Notes under the pieces: model-generated
The model's database searches: none
Told to the model about the DNA's origin: nothing
What the model saw: only the letters and a program-made list of their open reading frames with translations
Assembly (NCBI GenBank): GCA_022870745.1
Contig: CP085323.1
Span: 868,001-932,000, forward strand
Reading direction: 5' to 3'
From: Silvibacterium acidisoli
GTDB taxonomy: Bacteria; Acidobacteriota; Terriglobia; Terriglobales; Acidobacteriaceae
DNA: 64,000 nucleotides
Translations under genes and position numbers: made by a program
In this document: in pieces, positions 1 through 64,000 of the stretch
How positions within the stretch are numbered: position 1 is the first letter of the stretch
Layout of the letters: every line of letters starts with the position of its first letter

Positions 1-455
1 CCGGGCTTTCCGACCTGGCCCATGACATAGACCTGTCTGCTCCGGATCTCGACGACGCTCACTGTCACCTGCGCCTTGACGACGTAACTGGCAAGCCGTT
101 CGCCGAGCATTTCGGAGAGTTGATTCGCGGTCATGCCTGCAACGTGAACATCTCCGAGCAAAGGCAGCGATACGAATCCGTCGGGTCCGACAGTCACGGT
201 CTGTGATAGATCGTTATTCTTCCAAACACTGATATGGATCACATCGGCTGGGCCAATGAGATACTGCGAAACCTCACCGGGAGCTTTGGCCGGCTTGCCT
301 GATTGCAGGTCTGCACTCCCACCGGGACGGGCTTCGACAGGCGCAGGAGCTCCACCGTTTCCAGCGAGCGCAATGTTCTGCGCGAAACAGCTGCCAACAG
401 AAAGCCACGCTGACGCGAACAGTGTCAGGAGACGAGTTGAGTTTCCGGGTCTCAT
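1..455 (-). CDS. Polysaccharide export outer-membrane protein, Wza/GumB type (5' part only)
   Basis: Reading leftwards from an ATG at 455 gives about 151 residues before the window edge. It opens with MRPGNSTRLLTLFASAWLSV and a signal-peptide-like segment ending near CFAQ, then a low-complexity Gly/Pro linker. From about residue 65 it matches the polysaccharide biosynthesis/export (SLBB-preceding) domain: YLIGPADVIHISVWKN, then VGPDGFVSLPLLGDVHVAGMT and RQVYVMGQVGKPG. Members of this family form the outer-membrane channel for capsule or exopolysaccharide. GGAGG lies upstream at about 469-473 (spacing 13). A sigma-54-like promoter sits immediately upstream. The C-terminal part is outside the window. 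The family call is firm; the exported polymer is unknown. Confidence 0.85.
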   Translation of the reverse strand, partial: MRPGNSTRLLTLFASAWLSVGSCFAQNIALAGNGGAPAPVEARPGGSADLQSGKPAKAPGEVSQYLIGPADVIHISVWKNNDLSQTVTVGPDGFVSLPLLGDVHVAGMTANQLSEMLGERLASYVVKAQVTVSVVEIRSRQVYVMGQVGKP

Positions 456-488
456 ATCGAACTAGTTGCACCTCCGCGCAGAACAAGG

Positions 489-504
489 AGCAAACCAATG
501 GCCA
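489..504 (-). promoter_or_regulatory. Candidate sigma-54 (-24/-12) promoter for the export gene
   Basis: The minus strand reads TGGCCATTGGTTTGCT. This fits the TGGC-N8-TTGCW sigma-54 pattern with exactly 10 bases between the invariant GG and GC. Predicted start is near 477, 22 bases before the ATG at 455. A sigma-54 activator gene lies next to it, divergently. Seen by eye only; not scored with a matrix. Confidence 0.55.
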
Positions 505-585
505 ATGTGCCCCGCGAGCAAGTGCAAAGATGGCTGGCTTTGGTGACCCAATGAATCATTGCCGCCTGCATCTTTCTGGCGTTAG

Positions 586-601
586 GTGCAAACTTTTGCA
601 C
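586..601. promoter_or_regulatory. Palindrome in the divergent intergenic region, possible activator or repressor site
   Basis: GTGCAAA-CT-TTTGCAC is a perfect 7+7 inverted repeat with a 2-base centre. It lies 82 bases upstream of the -24 element at 489-504 and 75 bases upstream of the activator gene start at 676. That placement would suit an enhancer-type binding site. Which protein binds is not known. Confidence 0.35.
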
Positions 602-675
602 AGTACGTCCTGGTGTGACGTCGGCCAAGGATGGCTTGCGCAGGAGATTCATAGGTCATCTCACAGGCGTCGTTT

Positions 676-1782
676 ATGGCTAAATTTGGGAATTGCATTT
701 TTCCAGATTGTGGTCCTCTACGTGCACTTCGCTGCGCCAAACGGTTGACGAATGTGCGAGATCTTCTTGGTACGTCTGTGGCAATCCATCGCATCAGAAT
801 GCAGTTGAATAAGGCTGCGCAAACTGAAGTCCCTGTACTGATTACCGGTGAGAGCGGAACAGGAAAAGAGGTAGCTGCGAGGTCGCTGCATGCCATGAGC
901 CGGCGCGCCGGCAACAACTTCCTCAAGGTGAATTGCCCGGCGATCCCGTATCACCTGTTTGAAAGCGAACTCTTCGGCCATATGGCCGGTGCGTTTACAG
1001 GTGCGAAGGAAGCACGCGCGGGAAAGTTTGAACTGGCCGATAAAGGCACTCTCTTTCTCGATGAGATTGGCGAGCTGGAGTTTGCTCTGCAGTCCAAGCT
1101 GCTTCACGCGCTGCAGGATTCACGCGTGGTGCGCCTGGGGTCGATCACGGAATCTACAGTCGACTTCCGGCTCATCTGCGCCACAAATCGTCATCTTGAA
1201 GATGAGGTTGCTCGCGGAGGATTCCGGACCGACCTTTTTTACCGGATCAACGTTCTGAGAATCGAAATGCCGGCATTGCGAGACAGGGCATGCGACGTGC
1301 CCATCCTGATGAATCATTTCCTGCAGTTTTACAGCGCGCGCTTCAGGACAGAATATGTACCGCTGAGCGCATCCTTCATGCGTTTGCTCGAGTGTTATCA
1401 CTGGCCCGGAAATATACGCGAACTGGAGAACCTGGCTAAACGCTACGTCGTGCTCGGAGATGAAGAGCACATCCTGTCGGTACTGCGTGAGCCGGAGAGT
1501 GAACAGCCAGTGGTTCCGGACCTGATCGACCTGAACACTCCACTCAAGGTGCAGACCAAGCGGGCCATACAAAGCATGGAAAGACAGATCATCCTGAAGG
1601 TTTTGCAGGCGCACAAGTGGAACCGCAGAAAGACAGCCCGTTCACTGGACATCAGTTACAGGGCTCTGCTTTACAAGATCAAGGAGGCCGGACTGCCCGC
1701 CCTGCGCTCCACCCGGGGCGATTCTCCAAACGGCTCAGACGCGGGGAAAGAAAGCAGTATTTGCGCAAAGGATTTCAAATAA
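676..1782 (+). CDS. Sigma-54-dependent transcriptional activator without a receiver domain
   Basis: 368 residues. An AAA+ sigma-54 interaction domain fills most of the protein. Walker A GESGTGKE lies at 58-65, the sigma-54 contact loop GAFTGA at 105-110 and Walker B-type [11 protein letters not shown] at 124-134. The R-finger region follows, then [12 protein letters not shown]. The C-terminus carries a Fis-type helix-turn-helix with [18 protein letters not shown] at about 316-333. Only about 30 residues precede the ATPase, so there is no phosphorylation domain and activity control must come from elsewhere. The start at 676 has no strong ribosome site. It is divergent from the export gene and upstream of the sugar-nucleotide operon. 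The C-terminal helix closely resembles that of the second activator at 16177-17634. Confidence 0.88.
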
Positions 1783-1809
1783 CTTCCACTCTCATACCTC
1801 ATTAACTTT

Positions 1810-1825
1810 TGGAACTCAGCGTGCA
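1810..1825 (+). promoter_or_regulatory. Candidate sigma-54 promoter for the sugar-nucleotide operon
   Basis: TGGAACTCAGCGTGCA keeps GG and GC exactly 10 bases apart, with TGG, AC and TGCA matching the consensus. Predicted start is near 1837, leaving a leader of about 134 bases before the ATG at 1971. Weaker than the site at 489-504. Confidence 0.4.
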
Positions 1826-1970
1826 GAGTAGCTCGACCAGAAGCAAGTCAGAACAACGGCACAAAGCGGTCAGAGACCGGCGGCTTCGACAAGACAGTCG
1901 CGCAGAACAGCCTGCGTGAGCAAACATTTGCAACTATCGGCACTAACGATTGCATTTTGCGGAGAACGGC

Positions 1971-3032
1971 ATGGACGGGCGCATATCAGGTTATGGAGAG
2001 CATGTGATCAAGTTTGGAGTGGTGGGCTACGGGTATTGGGGACCGAACCTTGTTCGCAACCTATTTGAAGTTCCCGAAACAATGGTTGTCGCGGTATGCG
2101 ATGCAAGGGAAGACCGCCTCAGGCAGGTCGCCAGCCGCTATCCTTCCGTGGAACTGCTCACGGATTACCAGAAAATGCTGGACAATCCGGAGATTGACGC
2201 AATCGCCATAGCGACACCGGTTTCGACGCACTATGACCTGGCGATGAGAGCGCTGTGCAGCGGTAAGCATGTGATGGTCGAGAAGCCGATGACCTCTTCA
2301 ACCGAGCAGGCACTCCGGTTGATCGACGAAGCCGAACGGCGAAGGCTGGTTCTGATCGTTGACCACACCTTCGTGTACACGGGGGCAGTCCGCAAGATCA
2401 AGCAGATGCTTGATTCGGGGAAATTGGGCGAGATCTATTACTACGACTCCACCCGCATCAACCTGGGTCTCTTTCAGCGCGACGTGGATGTGTTGTGGGA
2501 TCTGGCCGTCCATGATCTCGCAATCATGAACTATCTTCTCCCGATGACACCCTGTGCTGTCGCCGCTACAGGAATCAACCACGTGAGCGGGGGAACGGAG
2601 AACCTGGCTTATCTCACGATGTTCTTCCAGGAGAACGTCATCGCGCACATCAACGTCAACTGGCTCTCGCCTGTGAAGGTCCGCCGGACCCTGATCGGAG
2701 GGAGCAAGCAAATGATCGTGTACGACGACATGGAGCCGAGCGAAAAGGTAAAGGTGTATGACAAGGGAATCACTCTGGGAGCCGGAACCGAAAGCCTATA
2801 CAAGGCACTGATTGGATATCGCTCCGGCGATATGTACGCTCCGCAGCTCGACGTTTCGGAGGCTCTTAAGGTGGAAATCCAACACTTCGTCGATTGCATT
2901 CACACCGGATCGGAGCCACTCACGGGAAGCCGCGCGGGACTGCAGGTAGTCCGGCTGCTTGAATCCGCCTCTTACTCGATGAAACATCGCGGGAAGCTTG
3001 TTGAGCTGGCGCCCGATGCCCTGGCTGTTTAA
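1971..3032 (+). CDS. Gfo/Idh/MocA-family NAD(P)-dependent sugar-nucleotide dehydrogenase (WbpB/WlbA-like)
   Basis: 353 residues from the ATG at 1971, chosen because GGAG at 1961-1964 sits six bases before it; a GTG at 2004 just before the Rossmann fold is an alternative. The N-terminal dinucleotide motif is FGVVGYGYWGPN, and the catalytic EKP motif appears in HVMVEKPM. The C-terminal part has the family's beta-sheet domain. Next to a WbpD-like acetyltransferase and a WbpE-like aminotransferase, this is best read as the 3-dehydrogenase that oxidises a UDP-HexNAc(A) sugar at C3, so that C3 can be aminated and acetylated. The exact substrate is inferred from the gene set, not seen. First gene of the plus-strand operon ending at 7560. 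Confidence 0.87.
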   Translation: MDGRISGYGEHVIKFGVVGYGYWGPNLVRNLFEVPETMVVAVCDAREDRLRQVASRYPSVELLTDYQKMLDNPEIDAIAIATPVSTHYDLAMRALCSGKHVMVEKPMTSSTEQALRLIDEAERRRLVLIVDHTFVYTGAVRKIKQMLDSGKLGEIYYYDSTRINLGLFQRDVDVLWDLAVHDLAIMNYLLPMTPCAVAATGINHVSGGTENLAYLTMFFQENVIAHINVNWLSPVKVRRTLIGGSKQMIVYDDMEPSEKVKVYDKGITLGAGTESLYKALIGYRSGDMYAPQLDVSEALKVEIQHFVDCIHTGSEPLTGSRAGLQVVRLLESASYSMKHRGKLVELAPDALAV

Positions 3033-3044
3033 GGAAAGGATGAT

Positions 3045-3593
3045 ATGTCTGACACCTCTATGCTTGCGCACTTTGAAATCGTCGACCGACGAGATCCCAG
3101 CGATTCCATTGGCATGGAATACTGCCGTATTTCGCCGGACGTGAAGATGGGAAAGGATGTGCGCGTTTTTGCGTTTGTAAATCTCTATGGCTGCTCGATC
3201 GGAGACAACTGCAAAATCGGGACATTTGTCGAAATTCAAAAGAATGCGACGGTGGGCAACAACGTAAAGATTTCGAGCCACACCTTCATCTGCGAGGGCG
3301 TGGATATCGAAGACGATGTCTTCATAGGCCACAATGTCTCCTTCATCAACGACAAGTATCCAAGAGGCACCAACGCAGACGGCAGCCTTCAGACTGAGGC
3401 TGACTGGCAGGTCGTCAAAACGGTGGTGAGGCGCGGTGCCTCCATCGGCACCAGCAGCACAATTCTTTGCGGCATCACGATTGGCGAGCATGCCATGGTT
3501 GGAGCCGGCAGCGTCGTCACTCATGATGTGCCCGCATACGCAGTGGTCGCAGGAAATCCCGCAAGAGTATTGAGTCGGATGGAGGAAAAGTGA
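3045..3593 (+). CDS. Left-handed beta-helix N-acetyltransferase (WbpD/WlbB-like)
   Basis: 182 residues with hexapeptide repeats throughout (ISPDVKMGKDVRVFAF, GCSIGDNCKIGTFVEI, ATVGNNVKISSHTFI) and the subfamily signature FIGHNVSFINDKYPRG. It ends in the usual VAGNPARVL. This family acetylates the 3-amino group of a UDP-2-acetamido-3-amino-hexuronate, using acetyl-CoA. Thirteen bases separate it from the dehydrogenase stop, with AAGGAAAGGA as ribosome site. Its end overlaps the start of the aminotransferase in a GTGA, so the two are translationally coupled. Confidence 0.87.
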   Translation: MSDTSMLAHFEIVDRRDPSDSIGMEYCRISPDVKMGKDVRVFAFVNLYGCSIGDNCKIGTFVEIQKNATVGNNVKISSHTFICEGVDIEDDVFIGHNVSFINDKYPRGTNADGSLQTEADWQVVKTVVRRGASIGTSSTILCGITIGEHAMVGAGSVVTHDVPAYAVVAGNPARVLSRMEEK

Positions 3594-4696
3594 AAGTTCC
3601 GTTTCTGGATCTGAAGTCACTGCATCATGAGCTGAAAGATGAGTTATTGGAAGTGTTTCACAGGGTGCTCCACACATCCGCGTTTGTGCTCGGCCCCGAA
3701 GTGAAGAACTTCGAGCAGGAATTTGCAACCTACACGAGCACAGATCATTGTGTTGCGGTGAACTCCGGAACCGCCGCGCTTCATCTCACACTCGCCGCAC
3801 TGGGTGTAGGGCCGGGGGATGAAGTTATCACGGTTGCCCATACATTCATTGCTACTGCAGAGGCGATTTCGGCCGTGGGTGCTAAGCCGGTGTTTGTCGA
3901 CATTAGCGCTGACTGCTACACCATGGACCCTGCACTGATCGAAGCTGCAATCACCAGCCGTACGCGCGCCATCGTGCCTGTGCACCTCTACGGACAGGTT
4001 GCCGATATGGACCCGATTCTCGCCATCGCGGATCGGCATGGCATCCCCGTGATTGAAGACGCCTGCCAGGCCCACGGCGCTCTCTACAAAGGGCGCAAGG
4101 CAGGATCGCTGGGCGTTGCAGGTTGCTTCAGCTTCTATCCAGGAAAAAACCTTGGCGCCTGTGGAGAAGGCGGCGCTGTGACGACCAATGATGAAGCGCT
4201 CGCGCAGAAGATTGCGATGTGGCGCGATCACGGATCGGTGAAGAAATATGAGCATCACTTCCCTGGCTTGAACCTGCGCATGGAAGGCCTGCAGGGCGGT
4301 GTTCTTTCAACGAAGCTCAAATACCTCGACGGCTGGAACCAGCAGCGGCGTGAGGTTGCTGCCCAGTACGACGCTGCGCTTGCGCCTTTGGGGGTACTTA
4401 CTCCGGCTGAGATGGAATATGCCCATCATGTGTATCACCTTTACGTGATCGAGACCGACAACCGGGATCAACTGCGGCAGCAACTCTCCGACGCAGGTGT
4501 CGAGTCCGGGCTGCACTACCCCATTCCTCTTCATCTGCAGGACGCTTACTCTTCGCTCGGATACAAGTGTGGAGATTTCCCGGTGACGGAGCGAGCTGCG
4601 AGCCGCATTCTGTCTTTGCCGCTTTATCCCGGCATGAGCCACGAAGCTGTGGCCTATGTCGCCGCCGAACTGCACGAGAGCTGCCATGTCAGTTAA
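3590..4696 (+). CDS. DegT/DnrJ/EryC1-family PLP sugar aminotransferase (WbpE/WlbC-like)
   Basis: 368 residues from a GTG at 3590, preceded by GGAGGAAA at 3581-3588. PLP-binding features are VNSGTAALHL near 58-67, IEDACQAHGA with Asp157, and the Schiff-base lysine Lys186 in SFYPGKNLGACGEGG. The FYPGKNLGA-GEGG wording is typical of enzymes that aminate C3 of a UDP-3-keto sugar. It is full length for the family. Together with the two preceding genes it gives oxidation, transamination and acetylation at C3 of a nucleotide sugar. Confidence 0.9.
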   Translation: MKVPFLDLKSLHHELKDELLEVFHRVLHTSAFVLGPEVKNFEQEFATYTSTDHCVAVNSGTAALHLTLAALGVGPGDEVITVAHTFIATAEAISAVGAKPVFVDISADCYTMDPALIEAAITSRTRAIVPVHLYGQVADMDPILAIADRHGIPVIEDACQAHGALYKGRKAGSLGVAGCFSFYPGKNLGACGEGGAVTTNDEALAQKIAMWRDHGSVKKYEHHFPGLNLRMEGLQGGVLSTKLKYLDGWNQQRREVAAQYDAALAPLGVLTPAEMEYAHHVYHLYVIETDNRDQLRQQLSDAGVESGLHYPIPLHLQDAYSSLGYKCGDFPVTERAASRILSLPLYPGMSHEAVAYVAAELHESCHVS

Positions 4697-5375
4697 CGCC
4701 GAGAACGCTCCCACTCAGGATGCGCGCACGGTAGCTGCTGTTTTCGGGGCAGCGGGATTGAAGGAAGATCCCGCATGGGAGTGGGAGTATGCGCTCCAAC
4801 TCAGGCGATCCTATTCCCCGCAGGATCTGCATGCCTTGTATTCGCGATTTCGAAGCGACGAGGGAACCTTTGAAACACAGCTTCGCCGCATTCTCTTTCG
4901 GGCCATGTGCAGGCAGGCAGGCCATGATATACGCATTGCACCAGAGGTAATGCTGAAGCATCCCGAGACGTTTGAGCTGGGCGACTCCGTGTTCATCGGA
5001 GCGCAGACAATGATCCAGGGACGATTCGACGGTACCTGCCGCATCGGCAACCATGTGTGGATCGGTCCTCACTCTTACTTCGATGCTCGCCATCTGGTTA
5101 TTGAGGACTATGTGGGCTGGGGTCCAGGAGCCAAGGTTCTCGGATCTTCCCACACAGGCTCTCCGATCGATATCCCAATCATCTCGACGGAGCTTCAGAT
5201 CAAGCCGGTGATCATCGGCTACGGGGCGGACATCGGGACGAACGCGACCATCCTTCCGGGTGTTCATGTCGGAGCGCATTCCATCGTGGGTGCAGGCGCC
5301 GTAGTAACAGAAAGCATTCCAGAATATGCCGTCGCAGTCGGCGTCCCCGCGCGGATTGTTCGATTTCGAAAGTAG
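4686..5375 (+). CDS. Hexapeptide-repeat acyltransferase (WbbJ-type)
   Basis: 229 residues from the ATG at 4686, which overlaps the preceding stop by 11 bases and has GAGAG five bases upstream; an in-frame ATG at 4656 is the alternative. The first 75 residues are helical. The rest is a left-handed beta-helix (FELGDSVFIGAQTMIQG, CRIGNHVWIGPHSYFD, ARHLVIEDYVGWGPGAKVLG, IGYGADIGTNATILPGVHVG), ending AVGVPARIVRF. It probably O- or N-acetylates a sugar of the same polysaccharide. The acceptor is unknown. Confidence 0.8.
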   Translation: MSVNAENAPTQDARTVAAVFGAAGLKEDPAWEWEYALQLRRSYSPQDLHALYSRFRSDEGTFETQLRRILFRAMCRQAGHDIRIAPEVMLKHPETFELGDSVFIGAQTMIQGRFDGTCRIGNHVWIGPHSYFDARHLVIEDYVGWGPGAKVLGSSHTGSPIDIPIISTELQIKPVIIGYGADIGTNATILPGVHVGAHSIVGAGAVVTESIPEYAVAVGVPARIVRFRK

Positions 5376-5419
5376 AACAGACTAAGGAGCCGAACAGAAC
5401 AAGCTCCAGGAGCCAAGTT

Positions 5420-6406
5420 ATGAACGAGATCAACGGATCCAAGATCCTGATTACTGGCGGTGCAGGCTTTGTAGGCAGCACTACTGCCGATCAACTGCTG
5501 GAAGCTGGCGCAGCCGAGGTGCGTATCCTCGACAACTTTATCCGAGGAAACCTGAGGAACCTGGAACAGGCCCGGGCGAAAAGCGGCCTGGTTATCATCG
5601 ATGGCGACATCCGCGATGAGGGAGTTGTAGATGCCGCCGTTGAAGGAGTGGACTACATCTTTCATCAGGCTGCCCTGAGAATCACGCGCTGCGCGGAAGC
5701 CCCGCGTGAGGCTATGCAGGTTCTGGTGGACGGCACGCTGAATGTGCTGGAAAGCGCGGTTCACCACAAGGTGAAGAAGATCGTGGGTGCTTCCTCCGCA
5801 TCGGTATACGGAAACGCTTCGTATCTTCCGATGGACGAAGACCATCCTTTCAACAACAGAACCTTATATGGGGCCGGCAAGATAGCCAATGAGCAGATGT
5901 TCCGGGCCTACTACGAAATGTTCCAGTTGCCGTATGTAGTGTTTCGCTACTTCAACGTTTATGGTCCGCGCATGGATATCGACGGCGTCTACACCGAGGT
6001 TCTTGTGCGCTGGCTCGATGCGATCGATGAAGGGAAAAGGCCGAAGATCTTTGGAGATGGATCGCAATCCATGGACTTTGTCTTCGTCGAGGATGTCGCA
6101 CGCGCAAACCTGGCAGGATTGACGGGCGACGTTACCGACGAAGCATTCAACGTCGGAACCGGCACGCAGACTACGCTGAAGTCCTTGTGTCATCTGCTGC
6201 TCAAAATTACAGGCTCATCATTGGAACCTGAATATATCGAGGCCCGCAAAGTCAACAATGTCCAGGCACGCCGTGCATCGGTTTTAAAAGCCGAACAAAT
6301 GCTTGGCTACAAAGCGGACGTCAAGCTCGAGGCTGGATTAAAGAAACTCTTGCAATGGAGGCAAAAGGTGAAAGAAGAGAACGCAACGGTAGGAGCTTCG
6401 CGATGA
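5420..6406 (+). CDS. Extended SDR nucleotide-sugar epimerase/dehydratase
   Basis: 328 residues. The NAD-binding motif is ITGGAGFVGS at 11-20. The active site has SSASVYG and Tyr150/Lys154 in YGAGK, followed by FRYFNVYGPR, typical of UDP-sugar 4-epimerases and relatives. The C-terminal sugar-nucleotide-binding region has FGDGSQSMDFVFVEDVARAN. An epimerase fits the locus better than a dehydratase, because the usual dehydratase Asp-Glu pair is not evident. Its end overlaps the next gene in an ATGA. Confidence 0.85.
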   Translation: MNEINGSKILITGGAGFVGSTTADQLLEAGAAEVRILDNFIRGNLRNLEQARAKSGLVIIDGDIRDEGVVDAAVEGVDYIFHQAALRITRCAEAPREAMQVLVDGTLNVLESAVHHKVKKIVGASSASVYGNASYLPMDEDHPFNNRTLYGAGKIANEQMFRAYYEMFQLPYVVFRYFNVYGPRMDIDGVYTEVLVRWLDAIDEGKRPKIFGDGSQSMDFVFVEDVARANLAGLTGDVTDEAFNVGTGTQTTLKSLCHLLLKITGSSLEPEYIEARKVNNVQARRASVLKAEQMLGYKADVKLEAGLKKLLQWRQKVKEENATVGASR

Positions 6407-7560
6407 GCAGCGCTCCCGCTATAACGTCAAAGATGATTCCGGTTGCCCGGCCCTACATCGGAAGCGAAGAGGAACAGGCCACGATCGACGCGTTGCGTTC
6501 CGGGTGGATTACGCAGGGGCCGCGCGTCGCCGAGTTCGAGACGAGGTTCGCGAAGTACGTCGGCAGCTCTCACGCCGTAGCCCTGTCGTCCTGCACCACG
6601 GCTCTGTACTTGGCACTGGTCGCTTCAGGCATAGGTCCGGGGGACGAAGTGATTTGTCCGAGCCTGAGCTTTATCGCTACGGCGAATGCGATCACTTATA
6701 CCGGAGCGACTCCGATCTTCGCCGACATCGATCCTGACACATACAACCTGGATCCGGCTTCCGTGGAGATGCTCATCTCCCCGCGCACAAGGGCGATTCT
6801 CGCCGTTCACCAGATCGGCTTACCGGCGGATCTGGATGCTCTCTCAGCCATTGCTGAAAGATACAGCCTGGTCCTGATCGAAGATGCCGCGTGTGCAATC
6901 GGCTCGGAATACCACGACGAGCGGATCGGCAGACCGCGGGGATCGATGGCCTGCTTCAGCTTCCACCCTCGAAAGATTCTCACCACCGGAGAAGGAGGGA
7001 TGATCACCACCAACGACGGTGAACTTGCAGACAAGCTTCGCCGGCTCCGGCAACATGCAATGAGCCTTTCGGACGTCGCTCGTCATAGCGCCACCAGGAT
7101 TGCAACGGAAACGTATGACGAGATCGGATTCAACTTTCGCATGACCGACATCCAGGCCGCAATCGGAATGGTGCAGCTCGAACGCCTGGGGATCCTGCTC
7201 GAACGGCGGCGTTATCTGGCGGCGCGATATGACCAGGCATTGGAGGACATGCCCTGGTTGCAGCGTCCGCACGTCCCGGAGCACTGCCTCCATAATTACC
7301 AGTCGTACATGGTTCGACTGCGTTCCTCCGCGCCCGCGCGCGATGCATTGATGCAAGGCATGCTCGAGAAAGGTATCTCCACACGGCGTGCGGTCATGGC
7401 GATTCATCGTGAGCGGCCTTATCTCGAAAACGAATCCGGCAAGCACCTGCCACACACAGACCGTGTGGCAGATACTGGAATCATCCTGCCGCTCTTCCAC
7501 CAGATGTCCGAAGCCGACCAGGATTACGTGATCGAAACTCTACACACTTTCACTATCTAA
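6403..7560 (+). CDS. DegT/DnrJ/EryC1-family sugar aminotransferase, second copy
   Basis: 385 residues. The ATG at 6403 is chosen because it overlaps the previous stop (ATGA) and AGGAG lies seven bases before it. PLP residues are LSSCTTALYL, IEDAACAIGS with Asp161, and Lys191 in SFHPRKILTTGEGG. It resembles perosamine synthetase/ArnB-type enzymes that aminate C4 of a 4-keto sugar, and differs clearly from the aminotransferase at 3590. Last gene of the operon; a strong hairpin follows directly. Confidence 0.88.
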   Translation: MSSAPAITSKMIPVARPYIGSEEEQATIDALRSGWITQGPRVAEFETRFAKYVGSSHAVALSSCTTALYLALVASGIGPGDEVICPSLSFIATANAITYTGATPIFADIDPDTYNLDPASVEMLISPRTRAILAVHQIGLPADLDALSAIAERYSLVLIEDAACAIGSEYHDERIGRPRGSMACFSFHPRKILTTGEGGMITTNDGELADKLRRLRQHAMSLSDVARHSATRIATETYDEIGFNFRMTDIQAAIGMVQLERLGILLERRRYLAARYDQALEDMPWLQRPHVPEHCLHNYQSYMVRLRSSAPARDALMQGMLEKGISTRRAVMAIHRERPYLENESGKHLPHTDRVADTGIILPLFHQMSEADQDYVIETLHTFTI

Positions 7561-7570
7561 AGAACAGCGC

Positions 7571-7603
7571 AGCCGCTGGGATCGAGTTACGATCCCAGCG
7601 GCT
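7571..7603. terminator. Bidirectional hairpin between convergent genes
   Basis: A perfect 14-base stem (AGCCGCTGGGATCG with its complement) with loop AGTTA sits 10 bases after the aminotransferase stop. The right arm overlaps the stop codon of the giant minus-strand gene. There is no strong T-run on either side. Confidence 0.7.
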
Positions 7604-10600
7604 ATACGCTGTTTGCAATATCGGCAAAAGCATACGCACAACTTAGTTCGTTGATTCCAGCTACGCCCTCGAAGGCGCCGGCCATTGCCATAGCTGTCTC
7701 TCCTGCAGCTCCGCTGATGGGTTCGCCGATCGCCAGCGTCCGGATGGAGATGAAGTTGGCGACGACATTCGCACCATTTACTGTTACAGACGTTCTTGAT
7801 GGAACGAAGAGGAAGCCCGTTCTGCTGGGTGTCACGGTGTATGAGCCGTTAGCAAGGCCGCTGAAGGAATAAGCCCCGCTCGAACTCGCCGTAGCAGTAG
7901 CGGTCGATGCACCCGTCAGTCTTACCGTCGCTCCCGATCCCCCGGTGCCGGTGATGGTTCCGCTAATGGTGTGTGTTTGTGCGGTAGCTGTAAAGTTCGC
8001 ACTTCCATTTGCGCCATTGATGGTCACCGCTCGACTGGCTGGAGAGAACGTGGAACCCGTCTTACTCGGTGTGACCGTATAGGATCCATTCTTCAACCCG
8101 GTAAAGCTATAGGCACCCGTGGAGCTTGCGGTCGTAGTAGCTGTCGCTGCGCCTGTCAACCGGACCGTCGTACCCGAGCCTCCCGTTCCACTGATCGTTC
8201 CAGTAATGCTGAACGTAGCTGCTGTTGAGGTGAAGTTTGCGGTTGCATTTGCCCCGTTGATGGTGACGGCTGCGGCCGCCGGGGAAAAAGTGAAGCCTGT
8301 CTTGCTTGGAGTAACCGTATAGGATCCACTCACAAGACCTGTGAACGTATACGTTCCGCCGGAGCTTGCAGTTGCCGTTGCCGTGGACGCACCGCTAAGC
8401 CTGACTGTTGCGCCAGCACCTCCTGTGCCACTTATCGTGCCGCTGAGGCTGAAAGTTAAGGCAGTTGCGGTGAAATTAGCAGTGGTATTCGCACCGCTGA
8501 TCGTCATTGTCCGGCTGGCTGGAGAGAAGGTAAAGCCAGTTCTGCTCGGCGTAACGGTGTAGGAACCGTTGACCAGGCCGGTGAAGCTGTACGTCCCTGT
8601 GGACGATGCGGTTACCGTTGCGGTGGATGCACCGGTAAGCCTTACCGTCGCTCCCGATCCTCCGGTGCCGCTGATCGTTCCGCTGATCGTGAAGGTCTGT
8701 GCGGCCGAGCTGAAGTTCGCAGTTCCGTTCGCTCCCGAGATCTTCACAGCCGTACTTGTTGGCGTGAAGCTGAAACCTGATTTGCTCGGGGTCACGGTGT
8801 AAGAGCCGTTCGCCACGCCTGTGAACGTGTATGTGCCACTAGAACTGGCCGTCGTGGTTGCCGACGAAGCGCCGTTCAAGGCTACCGTCGCGCCTGATCC
8901 GCCTGCACCGCTGATCGTGCCGCTGATCGTGAAGGTCTGTGCGGTCGAGCTGAAGTTTGCAGTCCCGTTCGCTCCCGAGATCGTCACAGCCGTACTTGCT
9001 GGCGTGAAGCTGAAACCTGATTTGCTCGGGGTCACGGTGTAAGAGCCGTTCGCCACGCCCGTGAACGTGTATGTGCCACTAGAACTGGACGTCGTGGTTG
9101 CCGACGAAGCGCCGCTCAAGGCTACCGTCGCGCCTGATCCGCCTGCACCGCTGATCGTTCCGCTGATCGTGAAGGTCTGCGCGGTCGAGCCGAAGTTCGC
9201 AGTCCCGTTCGCTCCCGAGATCGTCACAGCCGTACTTGCTGGCGTGAAGCTGAAACCTGATTTGCTCGGGGTCACGGTGTAAGAGCCGTTCGCCACGCCT
9301 GTGAACGTGTATGTGCCACTAGCACTGGCCGTCGTAATTGCGGACGAAGCGCCGCTCAACGCTACCGTCGCGCCTGATCCGCCTGCACCGCTGATGGTTC
9401 CGCTGATCGTGAAGGTCTGTGCGGTCGAGCTGAAGTTTGCAGTCCCGTTCGCTCCCGAGATCGTCACCGAGGAGCTTGTAGGAGTGAAGTTAAAACCGGA
9501 GTTGCTCGGAGTGACTGTGTACGCTCCGTTTGCCAGACCGTTAAAGGTATATGTGCCGGAGGCGCTGGCAGTTGTGGTCGCAGAGGAAGCGCCGCTCAAC
9601 ACAACGGTAGCTCCCGCTCCGCCTGCTCCACTGATAGTCCCACTAATGCTGAATGCCTGTGAGGTGGAGGAGAAGTTGAGAGCGACATTTGCGCCAGAGA
9701 CGGTCACCGACTGGCTTGCCGGCGTGAAGGTGGCGCCGGTGTTTGTGGGCGTTACAACATAAGACCCGTTCGGGACAGGATTGAACGAATAGGATCCGGT
9801 GGAGTCCGCGGTCACTGTTGCGGTGGACGCTCCGCTAAGCTTTACGGTTGCGCCCGGGCCGCCTGCTCCGCTAATTAAGCCACTGATCGTGTATGTCAGC
9901 GCAGTGGCGGTAAAGTTAGCGGTGGCATTTGCAGTACTGATCATCACCTGCTGATTCGGCGGGTTGAAGGTGGCACCTGTGCTGCTGGGTGTCACCACGT
10001 AACCGCCGCTCGCCAGCCCTGAGAAGCTGTACGCACCGCTGGCGTTCGAGGTAGTTGTGGCCGTAGAGGTGCCGGTCAGCTGGATCGTGGCATTCGCAAC
10101 ACCAGTCCCTGAAATCACTCCGCTGATAGTGAAGGTCTGCGTAGACGAAGTGAAGGAAAGCCCCAGGACGTGTGAGTTGTTGATTGTCACTGTTTGGCTC
10201 GGCGGCGTGAATGTGTATCCCGATGAGCTTGTGACCGTAACTGTGTAAGTACCATTCGCAAGGCCGTTGAAGGTAAACCCTCCCGAAGCATTCGCGGTGG
10301 TCTGAGCAGAAGAAGCCCCGCTCAACGTAACAGTCGCGCCCGGACCTCCCGTTCCGCCTACCGTGCCGGTGATGCTGTAGGTCGAGGCCGGGGTGAAGAT
10401 CGTATCGACCCAGAAGTTTGTCGCGTTGTTGCCTGAACTCGGGAAAGAGCTCTGAATGGAGTAGGTGTACACACCGTCTGTGCCATCCACTCCATTCATC
10501 AACGCGTGCAGCGGAGGAGAGTCAACGCCGGCGGTAGCGAAGAATGCCTGATCGCCTGAATAGTGACCGTTGGGAGAGAAGTAAGAGGCGATGTAAGTCG

Positions 10601-13600
10601 TGTTCGGCATCACCGGCACCGGACTGCTGAAGATAACCTGCTGCCAGCCGGAACTGGTTTCACCGGTGAAGGTTGCGTTGCTCAGCAACGTGCCGTCATC
10701 ACCCCAGAGCGAGCCCTGGTGAGCACCGGTATTGGTTGCCGCCTTGTAGAACCGGACACCGGTAATGTATCCCACCGTATCGACAGTGAACTTCACGCCT
10801 GTTTCGATCGCCTGTCCGTCTCCGGAGTCCACGAGGGTTGGTACAGCCGACGGCGTCCAGATGGTATCGCATGGGCAGTTCGCCGGCGTTGTGAAGTTTA
10901 CATTGGCTGCGGACGCCCCTCTGATAACTACCGTTGTAGCCGCAGGCACGAATACCCTGCCCGTCATGGCCGGCGTCACGATGTAGGTCCCATTTGTCAC
11001 CAACTGGAAGGTATAGTTTCCAGACGCATCCGCCGTTGTAGTGGCTGTTGCTGTTCCGGAGAGCGTCACCGTTGCTCCGCCGCCGCCAGCGATAGTACCG
11101 CTGATGGTGTAGTCAATGGGAACGACACTAAAGTTGATACCGGTAGCGTTCGCGCCGTTAATTGTGACGCTTTGGCTGGCCGGCGTCACGGTGTAGCCGG
11201 TGTTGTCGGGAGTCACGGTGTAGTTCCCGTTCACAACTCCGGTAAAGCTGTAGTTCCCTGAGGTATCGGTAGTTGTTGTCTGAGGCGACGGCCCGGAGAG
11301 CGTAACTGTATCGTTTGGCGCGCCGCTTACCGTTCCCGAGATGGTAAAGCTCGGCTGACCAGAGACAAAGTTCACCCCGAGAGCATGGCCCCCGTTGATC
11401 GTCACTGTCTGGCTTGCCGGGGTGAAGGTGACGCCTGCAAGCGTTGGCGTAACGGTATAGGTTCCATCGGCCAGCCCACTGAAGCTATACGATCCCGAGG
11501 CGTTCGTGGTCGTCGTCGAATTTGCCGGCCCAGTGAGTGTGACGGTTACGCCTGTCGAGCCATTGCCTGTAATAGTGCCACCCAACGAGAACGTAGTTGC
11601 CTTGGCATAAATTACGTCCACCCAGTAACCGGTCGCGTTGAATGCGCTGCTCGGGTAAGTGCTGGTTGAAGAGTATGTAAACACACCATTCCCGCTCGAT
11701 GCGGGATTCGACAACGCATGGAGCGGGGGATTATCCACACCGGCGCTGGCGAAGAGTGATGAGGTGTAGGAATAGTGACCCAGCGGAGCAAAGTAGGATG
11801 CCAGGTAAGTCGTGTTTGCGCTGATCGGTACAGGGTTGGCAAACATGACCTGTTGCCAGCCAGAAGCGGTTTCACCGGTAAAGTTCGCGGTAGCAAGCAG
11901 GTCTTCGCTGCCGCCTGCAGCCCACAGGTTTCCGATGTGTGTGCCAGTATTCGTTGGCGCTTTGTAGAAACGGACACCGAGAATATATCCATCGGAATCC
12001 GCATCGAACTTGGTTCCGACCTCGATTGCCGGGGCTTCCGTCGAATCGATGACCGCCGGCGTCGCCGTTGGCTGCCAGATGGTTTCGCAGGGGCACAACG
12101 GAGATGTGGTGAAGTTCACGCCAGTTACATTTGCACCGGAAACGGTGACAGCCTGGCTTCCCGGCAAGTATGCAGACCCGTTATTGCTGGGCGTAACGAA
12201 ATAGGAGCCTGAATACACTCCGGCGAAAGTGTAGTTTCCCGAACTGTCCGCGGTTGTCGTGGCTGAAGTCGATCCGCTCAGCGTCACTGTTGCTCCCGCG
12301 CCGCCGGAACCGGATATCGTGCCGCTGACCGTGTAGGACGGAGGTATGGTGAAGACCACATCCACCCAGTAGTTCGAGGACGAGTAACTGTTGGATGGGA
12401 ATCCACTGCTGGACGTATACAGGTAGACGCCATTGGGTCCATCGACTCCGTTAGCCAGGGCGTGCAGAGGAGCATGGTCGACGCCCGTCGTCGCAAAGTA
12501 ATTTGTATCGGCGGAGTAGTGCCCGACCGGCGCGAAATACGAAGCGATGTAAGTAGTATTCGCCGCGATCGCGATCGGCGTATCAAAGGTCACCTGCTGC
12601 CATCCCGAGGCAGTTTCTCCCGAGAATGTCGCACTACCGAGCAACGCTCCAGCGCTGGACCAGATGTGGCCGATATGAGTGCCGGTATTCGTTACAGCCT
12701 TGTAGAAGCGGAGCCCTGTGACATCTCCGGCAGAGTCCGCCCTGAACTTGACTCCGACTTCGATAGGTGTGTTGTCGGCGCTGTCAACAAGGACAGGAGC
12801 TGCCGACGGCAGCCAGATTGAGGTGCAGTTGCACTGCTGGCCCTGGAAATTCACTCCTGTCGCGTTGTTGCCCGAGAGTGTGACCGACTGTGTTCCGGGG
12901 GTGAATATCGTTCCCGACAAAATAGGCGTAACGGTGTAGGAACCGCTTAGCAGGCCATTGAAGGCATAGTTCCCGGATGCATCGGCCGTAGTGGTGGCAG
13001 ACACGCTGCCGTCGAGCATTACGGACGCTCCTGCTCCGCCCGTGATGGTGCCCGAGATCGACATTGGATTTGTAACGACAGCAGTGAAGTTTACGCTGGT
13101 CGCGACCGCGTTGTTGATGGTTACAGACTGGCTCGACGGCGTGAATGTTACGCCCGGGTTCGACGGCACAACCGTGTAGGTGCCATCTACCAGGCCGTCG
13201 AAGGAATAGTTCCCGGAGGTATCGGCGATGTCGGTCAGCGATTCGGCGCCGTTCAGTTGAAGCGTCGCACCTCCTCCGCCATAGCCGCTGATGTTGCCGC
13301 TCAGGCTGTAGGTATTCGAAGAGGTATATACGACGTCGACCCAGTAGTTGGAGGCACGGAAGCTGACGTTTGGAAATGCGCCGCCCGCCGAAGCGTAAAC
13401 GAATACGGCGTTCGATCCATCCGCGCCATTTGCCAGCGCATGTAATGGCGGCGCATCTACTCCGGCTGTGGCGAACGCACTTGTATCTGCCGAGTAATGG
13501 CCATTCGGAGCGTAGTACGAAACGATATAAGTCGTATTCGCTACGACCTGTATCGGGCTGGAGAAGTTTACTTGTTGCCAGCCGGAGCTGCTCTCACCGG

Positions 13601-15758
13601 TGAAGGTCGCTGTGCCGAGCAGGGTTCCCGTACTCGACCAGAGGTGCCCGATATGAGTGCCTGTGTTGGTTGCGGCTTTATAAAAGCGCACGCCAAGCAC
13701 AGTTCCATCCGAATCCGCTCGAAATTTCAGACCCACTTCGACCGATCCGGCATCGCCGCTATCCGCAGTCCCAGGAACAGCGGATGGAGTCCAGATCGTG
13801 CAGGGACAGGTCTTCGGCTGCACTGTAAGATTGACGGCGTTATGCGGCGTTTCGATATTGCCGCTGTCGTCTACCGCGCGGCTCAAAAGAGTAATCGAGC
13901 CTGTGACGGATGGCGACCATGCATAGCTCCAGCTTCCACGCCCTGGCGCCGGATGCCAGGTGCCTCCACCATCGGATGAGAATTCGACACCACCGACCGT
14001 TCCGCCGGTGTCGGTTGCTGTTCCTGTCACGTTAATCGTATTTCCGACACTCACTGTCGAACCAGCAGCCGGCGAAGTAATGACGGAGGTCGGCGGAGTT
14101 GTGTCAGTAGACTGTGTCGCCGCCACGAGATTTGACTGCAGGGTTGTCGGCTGGACACCCATGTCAGCAAACAGGTTCACCGTCGCTTGCTGCATATTGG
14201 TGTCGGTAGCCGGGGTCTCGATCCCAAAGGGGTTGTCGTGATTGCTGTTGAGCCCCCATGACCAGTTGACGGTTCCGCTGCTGAATACCAGGGCGCCGCT
14301 GGGAGCGCGGTACATCATCATATGGTGCGTGGCTGATCCCGCACCGTAGGTGGCGCCATAATCCAGCAGAAGATCGGATGTCATCGGATAGGTGGCCGTC
14401 GACAATTGGAACGCACCAGGCGGCCGGACTCCATTGTCTATATCCTCGTCCCACTCGTAACCCAGGGTTCCCTGCGCCATCTTGTAAGTCGCAGTCGACG
14501 CCAGCGTCGCGGCCGCGGTGTTTCGCCAGAAACGCATCTTGCCGTCGGCTGCTGGAACCTGTATCTGCAAATTTGCATCGTTGTCCGGACCCGGCCCATT
14601 CACCATGAATAAGGTTCCGGTCAGATTGTTTTCGGGATGTCCGCCGTCTGCCGGCGGGCTGAAGCTCAGGTCTCGCCATGTGCCTGTCCAGGTGGGTGGA
14701 TCGTCGGGATCGATCTGGGCAAAGGCCAGCGTTTCCTTGTAGCAGACGAGGGTTCGATAGGCCGTATTGCTCCCGTCGATGCTGTTTTCCCATCGTGTCT
14801 TCCAGAACATTTCGTTGCCGGAGAAGAATGCCAGGTTCACGCCGGCATCGCGGGCAGCCTGCACGTTCGCACGGTGTGCCGCAGACCAATACTCGTCATG
14901 GCCTGAATCCATGTAAATCTTGTGATTCAGAATGAGCTGACCGTTGCGTGCCGCATCGACGCCGGTGGTGTAGGTGACGTCATAGCCATTCTGCTCGAGC
15001 CACTCCACCATGGGCATTTCCGCACCAAAGACAAAGGTGTCAGGCTCGGGATAGATGTTTCGAGTGTAGAAAGGACGGTTGTAGCTGACTTTGTATGCCC
15101 TGCTGGTCAGATCGAAGGAGGGCGAATTTGGCCCATACAAGCTGCCCCCGCCATAGTAGTTATAAGCCTGCCAGGTCTCGTCCGATGTCTGGTAAAAGAT
15201 AGCGGAATGGCTGGAGTCGTTGCGAACGACGAAGACAATATGGCTGTCCCCACCGGTATCGCTTCGAATAAGGTGAGCAAAGTAAATGCCTGAAGTCGCC
15301 GTTGCAGGAACTGCCCAGGAAGCAGATACCGCCCAGTTGCCGCAATCGTACAACCCGGTGGTGGTATCGCTGTTGCACGCCGGCTGCTGCTGTGGCAGGC
15401 TCGCGGACGGTGTGATCGTGGTGATCTTGCGAGCGCCCATCCCCCCGTAGTAGCCCATACGGTAGATCGTGATGGTATAGGCCGACGCAGGGGTGTTGAT
15501 CTTAAAGTAAATGGTGCTTCCCTGGTTGACGCTGATATCTGTGGCGAAACCCTGTATCGTCGGATCGCCGGCGTCTCCGGTCTTCACGTCCCACTGGGAA
15601 GAGTCCGTCCCCGTTAGGCAATTTTCAGCAACGATCGCGTTAGCGGGACTCGCGCACTGGGCCTGGGCAGACCTGGCATAGCTAAAAGCCAGGAGTATGA
15701 GGGCAATGATTGCGAACAGATAACTGCGATTCGAAGCGCTCTTAAATGTGCTGGGCAT
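7602..15758 (-). CDS. Giant secreted repeat protein with N,N-dimethylformamidase-like head, four DUF4082 domains and about 17 carboxypeptidase-regulatory-like repeats
   Basis: About 2,718 residues from the ATG at 15758, chosen because it begins a clear signal peptide (SYLFAIIALILLAFSYA then AQA) and has AAAGGA upstream; the frame stays open to 15851. Residues to about 540 resemble the N,N-dimethylformamidase large-subunit C-terminal family (MVEWLEQNGYDVTY, DSGHDEYWSAAHRANV, AGVNLAFFSGNEMFWK). A bacterial Ig-like domain follows. Four DUF4082 copies begin with a Cys-x-Cys (nt about 13.8-13.3, 12.8-12.35, 12.1-11.6 and 10.9-10.4 kb). Between and after them run about 17 repeats of about 80 residues (TISGTISG..GATV.LSG..SATTT..GTYTFTG). 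No sorting or anchoring tail was recognised. Probably an extracellular or surface protein; enzyme activity is unproven. Confidence 0.85.
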   Translation of the reverse strand: MPSTFKSASNRSYLFAIIALILLAFSYARSAQAQCASPANAIVAENCLTGTDSSQWDVKTGDAGDPTIQGFATDISVNQGSTIYFKINTPASAYTITIYRMGYYGGMGARKITTITPSASLPQQQPACNSDTTTGLYDCGNWAVSASWAVPATATSGIYFAHLIRSDTGGDSHIVFVVRNDSSHSAIFYQTSDETWQAYNYYGGGSLYGPNSPSFDLTSRAYKVSYNRPFYTRNIYPEPDTFVFGAEMPMVEWLEQNGYDVTYTTGVDAARNGQLILNHKIYMDSGHDEYWSAAHRANVQAARDAGVNLAFFSGNEMFWKTRWENSIDGSNTAYRTLVCYKETLAFAQIDPDDPPTWTGTWRDLSFSPPADGGHPENNLTGTLFMVNGPGPDNDANLQIQVPAADGKMRFWRNTAAATLASTATYKMAQGTLGYEWDEDIDNGVRPPGAFQLSTATYPMTSDLLLDYGATYGAGSATHHMMMYRAPSGALVFSSGTVNWSWGLNSNHDNPFGIETPATDTNMQQATVNLFADMGVQPTTLQSNLVAATQSTDTTPPTSVITSPAAGSTVSVGNTINVTGTATDTGGTVGGVEFSSDGGGTWHPAPGRGSWSYAWSPSVTGSITLLSRAVDDSGNIETPHNAVNLTVQPKTCPCTIWTPSAVPGTADSGDAGSVEVGLKFRADSDGTVLGVRFYKAATNTGTHIGHLWSSTGTLLGTATFTGESSSGWQQVNFSSPIQVVANTTYIVSYYAPNGHYSADTSAFATAGVDAPPLHALANGADGSNAVFVYASAGGAFPNVSFRASNYWVDVVYTSSNTYSLSGNISGYGGGGATLQLNGAESLTDIADTSGNYSFDGLVDGTYTVVPSNPGVTFTPSSQSVTINNAVATSVNFTAVVTNPMSISGTITGGAGASVMLDGSVSATTTADASGNYAFNGLLSGSYTVTPILSGTIFTPGTQSVTLSGNNATGVNFQGQQCNCTSIWLPSAAPVLVDSADNTPIEVGVKFRADSAGDVTGLRFYKAVTNTGTHIGHIWSSAGALLGSATFSGETASGWQQVTFDTPIAIAANTTYIASYFAPVGHYSADTNYFATTGVDHAPLHALANGVDGPNGVYLYTSSSGFPSNSYSSSNYWVDVVFTIPPSYTVSGTISGSGGAGATVTLSGSTSATTTADSSGNYTFAGVYSGSYFVTPSNNGSAYLPGSQAVTVSGANVTGVNFTTSPLCPCETIWQPTATPAVIDSTEAPAIEVGTKFDADSDGYILGVRFYKAPTNTGTHIGNLWAAGGSEDLLATANFTGETASGWQQVMFANPVPISANTTYLASYFAPLGHYSYTSSLFASAGVDNPPLHALSNPASSGNGVFTYSSTSTYPSSAFNATGYWVDVIYAKATTFSLGGTITGNGSTGVTVTLTGPANSTTTTNASGSYSFSGLADGTYTVTPTLAGVTFTPASQTVTINGGHALGVNFVSGQPSFTISGTVSGAPNDTVTLSGPSPQTTTTDTSGNYSFTGVVNGNYTVTPDNTGYTVTPASQSVTINGANATGINFSVVPIDYTISGTIAGGGGATVTLSGTATATTTADASGNYTFQLVTNGTYIVTPAMTGRVFVPAATTVVIRGASAANVNFTTPANCPCDTIWTPSAVPTLVDSGDGQAIETGVKFTVDTVGYITGVRFYKAATNTGAHQGSLWGDDGTLLSNATFTGETSSGWQQVIFSSPVPVMPNTTYIASYFSPNGHYSGDQAFFATAGVDSPPLHALMNGVDGTDGVYTYSIQSSFPSSGNNATNFWVDTIFTPASTYSITGTVGGTGGPGATVTLSGASSAQTTANASGGFTFNGLANGTYTVTVTSSSGYTFTPPSQTVTINNSHVLGLSFTSSTQTFTISGVISGTGVANATIQLTGTSTATTTSNASGAYSFSGLASGGYVVTPSSTGATFNPPNQQVMISTANATANFTATALTYTISGLISGAGGPGATVKLSGASTATVTADSTGSYSFNPVPNGSYVVTPTNTGATFTPASQSVTVSGANVALNFSSTSQAFSISGTISGAGGAGATVVLSGASSATTTASASGTYTFNGLANGAYTVTPSNSGFNFTPTSSSVTISGANGTANFSSTAQTFTISGTISGAGGSGATVALSGASSAITTASASGTYTFTGVANGSYTVTPSKSGFSFTPASTAVTISGANGTANFGSTAQTFTISGTISGAGGSGATVALSGASSATTTSSSSGTYTFTGVANGSYTVTPSKSGFSFTPASTAVTISGANGTANFSSTAQTFTISGTISGAGGSGATVALNGASSATTTASSSGTYTFTGVANGSYTVTPSKSGFSFTPTSTAVKISGANGTANFSSAAQTFTISGTISGTGGSGATVRLTGASTATVTASSTGTYSFTGLVNGSYTVTPSRTGFTFSPASRTMTISGANTTANFTATALTFSLSGTISGTGGAGATVRLSGASTATATASSGGTYTFTGLVSGSYTVTPSKTGFTFSPAAAAVTINGANATANFTSTAATFSITGTISGTGGSGTTVRLTGAATATTTASSTGAYSFTGLKNGSYTVTPSKTGSTFSPASRAVTINGANGSANFTATAQTHTISGTITGTGGSGATVRLTGASTATATASSSGAYSFSGLANGSYTVTPSRTGFLFVPSRTSVTVNGANVVANFISIRTLAIGEPISGAAGETAMAMAGAFEGVAGINELSCAYAFADIANSV
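8641..9480. repeat. Near-identical 240-bp tandem repeats inside the giant gene
   Basis: The 59 bases at 8761-8819, 9001-9059 and 9241-9299 are identical, and flanking sequence is nearly so, giving a 240-bp period (80 codons). More diverged units of the same length extend to about 7.7 kb on one side and 10.4 kb on the other. The identical centre implies recent duplication or gene conversion, so copy number may vary between strains or be mis-assembled. Confidence 0.9.
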
Positions 15759-16176
15759 GCCTGGAGTTCCTTTGCTCGATCTCTCCGCCAGGCTGTTAAA
15801 AATGCGCTGGAATAAAAGGGCGTGACGGAGTTCTATGAAGACCCGCATCACGTCTTTTGGGGGGGAAATACGTTTGCGTGACGGCTCCCATTACCGCACG
15901 TCAGATTCCAAATGCGGCAGCCGGATCGACCTTTAGACTCAGCAGAGGTCAAGGTGAAATGCGCAGCATATTTCACATTTGCGCCGATTCGGCGCGTGAG
16001 GGGCAATGGAGGCAGTCTTCGCGTCATGCACGGGAGCCGGAGGCTCGAACATGATCCTGTTGCTCTCTTCATGGTGAAAGAGCAATACAAAAAGCGCGGC
16101 TGGCGCGGTGAATCCGGCCAGCCAATCAGCAATTGCTACCTCTGGAGGCCCCGCAGAAACATCGGAGCCTGTGAAC
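15759..16176. other. Intergenic region upstream of the giant gene
   Basis: 418 bases between the giant gene and the sigma-54 activator, both on the minus strand. It must hold the giant gene's promoter. No convincing sigma-70 or sigma-54 element was found; the best GG-N10-GC match (minus strand, 15875-15890) lacks the -12 TT. No credible small gene was seen. Confidence 0.4.
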
Positions 16177-17634
16177 TCACGATTGCGAGTTGACCAGAGG
16201 CTCCTTGTAGATCGGATGCGAGGTGAGACCGTGCTGTTGAATCTTGTAGAGCAGTGCCCGATAGCTGATATTCAAATCGGTTGCCGCTCTCTTGCGGTTC
16301 CAGCCGGAAGCATTCAACGCATCCTGAATCATGCGCACTTCGGTCCGGTTCTTCACATCCGCCACGGCGCCCTTCATCCCGGCTTTGAATCCATCGCGAA
16401 CGCCAGAGAATGCATTTGAGGCCACGCCAGAACCACCGCCGCCCTGCTGCGGTCTTGCCATAAGGTCGTGGTAGGCGGCCTCCTGGTCCTGCAGGATGAG
16501 AACGCGGGTGACGAAGTTGCGCAACTCGCGCAGATTGCCAGGCCAGTGATATTGCCTTGCGGCTTCCATTAACCGGGACGAGAAAACGAGCGGCTTTTGT
16601 CCCAGCTCCGCCGCGCCCCGTTGTATCAGTTGCTCGATGAGCAGAGGGATTTCTTCGCGGCGTTCGCGAAGAGGAGGAACGACTATCGTGAACGCATTGA
16701 GCCTGTAGTAGAGATCCTCACGGAAACGACGTTCCGCGATCGCCTCCAGCATATCGATATTGGTTGCTGCCACAATCCGCACATCCACCTGCGTGGTCGT
16801 CTGCGCACCGAGCCGCGAGAACGTTCCGTCCTGCAAAACGTGAAGCAGCTTCGCCTGCATTTGGGGACTCATCTCGCCGATTTCATCCAGCAGCAATGTG
16901 CCCTTATGAGCAAGCTCAAACTTGCCAGGTTTCGCCTTGACCGCCCCTGTGAAAGCACCGACTTCGTAACCGAACAGCTCGCTTTCCAACAGCTCGGAAG
17001 GAAGCGCTGCGCAGTTCACGTTCAGAAACTTCTTCTCTGCGCGAGCATGATACTTATGCAAAAGCATGGCGACGACTTCCTTGCCCACGCCGCTCTCCCC
17101 AAGAATCAGTACAGGAACATCGATCGGCGCCAGCACCCTGATATCCTTGTAGATCTGCAGCATCTTGGGAGACGCCGCAAGGAAGAATCTATTGTTCCCC
17201 ATCTCCTCCACGTGGAGGCGTTCCGCATTCGCACCCTTGTCCGCAGTCGCGCCAGCCGGCAGCGGCATGGTCGTCTCAGGCTGTGCCATCAGTTGTTCCA
17301 GGTCCTGCCGCATCAGCGGTTTTGTGAATGCCCTGATCTTCCATGTGTGTGCATGAGTCCGCCACCATGTGTCTCCCAACTCGGAGAGGACCGCTACCCT
17401 CTCGCAACCGACTGCCGCAATCAGAGCCGGAAGCATGAGATCGTCGCCTGACCTGTTTCGGCCGGCGTCAACAATAAGAGACTCCGTGGCAACTCCGCTT
17501 TGAAGAAGATGAAGGGCCTCTTGGGAAGAGGATACGCAGATGGCGAGATAGCCTTCTGAATCCAGGGCTCGGTGGACGGACTCACATACACCTGCGTCCC
17601 CCGTTATCGCTAGCATGTGTACTGCTCGTGGCAT
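16177..17634 (-). CDS. Sigma-54-dependent activator with degenerate receiver domain
   Basis: 485 residues; ATG at 17634 with GAGG seven bases upstream. Residues 1-115 fold-match a response-regulator receiver. A candidate Asp (Asp56 in LIVDAGR) and the conserved Lys (AFTKPL) are present, but the usual N-terminal acidic pair is reduced to TGDAG, so phosphorylation is doubtful. The AAA+ core has Walker A GESGVGKE at 179-186, GAFTGA at 226-231 and GTLLLDEIGEM. The C-terminal Fis-type helix contains [18 protein letters not shown], nearly the same as in the activator at 676-1782. It probably controls surface-polymer genes nearby. Confidence 0.88.
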   Translation of the reverse strand: MPRAVHMLAITGDAGVCESVHRALDSEGYLAICVSSSQEALHLLQSGVATESLIVDAGRNRSGDDLMLPALIAAVGCERVAVLSELGDTWWRTHAHTWKIRAFTKPLMRQDLEQLMAQPETTMPLPAGATADKGANAERLHVEEMGNNRFFLAASPKMLQIYKDIRVLAPIDVPVLILGESGVGKEVVAMLLHKYHARAEKKFLNVNCAALPSELLESELFGYEVGAFTGAVKAKPGKFELAHKGTLLLDEIGEMSPQMQAKLLHVLQDGTFSRLGAQTTTQVDVRIVAATNIDMLEAIAERRFREDLYYRLNAFTIVVPPLRERREEIPLLIEQLIQRGAAELGQKPLVFSSRLMEAARQYHWPGNLRELRNFVTRVLILQDQEAAYHDLMARPQQGGGGSGVASNAFSGVRDGFKAGMKGAVADVKNRTEVRMIQDALNASGWNRKRAATDLNISYRALLYKIQQHGLTSHPIYKEPLVNSQS

Positions 17635-18777
17635 TTCAACACCTCAAGAAATCTGGGAAATGAGCTGACAACATCACCGGAACTGACGATCGAAGTGGAA
17701 GACACTTTCCATTCGGTTTACGTATCCAGCTTCAATAACGGCTTTTCAAGCCAACAACACGCATGGAATAAACGTCAGAGAAATTCAAATTGTCAGGGCT
17801 TTCCGCATGCACGACAGCCCGGGAATTGGGACCACAAGTCGAATGATTTTATGTTTAGGAGAAATTCAGGTTTAAAACTCGGGGGGTGAGTTACCTGTAA
17901 TCCGCTCCTTGCAACGATTCGGGCAGAGGGAATGCCTCAAAACTCCGTGAATGTAGCGCGGCGCCTATTCGGTGTCAAACAAAAAAGTGCGATATTCAGC
18001 GCACTGTATTGCATATTGTGTCCAACCTATCCAAAATGCTGAATTTTAAAGGGAAATAGGCTAGGAATATCGCTGGTTTTTCTTGTCATGAATATGAAAA
18101 CAGGGTAACAGTTTGCAACCAGTGATTGTTACTAAATCCGGCATCGGTAACCACCGGACACAATTCAGTGGCTCCAGAGCACACTCCATGCCTTTATCCC
18201 TGCCGGCCCGGCCGAGTGGACAGTCCTCTGGCGCCTTCATTTCCGGCCAGCCCGAAGAGCATGGGCTTCGTACTTGATCGATCAATAATTCAGCGGGAAC
18301 TGTTTACTTCAAAGCTATTCTCAGCGCTTCCTTCAACCGGCGCCCCACGCTCGTGAGAGATCGAGGCAGGTTCGATCACGGTTGACTGCTTTCACCAGGA
18401 GCACCCGAAAGCGAAATTCTGGAGATGAGGCAGATCAAGGAGAGATGATCCCGATCAAGAGAATACTGGATTACTCCCCTGACCGACCTTTGAAATTACA
18501 CAGTGATAAGGCGAATGGACTTATACTTTTAACTACCACAATGTACCGGCAATCACATGTTTCAAGGCTAATCGATTGATTATATCTTAAGTATCTACTA
18601 TCGCTAAATTCACTTGGTCCTTTTTACAGTTGATCTGAATTATGCGGAAATTTTTTCACTTAAAAGTACTTTTTACCTTGGCTTCATCCCTCTTCCGTCC
18701 CTCTCCTATCGCCGGAGATCGAAGCTAAATTCCATTACGTGATGACTTTCCATTTCAATAATGCGCTTACTTATAAA
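17635..18777. other. Long AT-rich non-coding spacer between divergent genes
   Basis: More than 1.1 kb, clearly richer in A+T than its surroundings, between the minus-strand activator and a plus-strand exported protein. Only short, non-conserved open frames occur. No tRNA, recognised riboswitch core or transposase remnant was seen. It may hold distant regulatory sites for either gene. Confidence 0.5.
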
Positions 18778-18793
18778 TGGCTTACTGCGTGCA
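18778..18793 (+). promoter_or_regulatory. Candidate sigma-54 promoter for the exported anchor-D protein
   Basis: TGGCTTACTGCGTGCA has GG and GC 10 bases apart, TGGC at -24 and TGCA at -12. Predicted start is near 18805, about 100 bases before the ATG at 18908. Modest match. Confidence 0.35.
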
Positions 18794-18907
18794 TTGCGTT
18801 TGGCAAAAGTCACACTTAGGGCAATCGACAACTGGCGCGCCGTTATGGCGTGGGAAGCAGATCCCTGTCCTCTTATTGACTTCTTCAGGAAAGGTACGAG
18901 ATCCCCC

Positions 18908-19978
18908 ATGCAGTCTCATAGCACTCCGAAGACGTCGAGCCGCTTCCTTCTTCTTTGCGGTTCAATCATTATGGTTTTTAGCTCTTACGCAACATTTGCA
19001 CAGACAGCGAGCACCGTACCATCGGTCTCCGCATCTACGGGCGCCAACGTCAGCACTACCCCCAATACAACAACAAAAGCGGTACCCGCGGCAGCAGCCA
19101 CAGCGGGATTAGCAGTCAACACGAGTACGCTGGCCTTCGGCAATGTGGCATTAAGCTCCGCTGCACTGGAAACCGTGACGTTGACATCCACGGGCACTAC
19201 GGCAGTGACCATCAACTCTGCCTCCGTAACTGGAGTCGGGTTCGCTCTATCCGGACAGGGGCTTCCCGTAACCCTGAACCCTAATAAAACCCTGGTTCTC
19301 AACGTTAAGTTCACTCCTCCGGCGGCAATGGCCGAGAGCGGAACATTGACGATCAGGAGCACGTCATCCACTTCGCCCGTGATCACGGTCAGCTTGAGTG
19401 GTATCGGAACGGCTGCAACCGGAGCCAAGCTTACGGTCAGCACAGCCAATCTGGCGTTCGGTGGCGTGCCACTTACGCAGAGTGAAACAGAGCCGGTCAC
19501 ACTGACTTCATCAGGTACGTCGCCGGTGACGGTTCAATCTGTCGCTCTTTCGGGTTCGAACTTCACGCTGTCGGGGGCGACCTTTCCGGTGACGCTGAAT
19601 CCGGGCATCGCAGTCACACTTAATATTCTCTTTAAGCCGACAAGCGCAAACACCCAGACCGGGGCTCTTACGATCCATAGCAATTCGTCGACGGCAACCA
19701 CTTCCGTTGTGGCATTGAGCGGAGTTGGCGATCACGAAGTAACCCTGAACTGGACTCCGCCTTCGAGCACACCCGTTCCAGTCGCAGGGTACAACGTCTA
19801 TCGAGCTACCGGAACAAGCACCGCCTATGCAAGGATCAACACTTCTACGATTGTCCAGCCGACTTACGTAGATACCACCGTGGTCGCGGGATCGACTTAT
19901 TCCTACGTAGTCAAGAGCATGGCCTCAGCGGGACTTGAAAGCGCTGCGTCGAATAACACAAACGTAGTCATCCCCTAA
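18908..19978 (+). CDS. Exported protein with two choice-of-anchor D (ASPM-SPD-2-Hydin-like) domains and an Fn3 domain
   Basis: 356 residues from the ATG at 18908. That start opens the signal peptide (SRFLLLCGSIIMVFSSYATFAQ); the frame is open upstream but encodes nothing signal-like. A Thr/Ala-rich linker is followed by two copies of about 100 residues. Each has LAFG(N/G)V.L, LTSTGT or LTSSGT, PVTLNP and LSG(I/V)G, the pattern of choice-of-anchor D domains. The C-terminal 80 residues (VTLNWTPPSSTPVPVAGYNVYR, ending SNNTNVVIP) are a fibronectin type III domain. It is probably a cell-surface binding or scaffold protein. A hairpin follows 12 bases after the stop. Confidence 0.82.
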   Translation: MQSHSTPKTSSRFLLLCGSIIMVFSSYATFAQTASTVPSVSASTGANVSTTPNTTTKAVPAAAATAGLAVNTSTLAFGNVALSSAALETVTLTSTGTTAVTINSASVTGVGFALSGQGLPVTLNPNKTLVLNVKFTPPAAMAESGTLTIRSTSSTSPVITVSLSGIGTAATGAKLTVSTANLAFGGVPLTQSETEPVTLTSSGTSPVTVQSVALSGSNFTLSGATFPVTLNPGIAVTLNILFKPTSANTQTGALTIHSNSSTATTSVVALSGVGDHEVTLNWTPPSSTPVPVAGYNVYRATGTSTAYARINTSTIVQPTYVDTTVVAGSTYSYVVKSMASAGLESAASNNTNVVIP

Positions 19979-19990
19979 AAACAGGCAGCA

Positions 19991-20033
19991 CTCCCGTGGC
20001 GGAGCAATCGCTCGTGATGTACCGCCATGGGAG
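19991..20033. terminator. Hairpin after the anchor-D protein gene
   Basis: CTCCCGTGGCGG pairs with CCGCCATGGGAG (12 bases, one G-U pair) across a 19-base loop. No T-run follows, so it may be an RNA-stability or processing element, not a true terminator. Confidence 0.45.
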
Positions 20034-20098
20034 CCTGACTGTCCGCGCCTCCAAGGTTGACAGCCCCGATCCGCCACTGCTATTCCTTTGGCCTGCCT

Positions 20099-21598
20099 AT
20101 GAAGCGCCATTTGCTTTCCGCCCTGTGGTGCATCTTCCTGTTGCTTCTTTCCGTGCCGGTTCGCGCCCAGGAGCCGATCACGATCGATGCCAATGCGAAG
20201 ACGACGCCGTTTCCTCATTTCTGGGAGCAGATGTTTGGCTCAGGCCGCGCAAACCTTACACTACGCGAAAGCTATCGTGACGACATGCGCGCGGTGAAGC
20301 AAGCGACGAACTTCCAGTACGTACGCTTCCACGGAATACTGCATGACGAGAATGGTGTCTACAACGAGGACGAACATGGCGAACCGGTCTACAACTTCGC
20401 CTACGTTGACCAGGTCTACGACGGCCTGCTGCGCAATGGAGTGCGGCCCTTTGTAGAGATCAGTTTCATGCCGAAGAAGCTGGCCTTCAATCCGGATGCG
20501 CTGCATCCTTTCTGGTACAAGCAGAATGTCTCTCCTCCAAAGAGCATGGAGCGGTGGGATGCGCTGATCGTGCAGTTTGCCCGGCACCTTGTGGAGCGCT
20601 ATGGAATCGACGAGGTGGCTCAATGGTACTTCGAAGTCTGGAATGAGCCGAATATCGACTTCTGGAATGGCATCCCACGCGAGGAAAGCTACTTCGACCT
20701 GTACGCTCATACGGCGCGCGCGCTGAAATCGGTAAGCCCGAGGCTGCGCGTGGGAGGCCCGGCGACGGCAGCATCCGCCTGGGTAGATGAGTTTCTGAAG
20801 TACGACTCGGAGAATCATGTTCCCGTCGATTTCGTATCGAGCCACGGCTACGCAGACGACACAGTTGAGAATCTTTTCGGAACACACGAAGACATCCCCA
20901 TGGACGACCGGGTATGCCGCGCGATTGCGAAGGTGCGCGGACAGATCAGGGCTTCAACGATGCCTCATTTGCCCCTCTTTTGGACGGAGTGGAATGTTCA
21001 AGGCATGAATGAGTCGCGTGACACCTCATTTGTAGGCACAGGGTTAGCGAATACGATTCGTGAATGCGATGGCAAGGTCGACATGATGTCATTCTGGACT
21101 TTTTCCGATGTTTTTGAAGAAGGCGGACCGATCGCGAAGCCATTCGAAGGGCAGTTCGGGTTACGCGCAAAAGGAGGCATCAACAAGCCTAGTTTCTATG
21201 CGTTTGCATTGCTCCATAAGCTTGGCGAAGAACGGCTAGCGAATCCGTCGAAGAATGCGATTGTGACAAGAAACAACGACGGATCACTGGCGATTGCCGT
21301 ATGGAATCTTGTCGATCCGGACCAGCATGGCTCCGCGAAGAGCGTTGAACTGAAGCTTAGCGGTGTAGCGAAAGATGCCAGGGTAACGATTGAACGGGTG
21401 GACGATACCCACGGAAACACACTGGCCGCGTACAAAGCCATAGGAAGCCCCATCGATCCAACCGAGAAGCAAGTGGACGCCATGAACAAGGAAACATCTC
21501 CCGGGACGCCTCAAGAAACCAGGCTGACGAACGGGCAGCTCACTTTGCATCTCGACGTGAATGCGTTGGTGCTGATCCGCGTTTCGAAGCAGGACTGA
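20099..21598 (+). CDS. Exported GH39-like glycosidase (beta-xylosidase family)
   Basis: 499 residues from the ATG at 20099, which begins a signal peptide (MKRHLLSALWCIFLLLLSVP, then VRAQ). A TIM barrel of clan GH-A follows. The acid/base Glu183 is in YFEVWNEPNIDFW and the likely nucleophile Glu297 in LFWTEWNVQG; RVGGPATA and DFVSSHGY are other GH39 hallmarks. A small beta-sandwich closes the protein. GH39 enzymes act on beta-xylosides or, in some cases, uronic-acid polymers and exopolysaccharide. Given the polysaccharide locus nearby, a role in trimming that polymer is possible but not shown. Confidence 0.85.
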   Translation: MKRHLLSALWCIFLLLLSVPVRAQEPITIDANAKTTPFPHFWEQMFGSGRANLTLRESYRDDMRAVKQATNFQYVRFHGILHDENGVYNEDEHGEPVYNFAYVDQVYDGLLRNGVRPFVEISFMPKKLAFNPDALHPFWYKQNVSPPKSMERWDALIVQFARHLVERYGIDEVAQWYFEVWNEPNIDFWNGIPREESYFDLYAHTARALKSVSPRLRVGGPATAASAWVDEFLKYDSENHVPVDFVSSHGYADDTVENLFGTHEDIPMDDRVCRAIAKVRGQIRASTMPHLPLFWTEWNVQGMNESRDTSFVGTGLANTIRECDGKVDMMSFWTFSDVFEEGGPIAKPFEGQFGLRAKGGINKPSFYAFALLHKLGEERLANPSKNAIVTRNNDGSLAIAVWNLVDPDQHGSAKSVELKLSGVAKDARVTIERVDDTHGNTLAAYKAIGSPIDPTEKQVDAMNKETSPGTPQETRLTNGQLTLHLDVNALVLIRVSKQD

Positions 21599-21860
21599 GT
21601 ACACCGCTACTGTATGCCGAGCCGAAGCTTGTCGACGGCTTGTGTGTACTGATGCTGATCCACGAGGATGCGGCCGAATTCACAATGCGCGAACAAAGCG
21701 GGTCATACGGGAGACGATCCGACTCCCTACATGAAGAAACGCAGTCGCAACGCCCATACGCTTGCCGCAGGGAGTGCCTACTTTCAGCCTGGGACTCCAC
21801 TTTCACAACGGAGTATAACGACCGGCATCCCCCTGCGGCGAGTGCATGTATTCGGCACTG

Positions 21861-22289
21861 TTAAACGGAGGCTTCGGCGAGCAGCTTCTCGAGCGTGCCA
21901 AAAAACTTCTGCCAGCCATAACCCGCACCTTTGTAAGCAGCTTCCTGATCAGGACGGAACCCAGACTGTTCCATACGCAAATGGGTGCCACCCTCTTCCG
22001 GATTCAAGGTGAAGAGCACAACACTCTCGAGTCCCATCGAGTTCCATGTGTACGATAGCCGCTTCAACGGTTCGACAACCTGCACCTCGCAATCGATGAT
22101 GCCGTTCCAGTTCGGCATAGGATCGACGCGGAACTGAAAGGCTCGTCCGACTGTGGGTTCAAAATCATTTTTAAGCAGCCACTGCGCAAGCAGGGATTGC
22201 TCGGTGAGCGCGCGCCAGACCTTCTCCGGCGAGTGGCGAAAAACCTTCTCTATAACAACAGTGTGAATGCTTTCTGCGGGGTTGCTCAC
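21861..22289 (-). CDS. SRPBCC/AHSA1-domain protein
   Basis: 142 residues from a GTG at 22289 that shares its first base with the stop of the upstream ArsR gene (TAGTG), so the two are coupled. The sequence is a typical activator-of-Hsp90-homologue-1-like START fold: VFRHSPEKVWRALTEQSLLAQWLL, VEPLKRLSYTW, GTHLRMEQSGF. Pairs of ArsR regulator and AHSA1-domain protein are common in bacteria; the ligand here is unknown. Confidence 0.85.
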   Translation of the reverse strand: MSNPAESIHTVVIEKVFRHSPEKVWRALTEQSLLAQWLLKNDFEPTVGRAFQFRVDPMPNWNGIIDCEVQVVEPLKRLSYTWNSMGLESVVLFTLNPEEGGTHLRMEQSGFRPDQEAAYKGAGYGWQKFFGTLEKLLAEASV

Positions 22290-22612
22290 TATTTCATCCT
22301 TTCCAGAACTGCTTCGAGACGTTCGAATCGCTCCTGCCAGAACGCGCTATACATCCGTAGCCAGTCCGCTACAGGCGCTAGTGCCTCGGGCCGGGCGCGA
22401 TAGTGGTTTTCCCTCCCATCGCGACGATGGCGTACCAATCTGGCCCGCTTGAGCACCGTCAGATGCTTGGAAACCGCGGGCTGAGAGATACCTGCGAAGC
22501 GGGTCAGTGCGTGTACCGTTTGCTCGTCGTGTCTAGTCAACTCTTCGAAGATAGCCCTCCGCGTGGGATCGGAGAGGGCGCGGAAGACGAGATCGGTCGA
22601 CGCAGATCGCAT
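22289..22612 (-). CDS. ArsR-family winged-helix transcriptional regulator
   Basis: 107 residues. It starts with FRALSDPTRRAIFEEL and has the recognition helix region GISQPAVSKHLTVLKRARLV, then DGRENHYRARPE. No cysteine metal site is seen, so this is the non-metal ArsR subtype that travels with AHSA1 proteins. It probably autoregulates the two-gene operon. Confidence 0.88.
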   Translation of the reverse strand: MRSASTDLVFRALSDPTRRAIFEELTRHDEQTVHALTRFAGISQPAVSKHLTVLKRARLVRHRRDGRENHYRARPEALAPVADWLRMYSAFWQERFERLEAVLERMK

Positions 22613-22730
22613 GCATTATTTATAGCCATTTGGTTATGGATTGTCAAGATAGAATTATTGATCTTCAACAGGATATTGATAAAGCAGCGACTGAGAATCA
22701 AACCTTCTCAATCGCCGCTTATCACGCCGT

Positions 22731-23108
22731 TCAGATATTCATTGTGCTGATTTCGACGGTTACTCCGCCGGGCGCATTGCAATAAAAACCATAGGTGGGA
22801 GGGCCTCCGCGTTGCAGCAATGCAGGTGAGGGCGCTTCGTAGCCTGCAGACTCAACAGCCGCGTGACACTCATCCACCATGCTGCGCGAGTCCTGCAGAA
22901 AGCCCACATGAAAGAATCCGGGATACCCGTGCTCACTCGTCATGTGCTTGTCGAACATGAGGGCCAACAGAAAGCCTGCTTGGTCCTGCAGGATCGCGAA
23001 CTTGTCGCCACGCGTTTCAAGTGTATGGAGATTGAAGACGCGTTCAAGAAACGTGCGAAGCGACGGGACATCATAAGTTGTGAGGTTGGCGTGATTGAGG
23101 ATGTGCAT
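22731..23108 (-). CDS. VOC-family (glyoxalase/bleomycin-resistance fold) protein
   Basis: 125 residues from the ATG at 23108, chosen for AAGGAG eight bases upstream; the frame extends to 23168 without family similarity. It begins HILNHANLTTYDVPSLRTFLERVF, contains FFHVGFLQDS in the middle and ends GPPTYGFYCNAPGGVTVEIS. This matches one vicinal-oxygen-chelate module with likely metal ligands His and Glu. The substrate is unknown. Confidence 0.82.
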   Translation of the reverse strand: MHILNHANLTTYDVPSLRTFLERVFNLHTLETRGDKFAILQDQAGFLLALMFDKHMTSEHGYPGFFHVGFLQDSRSMVDECHAAVESAGYEAPSPALLQRGGPPTYGFYCNAPGGVTVEISTMNI

Positions 23109-23168
23109 TCGCGAATCTCCTTGGTTGGAAATGGAGTCGCGTGAGTGATTACTTAAGGGAGAATCCAC

Positions 23169-23302
23169 GCGACACTAGTGCAGTGCGAGCGCGCACTGCA
23201 GCCTGTCGCCGTGGGTCCCTTCCCCGATGTCTCCCGGGGATGACTTGACCGCAGAATTCTCTCTGCGGTGAGCCGGGCTTACCAAGCCGGCTCTGCGTTT
23301 TT
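23169..23302 (+). ncRNA. Candidate structured small RNA with terminal hairpin and T-run
   Basis: Four consecutive hairpins occur within 134 bases. The first (23169-23209) pairs GCGACA with TGTCGC outside and TGCAGTGCG with CGCACTGCA inside, loop AGCG. The second pairs CCCCG (23222-23226) with CGGGG (23235-23239). The third pairs ACCGCAGA (23248-23255) with TCTGCGGT (23262-23269). The fourth pairs GAGCCGG (23270-23276) with CCGGCTC (23287-23293) and is followed by TGCGTTTTT. The T-run favours the plus strand. No plus-strand gene precedes it. On the minus strand it would be the leader of the VOC gene. No known RNA family was recognised. Confidence 0.45.
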
Positions 23303-23480
23303 CGGCAGCTATAGGATGTGGACGGGCGGAGAGTAGTTGCAGTTTTTGCGATTGGGAGCACAGCCTTACGTACGACTGGTTACCGGCGGCGCTACTCTCT
23401 TAACCCATGAGTAACTGGCCACAATGAACCGATGCGGACGATGTCACGTTTAGCGGATTCGCAACGAACAGATATTACAA

Positions 23481-23509
23481 TTGCTTTCGCAGTTCCAGTC
23501 ACTTATAAC
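23481..23509 (+). promoter_or_regulatory. Sigma-70-type promoter of the ubiquitin-like operon
   Basis: TTGCTT at 23481-23486 and TATAAC at 23504-23509 are separated by exactly 17 bases. Predicted start is near 23516, 38 bases before the first gene's ATG at 23554. It is the best sigma-70-like match in this intergenic region. Confidence 0.65.
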
Positions 23510-23553
23510 CACTTCAACTGTTGTTCTTTTCCGTTCTCTGCAGGTGGTTTTTA

Positions 23554-24645
23554 ATGCCCTTGGACAGGGTTGTTGTCAGTTCAGAAGAAATTGAGAAAGT
23601 TGGGCCCGCGCCCGATGTGCCGCCCTCCGCGCAGCCCGTCCTGGCGAAGAAGCTGCCTTCTCCCATTCCTTGGTGGGCACGGTTAGGCCTCGCTCCGACC
23701 GTCCTGGTCCTGCCGCTGCTGTGCGTGCTGACGGTAGTTCTGAGGATTGCCTTCCGCAGCCAGGCACCGCGGGTGAAATACGCGTGGGTTTCATTTTTAT
23801 CTACCCTGCTTGCCATAAGCGGTGTCCTCACTACGGCGGGTACGGTGGTGTTCTTTTCTTTCGTTCCGATTCCGGCGATCGTAAACACCGCCCTGTCGGA
23901 CATGGACGAACGCACCCAGTTCCCTGCGCTGCCCTCTGCAACAGAGCTGAGCGGAGCCGATGTATCCAGCAAGTTGAAGCCGATGGTCATCGTAGTTTCG
24001 CCTGCGGCCAGGATGTGGAACCGGAGCGAAACAACCTCGGGGCTCTTCGGTGCAGGTGTGCTTCTTCACGCGGACAAGGACGGCTATCTCTTTGCCACCG
24101 CCAACCATGTGGCGAGCTATTCGGCCTGGGGTGTTGGCGGAAGCTCCGGACATATCCTCGTGTCCACCGCGGCTGGAGTATGGGCGAAAGCCCAGGTCGT
24201 CGCAACCGCGCCGCAATTGGACATGGCGCTGCTGTGGTTGCCACGGCACTCGGGAACAGGCGAGTTCACGCAACCAGTGTCCACTGCGAACGATGGTGAG
24301 AACGTTTTTGTCATCGGGCATCCAGAGGGTTTGAATTACACCCTCAGTACCGGGATCGTGTCGGGGTTGCGTGACCAGTCGATCCAGATCTCGGCGGCAG
24401 TGAGCCCGGGCAACAGCGGTGGCCCGGTCTATGACAATCATGGCAATCTGCTCGCAATTGTCAGCTCGAAGTTCGATCGCAACCGGGATGCGAATGCGGA
24501 AAATCTCAGCTTCGCCAGCAAAGCTGACGCGCTGCTGCAGGAATCCGATTGGACATTCAGCCACAACGGCCGGCAGTGGCTTGAACATTACATTGCCGCT
24601 GTCGCAAAAAGCAGCAGCTCAGTAGAACCAGAAGCTAAGAAGTAA
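23554..24645 (+). CDS. Membrane-anchored trypsin-like serine protease, first gene of the ubiquitin-like operon
   Basis: 363 residues from the ATG at 23554 (CAGGTGG upstream). A cytoplasmic N-terminal tail is followed by two transmembrane segments (about 44-67 and 77-106). The protease domain (about 145-335) has an S1-family (trypsin/HtrA-type) triad: His185 in FATANHV, Asp223 in LDMALL and Ser288 in SPGNSGGPV. There is no PDZ domain. Two membrane passes after a short tail put the protease on the same side as the N-terminus, probably the cytoplasm, though the topology is a prediction. Its presence at the head of a conjugation operon suggests processing or degradation of modified membrane proteins; this is inference. 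Confidence 0.85.
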   Translation: MPLDRVVVSSEEIEKVGPAPDVPPSAQPVLAKKLPSPIPWWARLGLAPTVLVLPLLCVLTVVLRIAFRSQAPRVKYAWVSFLSTLLAISGVLTTAGTVVFFSFVPIPAIVNTALSDMDERTQFPALPSATELSGADVSSKLKPMVIVVSPAARMWNRSETTSGLFGAGVLLHADKDGYLFATANHVASYSAWGVGGSSGHILVSTAAGVWAKAQVVATAPQLDMALLWLPRHSGTGEFTQPVSTANDGENVFVIGHPEGLNYTLSTGIVSGLRDQSIQISAAVSPGNSGGPVYDNHGNLLAIVSSKFDRNRDANAENLSFASKADALLQESDWTFSHNGRQWLEHYIAAVAKSSSSVEPEAKK

Positions 24646-24664
24646 GGAGTGTCAGGACCGATTC

Positions 24665-24934
24665 ATGGCTTATATCAACGTTACGGTGTACGACTCGACG
24701 GAAAACAAGCGCGTGCCTGCAGAGCTTCCGGATGACGCACCCTGCAGCAAGATCGTCGCGGTGCTTGTTCAGAAACTTCAGCTGCCTGTGAATGGGCCGG
24801 ACGGCGCGCCGCTGAGCTACAAGTTCCATCACAAGAACTCGGGCCGCCAGATCCAAGACTCGCAGACGCTGGCCGATGCGGCAGTCCGCGATGGTGACAT
24901 CCTCCGCCTGCAACCAGAAATCACTGCCGGATAA
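24665..24934 (+). CDS. Ubiquitin-like beta-grasp protein (YukD-like) ending in glycine
   Basis: 89 residues. It starts AYINVTVYDSTENKRVPAEL, has a helix DAPCSKIVAVLVQKLQL, then LSYKFHHKNSGRQIQDSQTL and DGDILRLQPEITAG, the ubiquitin/YukD beta-grasp layout. The protein ends Ala-Gly with nothing beyond, so a C-terminal glycine is available for adenylation without prior trimming. Lys29 and Lys36 could form chains. It is directly upstream of an E1-like gene (4 bases between). YukD-like proteins also occur in type VII secretion, but no secretion genes are here. This is the proposed modifier of the system. Confidence 0.8.
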   Translation: MAYINVTVYDSTENKRVPAELPDDAPCSKIVAVLVQKLQLPVNGPDGAPLSYKFHHKNSGRQIQDSQTLADAAVRDGDILRLQPEITAG

Positions 24935-24938
24935 ATCG

Positions 24939-26150
24939 ATGCCGCCCGAAGCGATTAGAGTGCATGCCCCGGCGCAGGACGACAGGTACAGCCGGTTGCG
25001 GCTGATTCCCTGGTGGGATCAGGAGAAGATCCGCGCGACCCGGGTGGTGGTAATCGGCGCGGGCGCGCTGGGCAACGAGATACTGAAAAACCTGGCTCTG
25101 CTGGGATTTCTTCAGGTTGTCGTTGTCGATCTCGACCACATTGAAACATCGAACCTCTCGCGCGCCGTGCTGTTTCGGGCGAGCGATGTGGGGCGCTCCA
25201 AGGCCGAGGTAGTCGCGGATGCATACAGGGATATCCTGCCGGAAGCTACGGTTCAGCCTCTTACCGCGAATGTGATGCAGGACTGCGGACTGGGCCTGTT
25301 TGCATGGGCCGATGTCATTCTCGCGGGTCTAGACAATCGCGAGGCGCGGCTCTGGATCAACCGTTCGGCGTGGAAGACAAACCGTCCCTGGATCGACGGC
25401 GCGATCGAGGGCATCAACGGGGTGGTAAGAGCCTTCGTCGCAGGCCAGGCGCCCTGCTATGAATGCACGCTCGGCGAGACCGACTGGGCAATTCTCAGCA
25501 GGCGCATGTCATGCAACCTGCTGCTTCACGAGGCGCAGACGGAAGGCCGTGTCCCGACCACGCCCACGATCTCTTCGATCATCGCCGGCGTGCAAGTACA
25601 GGAGGCAGTGAAGCTGCTGCATGATTTGCCGGCGCTTGTAAGCAAAGGCTACGTCTTTGAAGGATTGCACCATACCTCCTACACGGTTGAGTACACGGAA
25701 AATCCGGAGTGCATGAGCCACTACGTTCTCGACAGGATCCTGGACATCGACCAGCCTTCGAGTGCTCTTACTTTGCAGGATCTGGCGCGGCGAGCCAGCA
25801 GCTATCTGGGCGTGGAAGACGTCGCGATCGAGTTCAGCCGCGATGTGATTCACAAGCTGGTCTGTCCGAAGTGCGGGCGGGAGGAGATCTGCTTCGTGGC
25901 CGTGGGAGCGATTCGCTACGATCAGGGGCCGTGCCCGGATGACGGCCAGATGCGCGTGGTGCAAACGCTCTCCGGTTACCGGGGAGAAGCGGAGCTGGCT
26001 GATCGCACGCTCGATCAGCTGGGCCTGCCACTATTCGATATCTTCACGGCGCGGTCGATGGAAACCGAAATTTCCTATCGCATTGCAGGCGACGCGACCA
26101 AGGTTCTTGGTGTACTTGCATCTCCGGCGATCAAGGAGGTCGAAGCATGA
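24939..26150 (+). CDS. E1-like activating enzyme (ThiF/MoeB/UBA family)
   Basis: 403 residues from the ATG at 24939. The adenylation domain has the nucleotide loop VVVIGAGALGNEILKNLALLG, then VVDLDHIETSNLSRAVLF with the Asp and Asn-x-x-Arg residues, and LAGLDNREARLWIN. Cys173/Cys176 (CYEC) and Cys309/Cys312 (CPKC) could form a zinc site as in MoeB. Cys192 in RRMSCNLL lies in the crossover-loop position, just before VPTTPTISSIIAGVQVQEAV, and is the best candidate for the thioester cysteine. About 140 further residues, including TLDQLGLPLFDIF, may act as an E2-presenting domain. Its stop overlaps the JAB gene (ATGA). Confidence 0.88.
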   Translation: MPPEAIRVHAPAQDDRYSRLRLIPWWDQEKIRATRVVVIGAGALGNEILKNLALLGFLQVVVVDLDHIETSNLSRAVLFRASDVGRSKAEVVADAYRDILPEATVQPLTANVMQDCGLGLFAWADVILAGLDNREARLWINRSAWKTNRPWIDGAIEGINGVVRAFVAGQAPCYECTLGETDWAILSRRMSCNLLLHEAQTEGRVPTTPTISSIIAGVQVQEAVKLLHDLPALVSKGYVFEGLHHTSYTVEYTENPECMSHYVLDRILDIDQPSSALTLQDLARRASSYLGVEDVAIEFSRDVIHKLVCPKCGREEICFVAVGAIRYDQGPCPDDGQMRVVQTLSGYRGEAELADRTLDQLGLPLFDIFTARSMETEISYRIAGDATKVLGVLASPAIKEVEA

Positions 26151-26941
26151 CGGCCACTCCGCGCTTCCAGGTCGATAACGAAGTTACCCGCTGCATTCGC
26201 CAGCACGCGCGAACGCACATGACCACCGAAGTTTGTGGCGTACTGATTGGAGAGCTTCGGGGCGGCGTTGTGGAGATACAGGCTTCGATCGAAGCTTCGA
26301 ACGCAGCCCAGGCCGGAACCCACGTTACATTCACGCAGGACGCATGGGAGACGATCTACAAGGTCAAGGACGAGTCGTACCCGAACGAGCGGATCGTCGG
26401 CTGGTATCACTCCCATCCAGGATTCGGTGTCTTCCTCTCGGAGCATGACACCTTCATTCACCGCAATTTCTTCTCTTCCCCCGACCAGGTTGCGTGGGTC
26501 TACGATCCGCACACCGACGAAGAAGGATGCTTTGGATGGGTCGACGGAGAGATTCATCGCATTCCTTTCTTTTCCGTTGTCGATAACGCGGGCGACGGCG
26601 TGGAGCGCACTCCAAAGGAGACGCCCGCAGCCCAGGTCAAAGCGAACGAAGAGCCTCCGCCTGCACCGCAGCAGCCTTTACGCAGAGAAGCCGGTTCGGC
26701 ATGGATGCGCTGGGCAGGCATGGCGATGATCTACCTATCGCTCGTCGCGCTCGGATTTGCAGTCTCTTACTTCCTGTTTCCTCGCATCCTGCTGGTGACC
26801 TTCGACCCAGTCACAAAGGAGCCGCTCATAATCACCCGGGACGGAGAGCGGATCGAACTGCGGCGGCCGGACGGCTCCGGAGCTTACACTTTGCCGCAGC
26901 CAGTGCAGAAGCCTGATTCGCCATCCGGAGGTCAAAAGTGA
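26147..26941 (+). CDS. JAMM/JAB metallo-isopeptidase with C-terminal membrane anchor
   Basis: 264 residues. The complete JAMM zinc motif is visible: Glu28 (MTTEVCGVLIG) and His88-x-His90-x7-Ser98-x2-Asp101 in GWYHSHPGFGVFLSEHD. This is the signature of deubiquitinase-type Mov34/MPN/PAD-1 peptidases, so it could remove or process the ubiquitin-like protein. After the domain (to about 145) comes a Pro/Glu-rich linker and one transmembrane helix at about 189-213, then a 50-residue tail. The peptidase is therefore tethered to the membrane, probably on the cytoplasmic face. Start and stop overlap both neighbours (ATGA and GTGA). Confidence 0.9.
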   Translation: MTATPRFQVDNEVTRCIRQHARTHMTTEVCGVLIGELRGGVVEIQASIEASNAAQAGTHVTFTQDAWETIYKVKDESYPNERIVGWYHSHPGFGVFLSEHDTFIHRNFFSSPDQVAWVYDPHTDEEGCFGWVDGEIHRIPFFSVVDNAGDGVERTPKETPAAQVKANEEPPPAPQQPLRREAGSAWMRWAGMAMIYLSLVALGFAVSYFLFPRILLVTFDPVTKEPLIITRDGERIELRRPDGSGAYTLPQPVQKPDSPSGGQK

Positions 26942-27993
26942 ACGAGAACCAGCCGCTCCGTGTAACGCTTGAAGAACTGACGAAGGACGAGAAGCCTGTC
27001 GCTGTTACCAGCGCGAGCCTGCACTCTGCCGCGGCAACACCCGGCACTACGGTTTACGGCAACATCAATGCCGAGCCCGATGCCCCGGCACTGGCAGAGC
27101 AGAAGGCCAGCATCCTACTGCAGGCATGGTTCTACCTTGGAGCGGCAGGCCTGGTGGGGGCGCTGCTCGGATGGGGAATCGCGGAGCCGGCCTTCGTAGA
27201 CGGGCCAGGGCACCGCTGGGGCAATGCCGTGATGGTGCCGTTGATGGTCGCGATGATGTGCGTCGGTTTCGCGGTCGTCGAGAGTATCGTCGAACGCTCG
27301 GCGAGGAAGGCGCTCATTCGGGCCGGGCTCGCGCTTCCGCTGGGCATCGTTTTAGGGTTCGTCTTCAGCGGTCTTGCCAACATCTTCTATTCGATCGGAT
27401 TGGCGTTCTGCCGCGGAGCCGGGGTGCAGTCTTATCACAATCCAGCGGTCTGGATCGCACGCGGCATCGCGTGGATGGTCCTGGGCGCTGCGGGTGGTGT
27501 GGTCTACGGAATCATCGGGCAATCCATGAAGAAGACTGGATATGGAGCGCTCGGCGGAGTCATTGGAGCAGCGGTCGGCGGTACGATCTTCGACCCCATC
27601 TCGTTCGTCACGCACGGTGGCGCAACCAGCCGGGCGATCGGCTTCGGATTGCTCGGTATCGTAACAGGCGTTGCGATCGGGCTGGTGGAAAGTGCACTCA
27701 AGGACAGGTGGCTTTATGTCACATCCGGACCGCTCGCAGGAAAGCAATTCATCCTCTACAAGCCGCAGACGGTGGTGGGCAGTTCGCAGAACTGCGATAT
27801 TTACCTCTTCAAAGATCCCGATATTCTGCCTCAGCACGCAGTGCTGGAACTTAAGGGATCAAAACTGCACCTGACTGCGCATGGAAGTGTATATGTCGCC
27901 GGACAACCTGTTCGCGGCATGCGGGTTCTTGACAGCGGAAACATCGTTCAACTGGGCCGCTATGGCTTCCGCTACCAGGAGAGAAATCGCTAA
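26938..27993 (+). CDS. Polytopic membrane protein with C-terminal FHA domain
   Basis: 351 residues from a GTG at 26938 overlapping the JAB stop. A 55-residue soluble start is followed by six or so glycine-rich transmembrane segments (LLQAWFYLGAAGLVGALLGW, MVPLMVAMMCVGFAVVES, ALPLGIVLGFVFSGLA and others to about 258). The C-terminal about 90 residues are FHA-like: ILYKPQTVVGSSQNCDIYLF, DILPQHAVLEL, VYVAGQPVRGMRVLDSGNIVQLG. FHA domains bind phosphothreonine, so this could recruit phosphorylated clients or be controlled by a Ser/Thr kinase encoded elsewhere. Its role in the conjugation operon is inferred from position. Confidence 0.8.
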   Translation: MNENQPLRVTLEELTKDEKPVAVTSASLHSAAATPGTTVYGNINAEPDAPALAEQKASILLQAWFYLGAAGLVGALLGWGIAEPAFVDGPGHRWGNAVMVPLMVAMMCVGFAVVESIVERSARKALIRAGLALPLGIVLGFVFSGLANIFYSIGLAFCRGAGVQSYHNPAVWIARGIAWMVLGAAGGVVYGIIGQSMKKTGYGALGGVIGAAVGGTIFDPISFVTHGGATSRAIGFGLLGIVTGVAIGLVESALKDRWLYVTSGPLAGKQFILYKPQTVVGSSQNCDIYLFKDPDILPQHAVLELKGSKLHLTAHGSVYVAGQPVRGMRVLDSGNIVQLGRYGFRYQERNR

Positions 27994-28631
27994 TGAGCGG
28001 CTCCTGCCCCTATTGCCGTAGCCCGTTCGAAGACGGCGAGGAGATCGTCTCCTGCCCGGGGTGTGCGACGGATCACCACACCGACTGTTTCCAGGAGAAT
28101 GGCGGGTGCACTGTCTTTGGCTGCTCCGCTGCTCCGGCAGACGAGCCGAAGGTCAGCATCTCGAATTATGACCTGGCAACGGGAGGCGTGGGCATTCAGC
28201 CAGCGGCGCCCGCATCCTCTTTCCTGAATCTCTCGGCGCCGGAACCGCCTGCGTCTGTGCCGCAAATTCCCGCGAGGACATCGACTCCGCCCCCACCACG
28301 GCCTGCGGGTTCGACTCCGCCGCCGCCACGCGTTCAGACAAGCCACACACCGGTGATGACCTATCCGACGTTTGGAGGATACGGAGATCCGGCCCCCGTT
28401 GTGATCGACACTTACACCCCGAGAAAGAGCCGCGTGGCCTACGTGCTGCTGGCCGTCTTTCTGGGCGCCTTCGGCGGACACAATTTCTACGCCGGGTACG
28501 TCAAAAAAGCTGTCATACAGCTCTGCATCACGGTCTTCACCTGCTTCACTGGCGCGATCGTCAGCTGGATATGGGCTATCGTTGAGGCCTGCATGGTAGA
28601 CCGCGATGACGATGGCGTCGCATTTGTGTAA
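27993..28631 (+). CDS. RING-like zinc-finger protein with TM2 membrane domain, possible E3
   Basis: 212 residues; the start overlaps the FHA gene stop (TAATG). The N-terminus has a RING-type cross-brace ligand set: Cys5, Cys8, Cys21, Cys24, His29 (or His28), Cys32, Cys39 and Cys44 (CPYC, CPGC, HHTDC, C-x4-C). A Pro-rich linker of about 80 residues follows. The C-terminal TM2 domain (about 145-205) has RKSRVAYVLLAVFLGAFGGHNFYAG and two helices. With E1 and E2 genes in the same operon, a membrane-bound E3 ligase or E2 adaptor is the natural guess. Prokaryotic RINGs are not always ligases. Confidence 0.82.
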   Translation: MSGSCPYCRSPFEDGEEIVSCPGCATDHHTDCFQENGGCTVFGCSAAPADEPKVSISNYDLATGGVGIQPAAPASSFLNLSAPEPPASVPQIPARTSTPPPPRPAGSTPPPPRVQTSHTPVMTYPTFGGYGDPAPVVIDTYTPRKSRVAYVLLAVFLGAFGGHNFYAGYVKKAVIQLCITVFTCFTGAIVSWIWAIVEACMVDRDDDGVAFV

Positions 28632-28662
28632 CTCTACTTTGACTTAGCACTGGAGGACATAC

Positions 28663-29310
28663 ATGAACTACTTCATCACGCGCGATGGTCAGCAGTATGG
28701 ACCCTACACGCTATCGGACCTGCAAAGATACGTCGCCTCGGGAGAGATCCTGTTGACCGACCTCGCCTTCAGTGAGGGAATGGCAGAACCTCTGCCGGTC
28801 TCCCAGATCATCGGCACCATACCTGTTCCGCAGCCGGTCTACCAGGTGAGCGCGATGAACACCGATTCGCTCTATCCCGATCCGCCAAACCTGCACTGGG
28901 GTCTGGTTCTTCTGTTCGATATTCTGAGCTGCGGTCTTTTCCAGATCGCGTGGGACCTGGTGCAGTCTTCATGGATGAAAAAGGTCGCTCCACAGAGTAA
29001 GGCTTTCTATTACTACTGCGCCTGCGCCGGTTGCGGCGTGTTGATTTTCTTTGTCAGCTTTTTCCAGGCTCAGCATCACCACCACAGCCCGCTGCTCGGA
29101 TTGCTACAGATCGCCGACTTCATCCTCGTGCTGATTGGCAGGTTCAGCCTGAAGGCTTCACTCGAACAGCACTTCAACACCGTTGAGCCCATGGCCCTTC
29201 AACTGAGCGGTGTGATGACATTCTTCTTCGGCGGCATCTACTTTCAGTACCACCTGAACGACATCGTGCGCCGCAAGAACTTCGATCGCATGACTCGGGC
29301 AGCTGTATGA
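28663..29310 (+). CDS. GYF_2-domain membrane protein
   Basis: 215 residues. Residues 1-50 (MNYFITRDGQQYGPYTLSDL, then VASGEILLTDLAFSEGM) form a GYF_2 domain, a fold that binds proline-rich peptides. Four hydrophobic segments follow, with a His-rich loop (QAQHHHHSP). The Pro-rich linker of the RING-TM2 protein encoded just upstream is an obvious possible partner; this is inference. Its stop overlaps the DUF2752 start (ATGA). Confidence 0.78.
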   Translation: MNYFITRDGQQYGPYTLSDLQRYVASGEILLTDLAFSEGMAEPLPVSQIIGTIPVPQPVYQVSAMNTDSLYPDPPNLHWGLVLLFDILSCGLFQIAWDLVQSSWMKKVAPQSKAFYYYCACAGCGVLIFFVSFFQAQHHHHSPLLGLLQIADFILVLIGRFSLKASLEQHFNTVEPMALQLSGVMTFFFGGIYFQYHLNDIVRRKNFDRMTRAAV

Positions 29311-29693
29311 GATACGCAACGCGCTGCGCGGTCGCAAACCTGCTCGCGCTCGCGACAGTAGTTTGCGCCTTTCTGCTGCGCCGTTTTCCGCCGGAGACGA
29401 CGCAGTTCTATCCGCGCTGTCCAGTCTATGTCTGGCTCCATCTCTATTGCCCAGGCTGCGGTGGAACACGCGCCGCAGCAGCACTTCTACACGGCAGGTT
29501 CATGGAGGCGATCCATTGGAACATCGCCTTCGTCATGCTGTCGCCGCTTGTTCTGCTGTTCCTGGCGCTCTGCTACTGGCGCGCCGTGCAACGGAAAGAC
29601 TTTGTGTGGCCAGCGGTCCCTGAATCACTTTTGAAGACGATTCTTGTGCTGTCAGCGGTATTCTTTATTGCCAGAAACATCCCAGCTCACTGA
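29307..29693 (+). CDS. DUF2752 membrane protein
   Basis: 128 residues with three hydrophobic helices. The DUF2752 core is YVWLHLYCPGCGGTRAAAALLHGRFMEAIHWN, read as CPGCGGTR followed by a small helix and HWN. The function of DUF2752 is unknown; the Cys pair could bind metal or be redox-active. It is coupled to the GYF_2 gene. Confidence 0.82.
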   Translation: MRYATRCAVANLLALATVVCAFLLRRFPPETTQFYPRCPVYVWLHLYCPGCGGTRAAAALLHGRFMEAIHWNIAFVMLSPLVLLFLALCYWRAVQRKDFVWPAVPESLLKTILVLSAVFFIARNIPAH

Positions 29694-29724
29694 ACCATCT
29701 ACCGGCTCCGGAGAAAGACGCAAC

Positions 29725-30237
29725 ATGCCATCGCCTCGCACTCGCAGACTCAAGACTGACCATGAACGCATGGTCAGACGTTTCGCTGACTGGCCGGCCA
29801 TACAGATTACAGCCACGGCGGGCATGCCTCCGGAACTCTATCGCTTTACCTACAACCTGAAGGGGCTATACGTGAATGCGACTGGTGACATTCTCGAACG
29901 CGATTCGCACCTGCTTGAGGTAAACCTCTCGCTGGACTATCCGAGACGGGCACCGCAATGCCGCATGCTGACACCGGTCTTTCATCCGAACTTCGATGAT
30001 GCAACCGTGTGCATCGGCGACTTCTGGGCAGCTTCTGAAGGACTGGACGACCTCGTCGTTCGAATCGGGAGAATGATCGCTTACCAGGAATACAACACGA
30101 GAAGTCCACTCAACGGTCTCGCGGCGAAATGGGCTTCGGAGCATAGCGCGCAATTGCCCATCGACAACCGCATTGTGGCGCCTCCATCGGAAAACCTTTC
30201 CGAGCCCGAGATTTCTACCGGAACCGTATCCGTTTAG
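29725..30237 (+). CDS. E2-like ubiquitin-conjugating enzyme (UBC fold)
   Basis: 170 residues from the ATG at 29725, chosen because GGAGAAAG lies seven bases upstream; an upstream open frame overlaps the DUF2752 gene. The UBC core shows LEVNLSLDYPRRAPQCRMLT, then FHPNFDDATVCIGDFW. His87-Pro88-Asn89 is the HPN motif with the oxyanion-hole Asn, and Cys96 occupies the catalytic-cysteine position seven residues after Asn89, as in eukaryotic E2s. The C-terminal helix is present (SPLNGLAAKWASEH). A 30-residue Pro/Ser/Glu tail follows. It closes the operon and makes the system chemically complete. Confidence 0.87.
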   Translation: MPSPRTRRLKTDHERMVRRFADWPAIQITATAGMPPELYRFTYNLKGLYVNATGDILERDSHLLEVNLSLDYPRRAPQCRMLTPVFHPNFDDATVCIGDFWAASEGLDDLVVRIGRMIAYQEYNTRSPLNGLAAKWASEHSAQLPIDNRIVAPPSENLSEPEISTGTVSV

Positions 30238-30248
30238 CAGCGGGAAAG

Positions 30249-30620
30249 ATTCGAACTCGATTCTAAGCCTTGAAACATTGAAAAATGATCATGGCCTGGA
30301 CTACCCACACAAGTATCGGAGAGATGGAAGGCTTCGAATCATGGGCGTCCTGGCAGAAGCAGGCGGGCCTTTGGGGTTCTCTCACGATGGATCGGGTCGG
30401 ATGCGTCAGCACGGAATCGTGAACCAAAATCCTGAGAGATCTCGAACTAGATAGGTTGGTGACGCGTGCTGTATTTCCGGAGGTGCCGCCAAGTGTCGAG
30501 TACAACACCACGCGTTGGGTATCGCCATGCTGGAACAGACAACATCTGTTTTGGCTCTGGATGGTCGGCGATACCGACAAGTTCGGGAAGGCGCGACGTA
30601 CACACGACCGAGCATCTGCG
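30249..30620 (+). pseudogene. Decayed HxlR-family regulator
   Basis: Stretches in all three plus frames match the intact HxlR protein at 37267-37665 in order: GVLAEAGGPLGFS (compare SVLAEEGSPLRFS), [19 protein letters not shown] (compare LVTREMFPEVPPRVEYTIT), ALGIAMLEQ (compare ELGLGMLEH), LWMV and [11 protein letters not shown] (compare NFERARRKYDER). The frame changes at least three times and stops interrupt it. This explains most of the gap between the E2 gene and the TetR gene. Boundaries are approximate. Confidence 0.75.
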
Positions 30621-30803
30621 ACGACTGGCATCCCATCTGATCAGGTCCAGACAGAAGATTGCGCTCGATTGAATGCTGATTGATTCGATACCGCTTCCGA
30701 GCGAAATCAAGCGACGCGGATTGAGTCGCCAATCCTTCAGGAACTGGGGACTCCGTAGCTACCTTTCGAGACCTAATCACCGTCCCCGGGGGATCTGTCT
30801 CAA

Positions 30804-31391
30804 CTAACTCTTCAACAAAACATTGAATGCGTTATCGAAGAAGAGATCAAGCGGTTTATCGCTTTGCAATGTTTTGGCCCGCACCTGCGCTCCTTCCCAG
30901 CCATCAACCAGGAGAGCGGCAAGATCTTTCGGCTTGGCAATCGTGTGCAATTCCCGGCTATCAATGCCCTCCTGAAGCGTCCTCGCAATGGCGCTCTCCC
31001 AAGCTTCAAAGGCCTGAATCAGAGTCTTTCGGATCTCTGCGTTATGAGCCGCGACCTCCAGACTCATATTACCCAGCAGACAACCAGCGATCGGTCCGCC
31101 TCGAACTCCGTAGGTCGCTATCAGGTCTTTGAAGTATCGACGAAGCTTCTTCATCGGAGAAAGGTTGGAGTGAATGAGCAGCTTCTCCCACCGTTCCTGC
31201 TCACCTGCCGCGTACCTCTTGATCACTTCAAGAATGAACTCATCTTTTGTTGTGAAGTGGTGATAAAAGGAGCCCTTGGGCACCTTCGCCTCCTCCAGAA
31301 CCTGGTTCACCCCCGTAGCCGAATACCCGCCGGAACGAACGATGCCAACTCCAACTTGAATGAGATGTTCTCTTGTAGATTGTTTGCTCAT
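30804..31391 (-). CDS. TetR/AcrR-family repressor, copy 1
   Basis: 195 residues. The N-terminal HTH is GYSATGVNQVLEEAKVPKGSFYHHFTTKDEFILEVI, standard for this group. The C-terminal domain has GGPIAGCLLGNMSLEVAAHN and VDGWEGAQVRAKT, shared with the two other TetR proteins of this block. The conserved Cys in AGCLLGN might sense thiol-reactive compounds, as in NemR-like regulators; this is inference. A near-match to the AGAC-NN-GTCT operator lies 13 bases upstream of its start, suggesting autoregulation. Confidence 0.9.
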   Translation of the reverse strand: MSKQSTREHLIQVGVGIVRSGGYSATGVNQVLEEAKVPKGSFYHHFTTKDEFILEVIKRYAAGEQERWEKLLIHSNLSPMKKLRRYFKDLIATYGVRGGPIAGCLLGNMSLEVAAHNAEIRKTLIQAFEAWESAIARTLQEGIDSRELHTIAKPKDLAALLVDGWEGAQVRAKTLQSDKPLDLFFDNAFNVLLKS

Positions 31392-31403
31392 CTGAGTGCG
31401 GTT

Positions 31404-31413
31404 AGACCGGTGT
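31404..31413. promoter_or_regulatory. TetR-type operator variant upstream of TetR copy 1
   Basis: AGACCGGTGT matches AGAC-NN-GTCT at all fixed positions but one, and on the minus strand reads CCGGTCTAACC, close to the CTGGTCTAATC core of the other sites. Confidence 0.45.
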
Positions 31414-31491
31414 CAACCCATCCTCGTTTTGATCCTGTTCTCGCAGGTATTGCTTAGGTGTACCCATTGAAACCGAGTCCTTGCTCGTGGA

Positions 31492-31524
31492 AGCAACGGG
31501 AGGCGGCCATCGCCTCCCGTTGCT
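31492..31524. terminator. Hairpin downstream of DJ-1 copy 1
   Basis: AGCAACGGGAGGCG pairs perfectly with CGCCTCCCGTTGCT around GCCAT (14-base stem), 33 bases beyond the DJ-1 stop at 31557. There is no clear T-run on the minus strand. Confidence 0.6.
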
Positions 31525-31556
31525 CCCACGCCGCGCTGCGTTAGTGGCGATTTCAT

Positions 31557-32429
31557 TCAGCGCGAGCTACCGTCCAACTTTGCGACGAGTGTGTTGCCGA
31601 ACTCTTCAGCGGACATAGGTTGCTGGCCCGTGATCAGTTCGCGATCTACAACGACATTGGAGTGCCAGTTCGTGAACGTGTCGACGTGGGCGCCCGCTTC
31701 TGCGAGTGCATTGACGGGATAGAACTGCACGTAGCCACCCAGACCCTTCGGGCCTTCAAGAGCTTCCTCTTCACCGGTCGAAAAGATCGTCACGTGATAG
31801 CCGGCGTAGGGCCAATTCTTGGCGAGGGAACTTGCGCTGCCGTCACCTGCAATTAGTGCCTTCTGGAAAGCCACCGAATCGCTCAAGGTCGAAAGCAGAA
31901 CAATAGGACCATGGCAGATAATGCCAGTGGTGCGGCCTGCATTGTGAAAGCTGGTGAGGATCGTACCGAGACTCTTGTCCTGGATCAAATCCACCATCGG
32001 GGCGTGACCGCCGGGAATAAAGAGACCGACGTACCCATCAGTGCCCTCAGAGACCACGGAAGCCAGAGTCTTCGGATGCTTGAGCTGGTCGATGCCCTGC
32101 ACATACTTGAATGCCTCTTCGCGTGCGTTGTCATCGCCACCAAAGAACATCTTGTTATTCGAGTTGGCGTCCATGACGGGTGTATCGCCCTTCGGATTCG
32201 CGATCACCGGCGTATAGCCTGCTTCGACGAGCTTCTTGTAGGGAACTTCAAACTCATTCAGGTAATAGCCCGTCTTGTACTGCTTGCCGTCCTTCAGCGC
32301 CAGTTCACTCGCGCTGGACATGACAACAAGAACCTTACCTTTGGATTGCGACTGCGCTTCGGAGATCGCGGGGATGCCTGTCATAAGGATTGCCAGGGCC
32401 GCCAGAACTGCTTTCTTGAACATGTACAT
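31557..32429 (-). CDS. Exported DJ-1/PfpI-family protein, copy 1
   Basis: 290 residues from the ATG at 32429 (AGAGG upstream), which begins a signal peptide MYMFKKAVLAALAILMTGIP. The DJ-1/PfpI fold follows: KGKVLVVMSSASELALKDG, YYLNEFEVP with the conserved Glu, LFIPGGHAP, and the nucleophile elbow GIICHGPIVLL with Cys-His. The family includes Hsp31-like chaperones, deglycase/glyoxalase enzymes and amidotransferase-like proteins. The export signal is unusual for this family. It shares a promoter-operator arrangement with copies 2 and 3. Confidence 0.87.
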   Translation of the reverse strand: MYMFKKAVLAALAILMTGIPAISEAQSQSKGKVLVVMSSASELALKDGKQYKTGYYLNEFEVPYKKLVEAGYTPVIANPKGDTPVMDANSNNKMFFGGDDNAREEAFKYVQGIDQLKHPKTLASVVSEGTDGYVGLFIPGGHAPMVDLIQDKSLGTILTSFHNAGRTTGIICHGPIVLLSTLSDSVAFQKALIAGDGSASSLAKNWPYAGYHVTIFSTGEEEALEGPKGLGGYVQFYPVNALAEAGAHVDTFTNWHSNVVVDRELITGQQPMSAEEFGNTLVAKLDGSSR

Positions 32430-32481
32430 AACGCCTCTTCTGAATCTGTAGTTAAGCCGATTGCCTGGCTTACAAAAGAAT

Positions 32482-32510
32482 AGATTAGACCAGTCTGTTC
32501 CTTGATTCAA
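32482..32510 (-). promoter_or_regulatory. Promoter with embedded TetR-type operator, DJ-1 copy 1
   Basis: On the minus strand TTGAAT (-35) and TAATCT (-10) are 17 bases apart. The palindromic core CAGACTGGTCT occupies the end of the spacer and overlaps the -10. The same layout occurs at 35859-35887 and 38556-38584. Confidence 0.7.
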
Positions 32511-32810
32511 AAAAAACTATTACTACGGCTCAAAAGGGGGAGAAAAAGTCGGATCATTCTATCCCTACCCTACGAGGAAAACGATGCCGTCGCTCGTCCT
32601 TGAAGTGTAGCGAGTTGCTCACTCATAATGATGCGTTGCCGTTGCGCTTCCTCGATCTGTGCCCTAGCGCGAGCCATGGAGTGGGCATCCAAAACCGGAT
32701 TCGGTCCCACGCGACTCCCGCAATGGCGCGCACATCTCAGGACTTCGCTTCTCTTACCTTTCGCGGTTGGCTCACCGATCCAGGCTGATCGTCCTGTCAT
32801 CCTATCTGGC
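32511..32810. other. Intergenic region between DJ-1 copy 1 and the exported hypothetical protein gene
   Basis: About 300 bases. The minus strand contains a short open frame that would encode a helical, charged peptide (MARARAQIEEAQRQRIIMSE near 32670). It has no ribosome site and no recognisable homology, so it may be a remnant of a larger gene. Nothing else was seen. Confidence 0.3.
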
Positions 32811-33398
32811 TTATGGGCGTCCCATAACGTGGATGTGTGCGTAGGGGGAACCAGCCCACATGATGTAAACACCGGTTGGCTTATGACTCGTTGGTAGCCC
32901 TGTCGTCTTGGGATCGAATGGCCAAAGGATCATCCAGTGAGGCCCAATTTTGATTGCCGGCGAGGTTTTGTCGTTAGGGTCAGTATCGCTTCTCTGGGTC
33001 GCTCCGGCGAGCATGTATTCGATACCAGGAACCGTTGTCGTAGGTCTCGGCTTATGTTCGTCAAAGTCTTTGTTCCACTGCACGGCTACCTTGTCCATAC
33101 ACATCGGGGGCATGCCTACGCGGCTTGGGTCTCCCGGCATGCAGGTGAAATCGTTGGTGCCCTGCCGCAGAACCCGCATACCGCCACGTCCATCGGGTTC
33201 AACGACCGTCGCGTCCTTCGCGACATTGGTGGGACCAGCAGAGAGAGCAAGAGCTATTTTCTGTTGCGCGCTCAGCGTGCTGGGTTTCATCTTCATACCA
33301 GCCATCTCCTGGGCCTGCGCCGCCATGGGAATGCCGGTAGAAGCCAGGAACATGCCAAAGATCAATACGGACGTTGCAATCTTCATCGGAATTCGCAT
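32811..33398 (-). CDS. Exported protein of unknown function
   Basis: 195 residues from the ATG at 33398 (AAGG eight bases upstream), starting a signal peptide (KIATSVLIFGMFLASTGIPM then AAQA). Features include a Met-rich stretch after cleavage (EMAGMKMKP), two Cys within FTCMPGDPSRVGMPPMCMD and a C-terminal WMILWPFDP, ending YIMWAGSPYAHIHVMGRP. I do not recognise a named family. The Met/Cys/His-rich make-up could indicate metal binding. It ends the minus-strand pair with the aldehyde dehydrogenase. Confidence 0.7.
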   Translation of the reverse strand: MRIPMKIATSVLIFGMFLASTGIPMAAQAQEMAGMKMKPSTLSAQQKIALALSAGPTNVAKDATVVEPDGRGGMRVLRQGTNDFTCMPGDPSRVGMPPMCMDKVAVQWNKDFDEHKPRPTTTVPGIEYMLAGATQRSDTDPNDKTSPAIKIGPHWMILWPFDPKTTGLPTSHKPTGVYIMWAGSPYAHIHVMGRP

Positions 33399-33478
33399 AT
33401 CAAGGTCCTTTTCTGTTGAGTGGCGAAAGTAGAAAGAACGCAGCTGCTCCTCACAAGACGAGAGCAGCTGCAGATGCA

Positions 33479-34849
33479 CTACTGCTTGACGAGGACAAGC
33501 TTCTGGTTCACGAATTCCTTAATGCCAAGTTCAGAGAGTTCGCGACCGTAACCAGAGCGCTTGACGCCGCCAAATGGCAACTCTGGGGCTGTGCTTGCGA
33601 ACGTATTGATCCAGACAGCGCCTGTTTCAATCCGCGAGGCCAGTGACCTGGCACGATCAATGTCCTGAGAGAAAACGACACCGGACAGACCGAAGTGTGA
33701 GTCATTGGCAAGTTCGACGATCTCATCGTCATTCTTGACAACGTAGATTTGCGCCACCGGTCCGAAGAACTCCTCGAAGTAGGCCGGATTCTCGCGCTTC
33801 ACGTTCGTGAGGATGGTCGGCTCGAAGAAGTTACCCTTGCCTTCAATCGGCTTACCACCCAGGTGCAAGGTTGCGCCATTCTCGACCGCCCTCTTCACCT
33901 GCGCGGCAAGATTGTCACGAGCGGGCGCTGACGAAAGCGGACCAAGCCGTGTGCTCTCATCTGAGGGGTCGCCGATCTTCACGGACTTCAAAGCCGCAGT
34001 GAAGCGCTCAAGGAAGGTGTCGGCGATCTTCTCGTGAAGCAGGAAGCGCTTCGCGCAGATACACTCTTGTCCGGCGATGTGGAGTCTTGAAAAAACACCG
34101 GCTTCCAGAGCCTTGTCCAGGTCGGCATCGTCAAGAACGACGAAGACGTCATTGCCGCCCATTTCGAGCGTCGATTTCTTGAGATGCTTGCCTGCCTGCG
34201 CCGCGATCGCGCTACCAGCGCGCTCGGAACCGGTCATTGCCGCACCTTGTACGCGTGGATCTGCGATGAGGGTGGCAATCTGCTCATTTGAGATGAACAG
34301 ATTTGTCCAGGCTCCCTTCGGGGCGCCGGCCGCGGTAACCATCTCTTCAAACACGCTTGCGCAGTGCGGCACGATCGGAGCGTGTTTCGCGAGCACCGGG
34401 TTTCCTGCCGCAAGCGCTGGAGCGAGCACACGCATTAACTGGTAATACGGGAAGTTCCAAGGTTCGACAGCAACGAGTACGCCGATCGGATGGTGCTCCA
34501 CCCAAGCATCTCCAAGAGCGCTCTTGATCGGCGCAGGTGCCAGGAAATGCTCCGCATTGTCTGCATAGAAACGAGCAATCTGGGCGATGATCCCAACTTC
34601 TTCACGGCTCTCGCCGATCAGCTTGCCCATTTCCTTTGTGGAGATTTGAGCGAGTTCTTCGGCGCGCGCATCAATGATGTCGGCTAGCTTTCTAAGAACC
34701 TCCAGGCGGGGCTTAATAGAGCCCTTGGACCACTCAGACTTATAGAGTTGATGGGCCGCTGCAAGAGCCTCCTCCATCTGCTGATCGGTATGCTCCGGGT
34801 AGGTCTTGACGAGTTCGTTCGTCGTCGGATTGATTGTCTCGTATGCCAT
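33479..34849 (-). CDS. NAD(P)-dependent aldehyde dehydrogenase (succinate-semialdehyde dehydrogenase type)
   Basis: 456 residues, near the usual family length. Active-site features are PWNFPYYQ, LEMGGND (general base Glu), catalytic Cys in HIAGQECICAKRF, and EEFFGPVAQIYVV. The C-terminus is ELPFGGVKRSGYGRELSELGIKEFVNQKL, a form typical of the GabD/SSADH group. It would oxidise a semialdehyde or reactive aldehyde. No AGAC-NN-GTCT operator was found upstream, unlike the neighbouring DJ-1 genes. Confidence 0.88.
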   Translation of the reverse strand: MAYETINPTTNELVKTYPEHTDQQMEEALAAAHQLYKSEWSKGSIKPRLEVLRKLADIIDARAEELAQISTKEMGKLIGESREEVGIIAQIARFYADNAEHFLAPAPIKSALGDAWVEHHPIGVLVAVEPWNFPYYQLMRVLAPALAAGNPVLAKHAPIVPHCASVFEEMVTAAGAPKGAWTNLFISNEQIATLIADPRVQGAAMTGSERAGSAIAAQAGKHLKKSTLEMGGNDVFVVLDDADLDKALEAGVFSRLHIAGQECICAKRFLLHEKIADTFLERFTAALKSVKIGDPSDESTRLGPLSSAPARDNLAAQVKRAVENGATLHLGGKPIEGKGNFFEPTILTNVKRENPAYFEEFFGPVAQIYVVKNDDEIVELANDSHFGLSGVVFSQDIDRARSLASRIETGAVWINTFASTAPELPFGGVKRSGYGRELSELGIKEFVNQKLVLVKQ

Positions 34850-34961
34850 GATCTTGTCCTTATGCGTCTCGGCTAAGAGAACGAGGCGGTGTCGGCTCGT
34901 TCAGATGGAGGGATCGCCAGCCTAAAGACTCAAGATCATGGCGGTCCCAACGAAGGAAGCG

Positions 34962-34991
34962 GCGGATAGCCCTTTCGATCTGGCTATCCGC
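34962..34991. terminator. Hairpin downstream of DJ-1 copy 2
   Basis: GCGGATAGCC and GGCTATCCGC pair perfectly across a 10-base loop, 35 bases beyond the stop at 35026. There is a short TTT on the plus side only. Confidence 0.5.
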
Positions 34992-35025
34992 TTTCGCTGC
35001 CACAAGAGTTGCTATGGGAAGCCGA

Positions 35026-35808
35026 TCAGGCTGCGGCCAGTTTCTTCAGCAGCACATCGCCGAACTCGGTGGCAGACATCGGCTGCTGGCCTGTGATCAG
35101 TTCGCGATCAACGATCACGTTGCTATGCCAATCGGCCACGGTATCCACATGTGCTCCGGCCTCCGCCAGGCCGGCAGTCGGGTAATACTGAACGAAGCCG
35201 CCAAGTGCGCCCGCGTTTTCGAGGTATTGCTCTTCGCCTGTCGAGAAAACGGTGAGGCGGTACCCTGCGTACGGCCAGCCCTTCGCCAGGCCATTAGCAG
35301 CGCCGGTCTTGTCAGCCAGTGCCTGCTGGAATGCTTCCGAATCATTGAGGGTGCTCAGAAGCGCCAACGGACCGTGGCAGAGGATACCGGTGGGTTTTCC
35401 AGCGGAATGGAACGCCTTGAGGATTTCACCCAGGTCCTTATCCTTCGAGAGGTCCTGCACAGGGGCATGGCCGCCGGGGATGAACAAACCGACGTAGCCA
35501 CTGATGCCTTCCTTCGCCACGTCGGCGAGCTTTTTGGGATGATCCAAAATATCGAGGTTCTCAACGTACTTCAGCGTCTCGGCGCGAAACGCATCGTCTC
35601 CACCGAAGAACATGGCATTGTTGGAGTTGGCATCCATGAGAGGACGATCGCCATTCGGGTTGGCAACGACCGGGGTATAACCCGCTTCGATGAGCTTGCG
35701 AAACGGAATCGCGAACTCATTCAAATAAAAGCCGGTTGGATACTGTTTACCGTCGCGAAGATCGAGATGCTTCGCACTGGACATAATGACTAGAACTTTA
35801 CCCGCCAT
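35026..35808 (-). CDS. DJ-1/PfpI-family protein, copy 2 (cytoplasmic)
   Basis: 260 residues with no signal peptide, starting MAGKVLVIMSSAKHLDLRDG; AGAGG upstream. The conserved Glu31 (FYLNEF) and the Cys144-His145 elbow (GILCHGPLALL) form the DJ-1-type active site; LFIPGGHAP is the usual family motif. It is much closer to copy 1 than to copy 3 over its whole length. The absence of a leader means the block supplies both cytoplasmic and exported forms. Confidence 0.88.
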   Translation of the reverse strand: MAGKVLVIMSSAKHLDLRDGKQYPTGFYLNEFAIPFRKLIEAGYTPVVANPNGDRPLMDANSNNAMFFGGDDAFRAETLKYVENLDILDHPKKLADVAKEGISGYVGLFIPGGHAPVQDLSKDKDLGEILKAFHSAGKPTGILCHGPLALLSTLNDSEAFQQALADKTGAANGLAKGWPYAGYRLTVFSTGEEQYLENAGALGGFVQYYPTAGLAEAGAHVDTVADWHSNVIVDRELITGQQPMSATEFGDVLLKKLAAA

Positions 35809-35858
35809 TTGATTTGCCTCTTTCCTTCGGTTTGCCGTGTCTTCGGCTTTGGTTAGAT

Positions 35859-35887
35859 AGATTAGACCAGTCTGATCAGTGATTCAA
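35859..35887 (-). promoter_or_regulatory. Promoter with embedded TetR-type operator, DJ-1 copy 2
   Basis: Minus strand TTGAAT, 17-base spacer ending CAGACTGGTC, then TAATCT. Essentially the same as at 32482-32510. Confidence 0.7.
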
Positions 35888-35941
35888 AAACAATCTTTGA
35901 CTGGCGACGCATAGCAAGCAAGAAACTGCCTGGCGAGTTAG

Positions 35942-36085
35942 CTACACAACATGAATCAATGTTTTAGCGTTCATGCATTCCTAAAGACCCAAGGAACCAA
36001 GCTCGAGCCGATGACCAGGGTGCTTGATGCCACCGAAAGCTGCCACCTGCTCAGACATGGAGACTTGGTTGAACGCCGTCATGCG
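35942..36085 (-). pseudogene. Remnant of an aldehyde dehydrogenase C-terminus
   Basis: The minus strand encodes VAAFGGIKHPGHRLELGSLG, an in-frame stop, then ECMNAKTLIHVV and a stop. This aligns with the C-terminal signature of SSADH-type enzymes (LPFGGVKRSGYGRELSELG..EFVN). TAFNQVSMSEQ just before it aligns with the preceding AVWINTFASTAPE region. Only about 45 codons are left, with at least one internal stop. Confidence 0.7.
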
Positions 36086-36198
36086 GGCTTCGATTTATCG
36101 CGTGAAATAAGCGTGTCGATCTTGATCGTTCGTCCACGCCGAAGATACGTTGCCTTCTCAGCACGCGCACGCGTGGCCGGACTGATAGGTTTGAACAT
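36079..36198 (-). CDS. Short basic open frame with strong ribosome site
   Basis: 39 codons from the ATG at 36198, preceded by TAGGAGGAAAG at good spacing. The product begins MFKPISPATRARAEKATYLR and ends SRDKSKPA. No family was recognised. It overlaps the aldehyde dehydrogenase remnant slightly and could be the surviving start of a lost gene. Confidence 0.3.
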   Translation of the reverse strand: MFKPISPATRARAEKATYLRRGRTIKIDTLISRDKSKPA

Positions 36199-36265
36199 GC
36201 TTGCTTTCCTCCTACTCTGCTTTTCGGAAATATGACTCGATGAAGCCCTTCAGCAGGTAATGTAA

Positions 36266-37135
36266 TCAGCGGGCCTTTGCATTCAGCTTCGCAAGGAACG
36301 CATCAGCGAATGCATGATCGGAAAATGGCTGTTGGCCGGTAATGACCTCACGATCCACCACGACGTTCGGCTTCCACGGTGCCGCATTCTGAATCTTTGC
36401 TCCTGCTGAGGCAAGGGCTTCATCGTTGTAGTCCGGGAGATGTCCATCGAGCTGAGGAAGCTCGATCTGCTGCTCTTCCGTTTTCGAAAAAACAGTGATC
36501 TTGTAGCCGGCATAGAGCCATCCATGCGACAACTCGCGGAGCCTGGCAGCGGAAGCGTTACCGGCAACGAGAGCCTGATCGTACTTCTCCGTGTCGGGCA
36601 TAGCCGAGAGCAGAGCCATCGGACCGTGGCAGATTAATGCGGTCGGGCGTCCCGTATCGTGAAAGCTCTTAAGAATCTGGCCGAGGTTCCTGTCTTTCAC
36701 CAGGTCAATCATCGGGGCATGTCCGCCAGGGATGAAGACACCGGCATAGTCCTGAGTGTGGCCGACGATCGTCTCAAGCTTGATGGGGTGCCTTAAGCCT
36801 TGCTGGTCGTTGATGAAGCGTAGAGCCTGCATGCGCATTGCATCATCCCCGCCAAAAAACTTCGGCACGTTGGAGCTTGCATCCATCGAAGGCGTGTCGC
36901 CATTCGGGTTGACATAGACCGGGGTGTAACCGGCCTTGATCAGGGCAGCGAGCGGTACATAAAGCTCGTTGAGGTAGTATCCGGTGGCGTATACCCTGCC
37001 CTCTTTCAGGTTGAGAAGATGTCCGCCAGACATCACCACGAGAACCTTGCCCTTGGACTGCGCCATTGCGGACATAGACAAAGTCATCGCCAGGACGAGT
37101 ACAAACAATGCACCTACCTTGCCAAACACATTCAT
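36266..37135 (-). CDS. Exported DJ-1/PfpI-family protein, copy 3
   Basis: 289 residues from the ATG at 37135 (GAGGAAA six bases upstream), starting a signal peptide (VGALFVLVLAMTLSMSAMAQ). Family motifs are KGKVLVVMSGGHLLNLKEG, YYLNELYVP, VFIPGGHAP and the nucleophile elbow ALICHGPMALL. It is more diverged than copies 1 and 2 but collinear with them. Confidence 0.87.
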   Translation of the reverse strand: MNVFGKVGALFVLVLAMTLSMSAMAQSKGKVLVVMSGGHLLNLKEGRVYATGYYLNELYVPLAALIKAGYTPVYVNPNGDTPSMDASSNVPKFFGGDDAMRMQALRFINDQQGLRHPIKLETIVGHTQDYAGVFIPGGHAPMIDLVKDRNLGQILKSFHDTGRPTALICHGPMALLSAMPDTEKYDQALVAGNASAARLRELSHGWLYAGYKITVFSKTEEQQIELPQLDGHLPDYNDEALASAGAKIQNAAPWKPNVVVDREVITGQQPFSDHAFADAFLAKLNAKAR

Positions 37136-37198
37136 GGTCTTTTCCTCATTCTCGGGAGAGCTCACCTGCTGAATCCGCTCATCGCACGAATTATATTT

Positions 37199-37227
37199 AG
37201 ATTAGACCAGTCTGATCATTCGAGGAT
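37199..37227 (-). promoter_or_regulatory. TetR-type operator and -10, DJ-1 copy 3
   Basis: The minus strand reads TGATCAGACTGGTCTAATCT: the operator core plus the TAATCT -10 seen at the other sites. The -35 is poor here (ATCCTC), unlike TTGAAT elsewhere. Confidence 0.6.
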
Positions 37228-37266
37228 TGAAAATATTTTTACTAACTGAAGGACGTAGACAGAAAA

Positions 37267-37665
37267 TCATCCCCGCCTCTCGTCGTACTTGCGCCTTGCT
37301 CTCTCGAAATTTTCCAGATTTTGCACAGTCCAGAGCCAGAGAGGACGAACATGTTCGAGCATGCCAAGTCCAAGCTCGGTGATGGTGTATTCGACCCTTG
37401 GCGGTACCTCGGGAAACATCTCCCGGGTGACCAGGCCATCACGCTCAAGCTGACGGAGTGTTTTGGTGAGAGATTTCTGACTGACGCCTTCTACTCGTTC
37501 CATGATGCGGGAAAAGCGCAGGGGCGATCCCTCCTCCGCCAGCACGGACAGCGTCCATAAAAGCCATTTGTCAGCCATCTGCGTGGTGATTTCGAGCGCC
37601 AGGATTTCTCGTTCCGGCTCCAGAGCCGCACATTCTGCGTTCCACATTTTCCAATGATTTTCCAT
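37267..37665 (-). CDS. HxlR-family transcriptional regulator
   Basis: 132 residues; strong GGAGGT before the ATG. The winged helix contains MADKWLLWTLSVLAEEGSPLRFSRI, VSQKSLTKTLRQLERDGLVTREMFPEVPPRVEYTIT and ELGLGMLEHVRPLWLW. HxlR proteins often sense aldehydes or electrophiles and control dehydrogenases. Here the core Cys of many HxlR sensors is moved: a single Cys sits in NAECAALEP. A palindrome overlaps its ribosome site. A decayed copy lies at 30249-30620. Confidence 0.9.
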   Translation of the reverse strand: MENHWKMWNAECAALEPEREILALEITTQMADKWLLWTLSVLAEEGSPLRFSRIMERVEGVSQKSLTKTLRQLERDGLVTREMFPEVPPRVEYTITELGLGMLEHVRPLWLWTVQNLENFERARRKYDERRG

Positions 37666-37668
37666 AAG

Positions 37669-37682
37669 TTACCTCCAGGTAA
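37669..37682. promoter_or_regulatory. Palindrome overlapping the HxlR ribosome site, possible autoregulatory operator
   Basis: TTACCT-CC-AGGTAA is a perfect 6+6 inverted repeat four bases upstream of the HxlR start codon, covering its GGAGGT. Binding here would block expression of the gene. Confidence 0.4.
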
Positions 37683-37872
37683 GTACACGCCAAAAAAGTG
37701 CCTTATTGCCAACGGATACTAAACGCAGGATACTCGCTTCGTGGCAGTGCACGGAAATTGGCTGTTCTTCCACTCCACATCGAATCCACCCGGTTGACCC
37801 GTATTTGACGGCCTCTATCGTGGTGGGAACGCTCGTGATCGCTTTCAAGGTTGGCGCCGGTGTCGCTTTCGT

Positions 37873-37900
37873 TTGACTCTCCCCCAAGGGGAGGACGGAA
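37873..37900 (+). promoter_or_regulatory. MerR-type operator upstream of TetR copy 2
   Basis: TTGACT is followed by the inverted repeat CTCCCC-CAA-GGGGAG and GACGGA. The same arrangement, TTGAC-N-(T/C)TCCCCC..GGGGAGG-N-CGGA, occurs in front of the MerR gene at 42125-42156. This implies both are bound by that MerR. A different palindrome, TGTCTGGACA, follows at 37910-37919. Confidence 0.5.
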
Positions 37901-37950
37901 AGTGATCGCTGTCTGGACAAATACGGTCCCCGGAAAGGACGTAGGGTCAA

Positions 37951-38538
37951 ATGAATAAGAATGGGACGAAGGAAGCCCTTATTGAGGCCGGCCTTCAATT
38001 GATTCACTCTACCGGCTATTCTGCGACTGGGATCAACCAGATTCTAGACAACGCCAACGTGAGGTCTTTCTACAATCACTTCACCAGTAAGGACGAATTC
38101 GTCATTGAGGTAATCAAGCTCTATGCTGCGGGTGAGCAAGCACGATTGGAACGGGTCCAGGTAGACTCCACGCTCTCTCCGATAGCGAAGCTTCGCCGTT
38201 ACTTTGAAGACAAAATTGCGTTCCACGGAGAGCGCGGCCAATTCGCAGGCTGCCTCCTCGGCAACCTCAGCCTTGAAGTAGCGGGCCACAACGCCGCAAT
38301 CCGAGATCTGCTGCGCCGATCCTTCGATGAGTGGCAGCAGTCGATCGCATCGACAATTCGAGAGTCGATCGAGAAGGGCGAACTTCCTCGTAGTGCGAAG
38401 GCAAATGTTCTCGCTGCCGTGATTGTAGACAGCTGGGAAGGCGCCCAGGTCCGGGCCAGGACAGAACAAAGCGATAAGGCTCTTAATTTGTTCTATGACT
38501 GTACATTCAATGTTTTATTGAGAACTGAAATCCGCTGA
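37951..38538 (+). CDS. TetR/AcrR-family regulator, copy 2, with altered helix-turn-helix
   Basis: 195 residues. It is collinear with copies 1 and 3 (GYSATGINQILDNANV; GQFAGCLLGNLSLEVAGHN; VDSWEGAQVRART). Where the others have VPKGSFYHHF it has VRSFYNHF, so two residues are missing between the HTH helices. This may change operator recognition or weaken binding. It may be controlled by the MerR-type site at 37873. Confidence 0.88.
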   Translation: MNKNGTKEALIEAGLQLIHSTGYSATGINQILDNANVRSFYNHFTSKDEFVIEVIKLYAAGEQARLERVQVDSTLSPIAKLRRYFEDKIAFHGERGQFAGCLLGNLSLEVAGHNAAIRDLLRRSFDEWQQSIASTIRESIEKGELPRSAKANVLAAVIVDSWEGAQVRARTEQSDKALNLFYDCTFNVLLRTEIR

Positions 38539-38555
38539 CGTTCGGGAATCCTTTT

Positions 38556-38584
38556 TTGAATCTCTAAACAGACTGGTCTGATCT
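38556..38584 (+). promoter_or_regulatory. Promoter with embedded TetR-type operator, SDR copy 1
   Basis: TTGAAT at 38556-38561, a 17-base spacer ending CAGACTGGTC, and TGATCT at 38579-38584. It is the plus-strand counterpart of the DJ-1 promoters and lies 47 bases before the SDR start. Confidence 0.7.
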
Positions 38585-38631
38585 ATTGAAGTGCCGCTGA
38601 TGCGGACGAACTTCAAAATCGAGGGAATGAA

Positions 38632-39435
38632 ATGTCGAACACAAACACAAAAGGTACGGCCGTCATCACCGGAGCATCTGGCGGCATTGGTGCAGTCTAT
38701 GCGGATCGTTTCGCTAAGCGCGGCTACGATCTTTTTCTTATTGCCCGCGACGGAAAGCGTCTCGGCGAAGTTGCCAACAAGCTGTACGAAAAGTATGGCG
38801 TTTCTGTGGAGACCCTGATCGTCGATCTGACGGATAAGCCTGAGTTGCTGAAGCTGGAAGCCCAGCTTCAAGCGGACAAGAAGGTCTCTGTTCTCGTGAA
38901 CAATGCCGGATTTGGCGGCACGAAGTCTCTGGTTGATTCCAGCGTGGACGAGCTCGAAAACATGATCACGTTGAACGTGACCGCGCTCACCCGGCTCACG
39001 GCAGCAGTTCTGCCAAACCTGATCGCTAAGAATGCCGGCGCCGTCATCAACATCGCCTCCGTCGTGGCCGTCAACCCGGACGCGCTCAACGGCACCTATA
39101 GCGGTACCAAGTCTTACGTTCTGAACTTCACGCAGTCCTTGTTCAAGACACTGAAGGACACCAGCGTACAGGTTCAGGCCGTACTTCCTGGTGCGACCCG
39201 TACCGACTTCTGGGATCGGGCTGGCCTGCCAGTCCATAACCTGCCCGAGAAGAACGTCATGAGTGCAGAGGATTGCGTCGATGCAGCCATGGCTGCGTTC
39301 GACGAGAAAGAACTCGTAACGATTCCTGCCTTGCCTGACGTAGAGGTCTGGAACCGCTATGAACAGGCTCGCCTCGCGCTGTACCCGTTCCTTTCCAGCA
39401 AAGAGGCCGCGAAGCGCTACCAGCACAAGGGCTAA
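38632..39435 (+). CDS. Short-chain dehydrogenase/reductase, copy 1
   Basis: 267 residues. The classical SDR features are VITGASGGIGAVYADRFA (TGxxxGxG), NNAGFGG, and the catalytic YSGTK with Ser in NIASVV. It has the C-terminal features of the YqjQ/DltE-like subgroup that acts on varied carbonyls. It is the first gene under the conserved promoter-operator, and is followed by a strong hairpin and a related but frameshifted SDR. Confidence 0.9.
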   Translation: MSNTNTKGTAVITGASGGIGAVYADRFAKRGYDLFLIARDGKRLGEVANKLYEKYGVSVETLIVDLTDKPELLKLEAQLQADKKVSVLVNNAGFGGTKSLVDSSVDELENMITLNVTALTRLTAAVLPNLIAKNAGAVINIASVVAVNPDALNGTYSGTKSYVLNFTQSLFKTLKDTSVQVQAVLPGATRTDFWDRAGLPVHNLPEKNVMSAEDCVDAAMAAFDEKELVTIPALPDVEVWNRYEQARLALYPFLSSKEAAKRYQHKG

Positions 39436-39448
39436 GAAAACCGCAATT

Positions 39449-39483
39449 CGCCGGAAGAGCCACACCGTGCGGCTCTTCCGGCG
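39449..39483. terminator. Strong hairpin between SDR copies 1 and 2
   Basis: CGCCGGAAGAGCC pairs perfectly with GGCTCTTCCGGCG around a 9-base loop, 13 bases beyond the stop. No T-run follows, so it may be an attenuator or a processing and stability element separating the first cistron from the rest. Confidence 0.55.
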
Positions 39484-39512
39484 CGAAAGTTCAAGCGAAA
39501 AGGGATAAGGTG

Positions 39513-40312
39513 ATGAGCAATCAAGGGCAGATAGCAGTGGTTACCGGTGCCTCGTCCGGCATTGCAAAGTCTATGCAGATCGTTTCGCAAAGCGCGGTTA
39601 CGATCTCCTTCTCGTGGCACGGCGCAAAGATCGGCTGGACGCGCTCAGTGCAGAGCTTCAGGAGAAATACGGGGTTAAAGTCGAGACCCTGGTCGCGGAC
39701 CTCACCAGGCACGAAGATCTGCAGAAGGTTGGAAGCACGATCGCTTCCAATGAGCGGGTCGCGGTGCTTGTGAACAATGCCGGCACGGCTGTTGTAGGAC
39801 CATCCGCGGAGCTTTCAATCGAGCAGGTGGAGTTCCAGTTAGATCTCAATGCTCGATCCGTCACATTTCTAAGCCAGGCTATCCTGCCGGGATTTCTCAA
39901 ACGGAATAGCGGTACGCTCATCAATCTAGGCTCCGTCCTTTCCTTCTTCGCCTATCCCTTCAGTACGTCGTATAGCGCGTCCAAGGCGCATGTGATGCTG
40001 TACACGATTGGACTTCACGACGAACTCGCGAACACCGGTATCCGGGTTCAGGCGGTTCTCCCTTCGAATACCTACAGCGAAATCTGGGAGGTCTCCGGCA
40101 TGGGAGTTCATAATCTCGACCCGGAAACGGTCATGTCTACAGATGACCTGGTCGATGCCGCCCTCGCTGGGCTCGATCAAGGCAAGACGGTTACGCTTCC
40201 ATCTCTTGAGGACTATTCGCTTTGGGAGGCCTTCGATGCTGTGCGGATCAAAATGTTCAACGCCGCACAAACAAAGAACGTTGCAACGCGCTACGGTCTA
40301 GGACGGAAATAA
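39513..40312 (+). pseudogene. Short-chain dehydrogenase, copy 2, broken by a one-base deletion
   Basis: Starts MSNQGQIAVVTGASSGI at 39513 and then loses frame at about 39563-39568. The bases GGCATTGCAAAGTCTATG stand where copy 1 has GGCATTGGTGCAGTCTATG, one base more. The correct continuation (VYADRFAKRGYDLLLVARRKDRLDALSAEL) resumes in another frame and stays intact to 40312, with NNAGTAV and catalytic YSASK. The deletion removes the last Gly of the cofactor motif. Everything downstream looks under selection, so it is either a very recent inactivation or a sequencing error. Confidence 0.75.
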
Positions 40313-40391
40313 ACAAAGACCTGAGTTCGAGGAGACGATGCTGCCCGGACTTGTCCATCAGCCACATGAACAGAACGATGAGGGAAATGCC

Positions 40392-40688
40392 ATGACGGAT
40401 CGCAAATATTATCTGCTCGCAGAATTCGATGTGAAGCCGGAATCGCTGGAAGAGACTAAGGCTATCTTCTCCAAACTTCTTCCGAAGGTTCTGGAAGAAG
40501 AAGGTTGCGAGGAAATGTACACGACTTCCATCTTGGACGAGCCGAACAAGCTTGTCTTCTTTGAGGTCTTTTCCTCGCGGGAAGCTCACGACTGGCACAT
40601 GGAACAGCCTTACACACGCCAGCTTGCGACCGATCTCGACGGAAAGCTTGCGGCACCCCCGAAGATCACAGAACTCAGTCGGTTCTGA
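40392..40688 (+). CDS. Antibiotic-biosynthesis-monooxygenase (ABM)/quinol-monooxygenase-like protein
   Basis: 98 residues from the ATG at 40392 (GAGGGA upstream). The dimeric alpha-beta barrel sequence is YYLLAEFDVKPESLEETKAI, then LPKVLEEEGCEEMYTTSILDEP, KLVFFEVFSSREAHDWHME. This is the YgiN/ABM family, which includes quinol monooxygenases and heme-degrading enzymes but also proteins of unknown activity. It sits in a redox cluster. Confidence 0.82.
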   Translation: MTDRKYYLLAEFDVKPESLEETKAIFSKLLPKVLEEEGCEEMYTTSILDEPNKLVFFEVFSSREAHDWHMEQPYTRQLATDLDGKLAAPPKITELSRF

Positions 40689-40781
40689 CATCCTCACGTA
40701 CCGCCATGCGTTTTCTCTGAAGTCCGAGCGGCTCATAACCGGTCTGGCTGCAAGAACAGATGTGTCCTCTTGGAGCAAAAA

Positions 40782-41630
40782 ATGAGTAGAGAAACGAATC
40801 GTGTAGTCCTTATCACAGGTGCGTCGTCAGGCATAGGCAAGGACTTTGCCTTGAGCCTGCTTCGAGAAGGCTACATTGTCTACGGTGCGGCCCGACGCAT
40901 TGAGCGTATGGGTGAAATCGAAGCCGCTGGCGGAATAGCCCTGGCGATGGATGTTACCGATGACGCGGCGATGGTCTCGGCAATCGACCGTATCCTCCGC
41001 GATCAGGGTCGCATTGACGTGCTCGTGAATAATGCCGGCTATGGCCAGATGGGTGCTCTCGAAGATGTGCCGATGGAAGTAGCGCGTCGCCAATTGGAGG
41101 TCAACTTGATCGGCGTGGCGCGTCTCATCCAACTCGTACTTCCACATATGCGCGCAAGGCAATTTGGCAAGATCGTTAACATTTCAACCATCGGTGGAAA
41201 AAATGCAGGCCCGATCGGCGGTTGGTACTACGCCTCAAAGCACGCGCTCGAGGGATACTCAGATACCCTTCGTATGGAAGTTGAGCCGTTCGGAATCGAT
41301 GTGATCGTGATCGAGCCCGGGGGGATCGATTCAGAGTGGGCAGAGATCGCATTCGATTCTGCGAGGGAGTATTCAGCGAAAGGGGCATACGGTCCAGTTT
41401 TGGCAGCCATGTTGAATCTGCCGATTTTGAAGCGCAAGATGCCATCGCCCAGAATCATCACCGACCTGCTTCTGAAGGCGCTCAACAGCAAACGGCCACG
41501 AGCGCGATATCATGGCGGCCATATGGCAGGTCTGATCTTGTTTCTAAAGTGGATACTTCCCGACCGCATGATGGATCGAGTCATTATGGGCTCCATCAAT
41601 CGACTGGCAATGAGTTCGAAACAAACGTAG
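40782..41630 (+). CDS. Short-chain dehydrogenase/reductase, copy 3
   Basis: 282 residues from the ATG at 40782 with GGAG six bases upstream. The motifs are VLITGASSGIGKDFAL, AMDVTDD, VNNAGYG, NISTIGGK and catalytic YYASKHALEG. It belongs to the group often annotated as oxidoreductase/retinol-dehydrogenase-like SDRs and is clearly different from copies 1 and 2. The C-terminal 60 residues are hydrophobic with basic residues (HMAGLILFLKWILPDR) and might touch the membrane. Confidence 0.87.
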   Translation: MSRETNRVVLITGASSGIGKDFALSLLREGYIVYGAARRIERMGEIEAAGGIALAMDVTDDAAMVSAIDRILRDQGRIDVLVNNAGYGQMGALEDVPMEVARRQLEVNLIGVARLIQLVLPHMRARQFGKIVNISTIGGKNAGPIGGWYYASKHALEGYSDTLRMEVEPFGIDVIVIEPGGIDSEWAEIAFDSAREYSAKGAYGPVLAAMLNLPILKRKMPSPRIITDLLLKALNSKRPRARYHGGHMAGLILFLKWILPDRMMDRVIMGSINRLAMSSKQT

Positions 41631-41690
41631 AAAAGGAGTCTATCTGCTTCCTGCGTTTGCTTGAACCTCCCAAAGACAGGCGGGAACTCG

Positions 41691-42053
41691 CTAGTATGGC
41701 GACGGCTGATTGAAGATGATCATCAGGCTGACGATCTTTCCTTCAACAACATTGAAATAGCTCGTCAGGATCAGTTCGGCGGGGAGGTTCGTCTTGTCGA
41801 AGGTGCCGTCATATGCGCCCCGCACGATCGTTGTACTGTAGTGCGCTACGACCTCGCGAACTTCGATTCTGACACTATCTCCGATGATCTCCTTTTCGAG
41901 CCAGCGGCGGATAGCAGCGACGCCGACGATCTCCCGCCTGTTGTCATTGACGAGTGCGTCGTCAGCGAACGTTTCTACGACGGCGTTGATATCGGACGCG
42001 TTGACGGCGTTAATGTGTTCTTCTACCACCCCACTGAGCCTGGTGCTTGTCAT
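41691..42053 (-). CDS. SnoaL-like (NTF2-fold) protein
   Basis: 120 residues from the ATG at 42053, preceded by AAGGAGAGG. The pattern GVVEEHINAVNASDINAVVETFADDALVNDN, then GVAAIRRWLEKEI, AELILTSYFNVVEGKIVSLMIIF is the SnoaL/nuclear-transport-factor-2 fold. It is divergent from the MerR gene, a usual arrangement for a target gene. Confidence 0.82.
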   Translation of the reverse strand: MTSTRLSGVVEEHINAVNASDINAVVETFADDALVNDNRREIVGVAAIRRWLEKEIIGDSVRIEVREVVAHYSTTIVRGAYDGTFDKTNLPAELILTSYFNVVEGKIVSLMIIFNQPSPY

Positions 42054-42124
42054 TTTCCTCTCCTTTGCTACTGTTGCCATAGTCGAGGCGGAAGTAGCGG
42101 GAGAGTCAATACGCTTCCCAGGGC

Positions 42125-42156
42125 TTGACGTTCCCCCTGGGGGAGGTCGGAGAATA
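42125..42156 (+). promoter_or_regulatory. MerR-type promoter-operator
   Basis: TTGACG is followed by the inverted repeat TCCCCC-T-GGGGGA and then AGAATA as -10, a spacing of 20 bases. The long spacer with a central palindrome is the hallmark of MerR-controlled promoters. The -10 lies only five bases before the MerR start codon. Confidence 0.6.
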
Positions 42157-42161
42157 GGTCT

Positions 42162-42992
42162 ATGGCGTCGCTCTCAATCGGCGATTTCTCGCGTGCGACG
42201 CAACTTAGCATCAAGACGTTGCGCAAATACCATGAGAGTGGGCTCCTTGAGCCAGCATGGGTAGATCCAAACAGCGGCTACCGCCGCTATTCTGTCGAAC
42301 AGATCTCCACGGCACAACTCATCCGGCGCTTCAGGTCTCTCGAAATGCCTCTAGTCGAAATTCGCTCGGTATTGTCCACGTCAGATTTGAAGGCCCGTAA
42401 TGAACTGATCTCGACCCACCTGCTTCGCCTGGAAAGCAACCTTGCCAAGACGCACAGCGCAGTTACGTCGCTCAGAAATCTAATCCGCCCCTCGGGGGAG
42501 ACTAATAAGATTGAGCATCGCAACATCCCTGCAACTGCGGCAGCCTGCATTGTGGATGAGGTCGATGTTCGCGATGCTTTGGCGTGGTTTCGGGGCGCGA
42601 TCGGTGAACTCAACGCGACTTTCAAGGCTCGTCGCCTCGGTCTCACAGGCTCTACTGGAGGGATGTTCTCGAACGCCCTGTTTTCCGAAGGCAGAGGGCA
42701 GGCCACAATCTTCTTTCCGACTGAGGCGAAGATCGTTCCTACCGGAAGAGTCAAACCAACGATGATACAAGCCGCGGCCGTTGCTGTGATAAGGCACGCC
42801 GGATCACACGACAATGTTGATCTTGCTTACGGAGCCTTGGCCAAATACGTTGCTGAACATACTCTGGCGGTCATTGAGCCTATCCGCGAATATTATGTCG
42901 TCGGTCCACAACATACGGATGTCGAAGAAGAATGGCTCACAGAGATCGCATGGCCAATCTTCGAAGTGCGATCAGACGATGGTGCTGCATGA
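42162..42992 (+). CDS. MerR-family regulator with C-terminal effector-binding domain
   Basis: 276 residues. The N-terminal HTH is SIGDFSRATQLSIKTLRKYHESGLLEP, then GYRRYSVEQISTAQLIRRFR. A coiled-coil linker (about 80-115) follows. The C-terminal half (about 120-270) resembles GyrI-like/BmrR-type small-molecule-binding domains. It probably regulates itself and the divergent SnoaL-like gene, and perhaps the TetR copy 2 gene through the matching site at 37873. Confidence 0.88.
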   Translation: MASLSIGDFSRATQLSIKTLRKYHESGLLEPAWVDPNSGYRRYSVEQISTAQLIRRFRSLEMPLVEIRSVLSTSDLKARNELISTHLLRLESNLAKTHSAVTSLRNLIRPSGETNKIEHRNIPATAAACIVDEVDVRDALAWFRGAIGELNATFKARRLGLTGSTGGMFSNALFSEGRGQATIFFPTEAKIVPTGRVKPTMIQAAAVAVIRHAGSHDNVDLAYGALAKYVAEHTLAVIEPIREYYVVGPQHTDVEEEWLTEIAWPIFEVRSDDGAA

Positions 42993-43103
42993 AGACACAA
43001 TATATTGCCCAGCGCCCGTGCTTCCTCTATAAGATTTCCCGCGCATCACAGATTCAGATTTTCGATCTGCAATAAATCAGATCAGCTCTCTTTGCTGCCT
43101 CGA

Positions 43104-43135
43104 AAAGCCTGAGCGAGCTACGCCGCTCAGGCTTT
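43104..43135 (-). terminator. Intrinsic terminator of TetR copy 3
   Basis: AAAGCCTGAGCG pairs with CGCTCAGGCTTT (12 bases, 8-base loop). On the minus strand the stem is followed by TTTTCG. The stop codon of the TetR gene lies inside the stem. Confidence 0.7.
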
Positions 43136-43714
43136 CAAAAGCACATTGAAAGCGTTATTCAGGAACAGCTCCAGAGGCTTGTCGTTTTGCTCAGTCTTAG
43201 CCCGTGCTTGAGCCCCCTCCCAATTGTTGACAAGCAACGCAGCCACCTCGTCTGCCTTGATTGTTTTGGGAAGTTCCTTCTTCTCAATTGCCTCACGAAT
43301 CGTCTTGGCAATCGCTCCCTGCCAGGCATCGAAAGCCTTGGCGAGAAGTTTGCGAATCTCTTCATTTTGGCCGGCGATTTCGAGACTCAAATTCCCCAGA
43401 AGGCATCCAGAGATCGGTCCACCACGTCGACCGTAAGTAGCAATCAGGTCTTTAAAATACACGCGCAGTTTCTTCATCGCGGACGTATCCGAATCGTCGA
43501 GAAACTTTTCCCAGCGCTCTTGTTCGCCCGCAGCGTAGCGCTGAATCACCTCCAGGACGAACTCGTCCTTGGTGGCGAAGTGATGGTAGAACGACCCTTT
43601 TGGAACTTTCGCAGCTTCCAAAACCTGATTGATTCCGGTCGCCGTATATCCAGCAGAACGGATCAGTTCGAGGCCGACAGTGATGAGGTTCTCTTTGGTG
43701 GTCTGCTTGCTCAT
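43127..43714 (-). CDS. TetR/AcrR-family repressor, copy 3
   Basis: 195 residues, very similar to copy 1 (GYTATGINQVLEAAKVPKGSFYHHFATKDEFVLEVI; GGPISGCLLGNLSLEIAGQN; VNNWEGAQARAKT). A perfect palindromic operator overlaps its own promoter region, so it is very likely autoregulated and is a good candidate for the regulator of all AGAC-NN-GTCT sites. Confidence 0.9.
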   Translation of the reverse strand: MSKQTTKENLITVGLELIRSAGYTATGINQVLEAAKVPKGSFYHHFATKDEFVLEVIQRYAAGEQERWEKFLDDSDTSAMKKLRVYFKDLIATYGRRGGPISGCLLGNLSLEIAGQNEEIRKLLAKAFDAWQGAIAKTIREAIEKKELPKTIKADEVAALLVNNWEGAQARAKTEQNDKPLELFLNNAFNVLLKA

Positions 43715-43725
43715 ATCAATACAAA

Positions 43726-43737
43726 TAGACTAGTCTA
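43726..43737. promoter_or_regulatory. Perfect palindromic TetR operator upstream of TetR copy 3
   Basis: TAGACTAGTCTA is fully self-complementary and lies 12 bases before the TetR start codon. It is the most symmetric member of the AGAC-NN-GTCT sites in this window. Confidence 0.65.
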
Positions 43738-43935
43738 CAGCGTTTTCGTCGCAATTTCTTTACAGCCCCCTCACGCAACGCCTACCTCACATCCTTCCCG
43801 AAACACGCGGAGCTGTGCGTCTGAGATCTGCTGCCGGTAGTGGACGCGTCCGATTTAGTCCAGGCTCCAAATGCATCTACTTCGCTGGGGTTTTTGCTGT
43901 TTTTTGGACTGTATGGGAAGTCTTAGGAAGGTCAA

Positions 43936-44027
43936 TGGCGGAGAGGGAGGGATTCGAACCCCCGGTAGCCTTTCGACTACGCCTGATTTCGAGTCAGGTG
44001 CATTCAACCGGACTCTGCCACCTCTCC
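43936..44027 (-). tRNA. tRNA-Ser (anticodon CGA)
   Basis: The minus strand reads from GGAGAGGTGGCAGAGTCC to GGTTCGAATCCCTCCC and ends CTCTCCGCCA. The 7-base acceptor stem GGAGAGG pairs with CCTCTCC. The anticodon stem CTGAC/ATCAG frames CGA (plus-strand 43989-43991). A long variable arm (GTAGTCGAAAGGCTAC) is typical of serine tRNA. CCA is encoded. The 3' end faces the 30-43 kb accessory block. Confidence 0.95.
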
Positions 44028-44180
44028 GTACCTATGCATCGCTTTGGGCTGTCGCGGAGTCCGTACCGCGGAGTCAGTGCAGGTTGCACCGGCCTGTTGC
44101 GAGGTGAGCGTTCGGTCGATTTTTTGACCGGCGCTCTTATGAGTTTAATGGCAAAGTCGCTGCGGTGGCAATCCCATGCC

Positions 44181-46727
44181 CTACCTCTTCGCTAAGTGGA
44201 GATGGATCGCGACAGCGGCGTAACTGTCCTTCGTCTCAGAACCGGTCGCTTTCGCGATCGTGATCCGATAGAGATCCCCTCCGAGCGGCTGTACTGTCGC
44301 ATCTGTTGATCCGATTTTCCATGGCGTGAGGATGCGGAAAGTATGGTCGCCGTCCGTGTGGACGTCTGCCGTAATCGTGAGATCTCCGCCCTCCAGGTGG
44401 GTCGTTTTTATCTTTATCCCCACGCTGGCGTCCCCGAGCTGCGGGGCTGGTGCATTCTGCAGAATCGCTACACCGCCATGGAAGCGGATACGGCACTCCG
44501 TCAGACTGCCTGCCGTCTCGACGTTCAGGTGTGCATAGGTAGCCTGGGGCATCGTTTCGAGCGTGGCATGCTGCGGGTGGCCATCGCATTCAGCTCCGTC
44601 CAGTTCCGCTCCGAGCGGCAGTGCGGGCGCGTAGTCAAGATGAACAGCCGGACCGCTATGGCTGAGCCGGAGTCCTACGGATGATTCGTCCTGAGCGAGG
44701 ATCGCCGTTGCAGTATTTCCCGCTAACGGCAGGTGCTTAACTGTGACCTGGTGCCAGTCGGCGGGCAATGCTGGACGCAGCACCAGAGTGTCACCACTCG
44801 CTTTCACGCCGAGCAAGCCATCCATGGTTGCGCTGACCAGTGCCGCGGATGACCATGTCTGCTCCGGAACAGACTCGCTCTGCTCACGATAGAAGTTTCC
44901 GGCAAGCACTTCGTGCAGGTGCCCGGGCGAGTCTAGAGTGTTCCAGCTTAAAAGGCCATCCAGAATCGACCAGGCGGTAATGGGATAGCCTTCAGACCAG
45001 AATCCCCCGGCAATGCCTGCACTGTGCGCGGCTGAAACGCTCCCCGTCGCGTAAGACCACGGATCGAAAATCGGAGAATGGGTGGAAGCGCTGCGTGTGC
45101 CCCAGTCAGTCTGATAACTAGCGGACGCCAGTTGCTCCAACGCCTGCCGGGCTTGCTGTGGTACGAAGTCTCCGGAAACAATGGCGCTCATCGCTCCGCT
45201 GTGGCGATTCAGGATTGGATCGCCGGCCGCGGTATGCCCATCGACCCAGGTACCTGCCGACTGATCCCAATAACGGGTTGCGAAGCTTTGCCTTGCGAGC
45301 TGTTCTGCATGCGTCGCATCTGCGGCTTCGCTAGGGTGGCCAGTCAGTTGAGCGAGACTCGCGAAACTATGCGCGGCAGATATCCAGGATGTCGACAGGT
45401 TGAGGTCATCATCAGGACGATGCTGTTCATCTCCGCCTTCCTTGTCCGAGGGAATGTGCGGGAGATGATCTTTTTCATGAATGATGGACTGACAGTACCG
45501 ATACGCCGCGGCGATAGATTGCCAGTGCTCCTGTGCAAAAGCCTTATCTCCACTGACGGTTACATAATGTTCGATGGCATTGAGGTAGTCGAAGCTCAGA
45601 TCGACGTGAACATACATGTACGGATACGCCGACCAGTCGATGTATCCCGCGCTTTGCGAGAGCTCGTGCCAGATCATTCCGGTCTTTGGGTCCTGGTACT
45701 TCTGGATGAACTCAAGCTCCTGACGAGCGCGCGCGTACTCTCCCGCTGCAATGAATCCCTCGGCAGCAATCATGCCGTCTCCGGCAAAGAACCAGTCGTA
45801 TTGCGGACGCCGGCCAGGGCGCGAAGGCCCGTATCCCGCGATCTCACCGCAACCAAGCTTGTCATTGCAAACCCAGGCCTGGTCGAGTGCAATCTCTGCC
45901 CATGCGAAGGCGGAGTTCAACTGTTCGTCGGGTGTCTCCAACTGGATAGCGTTCGCGGCAAGTTGTTTGTAGTGGTTGCCGGCTTCGGCAAGCCAACCGT
46001 CTTCTTTCTGTTGCCATGCCTTCATGACTCCAGGATGAGATGCCGGCACTGTGCCAACAAAGACCGTTGCGAGGTTATGTTTGCCAGCCTGTCGTGGATG
46101 GAGGGTGAAGGCGAGACTTTGATCGACACGCACCGTGCTGTTGCCGGTCTCGTCATGCTCCGCTGCCTCCGGCGAAGCCACCAGCGCAGCGAAACGATGT
46201 GTTGGCTCCTCCATGAAGTATCCATTGAGCGCGGAGCGCCACGAAGCGGATTGGCCGCCAACAGCCGCAGGCCACATCAGATCGAGCACAGGTTGAAAGT
46301 GGACGACGATAGAAACTGGTTCTGCAGATTCAACCTCGTAGCTGAGAATCGCCACCGGCTCACTCACGGGAACAAAAAGTTTCTCGCGAACAATATAGCT
46401 GGGGCCAGCGTAGATGCGAGTCACGGAGTCAGGCTCGGTAATGACCCTCTTGAGCAGAAGCCTGCCGTCCACTTCGCTCGATGCACCATTTGACAGGAAG
46501 CCGACGCGATATCCGCTGACGAGTTGCAACGGATACGCCCACATCTCAAGACCCTGCGCAGGATAGCCCATTACGATGGCACGCTGTCCATGGGCTGCAA
46601 CGAAGTGCTGCCCTGCGTCGACGCCAATCGAAGGAAGCTTCGCCTCCTCTGCTGCAGCAGCAGAGGAGGCGAAGACAGCTATCAGAGAAAAAGACAGTAA
46701 ACAACGGCGAATGGTGCGTTCTTGCAT
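44181..46727 (-). CDS. Exported (alpha/alpha)6-barrel glycosidase, amylo-alpha-1,6-glucosidase-like, copy 2
   Basis: 848 residues from the ATG at 46727, which starts the signal peptide (IRRCLLSFSLIAVFASSAAA) and has AAGGAG upstream; the longer frame would overlap the preceding gene. The N-terminal beta-sandwich is followed by a catalytic barrel with LDQAWVCND, YDWFFAGDGMIAAEGF, GMIWHELSQSAGYIDW, and a late region DPWSYATGSVSAAHSAGIAGGFWSEG. This pattern fits debranching-enzyme-like / GH15-GH63 clan proteins; the exact specificity is unclear. It has 30-35 residues of late beta-rich tail. It is a diverged tandem copy of the gene at 46753-49293. Confidence 0.75.
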   Translation of the reverse strand: MQERTIRRCLLSFSLIAVFASSAAAAEEAKLPSIGVDAGQHFVAAHGQRAIVMGYPAQGLEMWAYPLQLVSGYRVGFLSNGASSEVDGRLLLKRVITEPDSVTRIYAGPSYIVREKLFVPVSEPVAILSYEVESAEPVSIVVHFQPVLDLMWPAAVGGQSASWRSALNGYFMEEPTHRFAALVASPEAAEHDETGNSTVRVDQSLAFTLHPRQAGKHNLATVFVGTVPASHPGVMKAWQQKEDGWLAEAGNHYKQLAANAIQLETPDEQLNSAFAWAEIALDQAWVCNDKLGCGEIAGYGPSRPGRRPQYDWFFAGDGMIAAEGFIAAGEYARARQELEFIQKYQDPKTGMIWHELSQSAGYIDWSAYPYMYVHVDLSFDYLNAIEHYVTVSGDKAFAQEHWQSIAAAYRYCQSIIHEKDHLPHIPSDKEGGDEQHRPDDDLNLSTSWISAAHSFASLAQLTGHPSEAADATHAEQLARQSFATRYWDQSAGTWVDGHTAAGDPILNRHSGAMSAIVSGDFVPQQARQALEQLASASYQTDWGTRSASTHSPIFDPWSYATGSVSAAHSAGIAGGFWSEGYPITAWSILDGLLSWNTLDSPGHLHEVLAGNFYREQSESVPEQTWSSAALVSATMDGLLGVKASGDTLVLRPALPADWHQVTVKHLPLAGNTATAILAQDESSVGLRLSHSGPAVHLDYAPALPLGAELDGAECDGHPQHATLETMPQATYAHLNVETAGSLTECRIRFHGGVAILQNAPAPQLGDASVGIKIKTTHLEGGDLTITADVHTDGDHTFRILTPWKIGSTDATVQPLGGDLYRITIAKATGSETKDSYAAVAIHLHLAKR

Positions 46728-46752
46728 CCTTACCCTGCTCCTTGGCGGACAC

Positions 46753-49293
46753 TCACCACTCAAATCGAATCTCCTTCTCGGTATAGGAGGTGCCTGCAGG
46801 AAATTCTATCGTCAGCTTTTGCAGGCTCTGCGTGGTGTCTGCAATTGTTACCCCGCTGGCGCGCAGCTTCGACCCCCTGCTGCGAAGAGAAGGCTGATTG
46901 ATCCGCAGCCAAATGTACTGCCTGCTTCCTCCTGCAGCCTCAAACTTCACGCTGTAAGAGTGCTCGTCGAAATGCTGCTCGAGTGCTTTCAATTGTGAAG
47001 TGACCGCGCCGGGCTGAGGCAATGCCTGATCGATGCCAACCTCCACTGCAGGAAGCGGGATACGCAGATCCTGCCCGACTGTGCGGCTTCCTTTTACATG
47101 AGAAGAGAGCTTTGCATTGCCACTTGCATGAACGATAAGCTCACTGTTTTCGCGACGCATATGGAGATCGAGATGACCATCGCCGAAAGGAACATTCGAC
47201 AGATCGGCGCGATCCCATTGCGCCGGCAGTGAAGGCGTGACAGCCAGCTCATGCTCGGGGACGTTCCACTCCAATCCGAAGAGACCGCGGAGCACGGGCG
47301 AGACAACCATGGCCGACGACCAGAGTTGATGCGCAGTGCTGCGTCCTAGCGGCTGGAAGAACTGGCCTGACAACAACTCGGTGGTATTACCGGGATCCTG
47401 CGACCACGTCAGGTCGGCGTTCTGCATCAGGTGTGCCCAGCCCGAGAGCGAGTGACCCATGCGATATTCAGCGACTGAGACCCATCCAGTGAAGAGCGGC
47501 CACACGGTTCCCTGGTGATAGCTGATGGGATCGTAGAAGCTGGTCTTGTCGCTCAGGATACGCGTGCCCCAGTCGGTCGAAAACTCATGCGATGCCCAGC
47601 GTGCGGGCATATCGCCGGTGTGAGCGAGTGCGTAGGAGTTGTCCCACCACGCAACGGACGGGAAGATGGTCGCCGTGTCGTCGGTGCGATTCTTCCCTTC
47701 CCAGCTGAAAGCATAAAAGTTCTGCTGCGGCAGGTAATACTCTTTCTCGATTTGCTCGCGGATATGCGCGGCGCGGTCGGTGGCCTGCTTCGCGAGGTCT
47801 TCATGGCCAGTCGCATGCGCCAGGTTCGCAAATGCAAGGCTGGCCTGCTCATCGAGCGCGGCCTGGTAGATCTCCTGGTGCGGCATATCGGGAATCCACG
47901 ACTCTACCCATCCGGAGCCTTCTGAGTTGTCGTAGATACCGTCTCCGTCTGTGTCATGCGTACATGCGAACTTCCATGCGCGGGCGAGGTTTTCCCAGTG
48001 CGCTGCGATGAAATCCTTGTCGCCACTGATACGCATGTAGTCGTTCATCGCCATCGGCAGCAGCAAGGTCGCGTCGGCGGAGGCGTACTCATAAGGCAGG
48101 CTCTTCCAGTCGACAAGGTTTGCAGTCTGCGACCACTCGTGCGGCATCTTTCCTTCAGGGCTCTGCCGCTTCATCAGGAACTCGAACTCTTTGCGAGCAG
48201 TCGAGAAATCGCCTTCACTGTTCACTGCGTAGGTTGACCAGAGGCCATCACGCCCGAAGAACCATCCGAAGCCCGGACGCGCGGCATCGCCGGAGCCGAC
48301 AAAGCCTGCCGTCAGCGCTTCTTCATCGTGGTCGGGAGTGGTCTGCACGCGCAGTTGGTCGATGGATACCTCCGCCCATGAGAAAGCTGCGTTCAGCTTC
48401 TCATCAGGGGTATCGATGCTTATGTGCTTTTTTTGAAAGTCTTCGTAATAGTTACGATTTCCCTCAAACGACGAGCGGAAACTCTGGTCGAGCGAAGACA
48501 GCTGCGAATGGAGTGCCCCTTTTGTAGCAGTCGCTGTCGTATTTCCCATGCTCACCAGCAACGGATAGAGCTTGTTCGCATCCTTGGCCGGATCGACATG
48601 CAGCACGAACTGGAGCGGATAGATGCGCGCCAGCTCCTGGTATGGCTGCATGATGCCGGCTTCTGCGCCCGGCATGGCAATGGCCGCAGCGTGATCGGGC
48701 ATGTTTTCGTGCAGGATGTAGAAACCGCTGCCGCCTTGCGTCTTTACCCATTCGGGCGAAGGCTTGTCGTCCGACTCAGCGGGCCACATGCGCTGCATGA
48801 CCGGCGTAAAGCTGAAGGTGAGCGTCAAAGGACGGACTGCTTCCACTTCATAGAAAACAGCCGCTCCGGCTCCATCGGCGCTGGTCTTTGGCGCGAAGAT
48901 GATTTCACGCACGGTGAAGTTGGCATGCGAGAACGTAATGATCGTCGAATCAGGACGCACATCGATCGATGAAGCCTGCTCGTTCACGTCGATCGGGACG
49001 GGATAGTCCTTCATCTCCGCCGAGATGCGCATGTTGCTGAAGAGCTTCCACGGGAAAAGCCAAAGCTCATAATCGCCGCTCTGCTGACCAAGCACGGCAC
49101 CACGCGGACCGATCACGGAGAAGGGATGCGAGGGAATTGCAGGCTGCGAGATGGCAAGACTATGGGGATCCGTCTGAAAGGGAAAAGCATCAAGGCCAGG
49201 AAGCGCAGGCAGAGCGGCCTGCGAAAATGCGGAACCCGCCGTTAACAAAAAGCAGACAAGCGAGAGTTTACGGGTAGCGCTAAAGTTTGCCAC
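46753..49293 (-). CDS. Exported (alpha/alpha)6-barrel glycosidase, amylo-alpha-1,6-glucosidase-like, copy 1
   Basis: 846 residues from a GTG at 49293 (GGAGTGAG upstream), signal peptide LSLVCFLLTAGSAFSQA. Barrel segments include FGWFFGRDGLWSTYAV, GKMPHEWSQTANLVDW, DTDGDGIYDNSEGSGWVESW and FYDPISYHQGTVWPLFTGW. The Asp and Glu in GRDG and HEWSQ are placed as in debranching-type active sites. It lies downstream of a TonB-dependent receptor on the same strand, 25 bases before copy 2, so the three look like a glycan-uptake and degradation unit. Confidence 0.78.
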   Translation of the reverse strand: MANFSATRKLSLVCFLLTAGSAFSQAALPALPGLDAFPFQTDPHSLAISQPAIPSHPFSVIGPRGAVLGQQSGDYELWLFPWKLFSNMRISAEMKDYPVPIDVNEQASSIDVRPDSTIITFSHANFTVREIIFAPKTSADGAGAAVFYEVEAVRPLTLTFSFTPVMQRMWPAESDDKPSPEWVKTQGGSGFYILHENMPDHAAAIAMPGAEAGIMQPYQELARIYPLQFVLHVDPAKDANKLYPLLVSMGNTTATATKGALHSQLSSLDQSFRSSFEGNRNYYEDFQKKHISIDTPDEKLNAAFSWAEVSIDQLRVQTTPDHDEEALTAGFVGSGDAARPGFGWFFGRDGLWSTYAVNSEGDFSTARKEFEFLMKRQSPEGKMPHEWSQTANLVDWKSLPYEYASADATLLLPMAMNDYMRISGDKDFIAAHWENLARAWKFACTHDTDGDGIYDNSEGSGWVESWIPDMPHQEIYQAALDEQASLAFANLAHATGHEDLAKQATDRAAHIREQIEKEYYLPQQNFYAFSWEGKNRTDDTATIFPSVAWWDNSYALAHTGDMPARWASHEFSTDWGTRILSDKTSFYDPISYHQGTVWPLFTGWVSVAEYRMGHSLSGWAHLMQNADLTWSQDPGNTTELLSGQFFQPLGRSTAHQLWSSAMVVSPVLRGLFGLEWNVPEHELAVTPSLPAQWDRADLSNVPFGDGHLDLHMRRENSELIVHASGNAKLSSHVKGSRTVGQDLRIPLPAVEVGIDQALPQPGAVTSQLKALEQHFDEHSYSVKFEAAGGSRQYIWLRINQPSLRSRGSKLRASGVTIADTTQSLQKLTIEFPAGTSYTEKEIRFEW

Positions 49294-49400
49294 GATTTCT
49301 CACTCCATGGGTACGAACAATCACGGAACGCGATCGTCAAGGGAAGGAAAAGATGGGAGGCCGAGTGGCGAACACTCGACCTCCCTGCAAAGACATCGTT

Positions 49401-52400
49401 TTAGAACGTGAACCTTGCAGCGAACTGCAGGCGGCGCATCGAGGTGCCGTCCTGGCTTGCGACCGTTCCCTGAATGGTGCCTGGGTTCGAACCCACGCAA
49501 TCCACGCAGTTGTTTGGATTGGCGTAGTTCACATGGTTTGCCACGTTAAAGCCTTGGGCCATCAACTGCATGCGAAGGTTTTCACGCAGTTGAAAATTCT
49601 TGGCGAGTGACGCGTCCACGTTCACAAGACCAGGGCCCCAGAGCTGATCGCGGCCAATGTTGCCCCACGTTCCGGGAGCAGGACGCGAGAATCCACCAAA
49701 GCTATTCTGTGGAGTACCAGGGGACGTCAGCACGTAAGGCGAAGGCTTCATGTACGGCACTGTGCGGCTGATCGGATCGTAAGATCCTTTATGCAGGTTG
49801 AAGCTGCCGCCCGTTTTGTTAAGGAAGCAGGCACCATCACTCGATCCCACATCGTTATCGTTCGAGCACTGCGAATAGTTTGTGGTGAATGGTATACCGC
49901 CATCCATGGTGAGCGTTCCATTCAACTGGAAACCACCGATGGCCTGATTGAGCCAGCCCGGAGAGTTTGCACCGACAAGCTTATTGCGGCCGAAGGGTAA
50001 ATCGTAGGTGCCGGCGAAGACAAACGCTTGACGGCGGTTGTAATAACCGTTGCCGCGTCCAATCGCCGGGTTGATAAGAAATTCATACGACTCATGACCG
50101 ATTGCGTGCGACCAGGTGTAATGGCTCAGGAACTGTAGGCCATTTGCAAAGCGTTTATTCACGACCACTTGCAAAGCGTTATAGCTGCCAGTTGCGGAAT
50201 TCGCCATATAGTCGATGCGTTGTGTCCAGCCATGAGGCACTCCATAACGCACTCCGAACCGAGACTGCGCCGTGCCGTCATAGTACGGAGAACGTTGCGC
50301 TACGGTGTAGTAGCACGTCGTAGTGGGATTCCCGGTGGAGGGGTCTATCGTACAAGGCGGGTTGTCTGGGTTGATGACAGAAGTTCCGTCCAAGTTCTTA
50401 AACCCTGCAAGAGTCTGTTCATTCGCATTAAACGAGGGAGATGACTCGAACATATTGTGGTAAGACTGGCTTCCTACGTAGCCAATCTGCAGTGACAGAG
50501 TAGGAGTGATTTCCTGCTGCACCATGGCGTTCCAGCCGGCAACGGTAGGCAACCGAACCTGGGTGGGACGAGCTGTTTGAGAGATGCCATCACCTAAAAC
50601 CAGATTGCCGCTGTCCGGAATTGTTGGAAACGCTTGGTTCGTCGGTCCCTGTGCGAGATTAAATACGTCGGCATAGCTGCTCGCAGCCGTATCGGTCTGC
50701 TGAAACTGGACCGGGTAGGAAGATGTCAGCACGCCGCCAAACGTATCGCCTGCCCAGCCCTGACCATAAACCAGACCGTAACCGGCCCGAAAAACCGTAT
50801 TCGGAAAAATCTGGTAGGCCACCCCAAGCCGCGGTGCAAAGTTCGCGAAGTTATTCTTCACGTTCAGCGAATTGTTATTCGATCCGTATCCCGCAATGTG
50901 AACGATGCCAGAGTTGATGTCGAGAAGACCGCCACCGCCTCGCGCGGTAACAGCTTCCGGAGTGTAGAGCTCCCAACGCAGACCATAGTTCACAGTCAGC
51001 TTGGGGGTTGCATGCCATTGATCCTGAGCGTAGGTAAAGAAACGATGCTGGCGCGATTCCGCACTGGTATCAGCAGTCTGCGTACGCCAGAACTTCGTAG
51101 TATCGCCAAGTAGAAAAGTTGCGAAGCCGAGACCGGCTGAAGCATCATTGACCGGCCCACCCGAGGTTCTGGAGGCTGCAAAGAAGTAAGTACCTGAACG
51201 CAGCGCGTTGCTGGCTACCGTGACCTGATGGTTTAAGCCGTAACGGTAGTCAGCTCCGAACTTGATGTTATGGTTACCCACCTGGTGCGACCAGTTGTTC
51301 ACGACCTGATATTGGCTGGTCTGCTGAAGATTAGGATTGGCCGTGGTGCCATATTCAATGTTTTGGCCACCATTCGATCCATTTGAAGGAATGTCGATGT
51401 TGAACTGCGGCAAACCACCATTCAGAGAAAGATCGCCCACATTGGCATTTGGGATACCAAGGTTGTTGCCAAGCGGCTGATCAGAATTCGGCCCGACAGT
51501 ATTGTTGTAGATCCGGTAGTAGCCGAACCGGAAATCGGTCAACCAGGTGTTTGACACGACATAATCACCGCCCGACGCGACGCTCTGGTAGCGAGCCGAG
51601 TCGGTTCCCGCGAAGCCACCCGCACCGTAACCTAGACCTCCGGCCGCGCCGAAGTAGGGATCGCCGCTCAAGGCAACACCAAAGTAGGTGTAACGGCCGA
51701 AGAGATGAAGGTTCTGCCCCAGACGAGCGTCGCCACGAACATCGAACTGGTTGGTGTTGAAGACACCCGATCCCGAAGTCGCGTAATTATTGATGATTCC
51801 CGAACCGGCATTAGGAGGAGTAGCGGCAAGAAGCTTAAAGAAGGCCACAGCTTGCGGCGAGAGATCGCCGGCCGGAATGATGTTGTTCGCGTAGGGGGTG
51901 CGACCGGTGTTGGTCGTGTCACCCGGGCTGGCTGGCTTGTAGATCTGTCCCTGCCCTCCCTGTAAGTAATCGCTCAGGTTGCAATCGCCACCAGAGGTGC
52001 AAGTGGACGTGGCGAGAGCAGTCGGAACCGTTGTCAGGGTAGAGGAACCGGTCTTTTCGCGGAGCCCCTGGTAATCTCCGAAGAAGAAGATGCGATCCTT
52101 CTTCACCGGGCCGCCGACGGAACCGCCAAACTGATTGTGCATCGTCGGAGCCAGGTACTTGCCCGTCAGGTCATTGCGTGTCGCATTCGCGAATGGGTCG
52201 CGAGCCTGCTGGGCATCCGAACGGCGGTATTCGAAGGCGGAGCCGTGGAAGTCGTTGCTGCCCGACTTTGTCTGGGCGGTCACGAGGCCGGCGACAGCCT
52301 TTCCGAATTCGGCGTCGTAGTTCTGCGAAGTAACCTTCATTTCCGAAACGGCGTCGAGGTTCGGATTGATCACGGCTACACCGTTGATCGGTTCCTGGTT

Positions 52401-53051
52401 GTCGGTACCGTCGAGCTCATAGCCGGTGGCGAAGGGCAGTTGGCCGTTGACTTCGATCTGCTGGCTGCGTTGGGGGTTACCCGAACCCTCGCCAACGCTC
52501 CAACCTATATATGTGGTGCCCGGGGTGAGCAGCTCGAAGGCGGTGAAGTTGCGGTTGAAGTTGGGCAGGTTTTCCACAGCCCGTGCATTCAGAATTGTGC
52601 TGACTTCAGCGCGATCGGTTTCAAGCAACGGGGCAGCAGTCGTAACCGTCACGGTGTTTGCGACCGACCCGATCGTCATTTTGACGTCGACCTTTGGGGC
52701 GGTGTCGGCGTAGACGATTACGTTATCAGTCGTGCTCTTGCTGAACCCTCCTGCCTCAACCTCCACTCGATAGGTGTCAGGGATGAGGTGCTGAACAGTG
52801 TAAGAACCGCTTGAGTTCGTCTGGACAGAAACCTTGGTGTTTTTCGAAATATCGATTACGGAGACCGTCGCGTTTGGAACCACTGCGCCGGAGGCGTCGG
52901 TCACCGTCCCAAAGATCGATCCGTAGACGGCCTGCGCGTGGGCGGCTGCGGTTCCGGCCAGCGCCATGACGATCAGCGCTATTACCGCGAAAAGAGTCTG
53001 GAAGACCCTGCGCCCGTGGGCAGGGACCCTGCCCGGGAAATTGCTCAACAT
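49401..53051 (-). CDS. TonB-dependent receptor of the acidobacterial Oar-like type
   Basis: 1,216 residues. A signal peptide (ending AAHAQA) precedes a carboxypeptidase-regulatory-like domain (YGSIFGTVTDASGAVVPNATVSV). The plug follows, with LPNFNRNFTAFELLTPGT and YELDGTDNQEPINGV, then a long outer-membrane beta-barrel ending in the aromatic terminus LQFAARFTF. There is no obvious TonB box. These proteins import large ligands, often oligosaccharides. The downstream glycosidases suggest an alpha-glucan-like substrate; this is inference. Confidence 0.9.
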   Translation of the reverse strand: MLSNFPGRVPAHGRRVFQTLFAVIALIVMALAGTAAAHAQAVYGSIFGTVTDASGAVVPNATVSVIDISKNTKVSVQTNSSGSYTVQHLIPDTYRVEVEAGGFSKSTTDNVIVYADTAPKVDVKMTIGSVANTVTVTTAAPLLETDRAEVSTILNARAVENLPNFNRNFTAFELLTPGTTYIGWSVGEGSGNPQRSQQIEVNGQLPFATGYELDGTDNQEPINGVAVINPNLDAVSEMKVTSQNYDAEFGKAVAGLVTAQTKSGSNDFHGSAFEYRRSDAQQARDPFANATRNDLTGKYLAPTMHNQFGGSVGGPVKKDRIFFFGDYQGLREKTGSSTLTTVPTALATSTCTSGGDCNLSDYLQGGQGQIYKPASPGDTTNTGRTPYANNIIPAGDLSPQAVAFFKLLAATPPNAGSGIINNYATSGSGVFNTNQFDVRGDARLGQNLHLFGRYTYFGVALSGDPYFGAAGGLGYGAGGFAGTDSARYQSVASGGDYVVSNTWLTDFRFGYYRIYNNTVGPNSDQPLGNNLGIPNANVGDLSLNGGLPQFNIDIPSNGSNGGQNIEYGTTANPNLQQTSQYQVVNNWSHQVGNHNIKFGADYRYGLNHQVTVASNALRSGTYFFAASRTSGGPVNDASAGLGFATFLLGDTTKFWRTQTADTSAESRQHRFFTYAQDQWHATPKLTVNYGLRWELYTPEAVTARGGGGLLDINSGIVHIAGYGSNNNSLNVKNNFANFAPRLGVAYQIFPNTVFRAGYGLVYGQGWAGDTFGGVLTSSYPVQFQQTDTAASSYADVFNLAQGPTNQAFPTIPDSGNLVLGDGISQTARPTQVRLPTVAGWNAMVQQEITPTLSLQIGYVGSQSYHNMFESSPSFNANEQTLAGFKNLDGTSVINPDNPPCTIDPSTGNPTTTCYYTVAQRSPYYDGTAQSRFGVRYGVPHGWTQRIDYMANSATGSYNALQVVVNKRFANGLQFLSHYTWSHAIGHESYEFLINPAIGRGNGYYNRRQAFVFAGTYDLPFGRNKLVGANSPGWLNQAIGGFQLNGTLTMDGGIPFTTNYSQCSNDNDVGSSDGACFLNKTGGSFNLHKGSYDPISRTVPYMKPSPYVLTSPGTPQNSFGGFSRPAPGTWGNIGRDQLWGPGLVNVDASLAKNFQLRENLRMQLMAQGFNVANHVNYANPNNCVDCVGSNPGTIQGTVASQDGTSMRRLQFAARFTF

Positions 53052-53285
53052 ATACAGCCTCCTGAAAAGTGGTGCACTTGCGGGAGCTTCAGCGCTCCTG
53101 CCCTGAATCGCCTGTGAAGTTAACGCCTACCCCGAGGCAATGCATTGATTGCTCTCACTTGAAGTTGAGAAAAGCAGGCTTCTTCTTACCGCCGTACAGC
53201 ATCTCTCCTGTTATCAACGACGCACAACGTTATTCACGGTGATTTGACCCGTGAAAAACGGGTGTGAAATACTCGGTTGGTCCCA

Positions 53286-54542
53286 ATGGCATCGTCAAAT
53301 CTAGCTCCGGATATCAGCGAAAAGGTGCTTGGTGATGAGCGTTGGGGATGCATCGAACGCATTGCTGCCAGTCAGCACTTTCGCGGTTCGGCGCGGTTAA
53401 AAGACTTTCTCTTTTACGTCTCAGACTGTGCGATCCGTGAAGCTCCGGAAGAGGCGACCGAGCAGCAGATCGGTATTCGCGTCTTTCACCGGCACCCGGG
53501 TTACAACTCCAGCGAAGACAGTATCGTTCGAACCCATGCCCGCATTCTCAGGCAGAAACTTACCGCCTATTATGCCGAGGAAGGACTTCACGACGATATC
53601 GCCGTCGAAATGCCCAAGGGGCACTATCTTCCCGTCTTCAAGAAACCGCACGCACAGCCATCTCCGGAACCGGCGATCGCGGTTGCCGCTGAGCCCACAA
53701 TCCCGGCTCCCCTGGCTACGCCTCAACCTGTTGGAGATACGAAATCCCGCAAGTGGCTCATGGCGGCAATACTCCTACTGATCCTCCTGGGCGTTGCCGG
53801 AGGAGTGGAGTTCTGGACCACCAACTCGACCCAGTCCAATTCACAGTCTGCGGTAAATCGCTTCTGGCATCCGTTCTTCAGCGAAGACCCCCCGCTGGTG
53901 ATCTTCAGCAATGCCCTCTTCACGGGTGACTCAACCAATGGGCTGCGGTATGCCCAACAGCAGACCACGCAGGACACTCAGGCGGCCGGCAATCTGGTCG
54001 ACACCTACACCGGCATTGGGGAGCTTACATCTGTCTACTCCCTCACCCAGCTTTTCGATGCCCATAAAGCACATTTCATCCTGAAACGCAGCCTGCTGAT
54101 GACCTGGGACGAGGCCAAATCGCAGAACCTGATCTTTATAGGGTCGACAGCAGAGAATCCTTCACTGCGGGTTCTGGAATCGACGCGGGATTTCACCATG
54201 ATGGCCACCCCTACCACGGCCGGGCTGGTGAATCATCATCCAAAGCCGGGCGAACCAGCGGTTTACGAACGCGCTGAGCATCCTCTGGTCAAGGATTACG
54301 CTATCCTCGCCTATCTTCCCGGCGTGCAGAGCGGCAAGCACATGCTGATCTTCAGCGGATTGACGACCTTTGGGACCCAGGCCGCAGTCGAGTACATGTG
54401 CCACCAGGATTCCGTGGCCGAATTACTGAAGCAGGTATCCGGACCGAAGGGTGAGGTTCGACCGTTCGAGGCAGTTCTGGAGACGACCATCGGCGGCGGC
54501 GTTCCGCTCGAAACCCGGCTCGTCACCGTTCGGGTTCACTAG
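53286..54542 (+). CDS. ToxR/CadC-like membrane-anchored transcriptional regulator
   Basis: 418 residues from the ATG at 53286; no good ribosome site is visible. The cytoplasmic N-terminus (about 20-118) has SEDSIVRTHARILRQKLTAYY..IAVEMPKGHYLPVF. This matches the recognition helix and wing of OmpR/PhoB-type winged helices (V..H...LR.KL, then a G-x-Y). One transmembrane helix lies at about 156-177, then a 240-residue periplasmic domain of unknown fold. It is divergent from the TonB receptor, 234 bases apart, so it probably controls it in response to an envelope signal. Confidence 0.7.
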   Translation: MASSNLAPDISEKVLGDERWGCIERIAASQHFRGSARLKDFLFYVSDCAIREAPEEATEQQIGIRVFHRHPGYNSSEDSIVRTHARILRQKLTAYYAEEGLHDDIAVEMPKGHYLPVFKKPHAQPSPEPAIAVAAEPTIPAPLATPQPVGDTKSRKWLMAAILLLILLGVAGGVEFWTTNSTQSNSQSAVNRFWHPFFSEDPPLVIFSNALFTGDSTNGLRYAQQQTTQDTQAAGNLVDTYTGIGELTSVYSLTQLFDAHKAHFILKRSLLMTWDEAKSQNLIFIGSTAENPSLRVLESTRDFTMMATPTTAGLVNHHPKPGEPAVYERAEHPLVKDYAILAYLPGVQSGKHMLIFSGLTTFGTQAAVEYMCHQDSVAELLKQVSGPKGEVRPFEAVLETTIGGGVPLETRLVTVRVH

Positions 54543-54550
54543 TCCCTTCT

Positions 54551-55573
54551 TTATTCCACAGGCTGCAACTTCACTTGGCTGTCCGAGTGGATCTTCGAGG
54601 CCAGGTCGGTCTCGCGCTTAGACTCGTCTTCCTGCCCGACCTTTCGATACGCCTGGGCGAGCAGGGTGTGAGTGATGAAGTTGCTGGGGTCCATCTTCTC
54701 CGCGTGGCGCAGGTACATGAGAGAGGTCATCGCGTCTCCCCGGCGAAGCAGCACCTTGCCCATCTGGATGAACGGGCCTGTGCTGGAGGTGTCGAGGGAG
54801 ATGGCCTTGGTGAGCGACTCCTGTGCTTCGTCCAGCTTTCCTGTCCTCGTATATACATCGGCGAGGCGATCGTAAACCGCGGCGTAGCCCGGATTAAGCT
54901 GGCGTTCTTTCTCGAATTCCTGGGTAGCGTGGTCGACATCCGACTTCAGCAGATAGACCTCTCCCAGCATGAAATGCACCAGCGGGAGATTCGGCGACAG
55001 CTCGGCTGCTTTGTGCGCCTGATCGGCGGCTAATTCCGGCAGATTGGCTCGCATCAGCATGGATGCAAGCAGCAGGTAAGCCTGTCCAGAGGCAGGATCG
55101 ACATTGAACTCTTTCGCAAACGACAGCCGCGCATCGTCAAAGCGCTGGGCGTTCAGGTAGCAGAGTCCGAGCACATAGTTCGAGTTGGCGTTCGCGTTTG
55201 GCATCCATCCATGCACGCGCTCGAGGTAAGGAATCGCCTGATTCGGCTGGCCCATTCTGTACAAGGTCAGCCCCATCAACTGCATGGATTCCTGATCCGC
55301 AGGGTCGGCCTGGATGGCGGCGGCGAAGGCCTGCCTGGCTTCGGGCAGCTTGCTGGTGCGGTAGTAGGCCACGCCGAGGTCGTGTTGGAGCCCCTTCAGA
55401 TTCGGCTGTTTCGTTGCTAAATCCTGCAGAAGGCTGACGGCTTCCTGTGTTTTTCCCTGATCGAGCATTTCATGAGCCCGGACAAGCACCTGGTCAGGTG
55501 TTTCCGCCGATTGCTGACCAAAACCGGCAACAACGGCCGTCAGGAGTAAAGTGAAAAGCGTGACGATACGCAT
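54551..55573 (-). CDS. Exported TPR protein
   Basis: 340 residues. A signal peptide (IVTLFTLLLTAVVAGFGQ) is followed by about eight tetratricopeptide repeats from residue 27 to 325 (for example ARLSFAKEFNVDPASGQAYL and AQESLTKAISLDTSSTGPFI). It is divergent from the CRTAC1-like gene, only 31 bases apart. Such TPR and CRTAC1-type pairs are common in Acidobacteria; it is probably a periplasmic protein-interaction scaffold. Confidence 0.85.
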   Translation of the reverse strand: MRIVTLFTLLLTAVVAGFGQQSAETPDQVLVRAHEMLDQGKTQEAVSLLQDLATKQPNLKGLQHDLGVAYYRTSKLPEARQAFAAAIQADPADQESMQLMGLTLYRMGQPNQAIPYLERVHGWMPNANANSNYVLGLCYLNAQRFDDARLSFAKEFNVDPASGQAYLLLASMLMRANLPELAADQAHKAAELSPNLPLVHFMLGEVYLLKSDVDHATQEFEKERQLNPGYAAVYDRLADVYTRTGKLDEAQESLTKAISLDTSSTGPFIQMGKVLLRRGDAMTSLMYLRHAEKMDPSNFITHTLLAQAYRKVGQEDESKRETDLASKIHSDSQVKLQPVE

Positions 55574-55604
55574 TGCCCTTTAGGATACTGCGGGAAACAG
55601 ACTC

Positions 55605-57377
55605 ATGCAGGGAGGAACGGGGATTCCAGCTGACAAGAAACTGCTGATGGTCGTTCTGCTGCTTGCAGCATGGATGCAGGGCATGGGGCAGAAGGCCGGG
55701 GTGCCGTATCCGCCGCGTGCAGATGCCGCGAGACCCGCGTGGTTTGTCGATGTCGCTTCTGAGGCCGGGCTGAAGATGCTGAATGTAAACGGCAATCCGG
55801 CGTCGAAGGCCTACATTATCGAGACGACGGGCAGCGGCGTGGCAGTCATCGACTATGACCGTGATGGATGGCCCGACATTATGTTGTTGAACGGGAAGAC
55901 GATCGAGGGCGAGCCGGTGCCGGACGCGAACCCGACGAATCATCTTTATCGCAACAATCATGACGGTACCTTCACGGATGTGACATCTGAAACCGGCATG
56001 CTCTCAAGCGGCTGGGCGCAGGGCGCATGCGTGGGCGACTACGACAACGATGGATATGACGACGTATTTGTGACGTATTACGGCAAGAACCGGCTGTATC
56101 ACAACGAAGGCGGCAAACGGTTTAAGGAAGTTGCGGCTCCGGCAGGCGTGGCGGGCAACGGATCTGCATGGGGTACCGGCTGCGCCTTCGTCGACTACGA
56201 CCGCGACGGCAAGCTTGACCTGATGGTCGCAAATTACGTTCAGCTGAACATGCAGACGCTTCCGAAGCCGGGCGACCTGGCCACGTGTATCTGGAAAGGC
56301 ATTCCGGTCATGTGCGGGCCGCGCGGGCTGCCGTTCACCACGAACCTTCTGTACCACAACGTGGGCGGCGGCAAGTTTGAAGACGTGACCCAGCGCAGCG
56401 GAATCGCGAAGACATACGGGCATTACTGCTTCAGCGTTTCCACGCTCGACTACAACCGCGATGGCTGGCCGGATATCTACGTCGCCTGCGACAGCACACC
56501 GAGCATTCTTTACAAGAATAACCACGACGGCACCTTTACCGACGTCGCTCCTGATGCCGGCGTGGCCTATGACGAAGATGGCCGCGAGCAGGCGGGCATG
56601 GGCTCGGCGATTGGCGACTATAACAACGACGGCTGGCCGGACATCTTTAAAACCAACTTCTCCGACGACACCTCATCGCTCTATCGCAACGAAAAAGACG
56701 GCAACTTCACCTCGACAATCTTCGATGCCGGCCTGGGACTCAATACCCGCTACCTGGGCTGGGGCACGGCCTTCATCGATCTCGACAACAGCGCTACCCT
56801 GAGCCTGCTACTGATCAACGGCCACGTTTATCCGCAGGTAGACCAGACGCACTCCGACATTTTGTACAAGGAGCCGCGGCTGCTTTACCACAACCTCGGC
56901 AACGGCAAATTCAAGGACATTAGCGCCACCGCCGGTCCTGGCTGCACCACGCCCGCTGCCGGTCGCGGCCTGGCTACAGCCGATTTCTGGAACGATGGCC
57001 GCATCTCTGCCGTCATCAATAATGCCGATGCAAAACCTTCTCTGCTTGTGAACCAGGCAGCGAACAGCAACCACTGGATCGGATTCAATCTGCGCGGTAC
57101 ACGCTCGAATCGTGACGGTATCGGGGCGCGGGTGACCGTCCATGCCGGGCAGCAGGCCTGGTCGCAGGAGGTTCGCAGCGGATCGAGCTACATTTCCAGC
57201 AGCGATCTACGACTGCATTTTGGACTGGGCACCGCAACTGCCGTAGATGGAGTGGATTTGGAGTGGCCGAGTGGTTTGCACGAGCATTTCGGCATGCAAA
57301 AATCCAACCAGATTGTAACGCTGGAAGAAGGATCGGGCGTCGCGGCTCCAAATCCTGCGCAGAAAGCATCTCAGTGA
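55605..57377 (+). CDS. CRTAC1-type FG-GAP/VCBS repeat protein with ASPIC/UnbV domain
   Basis: 590 residues with an N-terminal export signal (LLMVVLLLAAWMQGMGQ). Six or more calcium-binding FG-GAP repeats of the D-x-D-x-D-G type follow: DYDRDGWPDIMLLNG, DYDNDGYDDVFVTYYG, DYDRDGKLDLMVANY, DYNRDGWPDIYVA, DYNNDGWPDIFKTNF. The C-terminal ASPIC/UnbV domain has RSNRDGIGARVTVHAG, SGSSYISSSDLRLHFGLG and VEWPSG-like DLEWPSGLHEHF. It forms an extracytoplasmic beta-propeller. The biochemical role is unknown. Confidence 0.88.
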   Translation: MQGGTGIPADKKLLMVVLLLAAWMQGMGQKAGVPYPPRADAARPAWFVDVASEAGLKMLNVNGNPASKAYIIETTGSGVAVIDYDRDGWPDIMLLNGKTIEGEPVPDANPTNHLYRNNHDGTFTDVTSETGMLSSGWAQGACVGDYDNDGYDDVFVTYYGKNRLYHNEGGKRFKEVAAPAGVAGNGSAWGTGCAFVDYDRDGKLDLMVANYVQLNMQTLPKPGDLATCIWKGIPVMCGPRGLPFTTNLLYHNVGGGKFEDVTQRSGIAKTYGHYCFSVSTLDYNRDGWPDIYVACDSTPSILYKNNHDGTFTDVAPDAGVAYDEDGREQAGMGSAIGDYNNDGWPDIFKTNFSDDTSSLYRNEKDGNFTSTIFDAGLGLNTRYLGWGTAFIDLDNSATLSLLLINGHVYPQVDQTHSDILYKEPRLLYHNLGNGKFKDISATAGPGCTTPAAGRGLATADFWNDGRISAVINNADAKPSLLVNQAANSNHWIGFNLRGTRSNRDGIGARVTVHAGQQAWSQEVRSGSSYISSSDLRLHFGLGTATAVDGVDLEWPSGLHEHFGMQKSNQIVTLEEGSGVAAPNPAQKASQ

Positions 57378-57428
57378 GAGAGTGGGCGGAGAAATGCCCC
57401 GGAATTCTGAAACTGGAGAAAACCACGG

Positions 57429-57893
57429 ATGGCGAATGAACAGAGCCAGGCGTTGAAAGAACTGATTGACGGTCTGCAGGAAGACCTTTCACGCGAGTAC
57501 CAGGCGATCATCGCGTACACGGTCTACAGCAATGTGCTGAAAGGCGCGAAATGGATGAACATCGCCAGTGAACTAAAGCTGCATGCCGCGGAAGAACTGA
57601 ACCACGCGTTGATCATTGCCGATCAGATCGATTACCTCGGCGCGATGCCAAATGCGACTCCGCGGGAGGTAAAGCTCTCCGATAAGCCTGAAGACATGCT
57701 GCAATTCGATCTCGACAACGAGACCGTAACGATCAAGGCATATCGCAAGCGGGTGCGGCAGGCCGAAGCCCTGGGCCACTACGCCCTTGCGGAGCAGATC
57801 CGCCAGATCATCACGCAGGAGCAGGAACACCAGCACGATCTTGCAACTGCACTTGGGATCGACGTTCCCAACATTCTGGAATCGGGCGCTTAA
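57429..57893 (+). CDS. Ferritin-like four-helix protein (bacterioferritin-related)
   Basis: 154 residues. Diiron ligands are visible in the ferritin pattern: Glu in LSREYQAIIAYTVYSN, the EExxH of AAEELNHALIIADQID, and a second ExxxH-type helix TQEQEHQHDLATALG. No heme-binding Met is evident. It probably stores or detoxifies iron. It is followed by a hairpin shared with the convergent siderophore-interacting gene. Confidence 0.85.
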   Translation: MANEQSQALKELIDGLQEDLSREYQAIIAYTVYSNVLKGAKWMNIASELKLHAAEELNHALIIADQIDYLGAMPNATPREVKLSDKPEDMLQFDLDNETVTIKAYRKRVRQAEALGHYALAEQIRQIITQEQEHQHDLATALGIDVPNILESGA

Positions 57894-57918
57894 CAGGCAG
57901 CGATCACGCTGCTGCCTG
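57894..57918. terminator. Bidirectional hairpin between convergent genes
   Basis: CAGGCAGC and GCTGCCTG form an 8-base stem with a 9-base loop directly at the ferritin-like stop and 8 bases from the siderophore-interacting protein stop. Confidence 0.55.
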
Positions 57919-57925
57919 CTCCGCT

Positions 57926-58651
57926 CTATCCTTCGGAACGGGTCCAGTAGGCAGCAGCCTTGATCCACTGCTCGGAGTGACCGCACTTTTCGATCAGGTA
58001 GTTGTAAATCTCCCGCGAGAACTCGGTTTCCCCGGCAACCCACACATATCCATCCCCGGCCGGAAACTCCTGCTTATCCAATTCGGTTCGGATTGCTTCC
58101 GCATCGTGCGACGAGCTTTCTCCACGCAGCAGCCAGTGCTGCTGTCTGTCAGCTTTCGTCTCCAACACCTGCTTGTCCTCCCAGCCATCGACGAGGATGT
58201 AGGTGAAAACAGGCACATTGGCGCGCATTTCCTGAAGGCGGCGGCTGAACGACGGAATTGCGCACGCATCGCCGATAAGCAGATACCAGTCGAAATCGTC
58301 CGGTACGACAGTTGAGCCGCGAGGCCCGGCAATTTGTACTGTGTCACCGTCCTTTGCATTGCGAGCCCAGTCCGCTGCGGGACCATGCTGATGCAGCGCG
58401 AAGTCAATCGTGAACGTGCCGGTTGCAACATCCCACGCACGCGGCGTAAAGTCCCTCCTGACTTCTTCGCCTTCGGCTGAGAGAAAGAAAAGCTTGATGT
58501 GATCGTCCGGCGATGGGCTGTCGAAGCCCTCCAGTTCCTCGGATCGGAATCGAATGCGCAGCATGCGCGGCGTGAGAAACTCTTTGGCTGCAACGGTCAG
58601 CGTGCGACGAACCGGCTCGCGCCGGACCTTTGTAATCTCGTGCTTCTGCAT
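57926..58651 (-). CDS. Siderophore-interacting protein (FAD-dependent ferric-siderophore reductase, ViuB/SIP type)
   Basis: 241 residues. The FAD domain has TPRMLRIRFRSEELEGF, DDHIKLFF and RDFTPRAWD, with the R-x-Y/F-T-x-R flavin signature as RDFTPR. The C-terminal SIP domain has WYLLIGDACAIPSFSRRL and GYVWVAGETEFSREI. The family reduces Fe(III)-siderophores in the cytoplasm. It is last in the minus-strand set with PepSY, ApbE and EF-hand proteins, which together suggest iron uptake and reduction. Confidence 0.9.
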   Translation of the reverse strand: MQKHEITKVRREPVRRTLTVAAKEFLTPRMLRIRFRSEELEGFDSPSPDDHIKLFFLSAEGEEVRRDFTPRAWDVATGTFTIDFALHQHGPAADWARNAKDGDTVQIAGPRGSTVVPDDFDWYLLIGDACAIPSFSRRLQEMRANVPVFTYILVDGWEDKQVLETKADRQQHWLLRGESSSHDAEAIRTELDKQEFPAGDGYVWVAGETEFSREIYNYLIEKCGHSEQWIKAAAYWTRSEG

Positions 58652-58693
58652 ACGTCTTTACCTTTCTTTTGTGAATGCCCCGTCTTTCGCGGG

Positions 58694-59323
58694 CTATGGG
58701 ACAAAGATCTTGTAGATCAGCAGGCACAAGGCGAAGCCTGCGGCGCAGATCATCAGGCCGGACGAACGGCGCCGGTAGATAAACCATAAGATGACCAGGC
58801 CGGTCAGCGAGACGCAGGTAAGCAAGATTGCCGAGGCGTCGATCAGCAGGCTCCACGCGCGGCCTGCATCCTGGCCTTTATGAAGATCGTTGATCACGGC
58901 GACGAATCCGTCGCGCACTTCGATCACGGAGTAGGTTCCGCGCTGGCGATCGATCGTCGCATCCGCGCTGTAACCCGGAGCCTTGAATGAAAGAGTAATT
59001 TCGCTGTCATCGACGCGGAAGTCATCGACCATTCCGTGCAGGTGCTCGCGAGAGGCAAGAGCGTCAGCCAATGCTCGCTGGCTAGGCGCAGCCAGGAGTG
59101 ACTTATCGAGCGTGCCACGCGCCAGGCGATTTTTAACTGCGCTGGAGAACCAGTCAGGATGGTTGAGGGTGAGCCCCGTGACCGCGAAGAACAGGATGAT
59201 CGCGAAGCTCACCATCGACAGGTAAATGTGCAGCCATCGCGCGGTTTTGGCCACGCGAGGACTTATCCGCTGACGAAACGTCGTTGGCGCGCGGCGCGCA
59301 GGGCTAGCGCTTACGGTAGTCAA
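58694..59323 (-). CDS. PepSY-associated transmembrane protein
   Basis: 209 residues from a TTG at 59323 that overlaps the ApbE-DUF2271 gene by 20 bases; the start is therefore a little uncertain. N-terminal helix (WLHIYLSMVSFAIILFFAVTGLTLNHPDWF), a periplasmic PepSY-like region (LEH..GYSADATIDRQRGTYSVIEVRDGFVAVINDLHKG), then two C-terminal helices. PepSY_TM proteins often neighbour ApbE and are thought to be flavin-linked membrane reductases. Operon context fits that role. Confidence 0.83.
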   Translation of the reverse strand: MTTVSASPARRAPTTFRQRISPRVAKTARWLHIYLSMVSFAIILFFAVTGLTLNHPDWFSSAVKNRLARGTLDKSLLAAPSQRALADALASREHLHGMVDDFRVDDSEITLSFKAPGYSADATIDRQRGTYSVIEVRDGFVAVINDLHKGQDAGRAWSLLIDASAILLTCVSLTGLVILWFIYRRRSSGLMICAAGFALCLLIYKIFVP

Positions 59324-60857
59324 GCGTGGTTGTCCCCAGTTCCTTTGCAGATGGCAACGAAGCCTGCTGCGCGCTTCCGTTCACATCCAGTTCGTGGCGC
59401 TGGATATCGTAGCCGCCATGCTCGCGCGAAGCTTCGATGCAGATGGTGTACTTGCCGGCCTTCACCGGCTTGCCTGCGTTGTCCTTGCCATCCCACTTCA
59501 GCGCGTAGCTGCCCGGAGGACGCGTAGCAGAGGAAACCGTTCGCGAAATATCCGTGCCCTCGGTGAGAGTGCGCAGTTGATCGTCGCGGTACCACTGCTT
59601 CAGCTCCGGCAGCCAGCGCGGGTTCTGGAACCACAGGGCCAGCGTGCGCACCGGGAAGTGGTCGGAGTCTTCCACCCACACAGCCACATAGGGACGGCGA
59701 TAGCGTGCATCTTCAATGCGCGGCAGTTGCAGATCGATGTGCAGCTCGAAGGCCGGATTCCAGGCGCCGTCAGCAGCAGACGGGACATAAGAAGCGAGTT
59801 TAAAGCCGGAAGACTGCGGCCAGTTGGCGCTGCGTACCTGTTCTCCGTTGGCAAGAACCACCAGGTACTGCACGCCCGGCATCGTCGCTGCAAGTTCCCT
59901 GCTCTGCTCGACCGGTAATACGGAGAATGCCGTCGCCAGGGCACCCGCGGTCACTGCATCCTTCGCAATGACGGTGGAAGAAAGAACGTGGCTTGCAGGC
60001 TGCGCGGTACGCGGATCGATGAGGTGTGAATACTGCGGTGATGCTGTCTTGACGGCGCCCGCAAGCTCGAAGCCCCGGCGGTAAGAACCACTGGTGGCCA
60101 CGGCGCGGTCGCGCACCACGACGTGACCCATCGCGGCATCGTTTTCCGCATGAGCCTGAGGATCGGCAAGCGAAACCATCTGTGTAAGGTCGCCGCGAAC
60201 AATGACGTCGCCTCCCACATTGAGCATCACGCCCGTCGCTCCAGCCTTGAGAGCGGCATCGGCGGCGCGGGAGCTGATATAGCTCTTGGTGAACGACGCA
60301 AACGCGAGCGGAACATCACTCAGGCGCATGGCGCGTCGATGGGTTGCATCGAGCTTCCAGTGCGGCTGCTGCATGGCTTCGACAGCAACAGCAATCTCCT
60401 GCTGCGTGGGAACACGACCTTCGGCGGAAGCCGTCTTCCAAAGACGGGTAGCTGCCTCGACGGACGGATCGAGTGCGCCGTGAGTCTTGTCTCGCCACTG
60501 ATCGTAGGCGGCAAGGACTTCAAAAAGCTCTGCTGAAACCGGAACCCACGCCAGTTTCGTCGTCGCCCAGCGCGAGGCTTCGCTGTCTGCGCGCCAGGTG
60601 CTTAGGACGGCGTTGTCGTGATCGATCGCCGCGAGAATGGCTTCTTCTGCCCTGTGCGCCTCCGCTGCATTCGCCGCACGAAGATTGATGTCAAGCGAAG
60701 TGCCGAGAACGTTTTCGTGCTGAAAATGCCACGTCGAATCCTTCTCCTGGCCGAGACCGGCATGCTGAAAAGCAGCCTGTGCAGAGGCGCTGAGAGCCAC
60801 CGTTCCAAGCGGAAGCAGCGCGGCCAGTTTGCGATAGCGAAATCCGGAACGATGCAT
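59304..60857 (-). CDS. apbE: FAD:protein FMN transferase ApbE fused to a DUF2271 domain
   Basis: 517 residues with an export signal (LAALLPLGTVALSASAQA). Residues about 45-345 are ApbE: GTSLDINLRA, LDPSVEAATRLWK, GVMLNVGGDVIVRG, ATSGSYRR and HLIDPRTAQPA. This enzyme moves FMN from FAD onto threonine of target proteins outside the cytoplasm. Residues about 375-505 are DUF2271 (AFELHIDLQLP, RPYVAVWVEDSDHFPVRTLALW, GKYTICIEASREHGGYD). The fusion of both on one chain is notable. The start overlaps the EF-hand gene stop (TGATG). Confidence 0.88.
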   Translation of the reverse strand: MHRSGFRYRKLAALLPLGTVALSASAQAAFQHAGLGQEKDSTWHFQHENVLGTSLDINLRAANAAEAHRAEEAILAAIDHDNAVLSTWRADSEASRWATTKLAWVPVSAELFEVLAAYDQWRDKTHGALDPSVEAATRLWKTASAEGRVPTQQEIAVAVEAMQQPHWKLDATHRRAMRLSDVPLAFASFTKSYISSRAADAALKAGATGVMLNVGGDVIVRGDLTQMVSLADPQAHAENDAAMGHVVVRDRAVATSGSYRRGFELAGAVKTASPQYSHLIDPRTAQPASHVLSSTVIAKDAVTAGALATAFSVLPVEQSRELAATMPGVQYLVVLANGEQVRSANWPQSSGFKLASYVPSAADGAWNPAFELHIDLQLPRIEDARYRRPYVAVWVEDSDHFPVRTLALWFQNPRWLPELKQWYRDDQLRTLTEGTDISRTVSSATRPPGSYALKWDGKDNAGKPVKAGKYTICIEASREHGGYDIQRHELDVNGSAQQASLPSAKELGTTTLDYRKR

Positions 60858-61684
60858 CAGTCGTGCTGTCCTTTCTGTTGCTGGCTGGCCGAAAACATCT
60901 GCAGAAGCTCGGTCGAATCGAGGAATCCGTCGTGATTCTTATCTGCCTCATCGAATCGGGCGCGCATGCCGTCAGGCACTTCATCGCGGCTGAGCTTTCC
61001 ATCCTTATTGGTGTCGAACTCGCCAAGCACATGGTCGACTCGCTCCTGCGGAGTCTGCTGGCGCACACGCATCTCCGACGCTTCAATGATGCCGTCATGA
61101 TTGGCGTCGAGCGTCAGCAGGCTGGCGCTCGCGGCAACGATCTCTGAAGCCGAGATCACACCGTCGTGATCGCTGTCGATCGCATTCAGAATCGGATCCA
61201 TGCGCATCATGCCATTCGCACCGCCGCCGTGGGGGCGCGGGCCATTCGGAGCTCCGGTATGCGCGGCAAGCTGGCGAATCTCATCCGGTGTGAGCTTGCC
61301 ATCGTGGTTGGCATCCCCGCGTGTAAAAAGCGGATGCAGCCGGTCGGGAAGCTCATCGATGGTGAGAACGCCATCGCCGTTCTTGTCGAAGCTCATCAGC
61401 TGCGTCACGAGCTGGTCGGGAGTGGCTCCAGCGTCGCTGCGGGGTGGTTCCAGTTCATCCGGCGTGAGTTCGCCGTCACCGTTCCGATCGAGCGAATGCA
61501 GCGCAGAGGGCGCCGCACCGATTTCCTCCGCGGAAAGCTGACCGTCGTGGTCCGTGTCGAGCGTTTGCAGTACCAGGCGAGGACGCTCTTTGTGTTCCTG
61601 TGCTGTCGCGTGAAGTCCTGCAATGGAAGCAAAGCCAAAGGCTGAAAGAAAAAAGGCGTTACAGGCACCAGACGAGCGAATCAA
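60857..61684 (-). CDS. Exported EF-hand protein with eight calcium loops
   Basis: 275 residues from a TTG at 61684, chosen because GGAGG lies nine bases upstream and a signal peptide (NAFFLSAFGFASIAGLHATA) follows; the frame is open to 61789. Eight EF-hand loops occur in order: DTDHDGQLSAEE, DRNGDGELTPDE, DKNGDGVLTIDE, DANHDGKLTPDE, DSDHDGVISASE, DANHDGIIEASE, DTNKDGKLSRDE and DKNHDGFLDSTE. It leads the ApbE/PepSY operon, so it may be a calcium-dependent partner or a flavinylation target. Neither is shown by the sequence. Confidence 0.83.
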   Translation of the reverse strand: MIRSSGACNAFFLSAFGFASIAGLHATAQEHKERPRLVLQTLDTDHDGQLSAEEIGAAPSALHSLDRNGDGELTPDELEPPRSDAGATPDQLVTQLMSFDKNGDGVLTIDELPDRLHPLFTRGDANHDGKLTPDEIRQLAAHTGAPNGPRPHGGGANGMMRMDPILNAIDSDHDGVISASEIVAASASLLTLDANHDGIIEASEMRVRQQTPQERVDHVLGEFDTNKDGKLSRDEVPDGMRARFDEADKNHDGFLDSTELLQMFSASQQQKGQHD

Positions 61685-61846
61685 ACCGTGAAACCTCCAA
61701 ATAGGACTGAAAGAGTCGCATTTATTATGGCAGCTATCCACGCGCCAATACAAGAAAGAGACGCAGGTTCTGCCTGTGAGGACGAGCATATAGTGCGAAT
61801 TTGCAATGAAAGCTTTAAGGGGATGGTCTAGTTGTAGGACTTCACC

Positions 61847-62998
61847 TCAGCCTGCTCGATAGGAGAGATAGTCTCCCCAACCGATCACAACCGTACTTGC
61901 AATCAGCAGGAAAAGCCCGAACAGGAGCAGTGAGAGCGTTGTCCGGCTTACGCCGCGCCATTCTTTCAGAGCGATTCCCCACAGCGTGGCGAAAATGATG
62001 ATGCTGGCCATGTGAAGCGCCCATGAAGAGAAGGCAAAGCGCGCCATGTAAGTTTCGCCCATCGAGTAGAAGAAGAACTGGAAGTACCAGATCACCCCGG
62101 CAAGCGACGCGAGAATATAGTTGCGAAAGAGCGCCGGGGCAGTGAGCCTCTCCTGAATGGAACGCGGATCAATATAGACAGTCGTGCCCAGCGTGGGCGA
62201 CGTGCCCAGGGGATTCGACCCAGGGTTACCAGCGAACTGGCCTGCCGAACGGTTCTTGATGATCAGCACAAGCGACCACAGAAAGTTCGTCACAAACCCG
62301 CCCCAGAGCACCACTACCAGGACAGGCAGATTCTGCCAGAGGCTGGCGCGATGGGTAGCGGTAAGCCGCGCCAGCGCGATTTCTGCGATCGGCTTGCCTG
62401 CATCCAGACCGTAAGCAAAACAGGAGCTCATTACGCCGGCGAAAACCGCGACACTGATGCCCTTTGTAAACGAAAAGTCCCTTTCGCCCGCTGCGGCAAG
62501 GTCTTCCCGCGAGGCTTCGTGTTCTTTGCGATAACCCGCGAAACCATTAATCGCGATGGCGGCAAGGCAGATCAGCACGCCCAGCAGGATCACCCTGCCG
62601 CTGGGCGTTCCCATGATGGCGGCGAAGCCTCCATGAAAGATTGGCGGGAGCAGTGTGCCGCATGTCGTGCAGAGTCCCAGCGAGATTGCGTAACCGAGGG
62701 CGATGCCGAGATAGCGGACTGATAATCCGAAAGTGATGCCGCCAATGCCCCACATCGCGCCCCAGAAAATCGCAGTATGGAGCGGACCGGACGGCGAAGC
62801 ACTGATCACCGCAAACGGATGCGGCACGAGCAACAAGACCGCGACCAGCGGCGCCACGATCCAGGCAGCAAATCCCTGCACGATCCAGTAGATCTCCCAG
62901 GACCATCGCTTGATGGGACGGAACGGAATAAAGTTGCTGGCCGAAGCAAGTCCGCCAAGCCAGTGATAGATAACGCCGATCCAGGGTGATGCGTTCAT
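61847..62998 (-). CDS. rhaT: L-rhamnose/H+ symporter (RhaT)
   Basis: 383 residues with ten hydrophobic segments. It starts NASPWIGVIYHWLGGLASAS and has KRWSWEIYWIVQGFAAW, WGIGGITFGLSVRYLGIALG, FTKGISVAVFAGVMSSCFAYG and ILASLAGVIWYFQFFFYSMGE, the recognised RhaT sequence pattern. It imports L-rhamnose with a proton. It is divergent from the L-rhamnose isomerase gene, 152 bases apart, so a shared control region is likely. Confidence 0.9.
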   Translation of the reverse strand: MNASPWIGVIYHWLGGLASASNFIPFRPIKRWSWEIYWIVQGFAAWIVAPLVAVLLLVPHPFAVISASPSGPLHTAIFWGAMWGIGGITFGLSVRYLGIALGYAISLGLCTTCGTLLPPIFHGGFAAIMGTPSGRVILLGVLICLAAIAINGFAGYRKEHEASREDLAAAGERDFSFTKGISVAVFAGVMSSCFAYGLDAGKPIAEIALARLTATHRASLWQNLPVLVVVLWGGFVTNFLWSLVLIIKNRSAGQFAGNPGSNPLGTSPTLGTTVYIDPRSIQERLTAPALFRNYILASLAGVIWYFQFFFYSMGETYMARFAFSSWALHMASIIIFATLWGIALKEWRGVSRTTLSLLLFGLFLLIASTVVIGWGDYLSYRAG

Positions 62999-63150
62999 CT
63001 TGTCTCGTCTGCCGTGGTCTCGTCTGCCGCCGGACTGCTTTCCTGTTAGCGACTCCGATAGTAGCAGCCATTAATCTCGATTGGAAATAGATTTGCTATT
63101 GAAACATGACAGGTCTTACGATAAGACCCGGATGTAAAGCGAGGGCTCGG

Positions 63151-64000
63151 ATGAAATACGGGGAACAGCTGCAGAAGGGTGCGAAGGAACGGGTCTGGCG
63201 TGCGCTGGATGCGTTTGCCATCGAGCTTCCGTCTTGGGGATTTGCCAATACCGGGACCCGGTTCGGAAAGTTTCTGCAGGAAGAAGCAGCCTCAACGCTG
63301 GAAGAAAAGTTCGCAGATTCCGCCGAAGTAAAACGGCTAACGGGTGCGGTATCGGCTGTCGCGCTCCATGTGCTGTGGGATATGCCGAATGGCCTGAAGG
63401 ATGTAGAGGCGGTACGAACCCTCGAAAAGAAGCATGGCATCAAGGCCGGGGCCATCAATCCCAACCTCTTCCAGGATCAGTCCTACAAGCTTGGCTCTCT
63501 CTGCAATGCAAACCCGGAGATTCGCCAGCATGCGCTCGATCACCTGCTGCTCTCAATCGAGATCGCGAAGGAGCTTGGCGTGCGCGACACATCCCTCTGG
63601 CTATCCGATGGATCGAGCTATCCGGGAACACAGAACATTCGCAAGCGCATCGACTGGCTTGTTGATGCGCTCAAAACCGCTCACGCAAAGCTCGGACCAG
63701 GCCAGCAACTGCTCGTGGAATACAAACCCTTCGAGCCATACTTCTACCATACGGATATCGCGGACTGGGGCATGGCTCGCGAGCTTTGCCGCGAAGCGGG
63801 ACCGCAGGCGAAGGTACTCGTCGATACAGGCCATCACTACCAGGGACAGAACATTGAGCAGATCGTTGCATGGCTGCTGCGCAGTGGACTGATGGGTGGA
63901 TTCCACTTCAACGATCGCCGTTATGCGGACGACGACCTGACTCTCGGCTCCATCGACCCCTACGCGATCTTCCGTGTCTTTTACGAAGTGCTCAGCGCAG
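63151..64000 (+). CDS. rhaI: L-rhamnose isomerase (RhaI type), 5' part
   Basis: The frame runs from the ATG at 63151 (GAGGG just upstream) to the window edge, 283 residues. Motifs of the sugar-isomerase TIM barrel are WGFANTGTRFGKFLQ, AINPNLFQDQSYKLGSL, WLSDGSSYPGTQN, VEYKPFEPYFYHTDIADWG, VLVDTGHHYQGQNIEQIV and GGFHFNDRRYADDDL. The Glu, Asp and His residues of these motifs are the metal ligands. It converts L-rhamnose to L-rhamnulose. The C-terminal part is outside the window. Confidence 0.88.
   Translation, partial: MKYGEQLQKGAKERVWRALDAFAIELPSWGFANTGTRFGKFLQEEAASTLEEKFADSAEVKRLTGAVSAVALHVLWDMPNGLKDVEAVRTLEKKHGIKAGAINPNLFQDQSYKLGSLCNANPEIRQHALDHLLLSIEIAKELGVRDTSLWLSDGSSYPGTQNIRKRIDWLVDALKTAHAKLGPGQQLLVEYKPFEPYFYHTDIADWGMARELCREAGPQAKVLVDTGHHYQGQNIEQIVAWLLRSGLMGGFHFNDRRYADDDLTLGSIDPYAIFRVFYEVLSA

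Follow-up and report, generated by a model that had tools for sequence, protein, structure and literature searches.

The window analysed here, a stretch of 64,000 nt from the soil-type bacterium Silvibacterium acidisoli (CP085323.1, 868,001-932,000), contains an operon at window positions 23554-30237 in which nine genes lie on one strand (+), with gaps of at most 31 bp and overlaps of 1-4 bases at 4/8 junctions. Read 5' to 3', these genes encode a trypsin-like protease, a YukD-type ubiquitin-like protein (Ubl), an E1, a JAB peptidase, an FHA protein, a RING protein with a TM2 domain, a GYF_2 protein, a DUF2752 protein and an E2; all nine were found at the positions given in the original prediction, and each product matched Pfam above the curated cut-off. 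Scanning the operon for promoters and terminators gave no signal clearly above shuffled sequences. In addition, a flanking DJ-1-like gene had no good match within the genus. Much of the gene set is also shared by related bacteria and by members of other phyla, and we compared the operon with a close and a diverged group of such loci.

The Ubl (24665..24934, +) is an 89-aa protein of the YukD type (Pfam YukD, 6e-15) and the sole PF08817 match in its own genome, and its C-terminal PEITAG stops exactly at Gly. The glycine of the PEI(T/I)AG motif (G89 here) was kept in the Ubl of 54/54 loci. The chain ends at this residue in 25/54 loci, while 1-22 extra residues follow it in the other 29/54, a likeness to the tail of pro-ubiquitin. 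The terminus is a single Gly (AG) rather than GG, which we counted against a role in conjugation. Directly downstream lies the E1 (24939..26150, +; ThiF, 8e-51), for which the best start is the ATG at 24939, the listed ORF opening at 24876. It comprises an adenylation domain, a candidate catalytic C192, zinc cysteines and a C-terminal domain; C192 was present in 55/57 sequences, the remaining two having alignment gaps. For folding, an alignment of 42 rows was used, from which 2/43 listed sequences (one frame joining E1 to JAB and one incomplete frame) had been dropped and to which the window sequence had been added. The resulting model (pLDDT 92.6) had UBA3 as its top Foldseek matches and also resembled MccB and ThiF. 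Furthermore, the best UBA7, UBA3 and UBA1 chains reached roughly 130-143 bits with the E1 profile, compared to 93-98 bits for ThiF, MccB and MoeB. For a C-terminal UFD, no UFD family was matched in Pfam at E up to 1, and the Foldseek alignment to UBA3 spanned ~360-445 columns with an rmsd of 8-13.

The E2 is encoded by the last gene (29725..30237, +, ATG start; UQ_con, 4e-8) and carries an HPN motif (87-89) and a candidate catalytic Cys96, both kept in 84/84 sequences. Its model (pLDDT 92.3) was built from 56 rows, with 9/64 listed sequences dropped and the window sequence added, and the 50 Foldseek matches listed were all entries with ubiquitin-type E2s; Rad6, Ubc13 and UBE2C were matched by both the model and the profile. 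At pLDDT 92-93, the E1 and E2 models thus match the UBA/ThiF and UBC folds, and neither enzyme falls outside the folds expected of it. A search of the same genome with PF14461 (Prok-E2_B) found no match, but no control matched either; the operon E2 belongs to the UQ_con family. The JAB/JAMM metallopeptidase (26147..26941, +; JAB, 1e-15) has a C-terminal membrane segment (residues 189-212), and its motif residues are conserved (E28 in 57/59 sequences; H88, H90, S98 and D101 in 58/59). The solved chain nearest to it was 6fjv (3e-11), the Rpn11 of Caldiarchaeum, which trims pro-ubiquitin according to the available text of two papers (PMC5654768, PMC6043591). A candidate E3 (27993..28631, +) combines an N-terminal C4HC3 RING-type finger (Prok-RING_1, 3e-11) with a TM2 membrane domain (2e-13), and its eight candidate zinc ligands were present in 32/32 close sequences, short frames being excluded from residue counts for this protein as for the protease, FHA and GYF_2 proteins. 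A modifier ending in Gly, an E1 with a candidate Cys, an E2 with HPN and Cys96, a complete JAMM motif and a RING-type zinc finger had all been claimed from the same DNA, and each was recovered.

A simple hydropathy scan of the nine products called membrane segments in six, namely the protease, JAB, FHA, RING/TM2, GYF_2 and DUF2752 proteins, in agreement with the original prediction of membrane helices in at least six of nine; it called none in the Ubl, E1 or E2. The FHA protein (26938..27993, +, GTG start) is polytopic, with five hydropathy segments and a C-terminal FHA-like domain (Yop-YscD_cpl, 3e-10; FHA, 4e-7). The phosphothreonine pocket of FHA domains contains a conserved Arg and Ser. 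At the pocket positions assigned in the present analysis, the residue after G281 was Ser in 51/63 and Arg in only 4/63 sequences, and Ser was not among the four commonest residues at position 297. We therefore demoted this domain as a phosphothreonine reader, and phospho-reading by it is doubtful. A candidate adaptor with a GYF_2 domain and membrane segments (28663..29310, +; GYF_2, 5e-9) and a DUF2752 membrane protein (29307..29693, +; DUF2752, 1e-15) follow; in the latter, C38, C48 and C51 were each present in 35/36 sequences.

The first gene (23554..24645, +, ATG start; Trypsin_2, 7e-20) encodes a membrane-anchored trypsin-like serine protease of the HtrA/MarP-like kind with the triad H185/D223/S288, each residue of which was found in 23/24 close and 22/22 diverged sequences of usable length. 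Topology was derived from hydropathy and charge rules. The protease domain is predicted to be periplasmic because the charges flanking the hydrophobic segments of the protein fit such a placement, although some diverged proteases break the charge rule (net positive after the segment in 6/22). A protease match of any kind was obtained in only 23/46 diverged loci, hence the protease is not universal. In 17/46 diverged loci, the RING finger and the protease share a single open frame, and a single RING-membrane-protease polypeptide occurs in many Planctomycetota and Riflebacteria. With a cytosolic RING and a periplasmic protease, such a putative chain would require an odd number of membrane crossings. 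Together with the six products with hydrophobic segments, these joined frames support the earlier proposal that conjugation occurs at the inner membrane.

Co-occurrence was counted in 25/38 close and 25/46 diverged loci, those in which 6.5 kb or more of sequence precedes E2, all loci having been gathered via E2 and the family profiles having been trained on the same loci. The protease, Ubl, E1, JAB, FHA, RING and E2 genes were present in 25/25 close loci. In the diverged group, Ubl, E1, JAB, FHA, RING and E2 occurred all together in 22/25 loci, and four of the six individually in 23/25. The GYF_2 gene was found in the close group only (24/25 close and 0/25 diverged loci) and the DUF2752 gene in 11/25 close and 10/25 diverged loci, and the full nine-gene set was present in only 11/25 close loci. 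The expectation that nine families travel together thus held for the families overall but not for GYF_2 and DUF2752, which are dispensable. Gene order was kept in 23/25 close versus 11/25 diverged loci. Because this order recurs in the close loci and the catalytic residues are conserved, catalytic and zinc residues being near-invariant across loci, we regard the operon as beyond chance. Furthermore, pairwise distances of Ubl, E1, JAB, FHA and E2 correlated with r of 0.87-0.93 across 46 loci and of 0.58-0.79 within 27 close loci, where 0/999 permutations were as high for each of the ten pairs. The operon was found in 0/8 other genomes of the genus, and the close E2 type in 18/300 genomes of the family; Edaphobacter aggregans DSM 19364 (L047) carries the whole set except DUF2752. 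Such a patchy distribution argues against an essential housekeeping role.

From the observed gene content, E1 and E2 model folds, conserved residues, co-inheritance and variable tails after Gly, we infer the reactions, topology, substrates and purpose set out here. The operon probably encodes a complete pathway for reversible Ubl conjugation on the cytoplasmic side of the inner membrane, with accessory recruiters, a protease as output or sensor and envelope quality control as the favoured purpose. The YukD-type Ubl would be adenylated by E1, form a thioester on C192 and then be passed to Cys96 of E2. The RING-TM2 protein may be an E3 that sits in the membrane and delivers charged E2 to substrates within or close to it. 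The membrane-anchored JAB would trim Ubl precursors, where these are tailed, and strip Ubl off conjugates. The FHA, GYF_2 and DUF2752 proteins may serve assembly or recruitment, and the trypsin-like protease, predicted to be periplasmic and joined to RING in many diverged relatives, would be a likely output or sensor. We favour quality control or turnover of membrane and envelope proteins as the purpose, and the original caution about function stands. Two proteasome-superfamily matches were found in the same genome, which we take to be HslV and an Anbu-like protein; on that assumption, a degradative outcome would need another protease. More tentatively, the cytosolic tagging module of a membrane-embedded Ubl ligase and the periplasmic protease could be joined in one transmembrane complex, so that tagging inside controls proteolysis outside without a proteasome; we give such an ERAD-like bacterial machine clearly less than even chances.

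Since the E1 belongs to the ThiF family, the products might perform sulfur-carrier chemistry of the ThiS/MoaD type instead of protein tagging, but the operon also encodes an E2 with a Cys, a RING protein and a JAB, no rhodanese match was found among the nine products and the E1 profile is nearer to eukaryotic E1s, so we consider this highly improbable. Somewhat less remote, though still improbable, is that the YukD-like protein is a non-conjugated partner of T7SS or T6SS-like secretion, with E1 and E2 serving otherwise. According to the Pfam description, YukD takes its name from the WXG100 secretion system, and a second set of E1, zinc-finger and E2 genes in the same genome adjoins TssB, TssC and a VgrG-like gene along with an FHA membrane protein. 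However, TssB and TssC profiles from this second locus, searched against the window and 111 other loci, matched only that locus and L041, and the invariant Gly terminus and intact E1, E2 and JAB residues point to conjugation.

Immunity against phages or other mobile elements, in which Ubl conjugation (as in Bil) or a membrane complex with the protease would hit the phage or trigger arrest, deserves more weight, and here too we judge it unlikely. The distribution is patchy and the flanks differ between loci. In the available text of the sources, ubiquitin-like conjugation is used by CBASS against phage (PMC10449767) and Bil is named an anti-phage pathway (PMC13373217). The flank scan covered 90/191 eligible close-group ORFs (150-900 aa, within 6 kb) and 0/228 of those in the diverged group, and found 28 PADLOC families; the 25 listed, including IetA, IetS, pAgo, type I REase and TRIP13, were each matched by 1/90 ORFs. 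Against this, two of 37 other window ORFs, a small control, matched three PADLOC regulator models, so that there is no clear enrichment. The 90 flanking ORFs matched 93 Pfam families, and the 25 most frequent of these included no integrase or transposase and were mostly metabolic. In addition, no PADLOC model was matched by the Ubl or E2 at E up to 1, no relative was confirmed in IMG/VR, none was found in 50,697 phage records and 72,556 plasmids gave one remote match. The earlier suggestion of defence thus drew no clear support from the close-group flanks examined with PADLOC, Pfam and control ORFs.

Several known systems resemble the operon. Prokaryotic operons with YukD-like Ubl, E1, E2, JAB and RING were reportedly described by Burroughs, Iyer and Aravind in 2011. 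These RING/YukD-type operons combine a YukD-like Ubl with a C-terminal Gly, an E1 with an adenylation fold and a candidate catalytic Cys, a separate E2 with HPN and Cys, a RING and a JAMM peptidase, all of which are present here. The available text of a 2014 review (PMC4197634) cites the 2011 work for such operons in Actinobacteria, Planctomycetes and Acidobacteria, and their sporadic occurrence in Acidobacteria and Planctomycetes is a further likeness to the extent that text describes it. The membrane module (FHA, GYF_2, DUF2752, TM2 and the protease) may be the less-known part. In the Caldiarchaeum subterraneum operon, as far as the available text goes (PMC5654768, PMC6043591), Ub, E1, E2, RING and an Rpn11-like JAMM peptidase likewise occur; this operon is archaeal, its pro-ubiquitin has a tail of nine residues, its Ub ends in GG versus AG here, and no accessory membrane proteins are named.

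Bil (BilABCD) also has Ubl, E1, E2 and JAB in one operon, but the part of PMC11354881 available describes BilA with two Ubl domains and BilD with two adenylation domains, only one of them active, whereas the Ubl here is a single 89-aa protein. The four Bil genes include no RING, which is present here, and the operon E1 matches PADLOC BilD weakly (3e-9), alongside the lack of PADLOC matches for Ubl and E2. In type II CBASS, Cap2 is a fused E1-E2 and occurs with a CD-NTase; in the present operon, E1 and E2 each have a gene of their own and no nucleotidyltransferase family was matched among the nine products. Chemistry of the E1/E2/JAB type is also found in CBASS Cap2/Cap3 and in Bub. Operon types 6a-6e of Iyer 2006 (PMC1779556) share combinations of E1, E2, JAB and Ubl, but in the available text these rows name no RING or YukD partner, and the E2 of 6d is without the classical His.

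Taken together, the locus offers a compact set of E1, E2, RING and JAMM proteins, with an E1 profile that scores higher against eukaryotic E1s than against bacterial cofactor enzymes and a JAB nearest to archaeal Rpn11. To our knowledge, bacterial ubiquitin-like pathways characterised in the laboratory have so far been tied mainly to phage defence (Bil, CBASS). Judged from its sequence, this candidate pathway would be a real bacterial cousin of the eukaryotic ubiquitin system, with a proposed membrane site. The operon allows tests of whether membrane proteins are tagged in bacteria and whether such tagging is coupled to proteolysis that needs no proteasome.

The nine genes at 23554-30237 of the window, all on the same strand as predicted, are separated by gaps of no more than 31 bp and overlap at four of the eight junctions. 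The window itself (G000:C1:868001-932000) belongs to a genome assembled as a single 5.36-Mb contig, and its operon clusters with other Acidobacteriota operons, including that of Edaphobacter aggregans. Each product matched a Pfam family above the family cut-off: Trypsin_2 for the protease, YukD for the Ubl (the sole PF08817 match in the genome), ThiF for the E1, JAB for the JAB protein, Yop-YscD_cpl/FHA for the FHA protein, Prok-RING_1 with TM2 for the RING protein, GYF_2 and DUF2752 for the proteins so named (DUF2752 at 29307-29693), and UQ_con for the E2.

Catalytic and zinc-binding residues were nearly invariant in alignments of relatives. The HPN motif and Cys96 of the E2 were kept in 84/84 sequences. 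In the E1, the nucleotide loop GAGALGNE was present in 53/57 (gaps in 4), and C173, C176 and the candidate catalytic C192 in 55/57 (gaps in 2). The JAMM motif of the JAB protein was complete, with E28 in 57/59 and H88, H90, S98 and D101 in 58/59 sequences, the remainder being gaps. Each zinc ligand of the RING was found in 70-75 of 76 sequences (32/32 in the close group), and each residue of the protease triad in 23/24 close and 22/22 diverged sequences used. The window Ubl stops at G89, which, like P84, E85, I86 and A88, was conserved in 54/54 sequences; T87 was kept in 52, with Ile in the other two. Judged from these alignments, the catalytic parts are strictly constrained. In the DUF2752 protein, C38, C48, C51, G52 and R55 were each conserved in 35/36 sequences, a pattern that could reflect metal binding.

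We found that the E1 and E2 models adopt the UBA/ThiF and UBC folds, as claimed. The E1 model (mean pLDDT 92.6, 42-row alignment), with its C-terminal domain, which may be a UFD, confidently folded, matched UBA3 of the NEDD8 E1 first, followed by MccB, ThiF, UBA2, MoeB and UBA5 entries; its profile favoured the best UBA7, UBA3 and UBA1 chains, at about 130-143 bits, over ThiF, MccB and MoeB, at 93-98 bits. With the E2 model (pLDDT 92.3), all 50 listed matches were entries with ubiquitin-type E2s, Rad6 and Ubc13 on top, and the best profile matches were UBE2C and UBE2B. Therefore, a fold-based refutation of the ubiquitin-type reading fails. The Ubl alone matched ubiquitin chains weakly, over 25 residues. 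The nearest solved chain to the JAB protein was 6fjv (3e-11), which is Caldiarchaeum Rpn11, with eukaryotic RPN11 and CSN5 next. The Ubl ends exactly at the conserved Gly in 25/54 loci, the window among these, and runs on by 1-22 residues of varied sequence in 29/54. Passages in two papers describe a Caldiarchaeum pro-ubiquitin with nine extra residues that its Rpn11 cuts off (PMC5654768, PMC6043591); by this analogy, it would be natural to infer that the JAB protein trims the tailed Ubls.

Of 396 genomes in the phylum that were searched for the E2, 21 held a relative; three of the 21, besides the window's own, share the arrangement, two of the three without DUF2752. When 84,980 species, each represented by one genome, were scanned with an E2 alignment, 96 relatives were confirmed and 80 loci kept. 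Together with the window and the three phylum loci, these were divided by E2 identity. The close group has 38 loci with identities of 61% or more, from Acidobacteriota and some Verrucomicrobiota; the diverged group has 46 loci at 42-54% identity, from Planctomycetota, Riflebacteria, Verrucomicrobiota, Kiritimatiellota and others. Gene content was counted in loci whose sequence reaches 6.5 kb or more upstream of E2 (25 in each group), all located via E2 and scored with profiles trained iteratively on the same loci. As predicted, the genes travel together, though not always as the full set: Ubl, E1, JAB, FHA, RING and E2 were jointly present in 25/25 close and 22/25 diverged loci. The protease was in 25/25 close loci, GYF_2 in 24/25, and DUF2752, like the full nine, in 11/25. 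Among the diverged loci, E2 and RING were in 25/25, Ubl, E1, JAB and FHA in 23/25 each, the protease in 13/25, DUF2752 in 10/25 and GYF_2 in 0/25. The window order of the genes present was kept in 23/25 close and only 11/25 diverged loci. Pairwise distances of Ubl, E1, JAB, FHA and E2 correlated (r 0.87-0.93, 46 loci), also within 27 close loci (r 0.58-0.79; 0/999 permutations as high for each of the ten pairs). The Planctomycetes chromosome CP087563.1 carries the core operon twice, in diverged copies (L086, L100), as do contigs of isolate NAT22 (L088, L098). In locus L056, a single frame (685-2706) matches both E1 and JAB profiles, possibly a natural fusion or an assembly error. The two nearest relatives of the window operon, L043 and L044, carry a second same-family protease ahead of it (from about 1905 and 1864, respectively).

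Hydropathy placed membrane segments in six of the nine products, in line with the predicted minimum of six. RING and protease profiles both matched one open frame in 17/46 diverged loci and in no close-group locus; within that frame, the RING finger preceded the protease protein in 11/15 diverged loci viewed in detail. Net charge in the protease was positive ahead of the first hydrophobic stretch (23/24 close, 19/22 diverged) and in the loop (24/24, 20/22), and not positive beyond the hydrophobic part (22/24, 16/22). If the RING is cytosolic, charge rules make this pattern compatible with a hairpin and one additional crossing, which would put the protease domain in the periplasm. The Gly and His of the FHA domain were kept in 63/63 sequences. 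The positions assigned to the Arg and Ser that we take to form its phosphothreonine pocket were not conserved, so scaffolding seems likelier than phospho-reading.

None of the other eight genomes in the genus, including three with a completeness of at least 90%, has the E2. In a survey of 300 genomes of the family, 31 had an E2 matching the profile and 18, including the window's, a close-type E2 (E <=2.6e-58). E2 relatives were found in none of 50,697 phage records and confirmed in none of IMG/VR; 72,556 plasmids gave one remote match. It lies on the mobilizable cyanobacterial Crinalium plasmid NC_019754.1 (34587-47039), where a conjugative-transfer gene adjoins a ThiF-family gene, two small genes, an E2 and a Mov34/MPN gene. 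The flanks of the window operon (18001-36000) had two weak matches (24-31% identical) among flanks of other loci. Ninety flanking ORFs from close loci held 93 Pfam families, of which the 25 commonest were mostly metabolic or regulatory; 28 PADLOC families matched, the 25 listed with one ORF each. As a control, two of 37 window ORFs outside the operon matched each of three PADLOC models, those of RtcR-CARF-AAA regulators (best 3e-100). A role in defence is possible but gets no clear support from this context. Searching the genome for proteasome proteins gave two matches, which we take to be HslV and an Anbu-like protein rather than a 20S proteasome. Downstream, three paralogues that we read as DJ-1/PfpI-like lie in one stretch (31557-32510, about 35035-35817 and about 36269-37120), the second sharing 67% and the third 51% identity with the first; among the eight other genomes of the genus, only one has weak matches.

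The same genome carries another, diverged set at 7511-10105 of locus L132 (G000:C1:226001-246000; 3173-16423), comprising an E1-like protein, a membrane protein with a putative zinc finger (read by eye, without a Pfam match) and an E2. It is oriented divergently beside genes for an FHA membrane protein, a vWA protein, TssB, TssC and a VgrG-like protein, so that ubiquitin-type enzymes adjoin a T6SS-type cluster; these families are also grouped in L041, a locus of a different genus. None of the papers listed in a literature search had a title pointing to such an arrangement.

By gene architecture, the window operon belongs to neither Bil nor CBASS. The operon class is not new. The 2011 abstract of Burroughs et al. 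reportedly covers YukD-like Ubls, E2, RING and an E1 UFD, and such operons are described in a 2014 review. A passage of the review, citing Burroughs et al. (2011), places operons related to the Caldiarchaeum one in Actinobacteria, Planctomycetes and Acidobacteria, and terms the bacterial ones uncharacterised and sporadic (PMC4197634). Our literature search, with most subscription papers outside its reach, found no description of the membrane module and no test of the class in bacteria. The operon is real and widely conserved, and its key residues are intact. It most probably encodes a membrane-localised pathway for ubiquitin-like conjugation, adding a new variant to a known, apparently untested class of pathways.
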